From a virus, in the IMG/VR virus record IMGVR_UViG_3300010150_000052, positions 1 to 38,004 of that record: a stretch of 38,004 nt of DNA, one strand, 5' to 3'. The position numbers and the translations under genes are program-made. Below, in pieces: positions 1-38,004 of this stretch. The notes under the pieces were generated by a model. It was not told the origin of the DNA. It saw only the letters and a program-made list of their open reading frames with translations, and searched no databases. The number at the start of each line of letters is the position of its first letter. Position 1 is the first letter of the stretch.

Positions 1-323
1 CCATTAGGTAAAGCAAGTTCGGGGTGCAGTCGATTGAAGTTGTTCACACCAAGCATTGTCGCGTGTGTCATTATTTGGAAGATGTTGTAATCCCTAAACG
101 GATGGAAGGAAGCAAGCGAGTCCCTGTATTCTCGTCTGTCAAGTTCTGCTTTCATTGCACACACTCTTGTAATTTGTTTGCGCAATGACGCTAAGTTCTT
201 GTGTGCCATGCTTCTCAGTGTGCGGTCCGGTAAGTCTTCCAGCAGGACAAACCTACCATTCTTCAACTGCACAGTGTATGGTGCTGACGGGATGCTCTCT
301 TCCTCTCGGAACTCATCGCTCAT
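1..323 (-). CDS. Hypothetical protein, 3' end cut by window edge
   Basis: An open frame runs leftward from an ATG at 321-323 to the window edge with no stop (107 codons visible). It starts MSDEFREEESIP and is mostly charged and helical, with two Met-rich stretches; no family is recognised. The start is supported by an AGGTGG ribosome binding site ending about 6 bases upstream. The first 11 bases overlap the end of the preceding small zinc-ribbon gene, which suggests translational coupling. It is the most distal gene of the leftward block seen here. Confidence 0.6.
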   Translation of the reverse strand, partial: MSDEFREEESIPSAPYTVQLKNGRFVLLEDLPDRTLRSMAHKNLASLRKQITRVCAMKAELDRREYRDSLASFHPFRDYNIFQIMTHATMLGVNNFNRLHPELALPN

Positions 324-456
324 CTCTAACCACCTGCATAGTTCCTGTGCATTTCTCAGTCGCGTGTGCTACAAGCAAGTTGCATTTACCCGCGCTTCTC
401 ATTCTTTGGCTTCCGCATTTGCGGCATTTTCTCATCTTTCTCTTTCCGTGTGTCAT
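313..456 (-). CDS. 47-residue zinc-ribbon-like protein
   Basis: A short gene starting with an ATG that overlaps the SNF2 helicase stop codon by 4 bases (ATGA). The protein begins MTHGKRKMRKCRKCG and carries a CxxC pair (residues 11 and 14) and two further cysteines at 25 and 36, so a small zinc-binding knuckle is likely. The N-terminus is very basic, compatible with nucleic-acid binding. An AAAGG-type ribosome binding site lies within the end of the helicase gene. The 3' end overlaps the next gene by 11 bases. Small size leaves some doubt, but the overlap pattern matches every other junction in this arm. Confidence 0.55.
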   Translation of the reverse strand: MTHGKRKMRKCRKCGSQRMRSAGKCNLLVAHATEKCTGTMQVVRDER

Positions 457-2423
457 AGTAATGCACCTTTTCCTTTCTTCAATTTAGTCAGCAATGCTTT
501 GCCAATTGCTTCACGCGTCTTGCCGGTTTCACCGTCAAGGATACGCTCAACGAGGTCTGCTTTGTCAGCAACCACTTGGTCAAACATTGAATCAATGGTG
601 TCCTTAGCGGACAATACCACCTTGTGACAGGTGGAATCTTCTTGTGTCATACGGCGAACGCGCGCCGCGGCTTGTTGTTCCCATGCTGGAACCCACTCAC
701 GCTCAACGAAGAGCGTAGTGTTGGCGTGGTCGAGGTTGACCCCTTCTCGCATGGCGTTGGTGGAACAGATGAGGAAGTCAATACTACCTTGTTGAAAGTG
801 CAGTATGTTCTCTTGTCTGTCGCTCTCACTCGTTTCACCATTGATGAAGCGCGTGCTTGGAAAATTCTCTCGCAACCTATCATAAAGCGATTCAATCACA
901 TCTCTATGGTGCGCAAAAATGACGAGTGGCTTACCGTTGTTTTCAAAGTAAGTTGTTGCCCACTTAACAGCCGCCTCCACTTTGTGAAGACCTGCTTCGT
1001 GCCGCAACTCAGTCATCATGTTGAGTGTGAAGCCCGCGTCGGTGGAACCAAAGTTCTGTTGTTGGTCAACCCATGCTTGCATCCAAGAGTTGTGCGTGTT
1101 CTTGTAAGCAGTTGTCTGCTTATCAGTCAGTTCGACAGGGATGATGGTTTCAACAAGCGAAGGCATTTCACCTGCGATACGCGGGTCGTCCATAGAGCGA
1201 CGCAACATGAAGTCACGCAAGATGTGGTTGAGGGGTGTCGTTTGTCCGTCCCACGATTTGTCAATGTTGGACGAGCCACTCATATCCCATCCGAACTCAG
1301 TCTTGCGCGCATTGCAATACTTCTTTGCGAAGGCGAAAGAGTTGCTGAATGTCGCAGGCATCATCAAGTTGAGGGTGGGGAAGAACTCCATAGGGCGGTT
1401 CGTGATTGGCGTCCCCGAAAGCGCAATGATACCGTCAATGTTCTTGGCGATGTAAAGCGCGGCTTTGGTAGTGGCAGACTTTGGATTCTTGATGCGGTGA
1501 ACCTCATCAAAAATAATGCAGTCATAGCCGATAGCACGCAGGTGTTCTTTGCGCTTGTCCAAAATGTCGTAGTTGATGATGTGGAAACGAGCAGGACGAA
1601 TCTCACCCTTCCCTCCACTGATGATTTCTCGGTCTTGAACTGCGAGGTGAATCCACTTCTCAATCTCGTTCGCCCAATTGTGCTTGACAATCGCAGGGCA
1701 AACAATCAAGACGCGTTCGTACCGAGCCAACTCAACACAACCGAGGGCTTGAAGTGACTTACCAAGACCCATCTCATCAGCGATGAGAATGCGCTCGCGT
1801 CCTCCTGTCATATACATAACAGGAGCGATGCGCTGGTAAGGTCGCATGCTCTTGAACGGTTCCGCGTCGGGTAGTTCGATGTCAGTCTCAACCGCGCTTG
1901 ACAGTTCCACTCGTTGGAGCGTTGCTTCATGCGATGCTTTGACTTGTGGGTTGTCTTCGATTGCATCAGCCAGTGCCTCAAAGAGAGGTCGGACGGCTGT
2001 TGATACAGCCATAGCGACACCAATAGGTATCACCCATGACTTGGAAGCATTGACCCACTTGGCTGAACCTGCGGCGGCAGACTTCATAGCCGCGTTGATT
2101 TCCTTCCAGTTGGGTTGGAAGTCCCACTTCATGATGAGATTGTCGGGAGCAGTGTATGTGACAGTAGCGTTAGAAGAAACCTCAATAGCAGTCTCATCGT
2201 ATTCTAACCCATCCACTGTAATGTCATGGTCAGCGAGGAAAGCGAGAGCCTTCTCAATCACATCAGCGCGGTCTTGGATAGCCCAAAGACCCATGCCTCC
2301 GTTCCAAACCATTTGAGGGAATGGTAGCGCGGCCTTCATCTCATCCTTCAAATCGAATGGGACTTTCTTGAGTGCGATTCGCGCACCGTAGTTGTCTGTG
2401 TATCGTTCGTATGTCATGTTCAT
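453..2423 (-). CDS. SNF2-family DEAD/DEAH-like helicase/translocase
   Basis: A 656-residue superfamily 2 ATPase of the SNF2/SMARCAL1-like type. Visible motifs in order: Walker A-type motif I DEMGLGKS near residue 214, motif II DEVH near 303, motif III SGTPITNRP near 341, and motifs V-VI ending AAARVRR near residues 586-592. About 200 residues precede motif I and include an aspartate/tryptophan-rich region without a recognised domain. Such proteins translocate on dsDNA, remodel or anneal it, and are common in phage replication or recombination modules. The start overlaps the preceding gene's stop (ATGA) and follows a GAGGTGA site. An in-frame ATG two codons later is an alternative start. Function in replication, recombination or host-defence evasion is inference. 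Confidence 0.9.
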   Translation of the reverse strand: MNMTYERYTDNYGARIALKKVPFDLKDEMKAALPFPQMVWNGGMGLWAIQDRADVIEKALAFLADHDITVDGLEYDETAIEVSSNATVTYTAPDNLIMKWDFQPNWKEINAAMKSAAAGSAKWVNASKSWVIPIGVAMAVSTAVRPLFEALADAIEDNPQVKASHEATLQRVELSSAVETDIELPDAEPFKSMRPYQRIAPVMYMTGGRERILIADEMGLGKSLQALGCVELARYERVLIVCPAIVKHNWANEIEKWIHLAVQDREIISGGKGEIRPARFHIINYDILDKRKEHLRAIGYDCIIFDEVHRIKNPKSATTKAALYIAKNIDGIIALSGTPITNRPMEFFPTLNLMMPATFSNSFAFAKKYCNARKTEFGWDMSGSSNIDKSWDGQTTPLNHILRDFMLRRSMDDPRIAGEMPSLVETIIPVELTDKQTTAYKNTHNSWMQAWVDQQQNFGSTDAGFTLNMMTELRHEAGLHKVEAAVKWATTYFENNGKPLVIFAHHRDVIESLYDRLRENFPSTRFINGETSESDRQENILHFQQGSIDFLICSTNAMREGVNLDHANTTLFVEREWVPAWEQQAAARVRRMTQEDSTCHKVVLSAKDTIDSMFDQVVADKADLVERILDGETGKTREAIGKALLTKLKKGKGALL

Positions 2424-2947
2424 TCTTCTTCACCTCGGTCACCGTAAATGTTCTTCGCATCTTCGTCGCCCCAAGTCAAATACTTGCGTGTCTGTTCATA
2501 GTAAGCACGATTGGATTTAATCACACTTGAGTCGGATACAGACAAGGGGACAAGCGCGTCGCCGTCAATGTAAAAGTTGCCAAACAGCGTGGCCTGTCCA
2601 ACCATCTCATTTGAGAGAGCGCAACGACTGTCAATGATTGAGGCAATCTCGTTCAGTTGCTTCATCAATTCGGGGTACTGTTTCATCTCAGCGTCTTTAC
2701 CCCACTTGATTGCGGCGGCGCGAGTGTTTCGGAACAACCAGCGAGCATTTTCGCGGGACACGACAGCCCAACGAATCATCGGATGGCCGTCGAGTGGTTG
2801 GAAAGGGAGGTCATCGACCTGCCCACCTTGTTCTTTGATTGCAGACACAATGATGCGCGCACCGTCAAATGCGGCAGACTCGCAGTCAAGCCAACACATC
2901 ATATCAGCGGAGCGAACAGGGTTCTCGTCAAGGACAAAGAAACTCAT
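2420..2947 (-). CDS. Phage-type conserved protein, degenerate paralogue of 4537-5070
   Basis: A 175-residue protein beginning FVLDENPVRSADMMC after Met-Ser. It aligns by eye along its whole length with the protein at 4537-5070: the N-terminal FVLD-x2-P-x3-A-x-MMC signature, a central HP..W segment, and a C-terminal AYY/TYY...W region. The likely functional residues of the paralogue (CDKH, then K and ES, then HPC) are replaced here, for example CWLD and HPMIRW. This copy has probably lost the ancestral activity or serves as a partner. It ends GEEE, encoded by the ribosome binding site of the downstream helicase, and overlaps both neighbours by 4 bases. Confidence 0.7.
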   Translation of the reverse strand: MSFFVLDENPVRSADMMCWLDCESAAFDGARIIVSAIKEQGGQVDDLPFQPLDGHPMIRWAVVSRENARWLFRNTRAAAIKWGKDAEMKQYPELMKQLNEIASIIDSRCALSNEMVGQATLFGNFYIDGDALVPLSVSDSSVIKSNRAYYEQTRKYLTWGDEDAKNIYGDRGEEE

Positions 2948-3267
2948 TCCTCTTCACCTCCGTTAAGGAAGTCTTGAACAGTCATGTCCTTGTTGTTGTG
3001 GGTGATGCAAAGCGGGGTGATTTGAGCGTTCTGTTCGTATGTTCGTGCAATCTCATACCACGCGTTGCAGTGCATACATTGAATCCGCATGTGGTCAACC
3101 TGTGTTTGGCTCGCACCGTTTGTTCTTTCAACAATCCAAGAGTGACCCGACTCAGCACAGTGGTTAAGGTCTTGCAGTTTGTGGACGCGCTCAACCATCA
3201 TCTCGGCTTGCACTGCCATTTGCGCTTGCTTGATGCGCATCCTTTCCAATGCATCTTCGGGACTCAT
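2944..3267 (-). CDS. Zinc-finger-like hypothetical protein (107 aa)
   Basis: Begins MSPEDALERMRIKQAQM. The N-terminal half is helical, Gln/Met-rich and may form a coiled coil. The centre carries Cys and His residues (NHCAESGHSW, then IQCMHCNAWYEI) consistent with one zinc site of the C-x4-H...CxxC kind, a layout often seen in phage zinc-ribbon proteins. It ends NGGEEE, written by the GAGGTGAAGAG ribosome binding site of the next gene, and overlaps it by 4 bases. Function unknown; nucleic-acid binding is a reasonable guess only. Confidence 0.65.
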   Translation of the reverse strand: MSPEDALERMRIKQAQMAVQAEMMVERVHKLQDLNHCAESGHSWIVERTNGASQTQVDHMRIQCMHCNAWYEIARTYEQNAQITPLCITHNNKDMTVQDFLNGGEEE

Positions 3268-3434
3268 TCTTCCTCATCCTCCAAGCAAGTGATTTCAATG
3301 TCATAGACTTCGTAGTCCATCATGGGAGCAGAATCATCATGCGCCCACGCTTCCTTCTCTGCCTCTGCTTCATTTTCAGCATTCACAATGAAAGTGTGTT
3401 TGACTGTCTTCACGATGTGGTATTCCTTGGTCAT
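3264..3434 (-). CDS. 56-residue acidic hypothetical protein
   Basis: A short acidic protein starting MTKEYHIVKTVKHTFIVNAE and ending EDEEE. The beta-strand-like first 20 residues followed by an E/A-rich helix and a final beta segment (YEVYDIEITC) resemble small phage proteins that read x-V-x-A-x-x-x-E-A-E, but no named family is assigned. It overlaps the previous gene by 4 bases at its start (ATGA) and the next gene by 4 bases at its end. The overlaps and the GAGGATGAGGAAGA terminus, which serves as the next ribosome binding site, are the main support. Confidence 0.55.
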   Translation of the reverse strand: MTKEYHIVKTVKHTFIVNAENEAEAEKEAWAHDDSAPMMDYEVYDIEITCLEDEEE

Positions 3435-3589
3435 TCAATCAACTCCCGCAACCGCTTGACTTCTGTAAGCAGGTCATCGAGCATAGTAAGTTTATTCTTC
3501 CATGCTTCTTCATCTGCTTCATCGCTCGCAGTATCTATGAAGTCAAGGAACAGTTGCCTCATGCCTTCGTATTTGTCTGTGTCAATCAT
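3431..3589 (-). CDS. 52-residue hypothetical protein with EVKRLR motif
   Basis: Starts MIDTDKYEGMRQLFLDF and ends LLTEVKRLRELIE. It is predicted to be almost all helix. The EVKRLR motif and the MIDTDKY start are shared with the genes at 3586-3801 and 3798-4385, so the three look like a family made by local duplication; the DNA of the shared motif is identical over 18 bases in all three. The start follows a GAGTGAAGAAGA ribosome binding site that also encodes the SEEE end of the preceding gene. Both ends overlap neighbours by 4 bases. Confidence 0.6.
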   Translation of the reverse strand: MIDTDKYEGMRQLFLDFIDTASDEADEEAWKNKLTMLDDLLTEVKRLRELIE

Positions 3590-3918
3590 TCTTCTTCACT
3601 CTCCTTAGCCAGTTCGTAAGCCTCCCATGAGGTATTGTGTTTCCCTGCTTTTGGGGCGAACTCTTCCAACCATTCGATGTATTCCATCTGCTTGCCAAGT
3701 TCATCACGCAACCGCTTGACTTCTCTTATCAATTCCCATGCGAAATGATGGGTTCGACCTTCAAGCAATTGTTCGTAAAACCTCAATTTGTCTGTGCTCA
3801 TTCTTCTTCATCTCCTATGTATTCTGTAAATATGCCCATTGTGACAGGGCAACATGGATATTCTTTTGCTACCCATTCTTTCGCAAGCCTTAGTTGCTCA
3901 CGCAACCGCTTGACTTCT
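3447..3918. repeat. Three 18-bp direct repeats (EVKRLR motif)
   Basis: The sequence cgcaaccgcttgacttct occurs at 3447-3464, 3707-3724 and 3901-3918. On the minus strand each codes EVKRLR in three adjacent small genes, which fits local duplication or conversion. Confidence 0.85.
3586..3801 (-). CDS. 71-residue hypothetical protein with EVKRLR motif
   Basis: Starts MSTDKLRFYEQLLEGR and contains LIREVKRLRDELGKQ, a strongly helical, possibly coiled-coil segment, before a C-terminal ESEEE. Related by its start and its EVKRLR motif to the flanking genes at 3431-3589 and 3798-4385. No catalytic or metal-binding residues are visible. It sits in a chain of 4-base overlaps and is preceded by a GATGAAGAAGA ribosome binding site inside the upstream gene. 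Confidence 0.6.
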   Translation of the reverse strand: MSTDKLRFYEQLLEGRTHHFAWELIREVKRLRDELGKQMEYIEWLEEFAPKAGKHNTSWEAYELAKESEEE

Positions 3919-4385
3919 GCGAGTAGTAGTGGTGCGTCTTGAGCGAGAAGGAGGTTCTTTCCTATCTCATCAATCCATTCATCAGTATAAGCGTCCGCCC
4001 AATTGTCGGCCTCGGTTTCGGCTTGCTCATCTCGTTGTCCGTTAAGTCGCGCTTCGATTCTTCTTTGTTGAATCTCTTTCGGTATGTCATTATTGAGGTC
4101 AGTGGCAAGGAAAAACATACCCAAGTCCGTGTGATGTATTCCTTCCCCCCATATCTTTTGATGCATGCCATCCTTATCCGCGTATGCACCTTCAACAACT
4201 CGCCAAGGCCCTTCTGTATGTCCTGTGTATTTGTCTGTGTCAATCATTTGTCCTTCGCCTCCTTGACATTCTTCGCACAAGCCTTGCTTGTTCATATCCT
4301 CCAATGGGTAAGCGAGGGAACACCCTAAGCAATAGCCCATGAGTATTCCTTTCTTTGCTCCCTCGATGTAGTCTTCGTCAATCAT
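3798..4385 (-). CDS. Zinc-ribbon plus Ead/Ea22-like protein (195 aa)
   Basis: Two parts can be seen. Residues 1-46 form a small zinc-ribbon-like unit with CLGC at 19-22 and CEEC at 37-40. From residue 47 the protein restarts as MIDTDKYTGHTEGPWRVVE. The TGHTEGPWRV block and a later LLAEVKRLREQL helix near residue 160 resemble Ead/Ea22-type accessory phage proteins. A good ribosome binding site (GGAGGCGAAGG) precedes the internal Met at 4247, so a shorter second product from the same frame is plausible, or the gene is a fusion of two once-separate genes. Function unknown. Confidence 0.6.
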   Translation of the reverse strand: MIDEDYIEGAKKGILMGYCLGCSLAYPLEDMNKQGLCEECQGGEGQMIDTDKYTGHTEGPWRVVEGAYADKDGMHQKIWGEGIHHTDLGMFFLATDLNNDIPKEIQQRRIEARLNGQRDEQAETEADNWADAYTDEWIDEIGKNLLLAQDAPLLLAEVKRLREQLRLAKEWVAKEYPCCPVTMGIFTEYIGDEEE

Positions 4386-4540
4386 TCAATCAACCCCATC
4401 AGTCGCGCGACTTGGTTTAAGTAACCAGCACCGCTTGTATTAGCGCGGTCACTGAATGCTTCTTCAAGCAACTCCATCAGTTGTTCATGTTTCAATCTTA
4501 GTTGGGCTTCGTTCATGTTTGTTTGTCGGGTCATTTTCAT
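4382..4540 (-). CDS. 52-residue helical hypothetical protein
   Basis: Starts MKMTRQTNMNEAQLRLK at the ATG overlapping the preceding stop (ATGA at 4537-4540). A second in-frame ATG two codons on sits 7-8 bases after GGAGG and may be the true start. The frame stays open further upstream to 4588, but that part overlaps the previous gene and has no site of its own. The body is helical (EQLMELLEEAFSDR) and ends LMGLIE. No family is recognised. Confidence 0.5.
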   Translation of the reverse strand: MKMTRQTNMNEAQLRLKHEQLMELLEEAFSDRANTSGAGYLNQVARLMGLIE

Positions 4541-5070
4541 TCCTCCATTGTGTCCCACCATTGAGGCGCGGGGGTTCCTTTGTTCCACGACGCAAAGCGT
4601 CGCTTGTCTTGTGAGTAGTATGTCCGATACGCTTCAACAGTAGTGTAGCGCGCAGTATCGTAAAGGTGCGGGTATCGTTCTTTGTTGAAAGCGCGAGCAA
4701 AGGGAGTGCGTACTCCCATAGGTAATAGGTCGAGCGCGCCGTTGCTTACCATCATGATAATCTTGCTTTCGCAAGCATGTTCGCGTGAAAATCTCAATCT
4801 GTATTCCATACACAACTGATAGGCGTGGTTGTAAAGCCACATGTAGTTGTTGATGTTGATGGAAGTCCATACAGTGCATGGGTGATGTTGATAGCCCCCC
4901 TTGTATGGACGGCCATTGGCATTGACTGGCATGAGTTCATCACCCGCACCGTGTTTGCGAAGCGCACTCGCCATCATCTGCGCGCTCTCAACAATCATCT
5001 TTGGTATGTGTTTGTCGCACATCATTCGCGCGGCGTTGATAGGGTCATCGTCAAGCACAAAGATATTCAT
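4537..5070 (-). CDS. Conserved phage protein with CDKH and HPC signatures
   Basis: A 177-residue protein beginning MNIFVLDDDPINAARMMCDKH. The pattern FVLD...A...CDKH-x2-KM-x2-ES-x2-M, then HPC-x2-W, then N-x4-WL, belongs to a family I recognise as frequent in marine phages but without an established function. The invariant Cys, Asp, Lys, His and Glu residues look like an active site or metal site. A divergent copy without these residues is at 2420-2947. The gene follows a AAAAGGAGTTGA ribosome binding site and overlaps both neighbours by 4 bases. Confidence 0.75.
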   Translation of the reverse strand: MNIFVLDDDPINAARMMCDKHIPKMIVESAQMMASALRKHGAGDELMPVNANGRPYKGGYQHHPCTVWTSININNYMWLYNHAYQLCMEYRLRFSREHACESKIIMMVSNGALDLLPMGVRTPFARAFNKERYPHLYDTARYTTVEAYRTYYSQDKRRFASWNKGTPAPQWWDTMEE

Positions 5071-5258
5071 TGGTTCAACTCCTTTTGAATCTCTTCAAAG
5101 TTCTGCATCCAATTCATGAGAATTTCCCATGAGTTCGCACCCTCAAGGTCACAGTGTTTTTCAAGGTAAGAGGACGCGCCAAACATGTTGGTGACTCCCG
5201 ACTCTCGTAGCGTGTTGAGGAAGATGAAGTGTTCTTTCCATTCCCAATTCGCACTCAT
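5067..5258 (-). CDS. 63-residue conserved phage protein
   Basis: Starts MSANWEWKEHFIFLNTLRES. The LRESGVTNMFGASSYLE block followed by ILMNWMQNF resembles a small conserved phage protein of unknown role. The start at 5258 is chosen because it overlaps the preceding stop by 4 bases and lies about 9 bases after GGAGG; an upstream in-frame ATG at 5273 lies inside the previous gene and has no site. Confidence 0.65.
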   Translation of the reverse strand: MSANWEWKEHFIFLNTLRESGVTNMFGASSYLEKHCDLEGANSWEILMNWMQNFEEIQKELNQ

Positions 5259-5530
5259 TGTATTCGCCTCCATAGTTGTTCTTTCGCGTCGTGACCTTTC
5301 CTAACAACGGTTGATTTGATGAAGTTAGGGCTGACCCTCAAGATGTAAGACAGGACTTGAGTGTTCGGTAGTTCCTTATGGTGGAAAGGACGGTTGCGTT
5401 TGACATACAGTTCCGGTGTGTAGTCGCGCAATGCTACTCGTATCGAGTGGCAACTGTGTTCTTCCCCCACAGGGATGAGTTTGCAGATGTATTCGTGGTA
5501 TCGTCGGTGTACTGGTTTCATTGGTTTCAT
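5255..5530 (-). CDS. Basic His/Arg-rich hypothetical protein (91 aa)
   Basis: Starts MKPMKPVHRRYHEYICKLIP. The protein is basic, with clusters of His and Arg and the segment HSIRVALRDYTPEL in the middle and SYILRVSPNFIKST near the end; the latter could be part of a helix-turn-helix, but this is not clear. No family is assigned. The start follows the GGAAGTGAAGAAGA ribosome binding site that also forms the SEEE end of the upstream gene, with a 4-base overlap. Confidence 0.55.
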   Translation of the reverse strand: MKPMKPVHRRYHEYICKLIPVGEEHSCHSIRVALRDYTPELYVKRNRPFHHKELPNTQVLSYILRVSPNFIKSTVVRKGHDAKEQLWRRIQ

Positions 5531-5886
5531 TCTTCTTCACTTCCTTTTGTTTGTTTTTGTTCTTGTTCGTATTGCCAAGCGTTTCCAAGCCAAGCAATGT
5601 CTTTGTTTCTTTCGTCAACCATCATGTGGTTTCCGAAGTTGAGTGGTGGTAGTTCACCTGCGACGACGCCTCCATGATTTGCGATGAGTTCCATCAATAC
5701 TTGTGGAGTGATGAAAGCCTGCACCTTATCGAGACTGTTGTAGCATTCGGGTGTACCATCTTCAACCATAATCTCCACCGCGCTGTAACACTTAGCGAAG
5801 TCATTGCGAGGTGAGCAGTAGTGCATGCTTGATGCTTGCACGCTGATGATGGTCCCGTCTCTGCACAGGATAGGTTTGAACATCAT
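5527..5886 (-). CDS. Hypothetical phage-type protein (119 aa)
   Basis: Starts MMFKPILCRDGTIISVQASS. The segment VQASSMHYCSPRND followed by a VEIMVEDG strand and a VLMELIANHGG helix resembles small beta-rich proteins found in many tailed phages, function unknown. The start at 5886 gives the usual 4-base overlap; two further ATGs, at 5892 and 5883, are also in frame. The last nine residues, QTKGSEEE and the residue before, are shared with the gene at 11317-11706 because the two share the same ribosome-binding DNA block. Confidence 0.6.
   Translation of the reverse strand: MMFKPILCRDGTIISVQASSMHYCSPRNDFAKCYSAVEIMVEDGTPECYNSLDKVQAFITPQVLMELIANHGGVVAGELPPLNFGNHMMVDERNKDIAWLGNAWQYEQEQKQTKGSEEE
5528..5553. 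repeat. Ribosome-binding block shared with 11318-11343
   Basis: The 26 bases from 5528 onward (cattcttcttcacttccttt and the following ttgttt) recur at 11318-11343. On the minus strand this is the ribosome binding site and start codon of the genes at 5255-5530 and 10793-11320, and it also codes the QTKGSEEE end of the genes upstream of each. Confidence 0.8.
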
Positions 5887-6218
5887 TCCCATTCCCCCGT
5901 CGTTGGGTCGAACACAGGAAGAGGCTTATGTGCAAGTGACAATAGGTTGAAAGGGATGGTCCATGTCAAAGAGCCGCGCCCTTGAATGTCTTGTTGAACA
6001 ACTCTCGCTTTCGTTCTGTTCATCTTGTCAAGGGTTCCAGTGTGCAGTTCTCCGTCGCGTCCTGTCCATGCAACTTTGTCGCCAACCTTCATCGTCGCTT
6101 TGACAAGCGCGCTTTCAAGTCTGCGCTTGTTCTTGATGAGGTCCACCACAATAGTGTTCACTTTTTTCAGTTCTTCAACACTCATCTCTGCAAGGTCGCA
6201 AAGTAAATCGGTGTTCAT
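5883..6218 (-). CDS. KOW/SH3-like hypothetical protein (111 aa)
   Basis: Starts MNTDLLCDLAEMSVEELKK. Residues 1-40 are helical. Residues 43-75 (KVGDKVAWTGRDGELHTGTL onward) read like a small beta-barrel of the KOW/SH3-like kind that often contacts nucleic acid. The C-terminus DPTTGEWE is nearly identical to that of the upstream gene and reappears inside the gene at 7255-7824. The chosen start overlaps the preceding stop by 4 bases. Confidence 0.6.
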   Translation of the reverse strand: MNTDLLCDLAEMSVEELKKVNTIVVDLIKNKRRLESALVKATMKVGDKVAWTGRDGELHTGTLDKMNRTKARVVQQDIQGRGSLTWTIPFNLLSLAHKPLPVFDPTTGEWE

Positions 6219-6748
6219 TCCCATTCCCCCGTCGTTGGATTGAAAGACTTGGCTTCGAGTTCATCGGGGAGTTCCATGCGTGGTGCAATGAACGCCACCC
6301 AATCTTGACAAGGCAGTTCCATGCGAAGGATGTTTGGGCGTCCGCGTTGAGCGCCACCGTAAAACACAATGTCATCCTTGACTCGCTTGTAGTGTTTGTT
6401 CACAAGGCGTATCAGTTTGCTGTCGTACCAAGCATCGTGGATTAGAACAAGGTCTTCATCATTGGTCGTCATCCGTAAGTTGTTACAGGAGCGCATCGTT
6501 GTTTTATCAACGCTGTTGGTAGTCGCGAAGTATTTCTCGTTCACATTGAAGTCATACTCAAGACCGTGATTGATGAGTAAGTCCATGCGCGCCGCATCAG
6601 TGACAGGCACAATAAGTACAGTCGATGCGTTATGCAAGATACCCGAAGCGTGTCCGTCTGCACCATCCCATGCGTCGGGACCGGAAGTCAAACGGAGTGG
6701 GTTGTGCTTTCCTTCCAACCACTTTGCTGTTGTGATTCGTACAGGCAT
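6215..6748 (-). CDS. Hypothetical protein ending in PTTGEWE (177 aa)
   Basis: Starts MPVRITTAKWLEGKHNPLRL at the ATG that overlaps the previous stop (TGATG) and follows a GGTGA ribosome binding site 6-7 bases away. The protein mixes beta segments and loops and has two near-repeats of a MELP segment (RMELPCQDW and RMELPDELE). No family recognised. The C-terminal NPTTGEWE matches the downstream gene; the DNA behind it (attcccccgtcgttgg) is duplicated. Confidence 0.55.
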   Translation of the reverse strand: MPVRITTAKWLEGKHNPLRLTSGPDAWDGADGHASGILHNASTVLIVPVTDAARMDLLINHGLEYDFNVNEKYFATTNSVDKTTMRSCNNLRMTTNDEDLVLIHDAWYDSKLIRLVNKHYKRVKDDIVFYGGAQRGRPNILRMELPCQDWVAFIAPRMELPDELEAKSFNPTTGEWE

Positions 6749-7254
6749 CAAGCATCACCAATCCTTTTGAATGCTTTTTGTAATCTTGATGTGATGCGCG
6801 CTTGTTCTTTGAGTTGCTTCTGTATGTCCTCGACAATGCCATCGTATGGTGCAAAGACACTTCCCTTCAATGAAACATAGGCTTCGATTTGATTAAGCAT
6901 CGCTATCATCTCAAGAGAATTGCGCATAACTTTAGAGATGCTATCCCATTTGTTAAGTTCGCTCATGTCATTGACAGAGATAGCACCAGCCATCAATTCA
7001 GTTCGCCAATCAATTGAATCATCAACGCGAAGGTAAACCGCACTGCCAATCTTTTTGGTTTGGAAGAAGGTACTGATGCGTCCCATTTGTTTGTAAGCCG
7101 TTGGTTCCGATTGAGGATGTGCTTGCATTATTGACCTCTTGTGATACCATCGTTCACCGTCAATGACAACAGGTTCCATACTTTGCATACACTTTTGAAA
7201 AGTTAGCATGATACCTTCTTCTCTTGAAGCAGGATTAGATTCAATGGCGAACAT
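6748..7254 (-). CDS. Hypothetical protein, possible DNA-binding (168 aa)
   Basis: Starts MFAIESNPASREEGIMLTF. The middle section (ERWYHKRSIMQ, then AYKQMGRISTFFQTKKIGSAVYLRVDD) resembles a helix-turn-helix or MerR-like specificity region, in which a short helix pair is followed by a beta wing. The second half is helical with a coiled-coil-like end (EDIQKQLKEQARITSRLQ). No family is firmly assigned. It directly abuts the upstream stop codon and overlaps the next start by one base. Confidence 0.5.
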   Translation of the reverse strand: MFAIESNPASREEGIMLTFQKCMQSMEPVVIDGERWYHKRSIMQAHPQSEPTAYKQMGRISTFFQTKKIGSAVYLRVDDSIDWRTELMAGAISVNDMSELNKWDSISKVMRNSLEMIAMLNQIEAYVSLKGSVFAPYDGIVEDIQKQLKEQARITSRLQKAFKRIGDA

Positions 7255-7824
7255 TCAGTCCACCTTCCAGTGTTCGTTCGTTCGGCCCTCAGCGATAGCA
7301 AGGTTCGCAGACATGAAGTCAGCAAGACCTTTCTCATCAACATCGCCCCACTCTTCTCGCTGGAAGCGATAGTATTCTTCGGGGTTCATACCGTATGGTG
7401 CTTCGGTCATGAACTCACCAGTCGTTGGAACAAAGGCGCGCTCCGGCATGGAGTCACATGGTTGAGCAACAAGGCTACCTCGGTGTCCACTCATGTTGAG
7501 GTCGCGTGCCGCATATTTCCAGCCCCATGCGCCACGACATAGTGCGCCACGACATGGGCAGTCGCCAAGCATGACGGGTCGTCCGTCAAGGTAAGCGATA
7601 CCAAGCACGCGCGTCGGTTCACCGAACATCTCACGGATGACTGAGTAAGCATCAACCCACTCACCATCATCGTCTTGAACTGTGAAGGCTTCGGTGAGAA
7701 TCATCACTCGGTCTTCGATTGTTTCATCGCTGATGTCAATGATTTGTCCAACGCTTCGTGTCACTACCGTACCATCATTGGTCGTGTCTTTGTTCTCTGC
7801 ATTCAGTCTCCATTCAATGCTCAA
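7255..7824 (-). CDS. Hypothetical protein with TTG start (189 aa)
   Basis: The first codon appears to be TTG at 7822-7824, because TTGA overlaps the preceding stop and AAGGAG lies about 10 bases upstream; no in-frame ATG lies nearby. The protein starts MSIEWRLNAENKDTTNDGTV and carries a Cys cluster (GDCPCRGALCRGAWGW) near residues 88-103 that may bind a metal. It also contains VPTTGEFMTE, a form of the PTTGEW motif that ends the two genes at 5883-6748. Function unknown. Confidence 0.55.
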   Translation of the reverse strand: MSIEWRLNAENKDTTNDGTVVTRSVGQIIDISDETIEDRVMILTEAFTVQDDDGEWVDAYSVIREMFGEPTRVLGIAYLDGRPVMLGDCPCRGALCRGAWGWKYAARDLNMSGHRGSLVAQPCDSMPERAFVPTTGEFMTEAPYGMNPEEYYRFQREEWGDVDEKGLADFMSANLAIAEGRTNEHWKVD

Positions 7825-8525
7825 GACATCATCTCCTTAAGAATGTCAAAGAGCGCGCGGTTGTCTTCTGTTGTACGAGCAGTCGTGATGTGGTGGCTGA
7901 TGCGTTTCTTGACAACACCAACGGTGGTCATGTGGTACTGCGCAAGCACTTCAAGGATGAGTGGCTCACTGAAGAGGTCATCATCATCGCGAGGGATGGG
8001 TTCGTTGGTCAGCAGAGTACGCAAACCATCATCATCATCAGCACCGAGGTCAGCGAGAACCTTCTCGGCAACCTTGACAGGTGCAGGGATGGCGCATGAT
8101 GAACAGAAGGATTTGGTTCCTTCAACAACGGTGTCCTCCATCGCAACGATAGAGCCACACTTCCAGCATTCGTTTGCCTCTTCCTCTTCGTCGGCAGACT
8201 CGTTGGTGAAGGTGTTGCCACCCTCTTTGGTGTAAGCAGGTACAGGTATGTCCTCACCATCAACATTCATACCCAACGGGAAGTAATGTACGCGCATCAA
8301 TCCTTCTTTGTTTAGCATTCTCTTCTTAGCAATCAAGTTGTAGTTACCTGCGGCATCACTTGTGTTCGCGTGTATCCTTCGAGCAACCACATCGGGCATG
8401 GCGTCTGTGTCAATGCAAGCGAAGACTTCGCTGGCAGTCATTGGTCGGTTCTCACTTGTCACAATTCTTGTGACAAATGCAATCTTGGCTTCGTTATTGT
8501 TTTGTTTGTATTTTCTTGGGTTCAT
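7821..8525 (-). CDS. Winged-helix plus zinc-ribbon protein (234 aa)
   Basis: Residues 11-80 read like a winged helix: a helix (EAKIAFVTRIVTSE), then RPMTASEVFACI, and a turn leading to NYNLIAKKRML. Residues 112-118 are an acidic linker, and C120-x2-C123 with C141-x2-C144 form a classical zinc ribbon. The C-terminal 50 residues are helical with a second possible helix-turn-helix (ILEVLAQYHMTTVGVVKKR). The layout suggests a transcription factor or replication-initiation accessory protein, by analogy only. It is the first gene of a leftward run (7821 down to 1) and follows GGAGG 7 bases before ATG. Confidence 0.65.
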   Translation of the reverse strand: MNPRKYKQNNNEAKIAFVTRIVTSENRPMTASEVFACIDTDAMPDVVARRIHANTSDAAGNYNLIAKKRMLNKEGLMRVHYFPLGMNVDGEDIPVPAYTKEGGNTFTNESADEEEEANECWKCGSIVAMEDTVVEGTKSFCSSCAIPAPVKVAEKVLADLGADDDDGLRTLLTNEPIPRDDDDLFSEPLILEVLAQYHMTTVGVVKKRISHHITTARTTEDNRALFDILKEMMS

Positions 8526-8586
8526 AATAAATCCTCCATTCTTGCTACGCGCTCATCATTCCATGAGCATCATAAGTCAAGGGGGT

Positions 8587-8627
8587 GGGGGGAGGCGAAG
8601 AAGTGAACAGAGGATTCACCTCCCCCC
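8587..8627. terminator. Strong hairpin between two leftward operons
   Basis: GGGGGGAGG at 8587-8595 pairs perfectly with CCTCCCCCC at 8619-8627, and GTGAA (8603-8607) with TTCAC (8615-8619) extends the stem. It lies in the 166-base gap between the end of the gene at 8692 and the start of the gene at 8525. No U-tract follows on either strand, so termination is only one option; another is a processing or stability element. A second smaller palindrome, GCTCAT...ATGAGC, lies at about 8557-8574. Confidence 0.5.
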
Positions 8628-8691
8628 GAAAGAAGTTAGCGTAGGCCGCTACCCAATTGAGTGTTGTACGGTGGTGGTTACGGTTAGCGCG

Positions 8692-10716
8692 TCACTTGAC
8701 TTGAGCCTCAACGGTGATGTGCTTGACATTCCATGTCTCGGTGAAGTCTTGCACCTCAGTCAGTCCAACGGTCTTGGGGTTCCAGTTGCCGCTTGAGTTA
8801 GCCTTGTAAGAAGACACAGGGACTTGCAGTTGGTCGGGGTTCTCAGCGAACCATTGACCCATTGCTTCCAAGTCATCAACAGGCTCTCCGGTGTGAGCCG
8901 CGTAAGTGTTCACTGCGGCGAAGGCCATGTGTTCAAGGAGGTTGGTTGCTTTGCTTGAGCGCTTCATCATTGTCTCAATGCCTTGTGACTTGCCGTGAAG
9001 TGTGCGCTTCCCATCCGACCAAACAGGGTTGTGGGTTAGCGTACCTGTCATTGCTTGAGCCGCGTGGAACATTGTACCATGTGACTTAGCGTCCAACTCG
9101 GAGCCGTTCTCTTTGCCCATTGCAACATAGCCGAGGTCCGGGTTCATCCATCCCGAAAGCACTGCGTTGTATGCGTGACCGCCAGCCATCTTGACTGCAT
9201 CCTTACCCAAGTCTCCAAGGGTGAGAGAAGTGCCACCGGATTCTGTCTGCGCGAATTGATTGAGGTCAGCGACATGAATCTTGACAGTCGGTGGTGCAAT
9301 CAATCCTTGCTTGCTGAACACAGTGAGTACCTTGTCAAAGAGGTTCTGTTCAATCGGAAGGTGGCGAAGGATGTGCATAGCGAGCAAGTTCTTCTGCGCG
9401 TCGTGCAGAGCAGTGGTAACACGCTCAGCAAATTGGTCAGCATCGAACTCAGCCATGTTCCCTTTCATGTGTCGCAACTTGGATTTGCTACCAGCCATGA
9501 GAAGGTTCTGCACACCGCCACGCATGGCAAGGTTGCCACAGTAAGTGCGAAGCACAGACATGAAAGACTGCAAGGCAGACTTACCGTCGTGAGCGTTCAT
9601 GATGGTGACACCAATACGGTGACCACCATGCTCTTCGACAAGCGCGTCACTGATTCGGTTCGCGGACAGATTGACATAGCCAAAGTTACCAAGGTTGGAT
9701 GCGCTTTCTTTGCGAGTCTTGGTAGCGTAGCCTGTAATGTCAAGGTTCATGATTGCGCGCTTACCATTGTTGATGGAGTAAGCATCCCAACTGATGAGTT
9801 CCTTACCTGCGGAGTCATTGATGCCGTTGATGCATTCGATGACAGGCTTGAACACAGCGGGGTGGTCGATGTGTTCAAAGTGTTCACCAATGGCTCGGTT
9901 GAGCATGACACCGAATGGGTTGTCTTGGTCAGCAAGGGTTGGGTTCACAATGCAACGGACCTTCGCTTCACCAGTGTTAGGGTTGCGCGGGATGTGAACG
10001 GTCTGCTCGCCAGTGATTGGGTCAGTCCGTACCTGCGCCATCTCCACAACATCTGCTTCAAAGTTCCAAGCACCCATCATGTCTTCGTGTCGCTTGCCGT
10101 CAGCAAACGCCTTAGCGAAGTCAGTGTTGAGGTTCTCTTTGATTTCCTTAGCGGCGGCGAAGCGAGCCTCGCGTGCTTGTGCCGCTTTGACCACTGCGCT
10201 TGCTTTCTTCTTGGCTTGCGCAGTTGCATCAGCGTCCTGTGTCGGAAGGGCCAAGTCAATGCCAGCGCCTTCAAAGGAAGGGGTGCTGTCATCGTAGTCA
10301 TCGGTTGGCATGTCTTCTTCAACAAATGTTTCTTCCTCAGTCGGCATGTCTTCTTCAACAAATGTTTCTTCCTCAGTTGGCATGTCTTCTTCAACAAATG
10401 CTTGCGGCTCAGTCTGTGTGTTTACAGTACCGAACTCAATCCACGCGTCGGACATGTCTTTGAGTTCAGCATGATTGGTGTGTCCTGCAAAGGCTTTGTA
10501 AACATGCGCAACACTCAAGAGTGCGCCGTTCATTTGCGTGTCTTGCAGAAGCACGATGGTTGTTCCATCCACCACATACTGGTGCGCAACGCATGAGTCG
10601 GGGACCCACACTTGCTTGCTTTCGTTCGTCTCACTGATGAGTACACTCATCTGTGTCATGTTTGGCTTCTTGTCCATCACCGTACCGATGATGGCCGTTC
10701 TGTTTTCGGGTTTCAT
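8692..10716 (-). CDS. DUF932-like protein with three acidic EEDMP repeats
   Basis: A 674-residue protein. The N-terminal 100 residues are a beta-rich domain (MKPENRTAIIGTVMDKKPN...) that could be OB-like. Residues about 106-145 hold three 12-residue repeats of FVEEDMPTEEET. A helical Ala-rich stretch follows. The C-terminal 400 residues include NAHDGKSALQSFMSVLRTYCGN near 372-395, a pattern resembling phage/plasmid DUF932 proteins. An SSB or replication-related role is suggested by the OB-like start and the SSB-tail-like repeats, but this is inference. The start follows GGAGG 11 bases away. It has its own upstream gap and downstream hairpin and so may be separately expressed. Confidence 0.6.
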   Translation of the reverse strand: MKPENRTAIIGTVMDKKPNMTQMSVLISETNESKQVWVPDSCVAHQYVVDGTTIVLLQDTQMNGALLSVAHVYKAFAGHTNHAELKDMSDAWIEFGTVNTQTEPQAFVEEDMPTEEETFVEEDMPTEEETFVEEDMPTDDYDDSTPSFEGAGIDLALPTQDADATAQAKKKASAVVKAAQAREARFAAAKEIKENLNTDFAKAFADGKRHEDMMGAWNFEADVVEMAQVRTDPITGEQTVHIPRNPNTGEAKVRCIVNPTLADQDNPFGVMLNRAIGEHFEHIDHPAVFKPVIECINGINDSAGKELISWDAYSINNGKRAIMNLDITGYATKTRKESASNLGNFGYVNLSANRISDALVEEHGGHRIGVTIMNAHDGKSALQSFMSVLRTYCGNLAMRGGVQNLLMAGSKSKLRHMKGNMAEFDADQFAERVTTALHDAQKNLLAMHILRHLPIEQNLFDKVLTVFSKQGLIAPPTVKIHVADLNQFAQTESGGTSLTLGDLGKDAVKMAGGHAYNAVLSGWMNPDLGYVAMGKENGSELDAKSHGTMFHAAQAMTGTLTHNPVWSDGKRTLHGKSQGIETMMKRSSKATNLLEHMAFAAVNTYAAHTGEPVDDLEAMGQWFAENPDQLQVPVSSYKANSSGNWNPKTVGLTEVQDFTETWNVKHITVEAQVK
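10307..10399 (-). repeat. Tandem 36-bp coding repeat (about 2.6 copies)
   Basis: Three near-identical units start at 10307, 10343 and 10379, within the gene at 8692-10716. Each encodes the 12-residue unit FVEEDMPTEEET. The few differences between copies suggest recent expansion or homogenisation. Confidence 0.9.
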
Positions 10717-10760
10717 ATTTTATTCCTCCGTGTTTTTTGGTGTCCTGTGGACTGTGATGC

Positions 10761-10777
10761 GCGAGCAAGATGCTCGC
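10761..10777. other. Perfect hairpin in intergenic gap
   Basis: GCGAGCA at 10761-10767 pairs with TGCTCGC at 10771-10777 across a 3-base loop. It lies in the 76-base gap between the genes at 10793-11320 and 8692-10716, upstream of the latter. No U-tract follows. It may separate the two leftward transcripts. Confidence 0.45.
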
Positions 10778-10792
10778 AGGGTTGCTTAGGCA

Positions 10793-11320
10793 TTACTCAT
10801 CGCCTCCTTGTGGCAGTGGCATGTCTTCCTCGATGAATGGCATTGGCATATCTTCCTCGATGAATGGTAGTGGCATATCTTCCTCGATGAATGGCTCGTC
10901 GTCTGTCGTGTTCAACGACTCGAACATGTCTTCGTAAGAAGTAATGACGCGCGGCATAGTGTCACCTGTGGGTGAGGGTATAAGAACATTGTCGCGCGTC
11001 GGTGCTTTAACGACCTGTAAATAAGTGAAGTCACAGATGTAAAAAGGCGCAGAGACTGTCGTGGATACCCATCGGGAACCATGCGGCTTACCCATGACAC
11101 GAGCGTCAACCCATGTGTGACCTTTGAGAATACCATGAGGCAGGTCATGATATGAGCGCGCCGGAGAAAGGAACTTCTCTCGGTGGATGCTGTCGTGTCT
11201 CACAAAGGCAGAGCCGTTGAGGATTCGTCGGCCATCGCCGCCGTCGTTCGTTTGTAGCGTGATGAAAGTCGCAGGGTCTTCCATCAGCATGGTCAGTTCT
11301 TGTACTTGGTCGGGGTTCAT
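10793..11320 (-). CDS. Hypothetical protein with three C-terminal FIEEDMP repeats
   Basis: A 175-residue protein starting MNPDQVQELTMLMEDPATF. Residues 1-135 look like a compact mixed alpha/beta domain with no recognised family. The last 40 residues are three direct repeats of the nine-residue unit PFIEEDMPL/M, then QGGDE. The repeats resemble the bacterial SSB C-terminal tip (DDDIPF), in which acidic residues precede a hydrophobic-proline end. The gene is directly upstream of the DUF932-like gene with the same motif, which suggests a functional link. The start overlaps the preceding stop by 4 bases and follows GGAAGTGAAGAAGA. Confidence 0.6.
   Translation of the reverse strand: MNPDQVQELTMLMEDPATFITLQTNDGGDGRRILNGSAFVRHDSIHREKFLSPARSYHDLPHGILKGHTWVDARVMGKPHGSRWVSTTVSAPFYICDFTYLQVVKAPTRDNVLIPSPTGDTMPRVITSYEDMFESLNTTDDEPFIEEDMPLPFIEEDMPMPFIEEDMPLPQGGDE
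10818..10898 (-). repeat. Tandem 27-bp coding repeat (3 copies)
   Basis: Units start at 10818, 10845 and 10872 and encode the PFIEEDMPL repeats at the end of the gene at 10793-11320. Copies differ at only a few bases. The unit length differs from the 36-bp repeat in the next gene, so the two expansions arose independently around the same motif. Confidence 0.9.
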
Positions 11321-11706
11321 TCTTCTTCACTTCCTTTTGTTTGTTCTTCAATGTAGTCAGCAACGAGGTCTTTCGCATCTTCAATGAGTGCGTCGTTGAG
11401 TGCGTTGAGTTGGTCGGTGGTCATGCAATCAACAAGACACTTTTGCGCGTGTCCTGTTGAGCAGTGGAAATCTCTTGCGATGTATCGACAGAATTGATTG
11501 ATGACAAATGAGCGCATCCTCATGTAAGATTGGTGGTTGAGTTTGACGAACTCGCAATGAGTCCTGTATGATTCTTCACCGTTGTAAGAACCGTCAAGCC
11601 AGCAACGAAACATCCGTCGGATGTGGTGGTTGCTGTTGTCAGTGAGTTGCGTGCCACCACAGGTCAAGCCAATCTGTGTCTTGATAGGATAGTCATAGAT
11701 ACTCAC
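11317..11706 (-). CDS. Cys/His-rich hypothetical protein (129 aa)
   Basis: Starts MSIYDYPIKTQIGLTCGGTQ and has several Cys and His residues (CW near 35, CEF, FCRYIARDFHC, then HAQKCLVDC) that may bind metal. The C-terminal third is helical and ends EQTKGSEEE, like the gene at 5527-5886, because the two share a DNA block containing the ribosome binding site. No family recognised. Overlaps both neighbours by 4 bases. Confidence 0.55.
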   Translation of the reverse strand: MSIYDYPIKTQIGLTCGGTQLTDNSNHHIRRMFRCWLDGSYNGEESYRTHCEFVKLNHQSYMRMRSFVINQFCRYIARDFHCSTGHAQKCLVDCMTTDQLNALNDALIEDAKDLVADYIEEQTKGSEEE

Positions 11707-12035
11707 AGTGAATCATCTCCCTCATCTTCGCCGCCGAGCAAGACACCGTAGTCTTCTTCGCGCTCCGTCTGCTTCTGCCCAAGGTCAGCCATCGCTTCGT
11801 CCATCAAGGCAAGCGCTTGTTTGTCAATCGCTTGAATCGAGAAGGCCATCCGCAAGAAGGTCAATGCGAGTGGGTAGTCACCGAGAGGAAGCGCTCGCGC
11901 GGCAGTGACAAAGGAATCACAAGAGCGACAAGCCCACCCGTCGTCAAGGGAGTCGGCGAGCGGTTCGGGGTTGTTGCGTTCAGTGGGATGGTCACCCAAC
12001 ACTTTCGCGCAAATGACACAGGTTTGGTCACTCAT
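11703..12035 (-). CDS. Zinc-ribbon protein (110 aa)
   Basis: Starts MSDQTCVICAKVLGDHP; CVIC at the N-terminus and CRSC about 30 residues later make a small zinc ribbon, followed by a helical C-terminal domain and an acidic tail (GGEDEGDDSL). The ATG at 12035 is chosen because GGTGA lies 7 bases upstream, in the end of the preceding gene; a GTG three codons further upstream lacks a site. The start lies inside the upstream gene with an 8-base overlap. Confidence 0.6.
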   Translation of the reverse strand: MSDQTCVICAKVLGDHPTERNNPEPLADSLDDGWACRSCDSFVTAARALPLGDYPLALTFLRMAFSIQAIDKQALALMDEAMADLGQKQTEREEDYGVLLGGEDEGDDSL

Positions 12036-12288
12036 GGTTGTCACCTTCCGTGTCGTCGTCCATGCTCATGAGCCACTTGTCATGCTCAAGGAGTACGGGG
12101 ATGATGAAAGACTTGCGTGCGGCAAGCGCACCGAGTTCTGTCGCAGGACCGATGAGTTGGTCCCCGTCGAGGTAAGTGATGAATACAATGCGGTCTTGAA
12201 CAAGCGTGCCGTGAGGCATCTTGAGAACCACTTCGCGTCCAATGTCAGCCTCAGTCCATCCGTCTTCGGGGATAGGTGTTGGCTTCAT
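12028..12288 (-). CDS. Small hypothetical protein (86 aa)
   Basis: Starts MKPTPIPEDGWTEADIGREVVLKMP. The beta-rich segment that follows (VVLKMPHGTLVQDRIVFITYLDGDQLIG) reads like a small SH3- or KOW-like barrel, comparable in style to the gene at 5883-6218. The acidic end (DDDTEGDNHE) overlaps the next gene's ribosome binding site. No family is assigned. Confidence 0.55.
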   Translation of the reverse strand: MKPTPIPEDGWTEADIGREVVLKMPHGTLVQDRIVFITYLDGDQLIGPATELGALAARKSFIIPVLLEHDKWLMSMDDDTEGDNHE

Positions 12289-12767
12289 TCAACCGACCCC
12301 TTGAGATTTGCGATGAGTGCCTCATCGTGTTCGGGGTCGCCGTTGGTTGAGAGGCTCATGTTGGTAGCATACAAATTGTAAGCGTGTTGCCCAATGATGC
12401 GAAGCAAGTCAGCCTTTCTGCTTTTGGGTTGCGCACCACGAATGTCGTTTGATTCCATGTGTGCAATCAAGTCTGCCTTCTTCAACTTCTTGAGTTGGCT
12501 TTCGTTCAACAAGTTCTCAATGATATGCTTCTCATTGACTCGCAACACATCAATGACTCTTCGCGAGTTGCGCAGTGCATTTGCAGGGCGCGAGAACTCA
12601 ATGATGTAGTTCGTTCGTGTCACTCCGAATACTTTCGCGTGGTATGTTTTCTTAGCAACATAACCGTCGCGGCTGTGTGTCTCAATGTACTCTTGCGCTT
12701 GCGCTTCGGTACGGAATGTTCGGGCTTCGTTTGTCTGTTCGTTTGTTATGTGTATTTGTGTACTCAT
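12285..12767 (-). CDS. SAP/HeH-like domain protein (160 aa)
   Basis: Starts MSTQIHITNEQTNEARTFRT at an ATG that overlaps the upstream stop by 4 bases and follows GGAGG. Residues 1-60 are beta-rich. Residues about 89-127 (LNESQLKKLKKADLIAHM, then a GAQPKSRKADLLRII half) form the helix-extended turn-helix typical of SAP or HeH DNA-binding domains, where a short hydrophobic helix, a G-x3-K-x-K/R turn and a second helix contact DNA. A role in binding viral DNA or RNA is likely; the partner is unknown. The frame is open further upstream, but that part belongs to the overlapping small gene. Confidence 0.6.
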   Translation of the reverse strand: MSTQIHITNEQTNEARTFRTEAQAQEYIETHSRDGYVAKKTYHAKVFGVTRTNYIIEFSRPANALRNSRRVIDVLRVNEKHIIENLLNESQLKKLKKADLIAHMESNDIRGAQPKSRKADLLRIIGQHAYNLYATNMSLSTNGDPEHDEALIANLKGSVE

Positions 12768-12928
12768 TGTGTTCCCTCCATAGGGTTGGTTGTGTCTGCT
12801 TGCAGTGCAAGCATGGACTGTGACCATGCGGCGTAGCATGGTGATGGTGTGGTGCTGTCGGTGGCATCTTCAAGGTACTCTTCAAAGATGTATTCGTCTG
12901 TCTCAATTCGCATCTTGAGAGTGGTCAC
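12764..12928 (-). CDS. 54-residue hypothetical protein with GTG start
   Basis: A GTG at 12926-12928 overlaps the preceding stop (GTGA) and lies 7-8 bases after GGAGG. The product reads MTTLKMRIETDEYIFEEYLE and continues to a Ser/Thr-rich middle and NPMEGTQ. Its own stop overlaps the ATG of the SAP-like gene by 4 bases. This chain of overlaps is the main support; the composition itself is unremarkable. An internal hairpin (GCTTGC...GCAAGC, about 12799-12813) lies within the coding region. Confidence 0.5.
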   Translation of the reverse strand: MTTLKMRIETDEYIFEEYLEDATDSTTPSPCYAAWSQSMLALQADTTNPMEGTQ

Positions 12929-13206
12929 TCGCATCCCTCCGTTGGTTCAAAGCCGAAGTCAATGCATGGCTTGGGCTTGGTCGTCGGGGTGGTGGGGATG
13001 CAGGGTGGCGAGTCGCTGTGTTCAGTTGGCTCAAAGCCGATGGCTGATTGAACTTTGAAGTCAACGGCTTGGCGGATGTGGTTGGTAGCGCGGCTTGCCT
13101 CTTTGTTGCGAGCAATCTCTTCGTGGATGGCACTCTCGGAGTCGTGAACGAAACGAGCGAGAGCATAGAAGTTGCGAGTGAAATTCACGGTGTTCCATTG
13201 AGTCAC
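12925..13206 (-). CDS. Hypothetical protein with two GFEPTE motifs (93 aa)
   Basis: The GTG at 13204-13206 overlaps the preceding stop (GTGA) and is preceded by GGAGGCGG at the right distance, so it is preferred over an upstream ATG at 13221 without a site. The protein is helical (NFYALARFVHDSESAIHEEI) up to residue about 60 and then has a Pro/Thr-rich tail carrying two copies of a short acidic motif, IGFEPTE and FGFEPTE. The repeated tail looks like a docking motif with a flexible linker. No family recognised. Confidence 0.55.
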   Translation of the reverse strand: MTQWNTVNFTRNFYALARFVHDSESAIHEEIARNKEASRATNHIRQAVDFKVQSAIGFEPTEHSDSPPCIPTTPTTKPKPCIDFGFEPTEGCE

Positions 13207-13442
13207 TGGTTCCGCCTCCATGAGTATCTTCGGTTGTGTTCAGTCACTTGAGTCATGGTGTGTTCGCCTCGCAAGATTGCCGCGAGAGCATTGGTACTGC
13301 GCGGCAGGTAGTGATGGGAAGGACCGTAAGTGTCAATCAATCTGTCCATGATGATTCGCGCTTTGGTCTTCTCACCAACACTCATGACGCCATGAACCAA
13401 CTTCATTGTGTTAGCGCGTCGAGTCTTTGCGTTGCCACTCAT
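13203..13442 (-). CDS. Basic hypothetical protein (79 aa)
   Basis: Starts MSGNAKTRRANTMKLVHGVM. The protein is basic (Arg/Lys/His) and helical, with a helix pair (GEKTKARIIMDRLIDTYGPS, then STNALAAILRGEH) that could form a helix-turn-helix. It ends RRYSWRRNQ. Start and stop overlap the neighbours by 4 bases. DNA binding is plausible but not shown. Confidence 0.5.
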   Translation of the reverse strand: MSGNAKTRRANTMKLVHGVMSVGEKTKARIIMDRLIDTYGPSHHYLPRSTNALAAILRGEHTMTQVTEHNRRYSWRRNQ

Positions 13443-13720
13443 ACTGTTTCACCCCACTGAATGTGTCGTGCAAGTTTGTCAAGTGTCGCGCTTCGCTTCT
13501 CATCTTCATTCGTTTCAATGAAGTTAGTGAGTAGCATACTGAATGCTGACAAGTTCTTGAGGTCAAGCGAACCAATGGCGGCGCTTGTGATTCCTGTTGG
13601 AATGAGATGAAGAATGGCATTGTAAAAGGCGACATCACTGTGGGAGCCACTCACTTCGCCAGTTCTAAGGAAGCGCTGATGAACTTCTTTGACTGCTCGG
13701 ATGATGTTTGCTTCACTCAT
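13439..13720 (-). CDS. Helical hypothetical protein (93 aa)
   Basis: Starts MSEANIIRAVKEVHQRFLR and is helical along its length, including LSAFSMLLTNFIETNEDEKR. No conserved catalytic or metal-binding residues. The chain of 4-base overlaps and the upstream CAAGATGAAGG-type ribosome binding site support it. Function unknown. Confidence 0.5.
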   Translation of the reverse strand: MSEANIIRAVKEVHQRFLRTGEVSGSHSDVAFYNAILHLIPTGITSAAIGSLDLKNLSAFSMLLTNFIETNEDEKRSATLDKLARHIQWGETV

Positions 13721-13914
13721 GCGAGAGCCTCCTTCAAGATGAGCAGTGCGGATTGGATGACAATGCTGTCGGGTGCAACCGACTCCATTCCTTCCCTTGA
13801 GAGAACTTGGATGGCATTGTCCACCTTGTCTTTCAGTCGCTCGTACCTCTCGGCAAGGAGTATCGACTCCCTTTCAACGAGATTGCAGATTTTGGATGCC
13901 ACACAATCACTCAT
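13717..13914 (-). CDS. 65-residue hypothetical protein
   Basis: Starts MSDCVASKICNLVERESILL. It is helical, with heptad-like spacing suggesting a coiled coil (LAERYERLKDKVDNAIQVL) and a second helix ILLILKEALA at the end. The start lies 8 bases inside the previous gene, whose tail gives a weak ribosome binding site. Function unknown. Confidence 0.5.
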   Translation of the reverse strand: MSDCVASKICNLVERESILLAERYERLKDKVDNAIQVLSREGMESVAPDSIVIQSALLILKEALA

Positions 13915-14266
13915 CGTTCAACACCTCTTGCGGGTTGGTTTCATGGAATCGAATCATGATGATTTCAGTGTCGCGGATGTGTTCAATGGCATTGTTGAAC
14001 CACCAGTACGCGCCATCAAGCGGAGCGTCTTTGTCCTTGTGAAGAATGGTAGTCAATCCATTGATGCTTTTCGTGTGGCCGCAACATTCGTTGACAAGCA
14101 ACACCTCGAACTTCAATTTCATAGCGCCAGCGCCATGCTCTTGAGCATCAGTCATGTTTTGTCGCAAGAGTTCGTCAAGTCTTCCGGTGTTCAATGCGAA
14201 GTTGAAATTTGACGCGCTTCCGTAGTAGTGTATGTCACCAGCCACAAGCAGTTCATGCATAGTCAT
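13907..14266 (-). CDS. Hypothetical protein (119 aa)
   Basis: Starts MTMHELLVAGDIHYYGSAS. Mixed alpha/beta; the segment LKFEVLLVNECCGHTKSING and a later WWFNNAIEHIRD helix suggest a small enzyme-like or binding fold, but I recognise no family. It follows GGTGAGGAAGA, which also encodes the GQGEEE end of the upstream gene. 4-base overlap at the start and 8-base overlap at the end. Confidence 0.55.
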   Translation of the reverse strand: MTMHELLVAGDIHYYGSASNFNFALNTGRLDELLRQNMTDAQEHGAGAMKLKFEVLLVNECCGHTKSINGLTTILHKDKDAPLDGAYWWFNNAIEHIRDTEIIMIRFHETNPQEVLNDE

Positions 14267-14598
14267 TCTTCCTCACCTTGTCCATTGAATGCGGCGAGGT
14301 AGTCGGCGTGCTGTTGCAATTGTTCATCGAGGCGGTAGCGCACTGTGCCACTGGTCGCGAAGCCAGTGACAAGCACTGCGCCTGTAACTCGCTTCACGGT
14401 GACTGTTCTTCCATCGTAGTCCACTGTCTCTTTCGTTCCGGCAGGTGTCTTCGTTCTCGACAGTCTGTTCACCACTTGAGTAAGCGTCTGCTTACTGTGT
14501 GGTACGGCAGGGTGTCGTTCTGTGTGCATCACTCTGCGAGTGAGCAGGTCGGGCTTCGGTGCTTCATAGCGGGGGTTCATTTTTGCTGTGTCTTTCAT
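14263..14598 (-). CDS. Hypothetical protein ending GEEE (111 aa)
   Basis: Starts MKDTAKMNPRYEAPKPDLLT, with a second in-frame ATG at residue 7. The N-terminal half is basic and Thr-rich. Residues 55-100 (ETVDYDGRTVTVKRVTGAVLV onward) are beta strands that could make a small barrel. It follows AAGGAAGTGAACAA, a good ribosome binding site, and is separated by 40 bases from the helicase gene upstream. Ends GQGEEE by the same site-overlap rule as elsewhere in this arm. Confidence 0.55.
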   Translation of the reverse strand: MKDTAKMNPRYEAPKPDLLTRRVMHTERHPAVPHSKQTLTQVVNRLSRTKTPAGTKETVDYDGRTVTVKRVTGAVLVTGFATSGTVRYRLDEQLQQHADYLAAFNGQGEEE

Positions 14599-14638
14599 GT
14601 TTGTTCACTTCCTTTTTTTGTTGTCCTTGGACTTTGAT

Positions 14639-16192
14639 TCACAGAGATTCCTCCGTGACTGTTGGTACATCATCTTCAATGAAAACGAATGGCTCTTCCT
14701 CTTCCTCTTCATCCGAAGAAGGGAAGGTCATGTATTCATTGTTTTCACCGTGAGATACTGATGCAATGCCTGCTTGAAGCATCGCGAGAGTGGTGTATTT
14801 GATTTTGTCATGCGGGATGCCTGTGTCTTGAACGACTCTCCAAAAGCAACGCTCGTCGCCGCTTCCGTTGTCGCCGACGCCATCGAGAACAAGGAAGTAA
14901 ATGTCCTTGTGCTTAGCGCCTCGGAAGACACGGCCAATGGTTTGAATGCGAGAGCGAACGCTGTTTGTTCCAGTCATCATGATGAGGCCATCCATGTCGG
15001 GAACATCGAAACCTTCCTTGAGGGACTTGCAAGTAAGCAAGTAGTCACTTGCTGACTCCTTCCATCGTGTGAGTTCGCGCTTGGCATTCTTGGAGTAGTC
15101 CTTGAGTCGCTTCTTGAAAGCAGGTGTGTTGAGTTCGGGGTATGCAATGGCTTGGTCGTATGTCAATTCCATACCACTGTGATACACATGAGGATTGATA
15201 CCCTCATCCATACACATTTGATTGAGTCGTTCGATGCCGAAGATTGTTTCATGGAACACCGCGTCTTTGTTGCCGAGTCGTAATCGCATGATTGCTTGAG
15301 TCACATCGTAGCGTGCTTCGATTTGATTCTCCAATCGCTTGCGCAGCATTGTCTTGTATTTGTATGACTGCAAAGCAACGGCGGCGTCGCCACCGAGGTG
15401 TTTGTTTTGGAATGACAACAGCCTGTCGGGGTTGCCACCAGCCTTGTTCACCGCAGACTTAGCGGCGTGGTATGCAATGCGAACTTCCTCTTCAATCTCA
15501 TAGAGCAGAGAGGTTTCAACAGCGTTCGGCTTGACGATGCAGTAGTGAACTGTGAAGTCAAGCGCGTCACTGCTTGTTCGTGATTGCTCAATGCCTTGAA
15601 TGAGATTGAGTTCAAAGGATAGCGGGGCGTTCATGATTTGCATGACAGAGATGTCATCGTCGCGCTCCGGTGTTGCAGAGAGTAAGAGACAAGCGTCGCC
15701 TTGGAAGTCGTCGAATTCGATTCGTGTTTTCTCAGCACCAATGGTGTGACATTCGTCACCGATGATGAGGATTTTCTTGTCCTTCAAGTGCTTGTTCAGT
15801 TTGACTTTCTTGAGGGATTGGTATGTCGTGATGTAGCATGGCTTGTTCAACTGATGCTCATTGCCATAGGCTGATGAACAACGAGCGTACTTGATTCTCC
15901 AACCGCGAAGATGCTCGGAGGTTTGCTTGACCAGCGTTGTTGTCGGGACGCAGAAGACAATCTTCGCATCCTCACCGTGAAGGTTGAGCCACCAAAACAT
16001 AATCATGGTAGCGAGGTAAGTCTTACCCGCTCCTGTTGCCGCCTTGACAGTCATGCGATGGTCTTCAAGACCAAGCCACTTGCTGAACGCTTCGTTCTGC
16101 CACAGTCGCGCCTTGCCATCGAGGACTTCAGCGGTGATGCCTCCACCCATAGCGTTGATGTTTGTTTCCTTCGTCAATTTTGTAATCGTCAT
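14639..16192 (-). CDS. Superfamily 2 helicase with acidic EDDVP tail
   Basis: A 517-residue SF2 helicase. Motif I is ATGAGKT near residues 51-58, motif II DECH near 142-149, motif III LSATPERDD near 171-178, and motif VI TIGRVFRG near 417-424. The C-terminus has a run of Glu (SSDEEEEEEP), then FVFIEDDVPTVTEESL, which belongs to the acidic motif family shared by five proteins in the window. Such helicases unwind or translocate on DNA in replication, recombination or restriction-like systems; no nuclease domain is visible here. A 4-base overlap links its start to the upstream 50-residue gene. Confidence 0.85.
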   Translation of the reverse strand: MTITKLTKETNINAMGGGITAEVLDGKARLWQNEAFSKWLGLEDHRMTVKAATGAGKTYLATMIMFWWLNLHGEDAKIVFCVPTTTLVKQTSEHLRGWRIKYARCSSAYGNEHQLNKPCYITTYQSLKKVKLNKHLKDKKILIIGDECHTIGAEKTRIEFDDFQGDACLLLSATPERDDDISVMQIMNAPLSFELNLIQGIEQSRTSSDALDFTVHYCIVKPNAVETSLLYEIEEEVRIAYHAAKSAVNKAGGNPDRLLSFQNKHLGGDAAVALQSYKYKTMLRKRLENQIEARYDVTQAIMRLRLGNKDAVFHETIFGIERLNQMCMDEGINPHVYHSGMELTYDQAIAYPELNTPAFKKRLKDYSKNAKRELTRWKESASDYLLTCKSLKEGFDVPDMDGLIMMTGTNSVRSRIQTIGRVFRGAKHKDIYFLVLDGVGDNGSGDERCFWRVVQDTGIPHDKIKYTTLAMLQAGIASVSHGENNEYMTFPSSDEEEEEEPFVFIEDDVPTVTEESL

Positions 16193-16341
16193 TGTTCCAC
16201 CTCAATTTTGGTGACGGTGACTGTCCACCCTGCCCATCCATCGTTCGCTAAGTCACGCGCTGAGTTCTCGCTTCTTGTAGCGAAGACGGGTCTGCCGTTG
16301 GCGGCAACCCCAACCCACACAGTGAGCGGCATTGTCGTCAT
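16189..16341 (-). CDS. 50-residue protein, copy of the next gene's C-terminal domain
   Basis: Starts MTTMPLTVWVGVAANGRPVF at the ATG overlapping the previous stop (ATGA). The product aligns almost end to end with the last 50 residues of the upstream gene (MPLTVWVGV, then G-x-PVF-x-TRS and a V/I-T-I/V end), so it is a tandem duplication of one small beta-rich domain. The reading frame stays open upstream but that part belongs to the other gene. Function unknown. Confidence 0.65.
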   Translation of the reverse strand: MTTMPLTVWVGVAANGRPVFATRSENSARDLANDGWAGWTVTVTKIEVEQ

Positions 16342-16739
16342 TGTGTCACATCCATTTCGGTGATGGTGATGATTTCTCCTTCCCACTCGGTGATGCAGAG
16401 TTGTTCAGCCAAGCGCTTGCTTCTCGTAGTAAAGACGGGAGTGCCAACTTCATCGACTCCAACCCACACAGTGAGTGGCATTGTCTTCAGCGCGAAGCGG
16501 AACTTGCACGCTTCACAATCGTCAGCGCACACTGCGATGCGTGAACTTGTGATGCCACCCAACTTGTGAGTGTCCCATTCATCGGGGAGCATTGATTCCC
16601 ATTGCTCAATCGCGTTTGCTTTCTGTTGTTCTCGTCGTACTTCATCGAGGTAGTAGTCCACATCAGCCTCACGGTTGTGGAGGATGGGGGTCATCAAGGC
16701 TCGTTGCATTGCTTCTTCAATCATTTCTTCTTCGTTCAT
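16338..16739 (-). CDS. Zinc-site plus duplicated domain protein (133 aa)
   Basis: Residues 1-65 are helical and acidic (MNEEEMIEEAMQRAL). C71, C75 and C78 (CADDCEAC) suggest a metal site. From residue 87 (MPLTVWVGV) the protein is a copy of the domain that makes up the next gene. It follows AAGGAAGTGAAACA and is the first gene of a leftward run, with an AT-rich candidate promoter upstream (around 16774-16803). Function unknown. Confidence 0.6.
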   Translation of the reverse strand: MNEEEMIEEAMQRALMTPILHNREADVDYYLDEVRREQQKANAIEQWESMLPDEWDTHKLGGITSSRIAVCADDCEACKFRFALKTMPLTVWVGVDEVGTPVFTTRSKRLAEQLCITEWEGEIITITEMDVTQ

Positions 16740-16773
16740 TGTTTCACTTCCTTTTATTGATATTCTATTTTCT

Positions 16774-16805
16774 TTCTAATAAGAATAATACTATTATTAT
16801 TATAA
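16774..16805 (-). promoter_or_regulatory. AT-rich candidate promoter/operator with shared 16-mer
   Basis: The block ttctaataagaataat at 16774-16789 recurs exactly at 25821-25836 upstream of a rightward gene; it contains the inverted repeat TTCT...AGAA. Next to it lies an AT run reading TTATAATAATAATAG on the minus strand, a candidate TATA-like box, about 50-60 bases before the ATG of the gene at 16338-16739. A shared factor acting on both operons is an inference. Confidence 0.5.
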
Positions 16806-17032
16806 CAACAACATAAGATTCTTGATAGAACCTTTCGTGTTGGTGCTTCTTAGCGCGACGCAGAACATTAGATGCGCCTCACAGTTAATGAGTGTAATTG
16901 TAATCGCTATGTGAGCGAGGTGAATATGATGTGTTGCTTGAGAGGCAACAAGTGATATGTCAGCACGGTCTGTTTTCGTGCGTGCTTGACAGAGAAGATG
17001 AGATATTCTCGCTACGGAGAACGGTGAATGCA

Positions 17033-17047
17033 CAACCATACGGTTGG
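17033..17047. repeat. 15-base hairpin element, repeated at 18547-18561
   Basis: caaccatacggttgg occurs exactly here and at 18547-18561, in the two hairpin-rich noncoding regions. CAACC and GGTTG pair around a 4-base loop. A shared binding site or RNA structural module is suggested. Confidence 0.7.
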
Positions 17048-17062
17048 CGACTGCCTGTATGT

Positions 17063-17110
17063 TATGCCGGAGAGAGCAGACGAAGCGGTACGCTGAGTCT
17101 GCGAGGCATA
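17063..17110 (+). ncRNA. Long hairpin with kink-turn-like GA motifs
   Basis: TATGCC (17063-17068) pairs with GGCATA (17105-17110), GCAGAC (17076-17081) with GTCTGC (17097-17102), and AGCG (17084-17087) with CGCT (17091-17094). The joint between the inner stems is GA opposite GA, a tandem sheared G-A signature. The outer joint has GA opposite the GA that ends a 7-base asymmetric strand, the layout of a kink-turn with a longer bulge than the usual three. Kink-turns bind L7Ae-type proteins in archaea and eukaryotes. This is a prediction from sequence. Confidence 0.45.
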
Positions 17111-17185
17111 AAAAAAAGGCGGGAGCCAACCCACCATCGGTGTCGCGTAATCCTGCCGCGCTTTGATGGTATAGGGTTGACTCCC
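17110..17185 (-). terminator. Structured terminator after tRNA-Thr (leftward)
   Basis: On the minus strand GGGAGTCAACCC (17185-17174) pairs with GGGTTGGCTCCC (17132-17121) over 12 positions, with one G-U. Inside it ACCATC pairs with GATGGT (17170-17165 with 17138-17133), and a CGCG pair is deeper still. A run of eight U residues (17117-17110) follows after GCC. It lies just downstream of the tRNA and the 368-residue gene and probably ends their transcript. The long branched stem could also be a stable small RNA. Confidence 0.6.
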
Positions 17186-17198
17186 TTGCAGGAGAAAG

Positions 17199-17270
17199 AG
17201 CCTCTTACTGGAATCGAACCAGTCAACACCCCTGTACCAAAGGGGCAATGCTCCATGCATATCAAGAGGC
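17199..17270 (-). tRNA. tRNA-Thr (anticodon GGT)
   Basis: Read leftward from 17270: acceptor GCCTCTT pairs with AAGAGGC (17206-17200); the D arm is short with GG in its loop; the anticodon stem CCCCT/AGGGG encloses TTGGTAC, giving anticodon GGT; the variable loop is five bases; the T stem ACTGG/CCAGT encloses TTCGATT. Discriminator is T at 17199 and no CCA is encoded. Position 8 is G rather than the usual T and one D-stem pair is mismatched, so it may be somewhat divergent. It lies between the 368-residue gene and the terminator-like hairpin, so it may be cut from their shared transcript. Confidence 0.85.
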
Positions 17271-17326
17271 AGGAGAAGGCGTTGGCCGCCACCCAAATGA
17301 GAGAAGTGTGAAGGGTTGCTACTCAA

Positions 17327-18433
17327 TCAAAGGAGCAGGCTGTCCACAATCGACTTGATTGAGTCACCGGAGGTCTTCCAGTCAGCGTTGCCCCGCTTGT
17401 ATGGAAGGAACCAACCATTGGTTGGAGCGTTTGGGTGAGTCATGTCAGCAGTCGGGTCCACGAAGTAATCGTGAAGCGCTTCGATGGTTTCATCGGAGAC
17501 ATACTTGCGAAGGTCATGGTCGAAGGTGACGACGCCAGCCTTGACAGCCACGACGCACCATGCAATTCCAATGGTGATGGAGGACTTTTGGTCCTTCAAC
17601 ACACTGGAAGCCCAATCACGGTTGCCACCTGTGCCTTTTCGCCATGAAGCGAGGCCAGCGAGGTTTGCGCCACAGTGCTTTGCGACCTTCTGCAAGAAGT
17701 CAAGCGGACTGGTGAGGTTGAATCCTTTGCCAGTGATGCTGATGCCGCCGTCCTTCTGCGAGCCGTTGCGATAGAATCGCTGAGCGCCGCTGTTGAGAGC
17801 ATTGTCGGAGCCAGTGAAAGCAAGGATTGCTCCTTGAACCATCGCTGACCTGTCAGCAGGAGTGCCTTCGACCACTGCGATGATTTCCTCAAAGGAAACC
17901 ATGTCGGTGGATTCGACAGACGCTTCACTGCTTCCGAGAAGGTCTTCAATGTCTTCTTCTTCAAACACTGGTTCTTCGGCTGGTGGTGCGATGTCTTCTT
18001 CGACGAACTCTTCGTCGTCGTCGTCGTCGTCGTCGCTGAGCCAGTCTTCGACAAGTGGTGCAAAGAAGTCGTTGAGACGACCCTTGAGGCCTTCGTTGAG
18101 AGCCTTGTCGATGCGGTATTCATCGAGCATTGCCAAGACGCTTTCGGAGAGTGCTTTCGCTTGGCTCTTGTTGAGTCCGCTCTTCCGGTTGTTGTCCCAC
18201 CATGTCTTGATTGAGCCAGTGGCAAAGCCATGAGACGCCACGAAGTGGGCCACTTGAGCCGCCAACTTCGGGTTCATCATGAACTGCCTGTGGTTCTGTT
18301 CAGTGTTCGGTTTCTTGCCTTCATCAACGATACCACGAGTTCCGAAGACTCGCAGACCACCGATGAGGTGTATTGCTTCTGTTCCTGTTGCTTGGTTTGT
18401 TGTTCCCATGTTCTCACATCGTTGCTCGGTCAT
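17327..18433 (-). CDS. Acidic-linker protein with two EED motifs (368 aa)
   Basis: Three parts: residues 1-130 helical (QNHRQFMMNPKLAAQVAHFV onward); residues about 135-170 a very acidic linker with a run of Asp followed by EEFVEEDIAPP and PVFEEEDIEDLL; residues 175-368 a mixed domain (TSPLDFLQKVAKHCGANLAG, then an AWCVVAVKAGVVTF segment). The acidic motifs match those in four other proteins. Family not recognised. The start at 18433 lies about 35 bases from a TTATAAG box; an internal ATG at residue 9 is the alternative. It is the first gene of the leftward arm, probably expressed early. Confidence 0.6.
   Translation of the reverse strand: MTEQRCENMGTTNQATGTEAIHLIGGLRVFGTRGIVDEGKKPNTEQNHRQFMMNPKLAAQVAHFVASHGFATGSIKTWWDNNRKSGLNKSQAKALSESVLAMLDEYRIDKALNEGLKGRLNDFFAPLVEDWLSDDDDDDDEEFVEEDIAPPAEEPVFEEEDIEDLLGSSEASVESTDMVSFEEIIAVVEGTPADRSAMVQGAILAFTGSDNALNSGAQRFYRNGSQKDGGISITGKGFNLTSPLDFLQKVAKHCGANLAGLASWRKGTGGNRDWASSVLKDQKSSITIGIAWCVVAVKAGVVTFDHDLRKYVSDETIEALHDYFVDPTADMTHPNAPTNGWFLPYKRGNADWKTSGDSIKSIVDSLLL
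18012..18035 (-). repeat. Trinucleotide run coding for Asp
   Basis: Eight TCG units (plus strand), coding the Asp run in the acidic linker of the gene at 17327-18433. A candidate length-variable site. Confidence 0.85.
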
Positions 18434-18465
18434 GCCGAGGCAAAATCTGTTTCATATTCCGCGTC

Positions 18466-18480
18466 GGCTTATAAGGGGGG
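18466..18480 (-). promoter_or_regulatory. Candidate TATA box for the leftward arm
   Basis: Read leftward, a C-rich run precedes TTATAAG (18475-18469), about 35 bases upstream of the ATG at 18433. This spacing suits an archaeal-type promoter with a short leader. A bacterial promoter is not excluded. Confidence 0.4.
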
Positions 18481-18489
18481 GTAGCCAAA

Positions 18490-18780
18490 ATCGGGTTGCG
18501 TTTTGTCTCGCGCTAACTTGCGCTAAGGATTGCAAGTGCGCGAACGCAACCATACGGTTGGAGGAGCGCGATGATGAATCGGGCTTCGCGGGACGACAAC
18601 CCGCGCGAGCATCGCGTGGTTGCTTATCGCGATGCAATGCCTTAGCGCTGATGCAACCTGCGCGCGTCACTGCGTGGCCCTCGCGCTTCGCGGGCAAATA
18701 CCCCCTCGCGTTAGCCGGACTCGCGTCTCGCGCAGGGCAATTTGCCCTGCTTAACCGCATGCGGAATACAGACATTTTTT
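18490..18780. other. Divergent, GC-rich, hairpin-dense region (candidate origin or RNA)
   Basis: The region separates the leftward and rightward arms and is visibly richer in CG than its surroundings. A compound stem pairs GGTTGCGTT (18494-18502), CGCGC (18509-18513) and ACTTGC (18516-18521) with GCAAGT, GCGCG and AACGCAACC (18532-18551). Further stems: CGCGGG/CCCGCG (18587-18605), GCATCGCG/CGCGATGC (18609-18635), a 19-base palindrome (18732-18750) and CCGCATGCGG (18755-18764), then seven T (18774-18780). GCGCTAAGG (18520-18528) also pairs with CCTTAGCGC (18640-18648). An origin, a packaging or regulatory region, or a structured RNA ending at the T run are all possible. Confidence 0.5.
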
Positions 18781-18813
18781 TCGTGGGGGGTGTAAAAACT
18801 AACTGCGCGCATT

Positions 18814-18830
18814 CCTAAAAAAAATATGCT
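18814..18830 (+). promoter_or_regulatory. Candidate TATA-like box for the rightward arm
   Basis: The run aaaaaaaatatgc lies about 55 bases before the ATG at 18883, a distance that suits a TATA box followed by a leader of about 30 bases. It also supplies an in-frame ATG at 18826, which is therefore more likely promoter than start. Confidence 0.35.
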
Positions 18831-18882
18831 AAAATTCCCACCAACCGCTACCTTCAAGGGTAGGCTCGTCGTGCGCTTCATC

Positions 18883-21800
18883 ATGGGTCGCTTCATCCGC
18901 ATCGTTAAGGCTGACGAAGCGCCTCGCAAAACCAATAAAAACTACGCTCAAATGAACGAAAAAGAGCGTGCCATTTTCGACGGGCAGGTTGCTTTGAGGC
19001 CCTACTTACAGAACCTCATGAAAAATCCGCCCATGAAGGATGATGAGATTGACTATGACGCGCTTTACAGTGACATAATTTACGCGAATAATCACATGTT
19101 CGCTGAGTTGTTTGATTTGGACGATGATGCGCGATACAAGGCCATCAAAGACGAAGAGGGCAACATCACCACACCGAGCATCATGGCTCTCCCTATGCTC
19201 ACACAGCCCGTACTGACTGCTCTTGATGGTATGATTAAGCACTTCGGTGAAGAATTAGGGTTCCGCAAACAAATGGACGAAGAGGACCATGGTTCGCTTG
19301 AAGATTTCATGAAAAAGAATCGCGTCCCGAACCAAATAGGCAAATGGATGCGCGAAGGCATTGATGCAAGTGGACGAAAGCGCGAACAGCAACAGAAGGG
19401 CGTGCTGAACCACTTGAAAAACAAGAGTAAACACCCGATTAGCACATCGACTTTGAGAGACATGGAAGACATCCAAGTCTCCCCGCGTGCTGTTCGTGTT
19501 GTACCGTCGCGTGGCGGCACTATGCCCGATTACTTTCAACAACAGATGGATGAGGCGTCGGCTCAAGGGCGAAAAGCGTTGAGTGAATTGACCGCTGACG
19601 GAAGATACACCACTGATGAAGGGAGAATGGAGGCCGCGCGTAAACTTTATGAAAAAGTCTTGCCGCAAGTTGATTTCAAAACCATGGATTTGGAAGAGTC
19701 AAAGGTTGCTTCATCCGATGTAGCAAAATGGCGCAACTTGATAACCAATAAAGCGCAACAAGAAGGAGTCAGTGAGAAAGATGCAGTACCACTGGTGCAA
19801 GAAGATGTGAACAACTTCATGAGAATTTTCTTACAAGAGCGCGCAATTGGAAGCGCAGGGCGTGGTGGCAGATTTGGACGCGAAGCGATTGCTGGACAAG
19901 GACCCGATTTCGTTACTCACGCTTTCCATCGAGCCGCGAAGAATGTCGGTCGAAGCATAACGCAACCTAACGCTGACGAAAGATACGCTGAGCCTTTCAT
20001 AAAAGACCCTAACAACCCAACATCAAAGAAAAGGAGGTTGGAGATTGCGGATGGTGATATAGAGGTTGAAGATATGACCGGATTGCATCCTGCACTGCAA
20101 AGGGCGTTGAGTGAAACTGGTATCTTCCGAACAATCAATGAAGCCGAAGGAGTGAGCAGACAGGAGACGGCTGACTTAACAGCAAGCGGTACACAGATTG
20201 CTGAGAAAGGCGGTGAGAAAACCGTAGGTACTCAACTCAGTGATATTAAATTAGACACACCTCAAGACCAAGCACGCGCGCGTCGTTTTATCTCAAGCGA
20301 CCGTCAAGGAGAGCAGAAAATCAAATCGGATTATCGCCTCAAGGACTTAGAGAACATGGTTCTCTTCGGCGACATGACGAATGATGAATATCAAGTTCAC
20401 TACAATCAAATTTTGAATGATGTGAGTGGAAGGGCATACAACCCTACATATTTCAGTGAAATACCCGATGGCTCCGATTTCCCCGAAGGACACCCATACC
20501 GTGATTTGTCGGCTGGTGAAATTGAAGAGAAATCGCGAATTTTCATGGACTTGCTCGTAGGTTCGGGTAGGCACATGATGCAATTCAATAACCATTTGGA
20601 AAAACTCGGCATGGACCGAGGCGAAGTGGAGAAACTTGCGCTTCATGCAGATGACATGGACCATCTTCACACAATACTTCATTCCGATGACCCTTACGCT
20701 GAGTTGGGGCGATTCAATGATAAAGATAAATCGCGATACGAACGCGTATTGGAAACAGGTTTGAAGCCCGGATACTTGAACAAACTAAACCACGACTTGC
20801 TTGATTTGCGCAAGACTGTTTCGGAAATAGGAATCGACCCTATTGATATTGCCGAAATGGGAATGGAGTACGCGAAGAGCGGATTCTCCGTACAAGGATA
20901 CAGAAACGGTTTCATGAAACTTCTTGGTAAATTCGGTGGCGATGTATCCAAGGGGGCCGTTTTGAGAACCCTGTATGCTTGGAAGCGCTCGAATGATGCT
21001 CGCGCCAAGGGTCTTGCTCGGCATCAAGAGGTCAAGGAGCAAAAACAGCAATTCCGAGAGCACTATCAAATGTCACCGGAAGAGCGTGTGGAAAACAAAA
21101 TTGAGAAAGAGGCGTGCAAAGCGTGTGACATTAAGCACTTCGCTAATGAAACCAAGGAAGAGGCACAAGGACACCACCCATACCGCCCCCGTGGTGTTTC
21201 ACCTTATGCTCTTTCGCGAATTTACATGCCCGAATTGGATTACAGGTGGGATGATGATGATTCAAGAAGTCGTAGCATTCCACTGATGGGTAATGATGAT
21301 GAGATTTCTCTTCTTACTATCGCGAAATACATCTTCGCCGATGATGATGATGAGTACATTGGACAAATGTTGCGCAGATATGGGTTGACTCAGCGAGACG
21401 GGTCACCTCTTCAAACCGACGATGGTGTGATAGACACAAAGGGCATTGACCGTCGCGGAGGCGAACTGAAAAAGTATTTGAAAAAGCAAATCGAGAAAGC
21501 CATCGTTCATCCTTCTTCACCGCATCATGACCGAGCCGAAGCAATCGGACATGAGTTTGGTCTTGATATGCGCGACCGTCCGCGAGGTAAGCGGGGGGCG
21601 GCACGCAGAACACCTCATGAAAGACAGGCATTGGGGTTAATTCACGCGTCTGCTTTCCAAAACGACGCGCAAAGAGAAGAGTCGCGTATTAGAAACTTGA
21701 CCGCCGCGCAATTTAGTGGAGTTGTGGAAGCCTTTGATATTCTTCAAGACATAAAGAGTGGAGCGTTGACGACGCCCGAAGGGAAGCGCATCAATCTCAA

Positions 21801-24800
21801 ATCGCTGACAAAGATGGATAGGAAAGGGAATGATAGGAGCAGAAAAGAGCGACGAAAGTTCATTGCCTCTATGTTCGGAGAAGCAAACGCCGCGAAAAGG
21901 GCCGAAAGCAAAGCGCGACGCTACAATTCCTTTTTGCAACACATTCAACCATCAATTGACGAATGGGAAGATTATCAAAAGAGTTTCAAAGAAGAATACG
22001 GCCAGCGTATGGAGAACGGTGACTTGAGTAAAAAGTCAAACCCCGAAGGGCATGCGAAATTGAAAGCGCGCTTGAAAGAAATGCGCGAACTTGCTAAGCA
22101 AGATATTCTTGCAAGCATGAACCAAATTAAAGAAAAGAAGATGCGGCTTGCTAATCGCGGTGTGGCTGGTCGAGATTATGTTGAGGTGAGCGCGAAAGAT
22201 TTCCACTTACATGGCGTTGTTTCAAACGGCATGAAAATCAACATTGGTGGGCAAGAGAATGCTGTTGTTGATATTAGACCACCAAAATACGATGACCAAA
22301 ATTACGCACTGAAACTTGAGGTTCCACTCACACAAGATGTTCCAGTAGCCAATGATGATGATTTCCATGAAGACAGTGGAATGCAAATCACCGAACCCAA
22401 CCATAGCAACAAACTAATATCGTTTGAAATGAGAAGCGCGGCTGAGAAAAAGGCGCTCAATGGTGAGATTGAGAATTTACCGGAATTCCTCAAAACTATC
22501 AAAAGCAGGGCGGGTTCGCATGATAAGACTGCTAATCGCTTAGCGAAAGATGTGGATTACGACAATCATCGTACAGAACAAGCCTTCGGCGCGTTCCTCA
22601 AAATCGGTCACCTCTTAGCGCCGCTTCTTGGTAAGAAAGATGACCAACACTTGAGGAATAAACTCAGTGCGCTAACGACGCAACTTTACACATCCAAAGA
22701 CGGCCTTCCTATTCCCGATGTATTCTTGGCTGACGGCTACGGAGACGAACATCGAAGTTTCATGTATCGTCCCGATGAATACATGACGGGCGCTATCGGA
22801 CAAAGCGTTGGAACAGGATTGACCCACCAGCAAAACAATCGACTTTTGTATGGATTGACTGACGCTGAAACGCTACAAGCGTTGAGCCTCAAACAACATG
22901 GTCGTAAATTAACCAAAAAACAATTGACACTCGCGAACGATGCTTTCCATAATGAAGATAATGCGGATTGGAACAAAGAACTCATAGACGATGTGCTTGG
23001 TACACAAGAAGAGGAAATACCTCAAGAAGAAATACCCCCAAGTGGTAAGATGAGAGAACATCAAGTCCGAGAATTGTTACAGCGCGAGGCTTATGATACG
23101 GAAGGGAAGCAAGAAAATTGGGTGATGAACAGTGCGACAGGATGTGGCCTTTGCGGAGGTAGTGGAAAGGTCACTATGGATGATGCGATTTCATTCATTC
23201 AAGCACACAACCCTGCTTTGGCTGGTGCTAACCCTAACGGCCCGAAGATGCAGGATTACATCCATAAGAATCTGCGCGCCACGAATCACGGTGATTTTGA
23301 TAGCCATCATTCGGACATGCGAGGGCATGAGTTCCCCGGAGTTGCTTGCCCCGAATGCGACCAAGAACACCCCGACGCCGAGGGAGGAAGATGTTCGGAT
23401 GGTATGTGCGCGCATTGTCACGGTAGCGGTTATCTTGACCCCGACCAAGTGGACGAATACTTCGGGGGTTATGTCGATGAAGAAACAGGTGAAGTTTTCC
23501 ATGGACACAAGCACAGCCCTCACTACGGAGAACATTACGATGAAAATGGTCTTAACGCTATGATTCAACAACGGCTTGATGAAGAAGGTGTTGGTAAAAC
23601 AGGACGCAATAATTTCACTGCGAAAATGCATCGCGATGCGGTCGAAAGGGGGTTAGCATTACCTCTCACTAAATTGAAAACCATTCAAGCGTTGAACAAA
23701 GAGCGTTACGCTAAGAAAGCCAAGATTAAGATGACTGAGAAGGATTTTAACGAGAGTGGATACTATTATTCTAACGCATTCAGTGAACGGAGCAAAGCGC
23801 CCGAAATAAGCGACGCGAAAGTGAATCCCATAGATGATGCTATGGGTGTAATCTCCGAATCGCAAGAAAAACTGAAAGGTTTGCGAGACGCGCACCATAA
23901 CAATGAGATATTAAAGCGCGCAGAAGGGATGGCGGCTAAGGCTATCAATAACGGAGCAAGCGAAGAGAAGGTCAATAATCTCTTGAGTGTAATTCAAAAC
24001 CACCCTAACATCGCAGGGTCGCACGGTCAACGCAATCACACTGTGCAAACAGCGTGCGCTAAATTGCACAATTTGATGGTCAAAGATTACCCAAAGAAAT
24101 ACAACGAAAAGGGAAAGGCTAACAAAAAACTGTTTTCGCTTGATGATGATAAGGTGCAGTCGGAGTCGGGGATGTCTCATGAGTCGCTTGTTTACAATCA
24201 CGGTCGTTGGTTGACTGACGCTGAAAACGATGAAGGCATATTCGCGCCAAATAGCAAGGCGGAGCCTCATTTGAGTCTCAAAGATTTGAGAGACATGTTC
24301 AAGCATTCAAAACCAATGATGGATGCACTTAATCGCTACCTGCACACATCGAATTTTGACGAAGAAAAGGCGGAGAAGACAAAGGAAATTGTCGGTCAAA
24401 TGAAGAAACCTCTTGTCAAACAAAAGTTGAGTGAAATGTCAAACCCTGCGCTAAGTCAACTTTACGATGAGTTCAATGCTCCCGATGATGTTCGCGACCA
24501 AGAGAACCTTGAAATGGAAGACGGTGAAATCCGTTGGGACCAGTCTTTACTCGACAAATTATCCGCAGAAGGAATATCTTATTCAAGCATCAAAGATTAC
24601 TTGTCACTTGAAAAAGAAGAAGGGGATTCTCCGAGAGGTGGACCGCGTAAGGGGCTTGATGCTGGTCACAAGCGAGCAGTCAATCAAATTGTGAAGCCAA
24701 TGTATGTTGAATTCGCAAGGCTCTCAATGCTGAAGAAGTTCTTAGAATCCTATGATGATATTTCACACCCCAACTTCCACAAGAAAGTTGTTGACGCGAT

Positions 24801-25797
24801 GAAAGCAAATGGCAACAGTGCTGATACGCGCCTAAGTGTCGAGAACTTCTTTGAGACAGTGCAAATGCGAGGCGATTTGCAAACATTTGCTTACAACGAA
24901 GCGGCGCGTATGTTTGGCTATGATGATGAAGAAGACATGGAGCGTTCTATTGATTTGAAAAACACGAAGAAAGATTTCGGTGGCGGTTTAACCAGTGGTT
25001 TGGATTTCAAAAACGATGTATTGAAAAATTCTAAAGTATCCAAGAGTAGTGCGCAAAAGTTGCCATTAGAAATTGACCAACTTTACCAAGACAGTGTTGC
25101 CGCTCAATCCTCAGTGACTGATGAATCTAAAGCAAGAGATGAAAAGATTGTCGCGCAAATGGAAGAAATGGCTCTATTCCGCCACTACCCGAATTGGATG
25201 CGAATGCAGGCTATGACTGACCTCATGGGTGAGAATGGCTATGGAAACGCGAGTGAATTGAGAAAAGACTTAGAAAACGGCGAAGTTTCAGCAGAACTCA
25301 TCGAGCAAATAGAAGGGATAAACGCGAAAGCGACAATGTTCCACCCTACAATTACTTTTGGCGACTATGAGGATTTGGAAACCTACGACGCAGTTGCTTA
25401 TGGTGAACAGCAGTTTGGTGAGAGATTGCAAGGCCCTGCGACACAGCGAGGAACAGTCCCAATGAGTCCTTCTTCGCGACCAATCGGTCAACAGGCGACG
25501 GTTGGACCGCAAGGAGAGCAAATGCAAACGCAACCAAGTGGGACAGCACCTCAGCAGGGTGCGACAGGCAGTACCAGTGATGCAAGAACAAGACTCGGTT
25601 CTCAAGCCCAACAGTTCGCGCAACGCTACCCGCAAGCAGGTGAGGGGCCAGTTCAACAACCGCTTCCGATGACCATCCGTCAGCCATACGATGACAAGGC
25701 GGCAGAACCCGGCCAAGCGGGTGAATTGCCTCCGTTCGCGTTCAAGCCACCGCAATTGCCGCAAAATCGGTTCCGACAAATGCCGGAAGATGATTGA
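18883..25797 (+). CDS. Giant protein with DnaJ-like zinc motifs (2304 aa)
   Basis: A single uninterrupted frame of about 2300 residues. The start MGRFIRIVKADEAPRK is preferred over an ATG 19 codons upstream, which lies within the likely promoter. Most of the protein is charged and helical. A Cys pair, ACKAC, is near residue 745. At about 1421-1515 the frame carries DnaJ-type zinc repeats: CGLCGGSGKV, then CPECDQ, then CAHCHGSGYL. The last 150 residues are Gln/Pro/Gly-rich and disordered. No polymerase, portal, tape-measure or peptidase motif was recognised. First gene of the late arm; a large virion or ejected internal protein is a guess. Confidence 0.8.
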   Translation: MGRFIRIVKADEAPRKTNKNYAQMNEKERAIFDGQVALRPYLQNLMKNPPMKDDEIDYDALYSDIIYANNHMFAELFDLDDDARYKAIKDEEGNITTPSIMALPMLTQPVLTALDGMIKHFGEELGFRKQMDEEDHGSLEDFMKKNRVPNQIGKWMREGIDASGRKREQQQKGVLNHLKNKSKHPISTSTLRDMEDIQVSPRAVRVVPSRGGTMPDYFQQQMDEASAQGRKALSELTADGRYTTDEGRMEAARKLYEKVLPQVDFKTMDLEESKVASSDVAKWRNLITNKAQQEGVSEKDAVPLVQEDVNNFMRIFLQERAIGSAGRGGRFGREAIAGQGPDFVTHAFHRAAKNVGRSITQPNADERYAEPFIKDPNNPTSKKRRLEIADGDIEVEDMTGLHPALQRALSETGIFRTINEAEGVSRQETADLTASGTQIAEKGGEKTVGTQLSDIKLDTPQDQARARRFISSDRQGEQKIKSDYRLKDLENMVLFGDMTNDEYQVHYNQILNDVSGRAYNPTYFSEIPDGSDFPEGHPYRDLSAGEIEEKSRIFMDLLVGSGRHMMQFNNHLEKLGMDRGEVEKLALHADDMDHLHTILHSDDPYAELGRFNDKDKSRYERVLETGLKPGYLNKLNHDLLDLRKTVSEIGIDPIDIAEMGMEYAKSGFSVQGYRNGFMKLLGKFGGDVSKGAVLRTLYAWKRSNDARAKGLARHQEVKEQKQQFREHYQMSPEERVENKIEKEACKACDIKHFANETKEEAQGHHPYRPRGVSPYALSRIYMPELDYRWDDDDSRSRSIPLMGNDDEISLLTIAKYIFADDDDEYIGQMLRRYGLTQRDGSPLQTDDGVIDTKGIDRRGGELKKYLKKQIEKAIVHPSSPHHDRAEAIGHEFGLDMRDRPRGKRGAARRTPHERQALGLIHASAFQNDAQREESRIRNLTAAQFSGVVEAFDILQDIKSGALTTPEGKRINLKSLTKMDRKGNDRSRKERRKFIASMFGEANAAKRAESKARRYNSFLQHIQPSIDEWEDYQKSFKEEYGQRMENGDLSKKSNPEGHAKLKARLKEMRELAKQDILASMNQIKEKKMRLANRGVAGRDYVEVSAKDFHLHGVVSNGMKINIGGQENAVVDIRPPKYDDQNYALKLEVPLTQDVPVANDDDFHEDSGMQITEPNHSNKLISFEMRSAAEKKALNGEIENLPEFLKTIKSRAGSHDKTANRLAKDVDYDNHRTEQAFGAFLKIGHLLAPLLGKKDDQHLRNKLSALTTQLYTSKDGLPIPDVFLADGYGDEHRSFMYRPDEYMTGAIGQSVGTGLTHQQNNRLLYGLTDAETLQALSLKQHGRKLTKKQLTLANDAFHNEDNADWNKELIDDVLGTQEEEIPQEEIPPSGKMREHQVRELLQREAYDTEGKQENWVMNSATGCGLCGGSGKVTMDDAISFIQAHNPALAGANPNGPKMQDYIHKNLRATNHGDFDSHHSDMRGHEFPGVACPECDQEHPDAEGGRCSDGMCAHCHGSGYLDPDQVDEYFGGYVDEETGEVFHGHKHSPHYGEHYDENGLNAMIQQRLDEEGVGKTGRNNFTAKMHRDAVERGLALPLTKLKTIQALNKERYAKKAKIKMTEKDFNESGYYYSNAFSERSKAPEISDAKVNPIDDAMGVISESQEKLKGLRDAHHNNEILKRAEGMAAKAINNGASEEKVNNLLSVIQNHPNIAGSHGQRNHTVQTACAKLHNLMVKDYPKKYNEKGKANKKLFSLDDDKVQSESGMSHESLVYNHGRWLTDAENDEGIFAPNSKAEPHLSLKDLRDMFKHSKPMMDALNRYLHTSNFDEEKAEKTKEIVGQMKKPLVKQKLSEMSNPALSQLYDEFNAPDDVRDQENLEMEDGEIRWDQSLLDKLSAEGISYSSIKDYLSLEKEEGDSPRGGPRKGLDAGHKRAVNQIVKPMYVEFARLSMLKKFLESYDDISHPNFHKKVVDAMKANGNSADTRLSVENFFETVQMRGDLQTFAYNEAARMFGYDDEEDMERSIDLKNTKKDFGGGLTSGLDFKNDVLKNSKVSKSSAQKLPLEIDQLYQDSVAAQSSVTDESKARDEKIVAQMEEMALFRHYPNWMRMQAMTDLMGENGYGNASELRKDLENGEVSAELIEQIEGINAKATMFHPTITFGDYEDLETYDAVAYGEQQFGERLQGPATQRGTVPMSPSSRPIGQQATVGPQGEQMQTQPSGTAPQQGATGSTSDARTRLGSQAQQFAQRYPQAGEGPVQQPLPMTIRQPYDDKAAEPGQAGELPPFAFKPPQLPQNRFRQMPEDD

Positions 25798-25820
25798 GGA
25801 TTCTCGATAATCTCATTTCG

Positions 25821-25870
25821 TTCTAATAAGAATAATTAGTTTGTATTATTGTAACAATAATAGTATAATA
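25821..25870 (+). promoter_or_regulatory. Palindromic promoter/operator region shared with 16774
   Basis: This 140-base gap opens with a weak stem (25797-25815) that may end the giant gene's transcript. The 16-mer ttctaataagaataat (25821-25836) matches 16774-16789. ATTATTGT/ACAATAAT forms a 17-base palindrome at 25845-25861. A TATA-like string, gtataatac, ends near 25871. The downstream gene has AAGGAGG 7 bases before its ATG at 25938. An operator for a shared repressor or activator is likely. Confidence 0.5.
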
Positions 25871-25937
25871 CTGAGAATAGGGTGAATGAATACGCTTATG
25901 TAGCGCACGCGTTGTCGCTCAACAAGGAGGCAACCCC

Positions 25938-26450
25938 ATGCAACCAAGCCCTAACTCTTCAAACACAGACGAATTACGCGTATTGGGACTCATATCATTC
26001 GTAAGCATCCTCGTCGGATGCGCGATTGCTGTCTTCGATGCTGAATTATGGCTTACATCGCCCGATACTTATACGAACGCGATTACCTACACCATGGGTG
26101 CGTTCACTTTGCAGGGAATGGCTTACTTCATTTACAAAATGTTGGCACAAGATGGCATGGACCAGCGCGCAGTTATTGCAAACATGCAGAAAAACATGAG
26201 TCGAACCATGCAAGCGCAACAAATGAAATTCGCTCAGCGTCAAATGGAAATGGAAATCAAGAAACAGGAAGCCGTTTTTTCGCAACAAATGCAAAAATTG
26301 GAAGAAGACCCCGAAGTTCAAGATTACATCAAGTTGATGGAAGAAGGTGATGTGCCTGCCCACAAAGCAGACACCAAAAAGCCCATGAAACTGGGTAACC
26401 AAACAGGTCGCAGGAACCCCGATGGTACATACGCTAAGAAAAGGAAGTGA
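25938..26450 (+). CDS. Two-TM protein with coiled coil (170 aa)
   Basis: Starts MQPSPNSSNTDELRVLGLIS after AAGGAGG. Two hydrophobic segments, about residues 14-34 and 46-69, predict a membrane hairpin. They are followed by a long Met/Gln-rich coiled coil (about 75-125) and a basic C-terminus ending KKRK. A membrane anchor with a cytoplasmic or virion-internal helical arm is the natural reading. First gene of the membrane/GTPase cluster; no family recognised. Confidence 0.7.
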   Translation: MQPSPNSSNTDELRVLGLISFVSILVGCAIAVFDAELWLTSPDTYTNAITYTMGAFTLQGMAYFIYKMLAQDGMDQRAVIANMQKNMSRTMQAQQMKFAQRQMEMEIKKQEAVFSQQMQKLEEDPEVQDYIKLMEEGDVPAHKADTKKPMKLGNQTGRRNPDGTYAKKRK

Positions 26451-26454
26451 ATCA

Positions 26455-26691
26455 ATGGGATGGTTGTTCAAAACACCCGGAGATGATGCTACCGAGGCAA
26501 CACTTCGCGCTTTGCACACTCAAAACACGCTTGACACTTATTATGAAAAGGGAAAGGCGCTGGTGTTGTGCGTGATAACAGGGTTTGTGACTGCTTTGAG
26601 TGTGTCTTTTTTTGAATTGCATGCTGATGTGAGCATTTGGGAGAACACTGTTGAGTGGGTTTACAATAAAGTTCGCGGTTGGGTGACATAA
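26455..26691 (+). CDS. Single-TM small protein (78 aa)
   Basis: The ATG at 26455 is chosen because it follows AAGGAAGTGA, while the frame's earlier codons lie within the previous gene. Product MGWLFKTPGDDATEATLRAL continues to one clear transmembrane helix at about residues 34-53 (ALVLCVITGFVTALSVSFFE), then a short soluble tail. Its TAA shares a base with the next start (TAATG), implying coupled translation with the GTPase. Confidence 0.65.
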   Translation: MGWLFKTPGDDATEATLRALHTQNTLDTYYEKGKALVLCVITGFVTALSVSFFELHADVSIWENTVEWVYNKVRGWVT

Positions 26692-27413
26692 TGGTTGCAA
26701 CAATGGCTGGTAGCGCGCTTATGGGCGCGGTTGTGTACGGTCGTGAACTGTATAACTACCTAAAGCCGCGCAGAATAGGTGTTTACGGTCCAACGCAAGT
26801 CGGAAAGACGACTCTCGACCAATTTATGCGCACTCCGGGCGAGATGGATGACATTGAAGAGCGCACCATGCATGCAAAAAGGCTCATTGGCGGAGGATAT
26901 GTTCTTCCGCAGGCTACGCGAAAGCGTCTTCGCTGGAAAGGAGAGAAGAGAGTGGTTCATTCTTCCGATATTGGAGGACAACAACGCTTTTGGAACCTAT
27001 GGATTGACGATATGGTGGACAGACAAGTGGAAATTGTTGTATTCATGACCGATACGCGCGTCTTAGGAGGCCAAGGGGCGAAAGTTATTGACGCGATTGG
27101 TGGTTTTGAGTTCCTTGTTGATGCTTTAATTGAAAAAAGATGGAAATACCGCTCTTTGAAGACTCGAATTAGAGGAAAAAGGTACACTCCTAAGCAAATT
27201 TGGCTGGTCGCGAACAAAGCAGACGAGTGGTGGGATGAAAATGCGAACATATTATGGCAATCTAACCGATTACGCGAGCATAAAGTGTTCGATGTGCATC
27301 GTCCGGCCATGCGAAGACTACAAAAAGCAGGTATTCCATGTCGCGTCAGCATGATGGCGACTAAAATCGGCTGGAATGTCGAAAAAACGATGATTGAAAT
27401 GCTCAGTTGGTGA
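26691..27413 (+). CDS. Arf/Ras-like small GTPase with hydrophobic N-terminus
   Basis: A 240-residue protein with the small-GTPase motifs in order: G1 GPTQVGKT at 33-40, G3 DIGGQ at 93-97 (the Arf/Sar/Rag form, followed by FWNLW as in Arf LW), G4 NKAD at 175-178, and a likely G5 region, MMATKIGWNV, near 217-226, where Ras proteins have SAKTGENV. Residues 5-17 are hydrophobic (MAGSALMGAVVYG), suggesting a membrane-inserting helix as in Arf. The Gln of DxGGQ, catalytic in Arf, is present. It binds and probably hydrolyses GTP at a membrane. The start follows GGGTGA and overlaps the previous stop by one base. Partner and role unknown. Confidence 0.8.
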   Translation: MVATMAGSALMGAVVYGRELYNYLKPRRIGVYGPTQVGKTTLDQFMRTPGEMDDIEERTMHAKRLIGGGYVLPQATRKRLRWKGEKRVVHSSDIGGQQRFWNLWIDDMVDRQVEIVVFMTDTRVLGGQGAKVIDAIGGFEFLVDALIEKRWKYRSLKTRIRGKRYTPKQIWLVANKADEWWDENANILWQSNRLREHKVFDVHRPAMRRLQKAGIPCRVSMMATKIGWNVEKTMIEMLSW

Positions 27414-27417
27414 CAAA

Positions 27418-28302
27418 ATGCTCGGAAATACACCCCAAAATGACCTATTACGCCTTGCCGCACAGACCCAAATGAGCCTTGCACAGATGCAACAACAGGC
27501 TTCTGCACAGTCCGCGATGAGTGAAGCAAGCACTCACATTGAAGTTCCGCAGGTAAATTTCTATCCTTCGCAACATCCTAACCCCAAAAAGGCGCGAAGA
27601 AAGGACATTAAGCAAGCGTATCGCTTGTTGAAAGGCACAAAAAGGTCTATTTTGTCCCCAAGAAGGTGGTTATTTGGTGGAAAGTACCGATACAACACCA
27701 ACACCATGCGATGTGTCATTGATGGTTGCGATGTGGAGCATCTTTTGCGCATGGCGGGTAACATTTACGAACAAATCATTGACGAAGAGACAGGACAGTC
27801 ATTATGGGACATTTACTTCAAAAATCCGGTCACAGGAGAAGCAGAAGCCTTTGTAGCGCGCGAAAATGTCACAAGTGGGCGTAAATTACGAGGAACTTAC
27901 TGCCCCGAACACCTTCACCTGTACCATTTGCTCTGCAAGTGGGAGAAGGAAGAAGAGGCTGAGCAAGAAGCGAGTGGAGGGACGCTCAAGGCGAAACTAA
28001 AGAAGGGTGTTTCAGTAGTGGCTGTACCAGTCAGCAGTATCAAAAAGAAAGACAACACCCCTCCGATACTTGCAAAATATGAGCAATTTTTCGCGATGTT
28101 GAAGCAAGACAACATTCCAGTGACGCATTTCACTAATACCGCGACAGGTATGAATGATTTAGTGATGATTGTCTTTGATATGCGACAATTCCAAGCAGGG
28201 AATAACACGCGAATGCTACAAGATGCTCTCGCAATGCATCAAATGCAACAACAAAGCATGCCTATGCCGCTACCGCAACAACAAAATGAGGGTAGCGCTT
28301 GA
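27418..28302 (+). CDS. Zinc-site, Gln/Met-rich protein (294 aa)
   Basis: Starts MLGNTPQNDLLRLAAQTQMS at an ATG 6 bases after GGTGA, just past the GTPase stop. Residues 1-40 are Gln/Ala-rich. A possible metal site is formed by C99, C104 and the C162, H165, H167, H170, C173 group. Residues 180-205 are Lys/Glu-rich and the C-terminus is again Gln/Met-rich. No family recognised. Position directly after the GTPase makes it a candidate partner or effector. Confidence 0.6.
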   Translation: MLGNTPQNDLLRLAAQTQMSLAQMQQQASAQSAMSEASTHIEVPQVNFYPSQHPNPKKARRKDIKQAYRLLKGTKRSILSPRRWLFGGKYRYNTNTMRCVIDGCDVEHLLRMAGNIYEQIIDEETGQSLWDIYFKNPVTGEAEAFVARENVTSGRKLRGTYCPEHLHLYHLLCKWEKEEEAEQEASGGTLKAKLKKGVSVVAVPVSSIKKKDNTPPILAKYEQFFAMLKQDNIPVTHFTNTATGMNDLVMIVFDMRQFQAGNNTRMLQDALAMHQMQQQSMPMPLPQQQNEGSA

Positions 28303-28311
28303 GGTGGTATC

Positions 28312-28908
28312 ATGGCGTGGTGGAACAACAACAACAATCAGCCCGCGCAACCAATGAATGGTGCGCTTAATCTTGGACTCGCCAACGGACAGCAACAAGT
28401 GCCGGGGCAAATGCCCCAAATGGGTGCAAATTACGCGCAACAAGGTTATCAAAACCCATACGCGCCCCCTCCGCCGCCTACTGAAATGGATATTCTTTCA
28501 ATGATGATTACCAGCAATCCGATGATTGACAAGTGGCTGTCGGATAACAACGGTGCTAATATGAACATGCTCATCGCGTTGACGAGTAACATTGTTGCCG
28601 TTTCGATGCACCAAATGCTTTCAAAAGTAAAAATCAAGGAAAGTGACGATGGTTTTTCGTTTGATTTCAGCGGCATTGAAGGTATGCCTACTCCCGACAG
28701 TGTGACGATGGCTCAAACTCAAATGCTCAATGCCGCATCAAACAATGTTCAACAAATGAACATGCAATTCCAACAAATGATTGCAATCGCGAATCAAAGT
28801 TCTATGCAAGGCATGTTGAACACTGCATTAGCCGACCCCGGCATGATGCAAACAGTTGCTTCAACAGGCGGCTCTTTCCTGCGCTCTGCTTTGACAGGGG
28901 GACGATGA
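28312..28908 (+). CDS. Asn/Gln/Met-rich hypothetical protein (198 aa)
   Basis: Starts MAWWNNNNNQPAQPMNGALN after GAGGTGG. The first 60 residues are low-complexity (Asn, Gln, Pro, ending PYAPPPPPTEM) and probably disordered. The rest is a helical domain (DILSMMITSNPMIDKWLSD, then a long Met-rich helix). A virion or membrane-associated structural part is possible. The C-terminus ends TGGSFLRSALTGGR. No family recognised. Confidence 0.55.
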   Translation: MAWWNNNNNQPAQPMNGALNLGLANGQQQVPGQMPQMGANYAQQGYQNPYAPPPPPTEMDILSMMITSNPMIDKWLSDNNGANMNMLIALTSNIVAVSMHQMLSKVKIKESDDGFSFDFSGIEGMPTPDSVTMAQTQMLNAASNNVQQMNMQFQQMIAIANQSSMQGMLNTALADPGMMQTVASTGGSFLRSALTGGR

Positions 28909-28909
28909 G

Positions 28910-29143
28910 ATGGACATGACGAGTATTTATGGCGCATTGAGCGACATGACGAACTTGCGAAAATCAGTCGTCGTTGACATGATTATGGTGCAACTTATCG
29001 CATTGACGCTTGGTTGTTTTCTTATTTTGGTCTTTTCCGGCCCAAAAATGAGTTCAAGTGACTTGAGTTGGATTATTGGCGCGCTCTTCGTTTGTTTCAG
29101 CGCGACTGGCATCGTTTACCGCCGCCTCTCTCAACAAGGTTGA
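28910..29143 (+). CDS. Two-TM small protein, holin-like by size (77 aa)
   Basis: Starts MDMTSIYGALSDMTNLRKSV. Two hydrophobic helices are visible at about residues 20-43 and 52-70, separated by a short polar loop, and the C-terminus is basic. Size and topology resemble small phage holins, but position next to the GTPase cluster suits a virion or membrane-complex subunit equally well. Its 3' end overlaps by 90 bases a gene on the opposite strand. Confidence 0.6.
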   Translation: MDMTSIYGALSDMTNLRKSVVVDMIMVQLIALTLGCFLILVFSGPKMSSSDLSWIIGALFVCFSATGIVYRRLSQQG

Positions 29144-29431
29144 CCATTTACCGATAGGGCATTTGCTGTTTTTGAGCATACTTTTGCCTTTCAAAAAGCA
29201 ACCGCATAATCCGCACCTATTTTGTTGTCGTTCGGGGCATGATGAGCAAATCCACAACCTTTCTTCTCTTTCTTTGAGAGTTGCTTTTTGTCCTGTCAAA
29301 ACATCTTTAGCCGCATGTGAAAGACTCTTCGCCGTGGCTCTCGTCATCGGCACGCCGCCAATTTTAGGCACACGGTTGAGTCGCTTTCTCATAGAAATGC
29401 TTAACGCGGACCGATACTTGGTCTTTGTCAT
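29054..29431 (-). CDS. Antisense zinc-ribbon protein (125 aa)
   Basis: This is the only leftward gene inside the rightward arm. The core reads WICSSCPERQQNRCGLCGCF, then a spacer to SKCPIGKW (Cys at about 62, 65, 73, 76, 78 and 91). That matches a phage zinc-ribbon pattern, CxxC...CxxCGC...CPxGKW, that I recognise as widespread. The start is uncertain: the ATG at 29431 shares the bases CATG with the rightward gene at 29430, and no clear ribosome binding site precedes any candidate. The frame stays open upstream to 29545. Its end overlaps the two-TM gene. Confidence 0.6.
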   Translation of the reverse strand: MTKTKYRSALSISMRKRLNRVPKIGGVPMTRATAKSLSHAAKDVLTGQKATLKEREERLWICSSCPERQQNRCGLCGCFLKGKSMLKNSKCPIGKWSTLLREAAVNDASRAETNEERANNPTQVT

Positions 29432-30095
29432 GGCGGAGCGTGTAACTCGTAGTTCTTGCAAGTTCTGCCAAGACGAAGGTCGCGACTCATTAGAAGAGAT
29501 GATGAAAGGCGGGTTAGTTATCGCCAAGGATTTGGATAAAGACATGGATTGGCGCGAAGGTACAGCAGACCGGCATTTCCGAAATCACATGGGTGATTAT
29601 CACATGGCAAGTAATAGCGAATGTGGATTTTGCACTTCTTCTAAACGAGAAAATCTTGAAGAGGCTTATTTCAATGGCGCGATGACCGCTGATGAAATTG
29701 CTTTGGACATTCAAATACCCGAATCGAGCGTTTATCACCACATCAAACATCACCTCAAACCCATTGTGCAAAAGGGGGCGGCTGAACTCATCATTGTCGA
29801 ATCGGGACAAGAAATGCAAAGCATCCGTAATAATTTATCGCGACTCAACGGCGAACTTGGTCACTTCCTTGATGATGCAGACCGTAACGACCCTCAATAT
29901 GTGCGCAACATTGTTTCGTTACACAAAGAGGTGCGTGAGACGGTGAAAGACATAATGCGCGTACAAGAACGCGCGGCTGGTACAACAAATGAGCACATGA
30001 CTGCTCAAACGATTAACATCCTCAAAGTTGAATTAGCGAAAGAGTCTCCCGAAGTATGGGCGCGTCTTCGCGGCAAGTTGATGGGAGGTGAATGA
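29430..30095 (+). CDS. Tandem zinc-HTH protein, possible small terminase (221 aa)
   Basis: Two tandem copies of one unit. C10-x2-C13-x35-H49-x3-H53 is followed by C65-x2-C68-x35-H104-x3-H108 with identical spacing, and the intervening residues match (R-x2-LEE, G, D, then x-H-x3-H). The second unit includes the helix-turn-helix AMTADEIALDIQIPESSVYHH. From residue about 125 the protein is a long helix bundle (MQSIRNNLSRLNGELGHFL onward). The HTH-plus-helices layout is that of small terminase subunits, which fits a gene block that also contains the large subunit, but the assignment is tentative. The start has only a weak ribosome binding site. Confidence 0.65.
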   Translation: MAERVTRSSCKFCQDEGRDSLEEMMKGGLVIAKDLDKDMDWREGTADRHFRNHMGDYHMASNSECGFCTSSKRENLEEAYFNGAMTADEIALDIQIPESSVYHHIKHHLKPIVQKGAAELIIVESGQEMQSIRNNLSRLNGELGHFLDDADRNDPQYVRNIVSLHKEVRETVKDIMRVQERAAGTTNEHMTAQTINILKVELAKESPEVWARLRGKLMGGE

Positions 30096-30096
30096 T

Positions 30097-31356
30097 ATGG
30101 CTGGTGGTCTTCAAGGTAGCACCAAAGGTCTTCGATTCAACCCTCGCCAAAGTGCTGAGAATTTGGAAGATGATTCCAGCGTCGGTCGTGAAGATTCCGA
30201 AGAGCGCGCTCTCCACGAAGCGAAAAAACGCGAAAAGCAAGAAAAGCGTGCTGAAATGATGCAAGGTCTTCAACACATGAAAATCAAGATACCGCAAAAG
30301 AGTATTGATGATGAAGAAGACAGCGATATGAAGCAACAGGCCGAAGTTGGACAAATGGCTGGACAAGTGGGGCAAAACGAGGCCATTGATGGTGCGAATC
30401 CCAAAGCAAGTGGTCTTGGGGCAAACATCATGCTCTCCACCGACTACATTGATGATGCTTTTGAGATGATTCGTAAAAGGCGCGAGAAGCCGTCCTACGA
30501 TAGCGACAAGCCGCAAAAGACGACGACTATTGATACTGTGCGCGCTCGCGACCGGGCTAAAACTGGTAAAAAGCGAAAATCGCGGAAGAACATTACTCTT
30601 GAATCACAAAAGCGTAAGCGGCGAAGAAAGGGCAGTGGCGCTCCACTCAAAGCAGGGAATGTAAGAAACCCCGGTTCTATGACAAGCATGGCTTCTGCGC
30701 GCGCAGGGTACATGATGAGTCCCGGTTATACATACCGGCAAAGAACTGCGCCTCGTTTTTTGACAACATCCACAGGTCGTTCTCGCGCAAAGCAATCTTA
30801 CCCCGACCCAAGACAACGCGAAAATGAAGCCATGCGTCAACAAATTCGCCAAAATCAACCCACTCAAGACATAACTCCACCAACACCTACTATGACAACT
30901 CAATCAAGGGTGACTCGCGGTCCGCGTGGTCGTGGTCGTTCTAAGCCGCACACGAAAGCCATGCGTCAACCGCGCACCGCGAAAACACCTATGGGTGCGC
31001 ACATGAGTGAAGAGACTTCTCTTGCGGGCGGTCGTGCTTCTGCTATGGCGGGCGGTGGTGTTGGTTCATCCGATTCCATTCTTGCCTCAATTGACTTCTT
31101 GAAAGCACAGAAAGGAATATCCGCGCGTGATAAGATTGAATATCGTCACTTGATTGACAAACTCAACATTCTATTGCGTCAACTGATGCGCAAAGCGGAC
31201 GGGGCAGGAGGCGCGGACAGTGGCGCAACACCTAACGCTTCGGGCGGGAACACATCCAATCCAACAGGTGCTACGGAAACAGACCCCGACGACGACCCTA
31301 CTCGTTGGGGAGCGCACCCGTATGACTTGTATGTCAGCAGAGGTGGTATTGCGTGA
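30097..31356 (+). CDS. Basic, disordered hypothetical protein (419 aa)
   Basis: Starts MAGGLQGSTKGLRFNPRQSA, 8 bases after GGAGGTGA. The central part is strongly basic: KKRKSRKN and QKRKRRRKG runs near residues 155-185, then RGPRGRGRSKPH near 275. The rest is Ser/Ala/Gly-rich and probably unstructured, apart from a short helical C-terminal domain (SILASIDFLKAQKGISARDK onward). DNA-condensing or nucleic-acid-binding virion protein is a reasonable inference. Overlaps the next gene by 4 bases (GTGA). Confidence 0.6.
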   Translation: MAGGLQGSTKGLRFNPRQSAENLEDDSSVGREDSEERALHEAKKREKQEKRAEMMQGLQHMKIKIPQKSIDDEEDSDMKQQAEVGQMAGQVGQNEAIDGANPKASGLGANIMLSTDYIDDAFEMIRKRREKPSYDSDKPQKTTTIDTVRARDRAKTGKKRKSRKNITLESQKRKRRRKGSGAPLKAGNVRNPGSMTSMASARAGYMMSPGYTYRQRTAPRFLTTSTGRSRAKQSYPDPRQRENEAMRQQIRQNQPTQDITPPTPTMTTQSRVTRGPRGRGRSKPHTKAMRQPRTAKTPMGAHMSEETSLAGGRASAMAGGGVGSSDSILASIDFLKAQKGISARDKIEYRHLIDKLNILLRQLMRKADGAGGADSGATPNASGGNTSNPTGATETDPDDDPTRWGAHPYDLYVSRGGIA

Positions 31357-33101
31357 GAGGTGAAATCATCCTCAAGGGGAAGGGTGTTTACTACATGGAT
31401 AAGGATGGTGTTATGCACCCAATGTCCTTCCCTCCAAAGCATTCACCGCACGACAAAATGTCGCACTTTTACATCAATTCCATAACTGGTAAACCGTTTG
31501 ATGAAATTCCACCCGATGTTCGCTCTCGATTTCCTAAAGAACAAGCCGCGCATTTCCTCGCTAATGAATTAGTCAAAGGGGGACATACGACAGAAGAGAA
31601 AGCGTTGAGAAAAGCGAAAGATATTTTCAACAAAGCGGCGATGAGGTTCAACAAAATCAAGCGCGACAATAATGATGACTTTCACACTGTCCCCATTCCG
31701 TTTGATGAAGATGGTTCTTTACACCCCGAATACGAAAATAACCACTACGGGGCGCATCAATCTCGTCGTGTTCCGACAGCGAATCGACAAACGCGTGACG
31801 AAGAAGGGCGACTCATCAACAATCACGCGAACAACAAAGCACACCCGACGCTTGGTGTTCATCTTGAGTCAGCGGCATTTCACACTCACAAAGAGTTCCT
31901 TGATGAGATTAAAAGTCGAGGTATTGACAGTCAGTTAGGCGCTAAGCAGAATGTGATTGAACCTCAGCAAATTACAGGTGGTGTTACACGCCGCTACAAC
32001 TCAAATGAAAAGGACCCTACCGCTAAAGACAATACAGTGTTTCCTTCACACTACGCAGACGACCATGCGCAGACTGCCGCTTATGGTCAAATATCGCCAA
32101 TGTCTATCGTTGCTATCTTGTCTCAACGACTCCCCGATTTATTCTCCCCAAGCACCGCAGGCGGTATGTCCACCGAAGTGATGAATTCTTTACAAGACCA
32201 AGGATTTGACCAACCTACTGCAAGAGCCATGGCTCGCGCGCCAATCAACCAGTTGCTTTTTGGTCGCGGTAAAGATGGTTCACCGACGGGTTTGCAGACC
32301 GTTATGGCGAATTTGAGAGGGGCTATTGATTTCGACAATCCCGATATTAAACACGAAGTTGCTAAACATCGAGGCCATTTTGCTCCAAAGATTCGCGGAG
32401 GGGACAGAGGTCGCAACAAAGCCGCTATTGAAATTATGGCTATGTTGAAGACTGCGGAGGAACTTGGAATAGAACCCGCGGCTTACACATCTCGCTCAGC
32501 CCCTCCACCATCAGTCATGCAGAACTACATTGAGATTGCATCTCAAGAGGCAAGACAGATTGATTTTGAGGCTCTTGGCGAAGCCGACGGTATGCATGAA
32601 ATGCGAGGTAAAGTCAACAACAACTACGACCATCTTCACGACTCGTTCCCCTCTCATCTAAGCAGTGGTTCGGCAGGTGCTGTGCAAGAAGGCGCAAATG
32701 ATGTGCTTCCACCTCAAGACCCGATTACAACACTGCCCGATGGGAACACACAAAAGCCGCTTGAGGGCGACCCCTACGCAGGGTTTGGTGGTGCGACAGG
32801 GTTTTCCGGTTTTAATCCCAATGATATTCAACTATCCGATGATGACCCGATGGGTATTATCGCGACCATCATGGAGCGCGTGCAATTACACGAAGCAGGC
32901 GGCTCTTTGTTGACAAAATACGACCCTATGGATTCCTATGACATGAATAAACTAAGTCAACAAGTTGGCATGTCAAGTATTGATGTTCGCGCGATAGCCA
33001 TGTCGCTTGGTGATTGGGAGGTTTTAGCGAAATCTTTTAACACGACGCATGATGTGGTTCGCGCTATCAAGAAGTCTTGCGGTGGTGCAGTCAATGGTTG
33101 A
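31353..33101 (+). CDS. Large hypothetical virion-type protein (582 aa, GTG start)
   Basis: GTG at 31353 overlaps the previous stop (GTGA) and follows AGGTGGT by about 7 bases; there is no ATG nearby upstream. Product starts MRGEIILKGKGVYYMDKDGV and is His/Asp-rich in its first half (YENNHYGAHQSRRV). It has helical segments (NKAAIEIMAMLKTAEELGIE), then a Gly/Pro-rich linker near residue 470 and an acidic end domain that includes a helix-turn-helix-like NKLSQQVGMSSIDVRAIAMS. No homology is recognised; the position among late genes suggests a structural or head-associated protein. Confidence 0.6.
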   Translation: MRGEIILKGKGVYYMDKDGVMHPMSFPPKHSPHDKMSHFYINSITGKPFDEIPPDVRSRFPKEQAAHFLANELVKGGHTTEEKALRKAKDIFNKAAMRFNKIKRDNNDDFHTVPIPFDEDGSLHPEYENNHYGAHQSRRVPTANRQTRDEEGRLINNHANNKAHPTLGVHLESAAFHTHKEFLDEIKSRGIDSQLGAKQNVIEPQQITGGVTRRYNSNEKDPTAKDNTVFPSHYADDHAQTAAYGQISPMSIVAILSQRLPDLFSPSTAGGMSTEVMNSLQDQGFDQPTARAMARAPINQLLFGRGKDGSPTGLQTVMANLRGAIDFDNPDIKHEVAKHRGHFAPKIRGGDRGRNKAAIEIMAMLKTAEELGIEPAAYTSRSAPPPSVMQNYIEIASQEARQIDFEALGEADGMHEMRGKVNNNYDHLHDSFPSHLSSGSAGAVQEGANDVLPPQDPITTLPDGNTQKPLEGDPYAGFGGATGFSGFNPNDIQLSDDDPMGIIATIMERVQLHEAGGSLLTKYDPMDSYDMNKLSQQVGMSSIDVRAIAMSLGDWEVLAKSFNTTHDVVRAIKKSCGGAVNG

Positions 33102-34785
33102 AACATGGGAAATAGAATGGAATAGCAGTATGATTGAGCACGGCAGAGATGCTGGAACTATGGAATTTATTTTCGCGAAAGGCGGCAACATCTCCGATAT
33201 GAACTATGTTATGTTTGATACTCAAGACAATACTTGGGAACCACTCATCAAGGCCGTCGCAGAACGCGACAACTCTCATCCCGACATTATCCGCAAGCAA
33301 GTGCCATACGGGGTCACTCAAGATTTCCGCGCGGCACAACCCTATGCTGGTACTGCCGTACAATCCCCTCATCAAGCACGACGACAATACAAAACTCAAC
33401 AAACCATGCAGGGACTTGATAATTATCAACAAGACCCCAATGCAAGGAATGCTATGCAGGCTGGTCTTTACGGAGCCGCCGCTGGACATGCCGCGGCGAA
33501 CACAGGCCGCGCCATCATGGGCGGCGCACAAATGGCAGGTAGGGGTATTGCCGCTGGTGCAAATGCGACAAAGGACTTCGCACAGAACACCGCTGGACCA
33601 GCAATGGGTCGAGCGTATGCTGGAGCAAAGGACTTCGCACAGAACACCGCCGCACCCGCTATGGGCAGAGCGTATGGTAGTGCAAAAGAAAAAACTGGTC
33701 AAGCCATGAGAGGGGCAGGTCGCGGAATGGCCGCTGGTGCTGGTAAAGCACGCGATTTCATGGCCCGAAAATTCCCCGGCATTAGGCAACGAATGGGTAA
33801 CTTCATGCAAGGCGTAGGTGATACTGCTCGCCATGGTATGGATGCTCTCTTAGGTGAAAAAGATGCGACAGGCAAGCGCGTTGGTGACGGCGTTATGGCA
33901 AGAACCATCAAGCGACGCGGCGACCAAAACCAATTAGACCAATTACAAACCGGACGGGCAGGAGAACTTCAACGACAAAAGCAACGCGCATCGCAAGCCG
34001 GACACCAATCTCTTCGCGATGAGCAAATGAATCAATATCAAACTGACTTTGATGCGAATGAAGAAGCAAAAAAGAAGTTGCAAGCAGACATTGATGAGGC
34101 CGGACCTAACGCTGGTTTAGGTGGTCTTCGTAACAAAATCCGAGAGTTGGGCAATAAGCGAAGGGAAAGTTCGCGAACGATTGACCCTGCGTCGGCGGCG
34201 GCGGGAGAAGCGGCGAAGGATGCTATGGAAGAAGGGCCTGTTGAATCAGCGCTCAGTGACCAAAGCCCGAAGCCGTATGAAGAAGAAGATGTGCCAGCCC
34301 CTGTGTATGAAGAAGAAGATGTGCCAACCCCATCCACTGAAATGCCTGCACCCGAAGCAGGCGCGCCTCAACCCGTCGCTGACCCTGCTGAAGAATTTGC
34401 AAGAACGCAATCCGAGAAGATTTTCCGACCGGGCAGTTCGCGAAGGACGGGTTACAATAGACTTCTTGAAGGTGCGCGGAACAAGCCCGAATCTTATGAA
34501 GCGAATGCTAAGAATTTTGGGAACCGAGGTTTTTCTCAGCAAATAGCGGCGGCAGTTGCCGAATACCATGGTTTGACACCTGCACAGGCTGAACAAGTAG
34601 CACAGTCTGCAAAACAGGGTAATCCTAAAGCGAAAGAGATGGTTGAAGAAGCGACGCAAGGCAACGACGAGTTTGAAGAAGAAGATGTGCCAGCGCCGGC
34701 TATTTCAGCACCATTGACACTATCAGCAGACAGCATTGATACGCGCGGATGGAATCTTTTGATGAAGCAATTAGCGATTAGGTGA
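33094..34785 (+). CDS. Ala-rich repeat protein with EEEDVP motifs (563 aa)
   Basis: ATG at 33094 overlaps the previous stop and follows GGTGG. Residues 1-75 form a compact domain (MVETWEIEWNSSMIEHGRDA onward). Residues about 150-215 are Ala/Gly-rich with a near-repeat of 19 residues (KDFAQNTAGPAMGRAYAG, then KDFAQNTAAPAMGRAYGS; a 57-base DNA repeat). A helical region follows, then three acidic motifs: YEEEDVPAPV, YEEEDVPTPS and, 120 residues on, FEEEDVPAPA. The C-terminus is helical. The motif is shared with four leftward-arm proteins. Directly upstream of the large terminase; a head or portal-associated role is possible. Confidence 0.6.
   Translation: MVETWEIEWNSSMIEHGRDAGTMEFIFAKGGNISDMNYVMFDTQDNTWEPLIKAVAERDNSHPDIIRKQVPYGVTQDFRAAQPYAGTAVQSPHQARRQYKTQQTMQGLDNYQQDPNARNAMQAGLYGAAAGHAAANTGRAIMGGAQMAGRGIAAGANATKDFAQNTAGPAMGRAYAGAKDFAQNTAAPAMGRAYGSAKEKTGQAMRGAGRGMAAGAGKARDFMARKFPGIRQRMGNFMQGVGDTARHGMDALLGEKDATGKRVGDGVMARTIKRRGDQNQLDQLQTGRAGELQRQKQRASQAGHQSLRDEQMNQYQTDFDANEEAKKKLQADIDEAGPNAGLGGLRNKIRELGNKRRESSRTIDPASAAAGEAAKDAMEEGPVESALSDQSPKPYEEEDVPAPVYEEEDVPTPSTEMPAPEAGAPQPVADPAEEFARTQSEKIFRPGSSRRTGYNRLLEGARNKPESYEANAKNFGNRGFSQQIAAAVAEYHGLTPAQAEQVAQSAKQGNPKAKEMVEEATQGNDEFEEEDVPAPAISAPLTLSADSIDTRGWNLLMKQLAIR
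34276..34335 (+). repeat. Tandem 30-bp coding repeat (2 copies)
   Basis: Units start at 34276 and 34306, coding for YEEEDVPAPV and YEEEDVPTPS in the protein at 33094-34785. A third, non-adjacent copy is at about 34672-34697. Confidence 0.85.
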
Positions 34786-34791
34786 TGGTGT

Positions 34792-36192
34792 GTGGAATCG
34801 TTATCCCTTGAAGCAATAGAAGAAATCGACTTTGAAGTCGCGAAGCGTGACTTCAAGTTTTTCTTTGAAGAGATTCTTGGGTTTCAACTTTCAACGCATC
34901 ACAATCAATGGTTCAACAATCTTGAATCACACAAGCGCTATTGCGTCAAAGCGGCGCGTGACCACGGTAAATCAACACTGTTCCTCGGCTACATGCTTTG
35001 GAAAACAGCATTCAACCCTAAGACGAAGGCTGTCTTGATTTCACACAGTCTTCATCAGTCCATCCACCACATGCGCACACTCAATGACCTTATTGATGGC
35101 ATACCCTTTCTCGCTAAGATGAAGAAGGCTGACAGTTGGTCAAAGACTTTCTTCGGTTTTAGCAATGGCTCAAACATCAGCGCGAAGTCTGTCGGAGGCG
35201 CTATCCGTGGTATCCACCCCGACCTCATCCTCTGTGACGACATTCTGTGGGGTACAACAGATACTGAACTAATGAGAGTGGCTTCTTGGTTTTACGAAGT
35301 TCTTGTACCTACACTTCACCACACATCCAAACTGATGATTGTCGGCACACCGTTTACTCCGACTGACCTTTACACTGAACTTGAGAGTCGCGACGGGTAT
35401 CTTGTTGAAACATATCCGGCAATCAACGCAAAAGGAATAGCCCTTTGGCCCGAACGATGGGACTTAGAAGCATTGGATGCGCGCAGGGCTGACATGCCTG
35501 CGATTGCGTTTGCGCGAGAATATCTTTGCGAACCTATGGACGATGTGAGCAGTCTGTTCCCTTCGACCGTTCTTCAACTCGCCAAAGACACTACACTCAA
35601 AATTATTGACCGCGAAGTTGGTGACCCCGACGACCAATACTTTGTCGGTTGGGACCCTGCTATCTCTTCCGATAGGGCCGCTGACTTTACTGTAATGGTA
35701 GTTCTTCGTCGCCCATCAACCAACCCCGAACTGCTTGAATTGGTTCATGCAGTGCGCCGTAAGAACATGGATTTCCGAACACAGATTATGGAAATTCAAA
35801 GAATTAACGCGAAGTTCAATCCCGATGTGATTGAATTAGAGGCGAACAACTTCCAGCGGGTCTTCGCAACTGAGTTGCGCGCAGACACAGACCTTCCTAT
35901 CAAAACATTCATTTCCACGCGCCAACGCCGTGAGTCGCTTCTCATGGGTTTGGTATTGCGATTCGAGAACGAACAGATGCGACTGCCGTGGGGTGACGAC
36001 CGTTCTCGCTCGCTGATGGCTGAACTTGAGAAAGAATTGCTGATGTTCGGTATGAGTAAGAAAGGACGACTCGACAGCATCGGACGACACGATGACTTCG
36101 CCATCGCTCTTGCTTTGGCTCATTGGGCTACCACAGAGTTCCGCGAACGAATCGTGGACTTGGATGATATAATGATGGGGCTGTTGGATTGA
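34792..36192 (+). CDS. Large terminase subunit
   Basis: A 466-residue terminase ATPase-nuclease that pumps DNA into the prohead and cuts it. Walker A is ARDHGKST (55-62), in the modified form common in terminases. Walker B is LILCDD (145-150). The C-terminal RNase H-like nuclease begins at GWDPAISS (Asp near 288), with further acids in RAADFT (about 298) and RHDDFAIALA near the end. Length and domain order match the family. The GTG start lies 6 bases after GGTGA. Upstream is a possible small subunit (29430-30095). This gene gives the best evidence that the window is viral. Confidence 0.9.
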   Translation: MESLSLEAIEEIDFEVAKRDFKFFFEEILGFQLSTHHNQWFNNLESHKRYCVKAARDHGKSTLFLGYMLWKTAFNPKTKAVLISHSLHQSIHHMRTLNDLIDGIPFLAKMKKADSWSKTFFGFSNGSNISAKSVGGAIRGIHPDLILCDDILWGTTDTELMRVASWFYEVLVPTLHHTSKLMIVGTPFTPTDLYTELESRDGYLVETYPAINAKGIALWPERWDLEALDARRADMPAIAFAREYLCEPMDDVSSLFPSTVLQLAKDTTLKIIDREVGDPDDQYFVGWDPAISSDRAADFTVMVVLRRPSTNPELLELVHAVRRKNMDFRTQIMEIQRINAKFNPDVIELEANNFQRVFATELRADTDLPIKTFISTRQRRESLLMGLVLRFENEQMRLPWGDDRSRSLMAELEKELLMFGMSKKGRLDSIGRHDDFAIALALAHWATTEFRERIVDLDDIMMGLLD

Positions 36193-36221
36193 TTTTTCCT
36201 TTTGATGAATGGGGTTTTTGA

Positions 36222-36419
36222 ATGACTTGTGATTGCCAATTTTGTTTTGCAGGGAATGCCGCGTTTGGATACCTTGAGAAAAAGTTGTGTCCCGCTGGTA
36301 AAGCCGCGGCGAAGCGTAAGTTCAAAGTTTATCCAAGCGCGTATGCAAATGGGTGGGCCGTTCAATACTGCCAAGGTAAATTCAAAGGCAAGAAGAAGAA
36401 AGGAGGCAAAAAGAAATGA
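36222..36419 (+). CDS. 65-residue Cys-rich basic protein
   Basis: Starts MTCDCQFCFAGNAAFGYLEK. The motif KAAAKRKFKVYPSAYANGWA, then a YC and a Lys-rich end, matches a small marine-phage protein type I recognise but cannot name securely. The N-terminal CxCxxC may bind metal. The start has only a weak ribosome binding site. Its stop overlaps the next ATG (ATGA). Confidence 0.65.
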   Translation: MTCDCQFCFAGNAAFGYLEKKLCPAGKAAAKRKFKVYPSAYANGWAVQYCQGKFKGKKKKGGKKK

Positions 36420-36580
36420 AACTCAAAAAAGATAAATGCTGTTGCGGTGGCACGAAAAAGACCCCCTGCGTCTGTATGATTGAAGGTAACGATTGTTCTG
36501 CAAAGTCTCCTAAATGTCCTTGCTATGCTTTGATGGATAAGCAAAAGACTACCATGAAAAAAATGGTGCGAGTGGTATGA
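36416..36580 (+). CDS. 54-residue Cys-rich metal-binding-like protein
   Basis: Starts MKLKKDKCCCGGTKKTPCVC and has eight cysteines in 54 residues (positions 8, 9, 10, 18, 20, 27, 34 and 36), several as CxC, a metallothionein-like spacing. The C-terminus is basic. Ribosome binding site AAAGGAGG precedes the ATG, which overlaps the previous stop; its own stop overlaps the next start, both by 4 bases. Confidence 0.55.
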   Translation: MKLKKDKCCCGGTKKTPCVCMIEGNDCSAKSPKCPCYALMDKQKTTMKKMVRVV

Positions 36581-37254
36581 CAATTGAAAAGAACTTGAAC
36601 CGTTGGTTCAAGGAGAAGTGGGTGGATGTTTCGCGCACAGGTAAGGATGGTAAGCATCCTCCGTGTGGTCGAAGCAAAGCCAGTAAATCTTCTAAGGGCT
36701 ACCCTAAGTGTCGCCCTTCTGTCAAAGTAACAAGTAAAACTCCTAAGACCAGCGGCTCTATGTCGTCGGGTCAAAAGCGCGCGGCGACAAAACGCAAGCG
36801 TAGCAAAAAACAAGGAGTGGGTGGTAAGCCCACGGTGGTTAAGATGAACTACGAATACATAATGCACGAACCAATAACAGCAGAAGAATTAGCAACAATG
36901 GATAGTAGGGTAATTGCAAAAGAAGTTTCATTCTGCAATTGCTGTTCACCAATGGACATTTCATCCGCTCTTCTCAAAGCCAAGAAAAAGAGCAAACCTT
37001 TCCACGGCTACAATCCAAACAAGCATAGCAAGAAGGGTGGATTGAACGCCAAAGGTCGTGCCGCCGCCAAGCGTAAGAGCGGTGCGAATCTCAAACCTCC
37101 TGTAACAACCAAACCAAGCAAACTCAAACCCGGCTCAAAGAAGGCTAAGAGGCGTAAGTCTTTTTGTGCGCGGATGAGTGGAATGAAAGGTGCAACAAGC
37201 AAGGGTGGTAAACTCACTCCTAAAGGCGCGTCGCTGAAAAGGTGGAACTGTTAA
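36577..37254 (+). CDS. Basic protein combining DUF5872-like and DUF6321-like parts
   Basis: A 225-residue, very basic protein. Residues 6-45 (LNRWFKEKWVDVSRTGKDGK, then PPCGRS and YPKCRPS) match the DUF5872-like pattern seen in large DNA viruses and marine phages. Residues about 150-225 (GGLNAKGRAAAKRKSGANLK, then a KSFCARMSGMKG block and KLTPKGASLKRWNC) match a DUF6321-like pattern of marine phages. A fusion of the two in one chain is worth noting. Both families are of unknown function and lysine-rich, so DNA or virion contact is plausible. Confidence 0.7.
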   Translation: MTIEKNLNRWFKEKWVDVSRTGKDGKHPPCGRSKASKSSKGYPKCRPSVKVTSKTPKTSGSMSSGQKRAATKRKRSKKQGVGGKPTVVKMNYEYIMHEPITAEELATMDSRVIAKEVSFCNCCSPMDISSALLKAKKKSKPFHGYNPNKHSKKGGLNAKGRAAAKRKSGANLKPPVTTKPSKLKPGSKKAKRRKSFCARMSGMKGATSKGGKLTPKGASLKRWNC

Positions 37255-37391
37255 TGTCAACTTATTGCGGGGAGTGTTATCACAGCCCCGTAATTTATCC
37301 TTTTGGATTTTGTAAAGACTGTTGGCTTAAAAACGGTAATCCCTTAGCCATGGACGGGAGCGGTGAGGTGATGCGTCATGAGTGCAATTGA
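37254..37391 (+). CDS. 45-residue zinc-ribbon-like protein
   Basis: Starts MSTYCGECYHSPVIYPFGFC with CxxC near the N-terminus and a second CxxC (CKDC) twelve residues later, a minimal zinc ribbon. Its ATG shares the TAATG junction with the previous stop, and its end overlaps the next gene by 14 bases, so translation of the three is probably linked. Confidence 0.55.
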   Translation: MSTYCGECYHSPVIYPFGFCKDCWLKNGNPLAMDGSGEVMRHECN

Positions 37392-38004
37392 TTTGACCGC
37401 CATCCAAGACATGTTGAGCAATCACCCGCTTCTTAAAACAAACATACGCGGTCCCTCCTTCGGAGACGCTCCCGCACCCACTTCTCAAGGGGAAGGGGAA
37501 GCGAACGCTAACCCTACACCTGCGCGTCCGAATCAAATCGAAGAGGCTGAGGAAGAGAAAAAGATGCGAGGGATGATTAACCAACAACTAAAGCAGTCAC
37601 TTCCCGACGGTGGATGGTTCCAATCTATGTTTGGTCGTGGGGCTGGTGATTTAGTCAAAGACTTGAGAATGGCTCGCCGTCAAAATAAAGATATGCGTGA
37701 CGCTATCGACCACGCTATCGACGCTATCCGAATTGCAAAGAAACAAGAGGTCGAGGCTACGCTACAATCAATTGATTGGATTGGTAAGCATGAGAATACT
37801 GTTCGCAACTTAGGCATAAATGAACGAGATTTGCAAGCGTTGAGAAAACACGGTAGTTCGCGAGAGTATTCTCTTCGGCGCGCGTGCGTACAGTGGGAGA
37901 AGGCAAACGATGCCATAACTAAATTGTTGCTCATTGATGGAAATTTCAATGATGAGCAAAGAGCAATATGGAAACAGGCTCAGCAACTCAAAAAAGATGC
38001 AAAG
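37378..38004 (+). CDS. Helical hypothetical protein, cut by window edge
   Basis: ATG at 37378 follows GAGGTGATG. The frame is open for 209 codons to the end of the window with no stop. It starts MSAIDLTAIQDMLSNHPLLK, has a Pro/Ala linker (APAPTSQGEGEANANPTPAR), then long helices (DAIDHAIDAIRIAKKQEVEA onward) with no recognised family. The gene continues beyond the window. Confidence 0.6.
   Translation, partial: MSAIDLTAIQDMLSNHPLLKTNIRGPSFGDAPAPTSQGEGEANANPTPARPNQIEEAEEEKKMRGMINQQLKQSLPDGGWFQSMFGRGAGDLVKDLRMARRQNKDMRDAIDHAIDAIRIAKKQEVEATLQSIDWIGKHENTVRNLGINERDLQALRKHGSSREYSLRRACVQWEKANDAITKLLLIDGNFNDEQRAIWKQAQQLKKDAK

Follow-up and report, generated by a model that had tools for sequence, protein, structure and literature searches.

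A predicted Arf-like small GTPase in a conserved gene cassette of marine tailed viruses that very probably infect archaea

Ras-superfamily GTP switches run membrane traffic in eukaryotes, abound in Asgard archaea and are familiar from giant viruses. The question raised by the locus described here is whether a virus of prokaryotes encodes such a switch as well, and if so, what it might be used for. The window, that is, the whole stretch of DNA that was analysed, comprises 38,004 nucleotides (IMG/VR record IMGVR_UViG_3300010150_000052, positions 1 to 38,004). An initial annotation, made from the sequence alone, had identified an Arf-like small GTPase at 26691-27413, pointed to its GTPase motifs and a hydrophobic N-terminal helix, and proposed a role in virion membrane assembly, host membrane remodelling or entry. 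The features of the region are as follows:

25938..26450 (+), N1, 170 aa: a hydrophobic membrane segment (residues 15-33) followed by a charged, Q/K/M-rich probable coiled coil; first gene of the cassette
26455..26691 (+), N2, 78 aa: a single membrane segment (residues 35-53)
26691..27413 (+), predicted Ras-superfamily small GTPase of Arf/SR-beta-like type, 240 aa: G1 at residues 33-40 (GPTQVGKT), candidate G2 T59, G3 at 93-97 (DIGGQ), G4 at 175-178 (NKAD), G5-like at 222-227 (MATKIG), an extra N-terminal helix (2-24) and an insert between switch I and strand 2
27418..28302 (+), P1, 294 aa: a conserved Cys/His protein (C99, C162 and H165 invariant; clades B/C read CVVCG...GTYCPKH) with a possible zinc site, metal binding being inferred
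28312..28908 (+), P2, 198 aa: a Q/M/P-rich soluble protein
28910..29143 (+), P3, 77 aa: two membrane spans (24-42 and 52-70), holin-like in size only; clade A only
29403..30095 (+), putative small terminase subunit, Cys-rich and HTH-like: the next gene after the cassette in clade A; the start is approximate, as the open frame begins at 29076
34792..36192 (+), large terminase subunit (TerL)

The observation made in the initial annotation is correct. The open reading frame runs from an ATG at 26691 to a stop ending at 27413 and encodes 240 residues. Its start overlaps the stop of the upstream gene by one base (TAATG), and close homologues begin at the same methionine. The motifs GPTQVGKT (within GPTQVGKTT), DIGGQ, FWNLW, NKAD and ATKIG are all present. 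Substitution patterns against seven relatives give a dN/dS of 0.03-0.06 with a dS of 0.9-1.9, so that this is a maintained protein under strong purifying selection.

To determine whether these motifs could have arisen by chance, relatives were collected. A first scan of viral sequences returned 142 relatives and a scan with the G3-G4 segment confirmed 211, which are referred to as clade A. Two distant homologues in a binned MAG led to two further clades: B, with 188 confirmed stretches, and C, with 89. These are minimum numbers of contigs and may overlap. In total, 403 fetched loci carry the family, some contigs having been fetched more than once, and 82 representatives below 88% identity span down to 27% identity. 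In their alignment G33, G38, K39, T40, T41, T48, T59, K78, D93, G96, N175, K176 and D178 are invariant, so the motifs are not chance. The G1 consensus GxxxxGK[ST] is therefore satisfied. T59 lies 19 residues after T40 (18 in Ras), which makes it the candidate for the switch I threonine of G2, but T48 is also invariant and, without a nucleotide-bound model, the choice between them is not made here. DxGG is found in nearly all loci, and NKAD, NKYD, NKFD or NKHD in all full-length members. The canonical G5, SAK, is present in all 82 clade B loci and in 69 of 80 in clade C, while it is replaced by MAT[KRN] in clade A, including the window. The nominal catalytic residue that follows DxGG is Q in 180 of 241 clade A loci and otherwise E, D or H; it is E in all of clade B, and E (63) or Q (17) in clade C. 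One clade A gene (G081:24371-25078) has an in-frame TGA, which may be a sequencing error or real and was not examined.

The window protein alone matches no Pfam family, and in particular there was no match to Arf (PF00025) at E-values up to 1. Instead, the evidence from Pfam comes from its relatives, as the recurrent hits among the 82 members are GTPases: Roc (54 members), MMR_HSR1 (38, best 1.1e-5), SRPRB (26, best 5.3e-5), Arf (24, best 3.6e-5) and Ras (19). These matches are weak and distributed over several small-GTPase families. An AlphaFold2 model built with the 82 sequences (pLDDT 86.4, pTM 0.83) has the strand and helix order of Ras-like proteins, b1-a1-b2-b3-a2-b4-a3-b5-a4-b6-a5, plus an N-terminal helix (2-24) and inserts; it replaced a model from a shallow, 21-sequence alignment, which reached a pLDDT of 52 only. 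Nearly all of the 50 best matches among solved structures in a Foldseek search of the PDB are small GTPases (Rab, Sec4, Ras, Rho and Arf1, with ObgE as one exception), with a target-normalised TM of up to about 0.7.

A different P-loop fold in the predicted structure, such as that of a packaging or AAA ATPase, or homologues without NKxD and DxGGQ, had been named in advance as outcomes that would overturn the GTPase reading. Neither was observed, since the predicted fold is Ras-like and the homologues keep NKxD and DxGG. Terminase, AAA and RecA/Sak4 folds were considered and rejected: the apparent RecA hits in a profile search of the PDB are repeated, P-loop-only matches in fused RecA chains. 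The core of the earlier interpretation, a virus-encoded Ras-superfamily GTPase with an Arf-type G3, is thus supported, with qualifications regarding Arf membership, the N-terminal helix and the proposed roles.

The first qualification concerns placement. Profiles built from Asgard genomes rank as the SRPRB-like set (98.7%, E 3.3e-16), the Arf set (98.3%, 1.2e-14), the Rag set (97.2%, 2.9e-11) and the Ras set (95.8%, 7.3e-9). These are single-pair E-values and the first two sets overlap, so they support "Arf/SR-beta-like" and no finer claim; bacterial MglA was not tested directly. "Arf-like" is therefore a statement of the nearest branch and not of membership. Some Asgard proteins have strikingly similar G3 regions; the closest G3 match seen in cells is in Asgard proteins of about 290-300 aa (L421, L424, L426 and L427, from Asgard genomes), which have a Cys-containing N-terminal part and an Arf-like GTPase domain with DxGGQxxFWxLW.

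The second qualification concerns the hydrophobic N-terminal helix. It exists in the model, but in clade A it is not hydrophobic enough for a confident transmembrane helix (19-residue Kyte-Doolittle maximum of about 0.5-1.1; 0 of 235 reach 1.6), and in clade B it is borderline (86% reach 1.6). Its hydrophobic moment is weak (0.2-0.36) and there is no Gly2, so the presence of the helix does not settle whether it is an Arf-type, membrane-binding amphipathic helix, which is usually myristoylated. Similarly, with weak SRPRB matches in 26 of 82 relatives and an anchor below the transmembrane threshold in clade A, the sequence leaves undecided whether the protein has the anchor-plus-domain layout of the SRP receptor beta subunit. 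The clear membrane proteins are, instead, the products of the two genes just upstream.

These two genes belong to a cassette with the order membrane protein, membrane protein, GTPase, Cys/His protein, Q-rich protein. N1 (19-residue Kyte-Doolittle maximum of 2.68) is present in 227 clade A loci, 97% of which reach 1.6, and matches no Pfam family; N2 (maximum of 2.31) is present in 230. P1 and P2 are each found in 236 clade A loci, and P3 and the putative small terminase gene in 235. The latter has only sub-threshold HTH matches and is named from these and its position upstream of TerL, which was itself identified by PHROG 38 (E 6e-59) and by Pfam Terminase_6N and 6C. In clade A the order N1, N2, GTPase, P1, P2, P3, TerS-like, P5 is kept, with strand, in 226 of 226 loci that show all eight genes, and in clades B/C the order and strand of the five genes are kept in 144 of 144 loci that show all five, with some contigs represented twice. 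P1 (E 2.7e-39) and P2 (90% probability, E 1.4e-6) are homologous by profile match to the genes at the same place in clades B/C. For N1 and N2 homology between clades was not detected, although in B/C a membrane protein of similar layout stands in the place of N1 and a single-span protein of 70-80 aa in the place of N2. The cassette lies upstream of terminase and portal genes in clade A, and directly behind protease and capsid genes in B/C. A block that keeps its order while changing its place inside the morphogenesis region is a functional unit.

Other features of the window surround this block. A 2323-aa protein without a PHROG match (18826-25797, +) directly precedes the cassette, and relatives have proteins of 2400-3000 aa in the same place. 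After the terminase, 36577-37254 (+) carries DUF6321 (3e-15) and DUF5872 (2e-10). A short acidic motif, [FY][VIE]E[ED]D[MVI][PA] (FVEEDMPT, FIEEDMPLP, FIEDDVPT, FVEEDIAP, YEEEDVPAP), recurs in several otherwise different proteins, encoded at 8692-10716 (-), 10793-11320 (-), 14639-16192 (-), 17327-18433 (-) and 33049-34785 (+), three times in tandem in two of them, and may be a shared docking motif. ARAGORN calls a tRNA-Thr(GGT) at 17198-17270 (-), but this is doubtful, as no Rfam family reaches its gathering score in the window.

Which viruses carry the gene was addressed with longer relatives. Three relatives of 103-118 kb were read in pieces, and the relative G003 has PolB, an RFC-like AAA clamp loader, an ERCC4 nuclease, a group II chaperonin, an SU10-type capsid protein, S78 protease and portal. 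PolB is present in 18 of 20 large relatives and the two without it are fragments of 69-70 kb; in two relatives it is split into two open frames (G010:29184-30328 and G012:73771-74918). Clade A chaperonins are thermosomes, with that of Thermoplasma among the nearest solved structures, the chaperonin tested from clade B is GroEL, and four clade C contigs had none at E 1e-10. This repeats the published pattern for Marine Group II viruses, where clade 1 has thermosome and clades 2-4 have GroEL (PMC5332604). Clade B/C loci have a median G+C near 35% and long contigs of about 92-97 kb, close to Aoguangviridae (92.2 kb, 31.5%; PMC10768690). The carriers are concluded, by inference, to be head-tailed magroviruses, very probably of Poseidoniales (Marine Group II archaea); sequence relationship to the classified members OR863078, ON649702 and PP497040 was not measured. 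Hosts suggested by hits to MAGs (Asgard, Maricaulis and Cytophagaceae) were rejected. These are binned viral contigs of 8-18 kb that contradict each other, the Cytophagaceae contig having the length and match of an IMG/VR contig (L020/L084), and such short magrovirus-like contigs in MAGs (L082, L083, L084, L257 and L258) are a source of false host links.

Prevalence was examined as well. Of 30 contigs chosen by capsid gene alone, 27 carry the GTPase, including all 15 of 88 kb or more. The three without it (G078, G080 and G084) end before the place where it would lie, judged from the capsid-to-GTPase distance in G003 (about 23 kb), and are not counted as losses. One contig of 184733 bases (G090) holds two different GTPase genes 91.8 kb apart, about one genome length, and is a joined or chimeric assembly of two related viruses. 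The gene is a core gene, unlike an accessory metabolic gene. This bears on the possibility that the protein is a host-directed effector, a decoy or hijacker of a host small-GTPase pathway (polarity, stress or defence signalling). Giant viruses carry Rab/Ras-like genes, and these are its nearest viral fold matches, but such genes are usually patchy, accessory and near host-takeover genes, whereas this one is locked in a late cassette. This reading is considered unlikely, although Poseidoniales genomes were not examined for a matching pathway.

The best explanation, held at a probability of about 0.5, is that the gene encodes a Ras-superfamily small GTPase of its own, virus-specific family, nearest to the Arf/SRP-receptor-beta branch, which is a core gene of two or more lineages of viruses matching the magroviruses and works as part of one module with its cassette partners. 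In the proposed mechanism, N1 and N2 would form a platform in the host membrane, and the GTPase, through its N-terminal helix and/or by binding them, would dock there in its GTP state. Switch I/II would then recruit P1 and P2, and GTP hydrolysis would release the complex. The module would act late, during head assembly or packaging at the membrane, or in virion release. What the analysis demonstrates is the GTPase fold (as a model) and motifs, the purifying selection, the invariant cassette order, the membrane character of the two upstream genes and the placement in the virion-morphogenesis block; nucleotide cycling, membrane recruitment, partner binding and the role in morphogenesis or exit are inferred. 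GTP/GDP binding, hydrolysis and localisation were not assayed. Placement in a morphogenesis block does not prove a role in morphogenesis, no GAP or GEF candidate was recognised, and nothing here shows an internal virion membrane. The roles in virion membrane assembly, membrane remodelling or entry suggested initially are untested, even though gene context fits a late, membrane-linked role.

The variable catalytic position means that hydrolysis may be slow or use another geometry. It also raises the possibility of a GTP-bound structural protein that no longer cycles, in which the nucleotide only stabilises a scaffold. This is thought improbable, as the nucleotide-contact motifs and the candidate switch threonine T59 are all invariant, which is more than a static binder needs. 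Alternatively, the cassette proteins could be virion components that are packaged or sit at the portal or tail and act on the membrane of the next host during genome entry. The position directly behind the capsid gene in clades B/C, and the same transcription direction as portal and tail genes, fit this view. However, there is no direct evidence for packaging and known phage ejection proteins are not GTPases, making this a doubtful alternative.

A somewhat less remote, but still unlikely, alternative is a working analogue of the SRP-receptor beta subunit, a membrane-bound GTPase that steers the insertion or delivery of viral membrane proteins (N1, N2, P3 or tail/exit proteins) rather than building virions. 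It is favoured by the SRPRB matches, by the SRPRB-like set being the best profile match and by the layout of an N-terminal hydrophobic helix plus an Arf-like G domain, which recalls SR-beta. Against it, the overlapping SRPRB-like and Arf sets are not told apart here, no SR-alpha-like partner is present in the cassette and the helix in the window's clade is too weak for a standard transmembrane anchor. More speculatively, magroviruses could run a dedicated, GTP-switched membrane module, an Arf/SR-beta-like GTPase with its own membrane receptors and effectors, that organises virion assembly or exit on the archaeal membrane. This would be a membrane-trafficking-type switch in a virus of prokaryotes, with the viral GTPases branching near the root of the Arf/SR-beta/Asgard lineage, and it is a tentative reading, not excluded by the data but less likely than not.

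With respect to what is already known, PHROGs contain no convincing relative or family, and a search of 50,697 phage records (INPHARED) returned none at E-values up to 1. Literature searches for small GTPases in viruses of prokaryotes gave nothing relevant, and the papers on magroviruses and archaeal tailed viruses that were examined do not mention a GTPase, although an earlier annotation of this gene is not excluded, since Philosof 2017 and Prabhu 2025, which annotate magrovirus genomes, lay outside this comparison. Within these bounds, no earlier report of a Ras/Arf-type switch as a core gene of a virus of bacteria or archaea was found. Here one is fixed, with two membrane-protein neighbours, in an abundant group of ocean viruses whose assembly and exit are unstudied. 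It provides a concrete, testable handle on how tailed viruses leave archaeal cells and a divergent outgroup for the Arf/SR-beta branch.

Of the known systems, the carriers share with magroviruses (order Magrovirales: Apasviridae, Aoguangviridae) a genome size of 90-118 kb, two opposed modules, a PolB-led archaeal replisome, ERCC4 nuclease, chaperonin and head-tail genes (PMC10160649, PMC12999244, PMC10768690, PMC5332604). The protein shares with Arf/Arl GTPases (PF00025) and the Arf-like GTPases of Asgard archaea a DxGGQ-type G3 followed by an aromatic residue (compare Asgard DLGGQRDFWNLW, from L426/L427), NKxD, the Ras-like fold, a hydrophobic helix before the G domain and a strong profile match. 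It differs from them in lacking the GLDxAGKTT P-loop signature, in inserts between switch I and strand 2 and around helix 3, in Q often being E, in the MAT of G5 in the window's clade, in the absence of a Pfam match for the window protein and in a helix that is not clearly of the myristoylated, amphipathic Arf type. With the SRP receptor beta subunit (PF09439) it shares an Arf-like G domain behind an N-terminal hydrophobic helix and the best profile set, but there is no SR-alpha partner, the helix is weak in clade A and the context is a viral morphogenesis block. The Rab/Ras-like GTPases of giant viruses (Nucleocytoviricota) are likewise virus-encoded members of the Ras superfamily and provide the best 50 fold matches in the viral structure library (BFVD), but these are of eukaryotic Rab/Ran/Ras types, have 10-19% identity and come from unrelated viruses.
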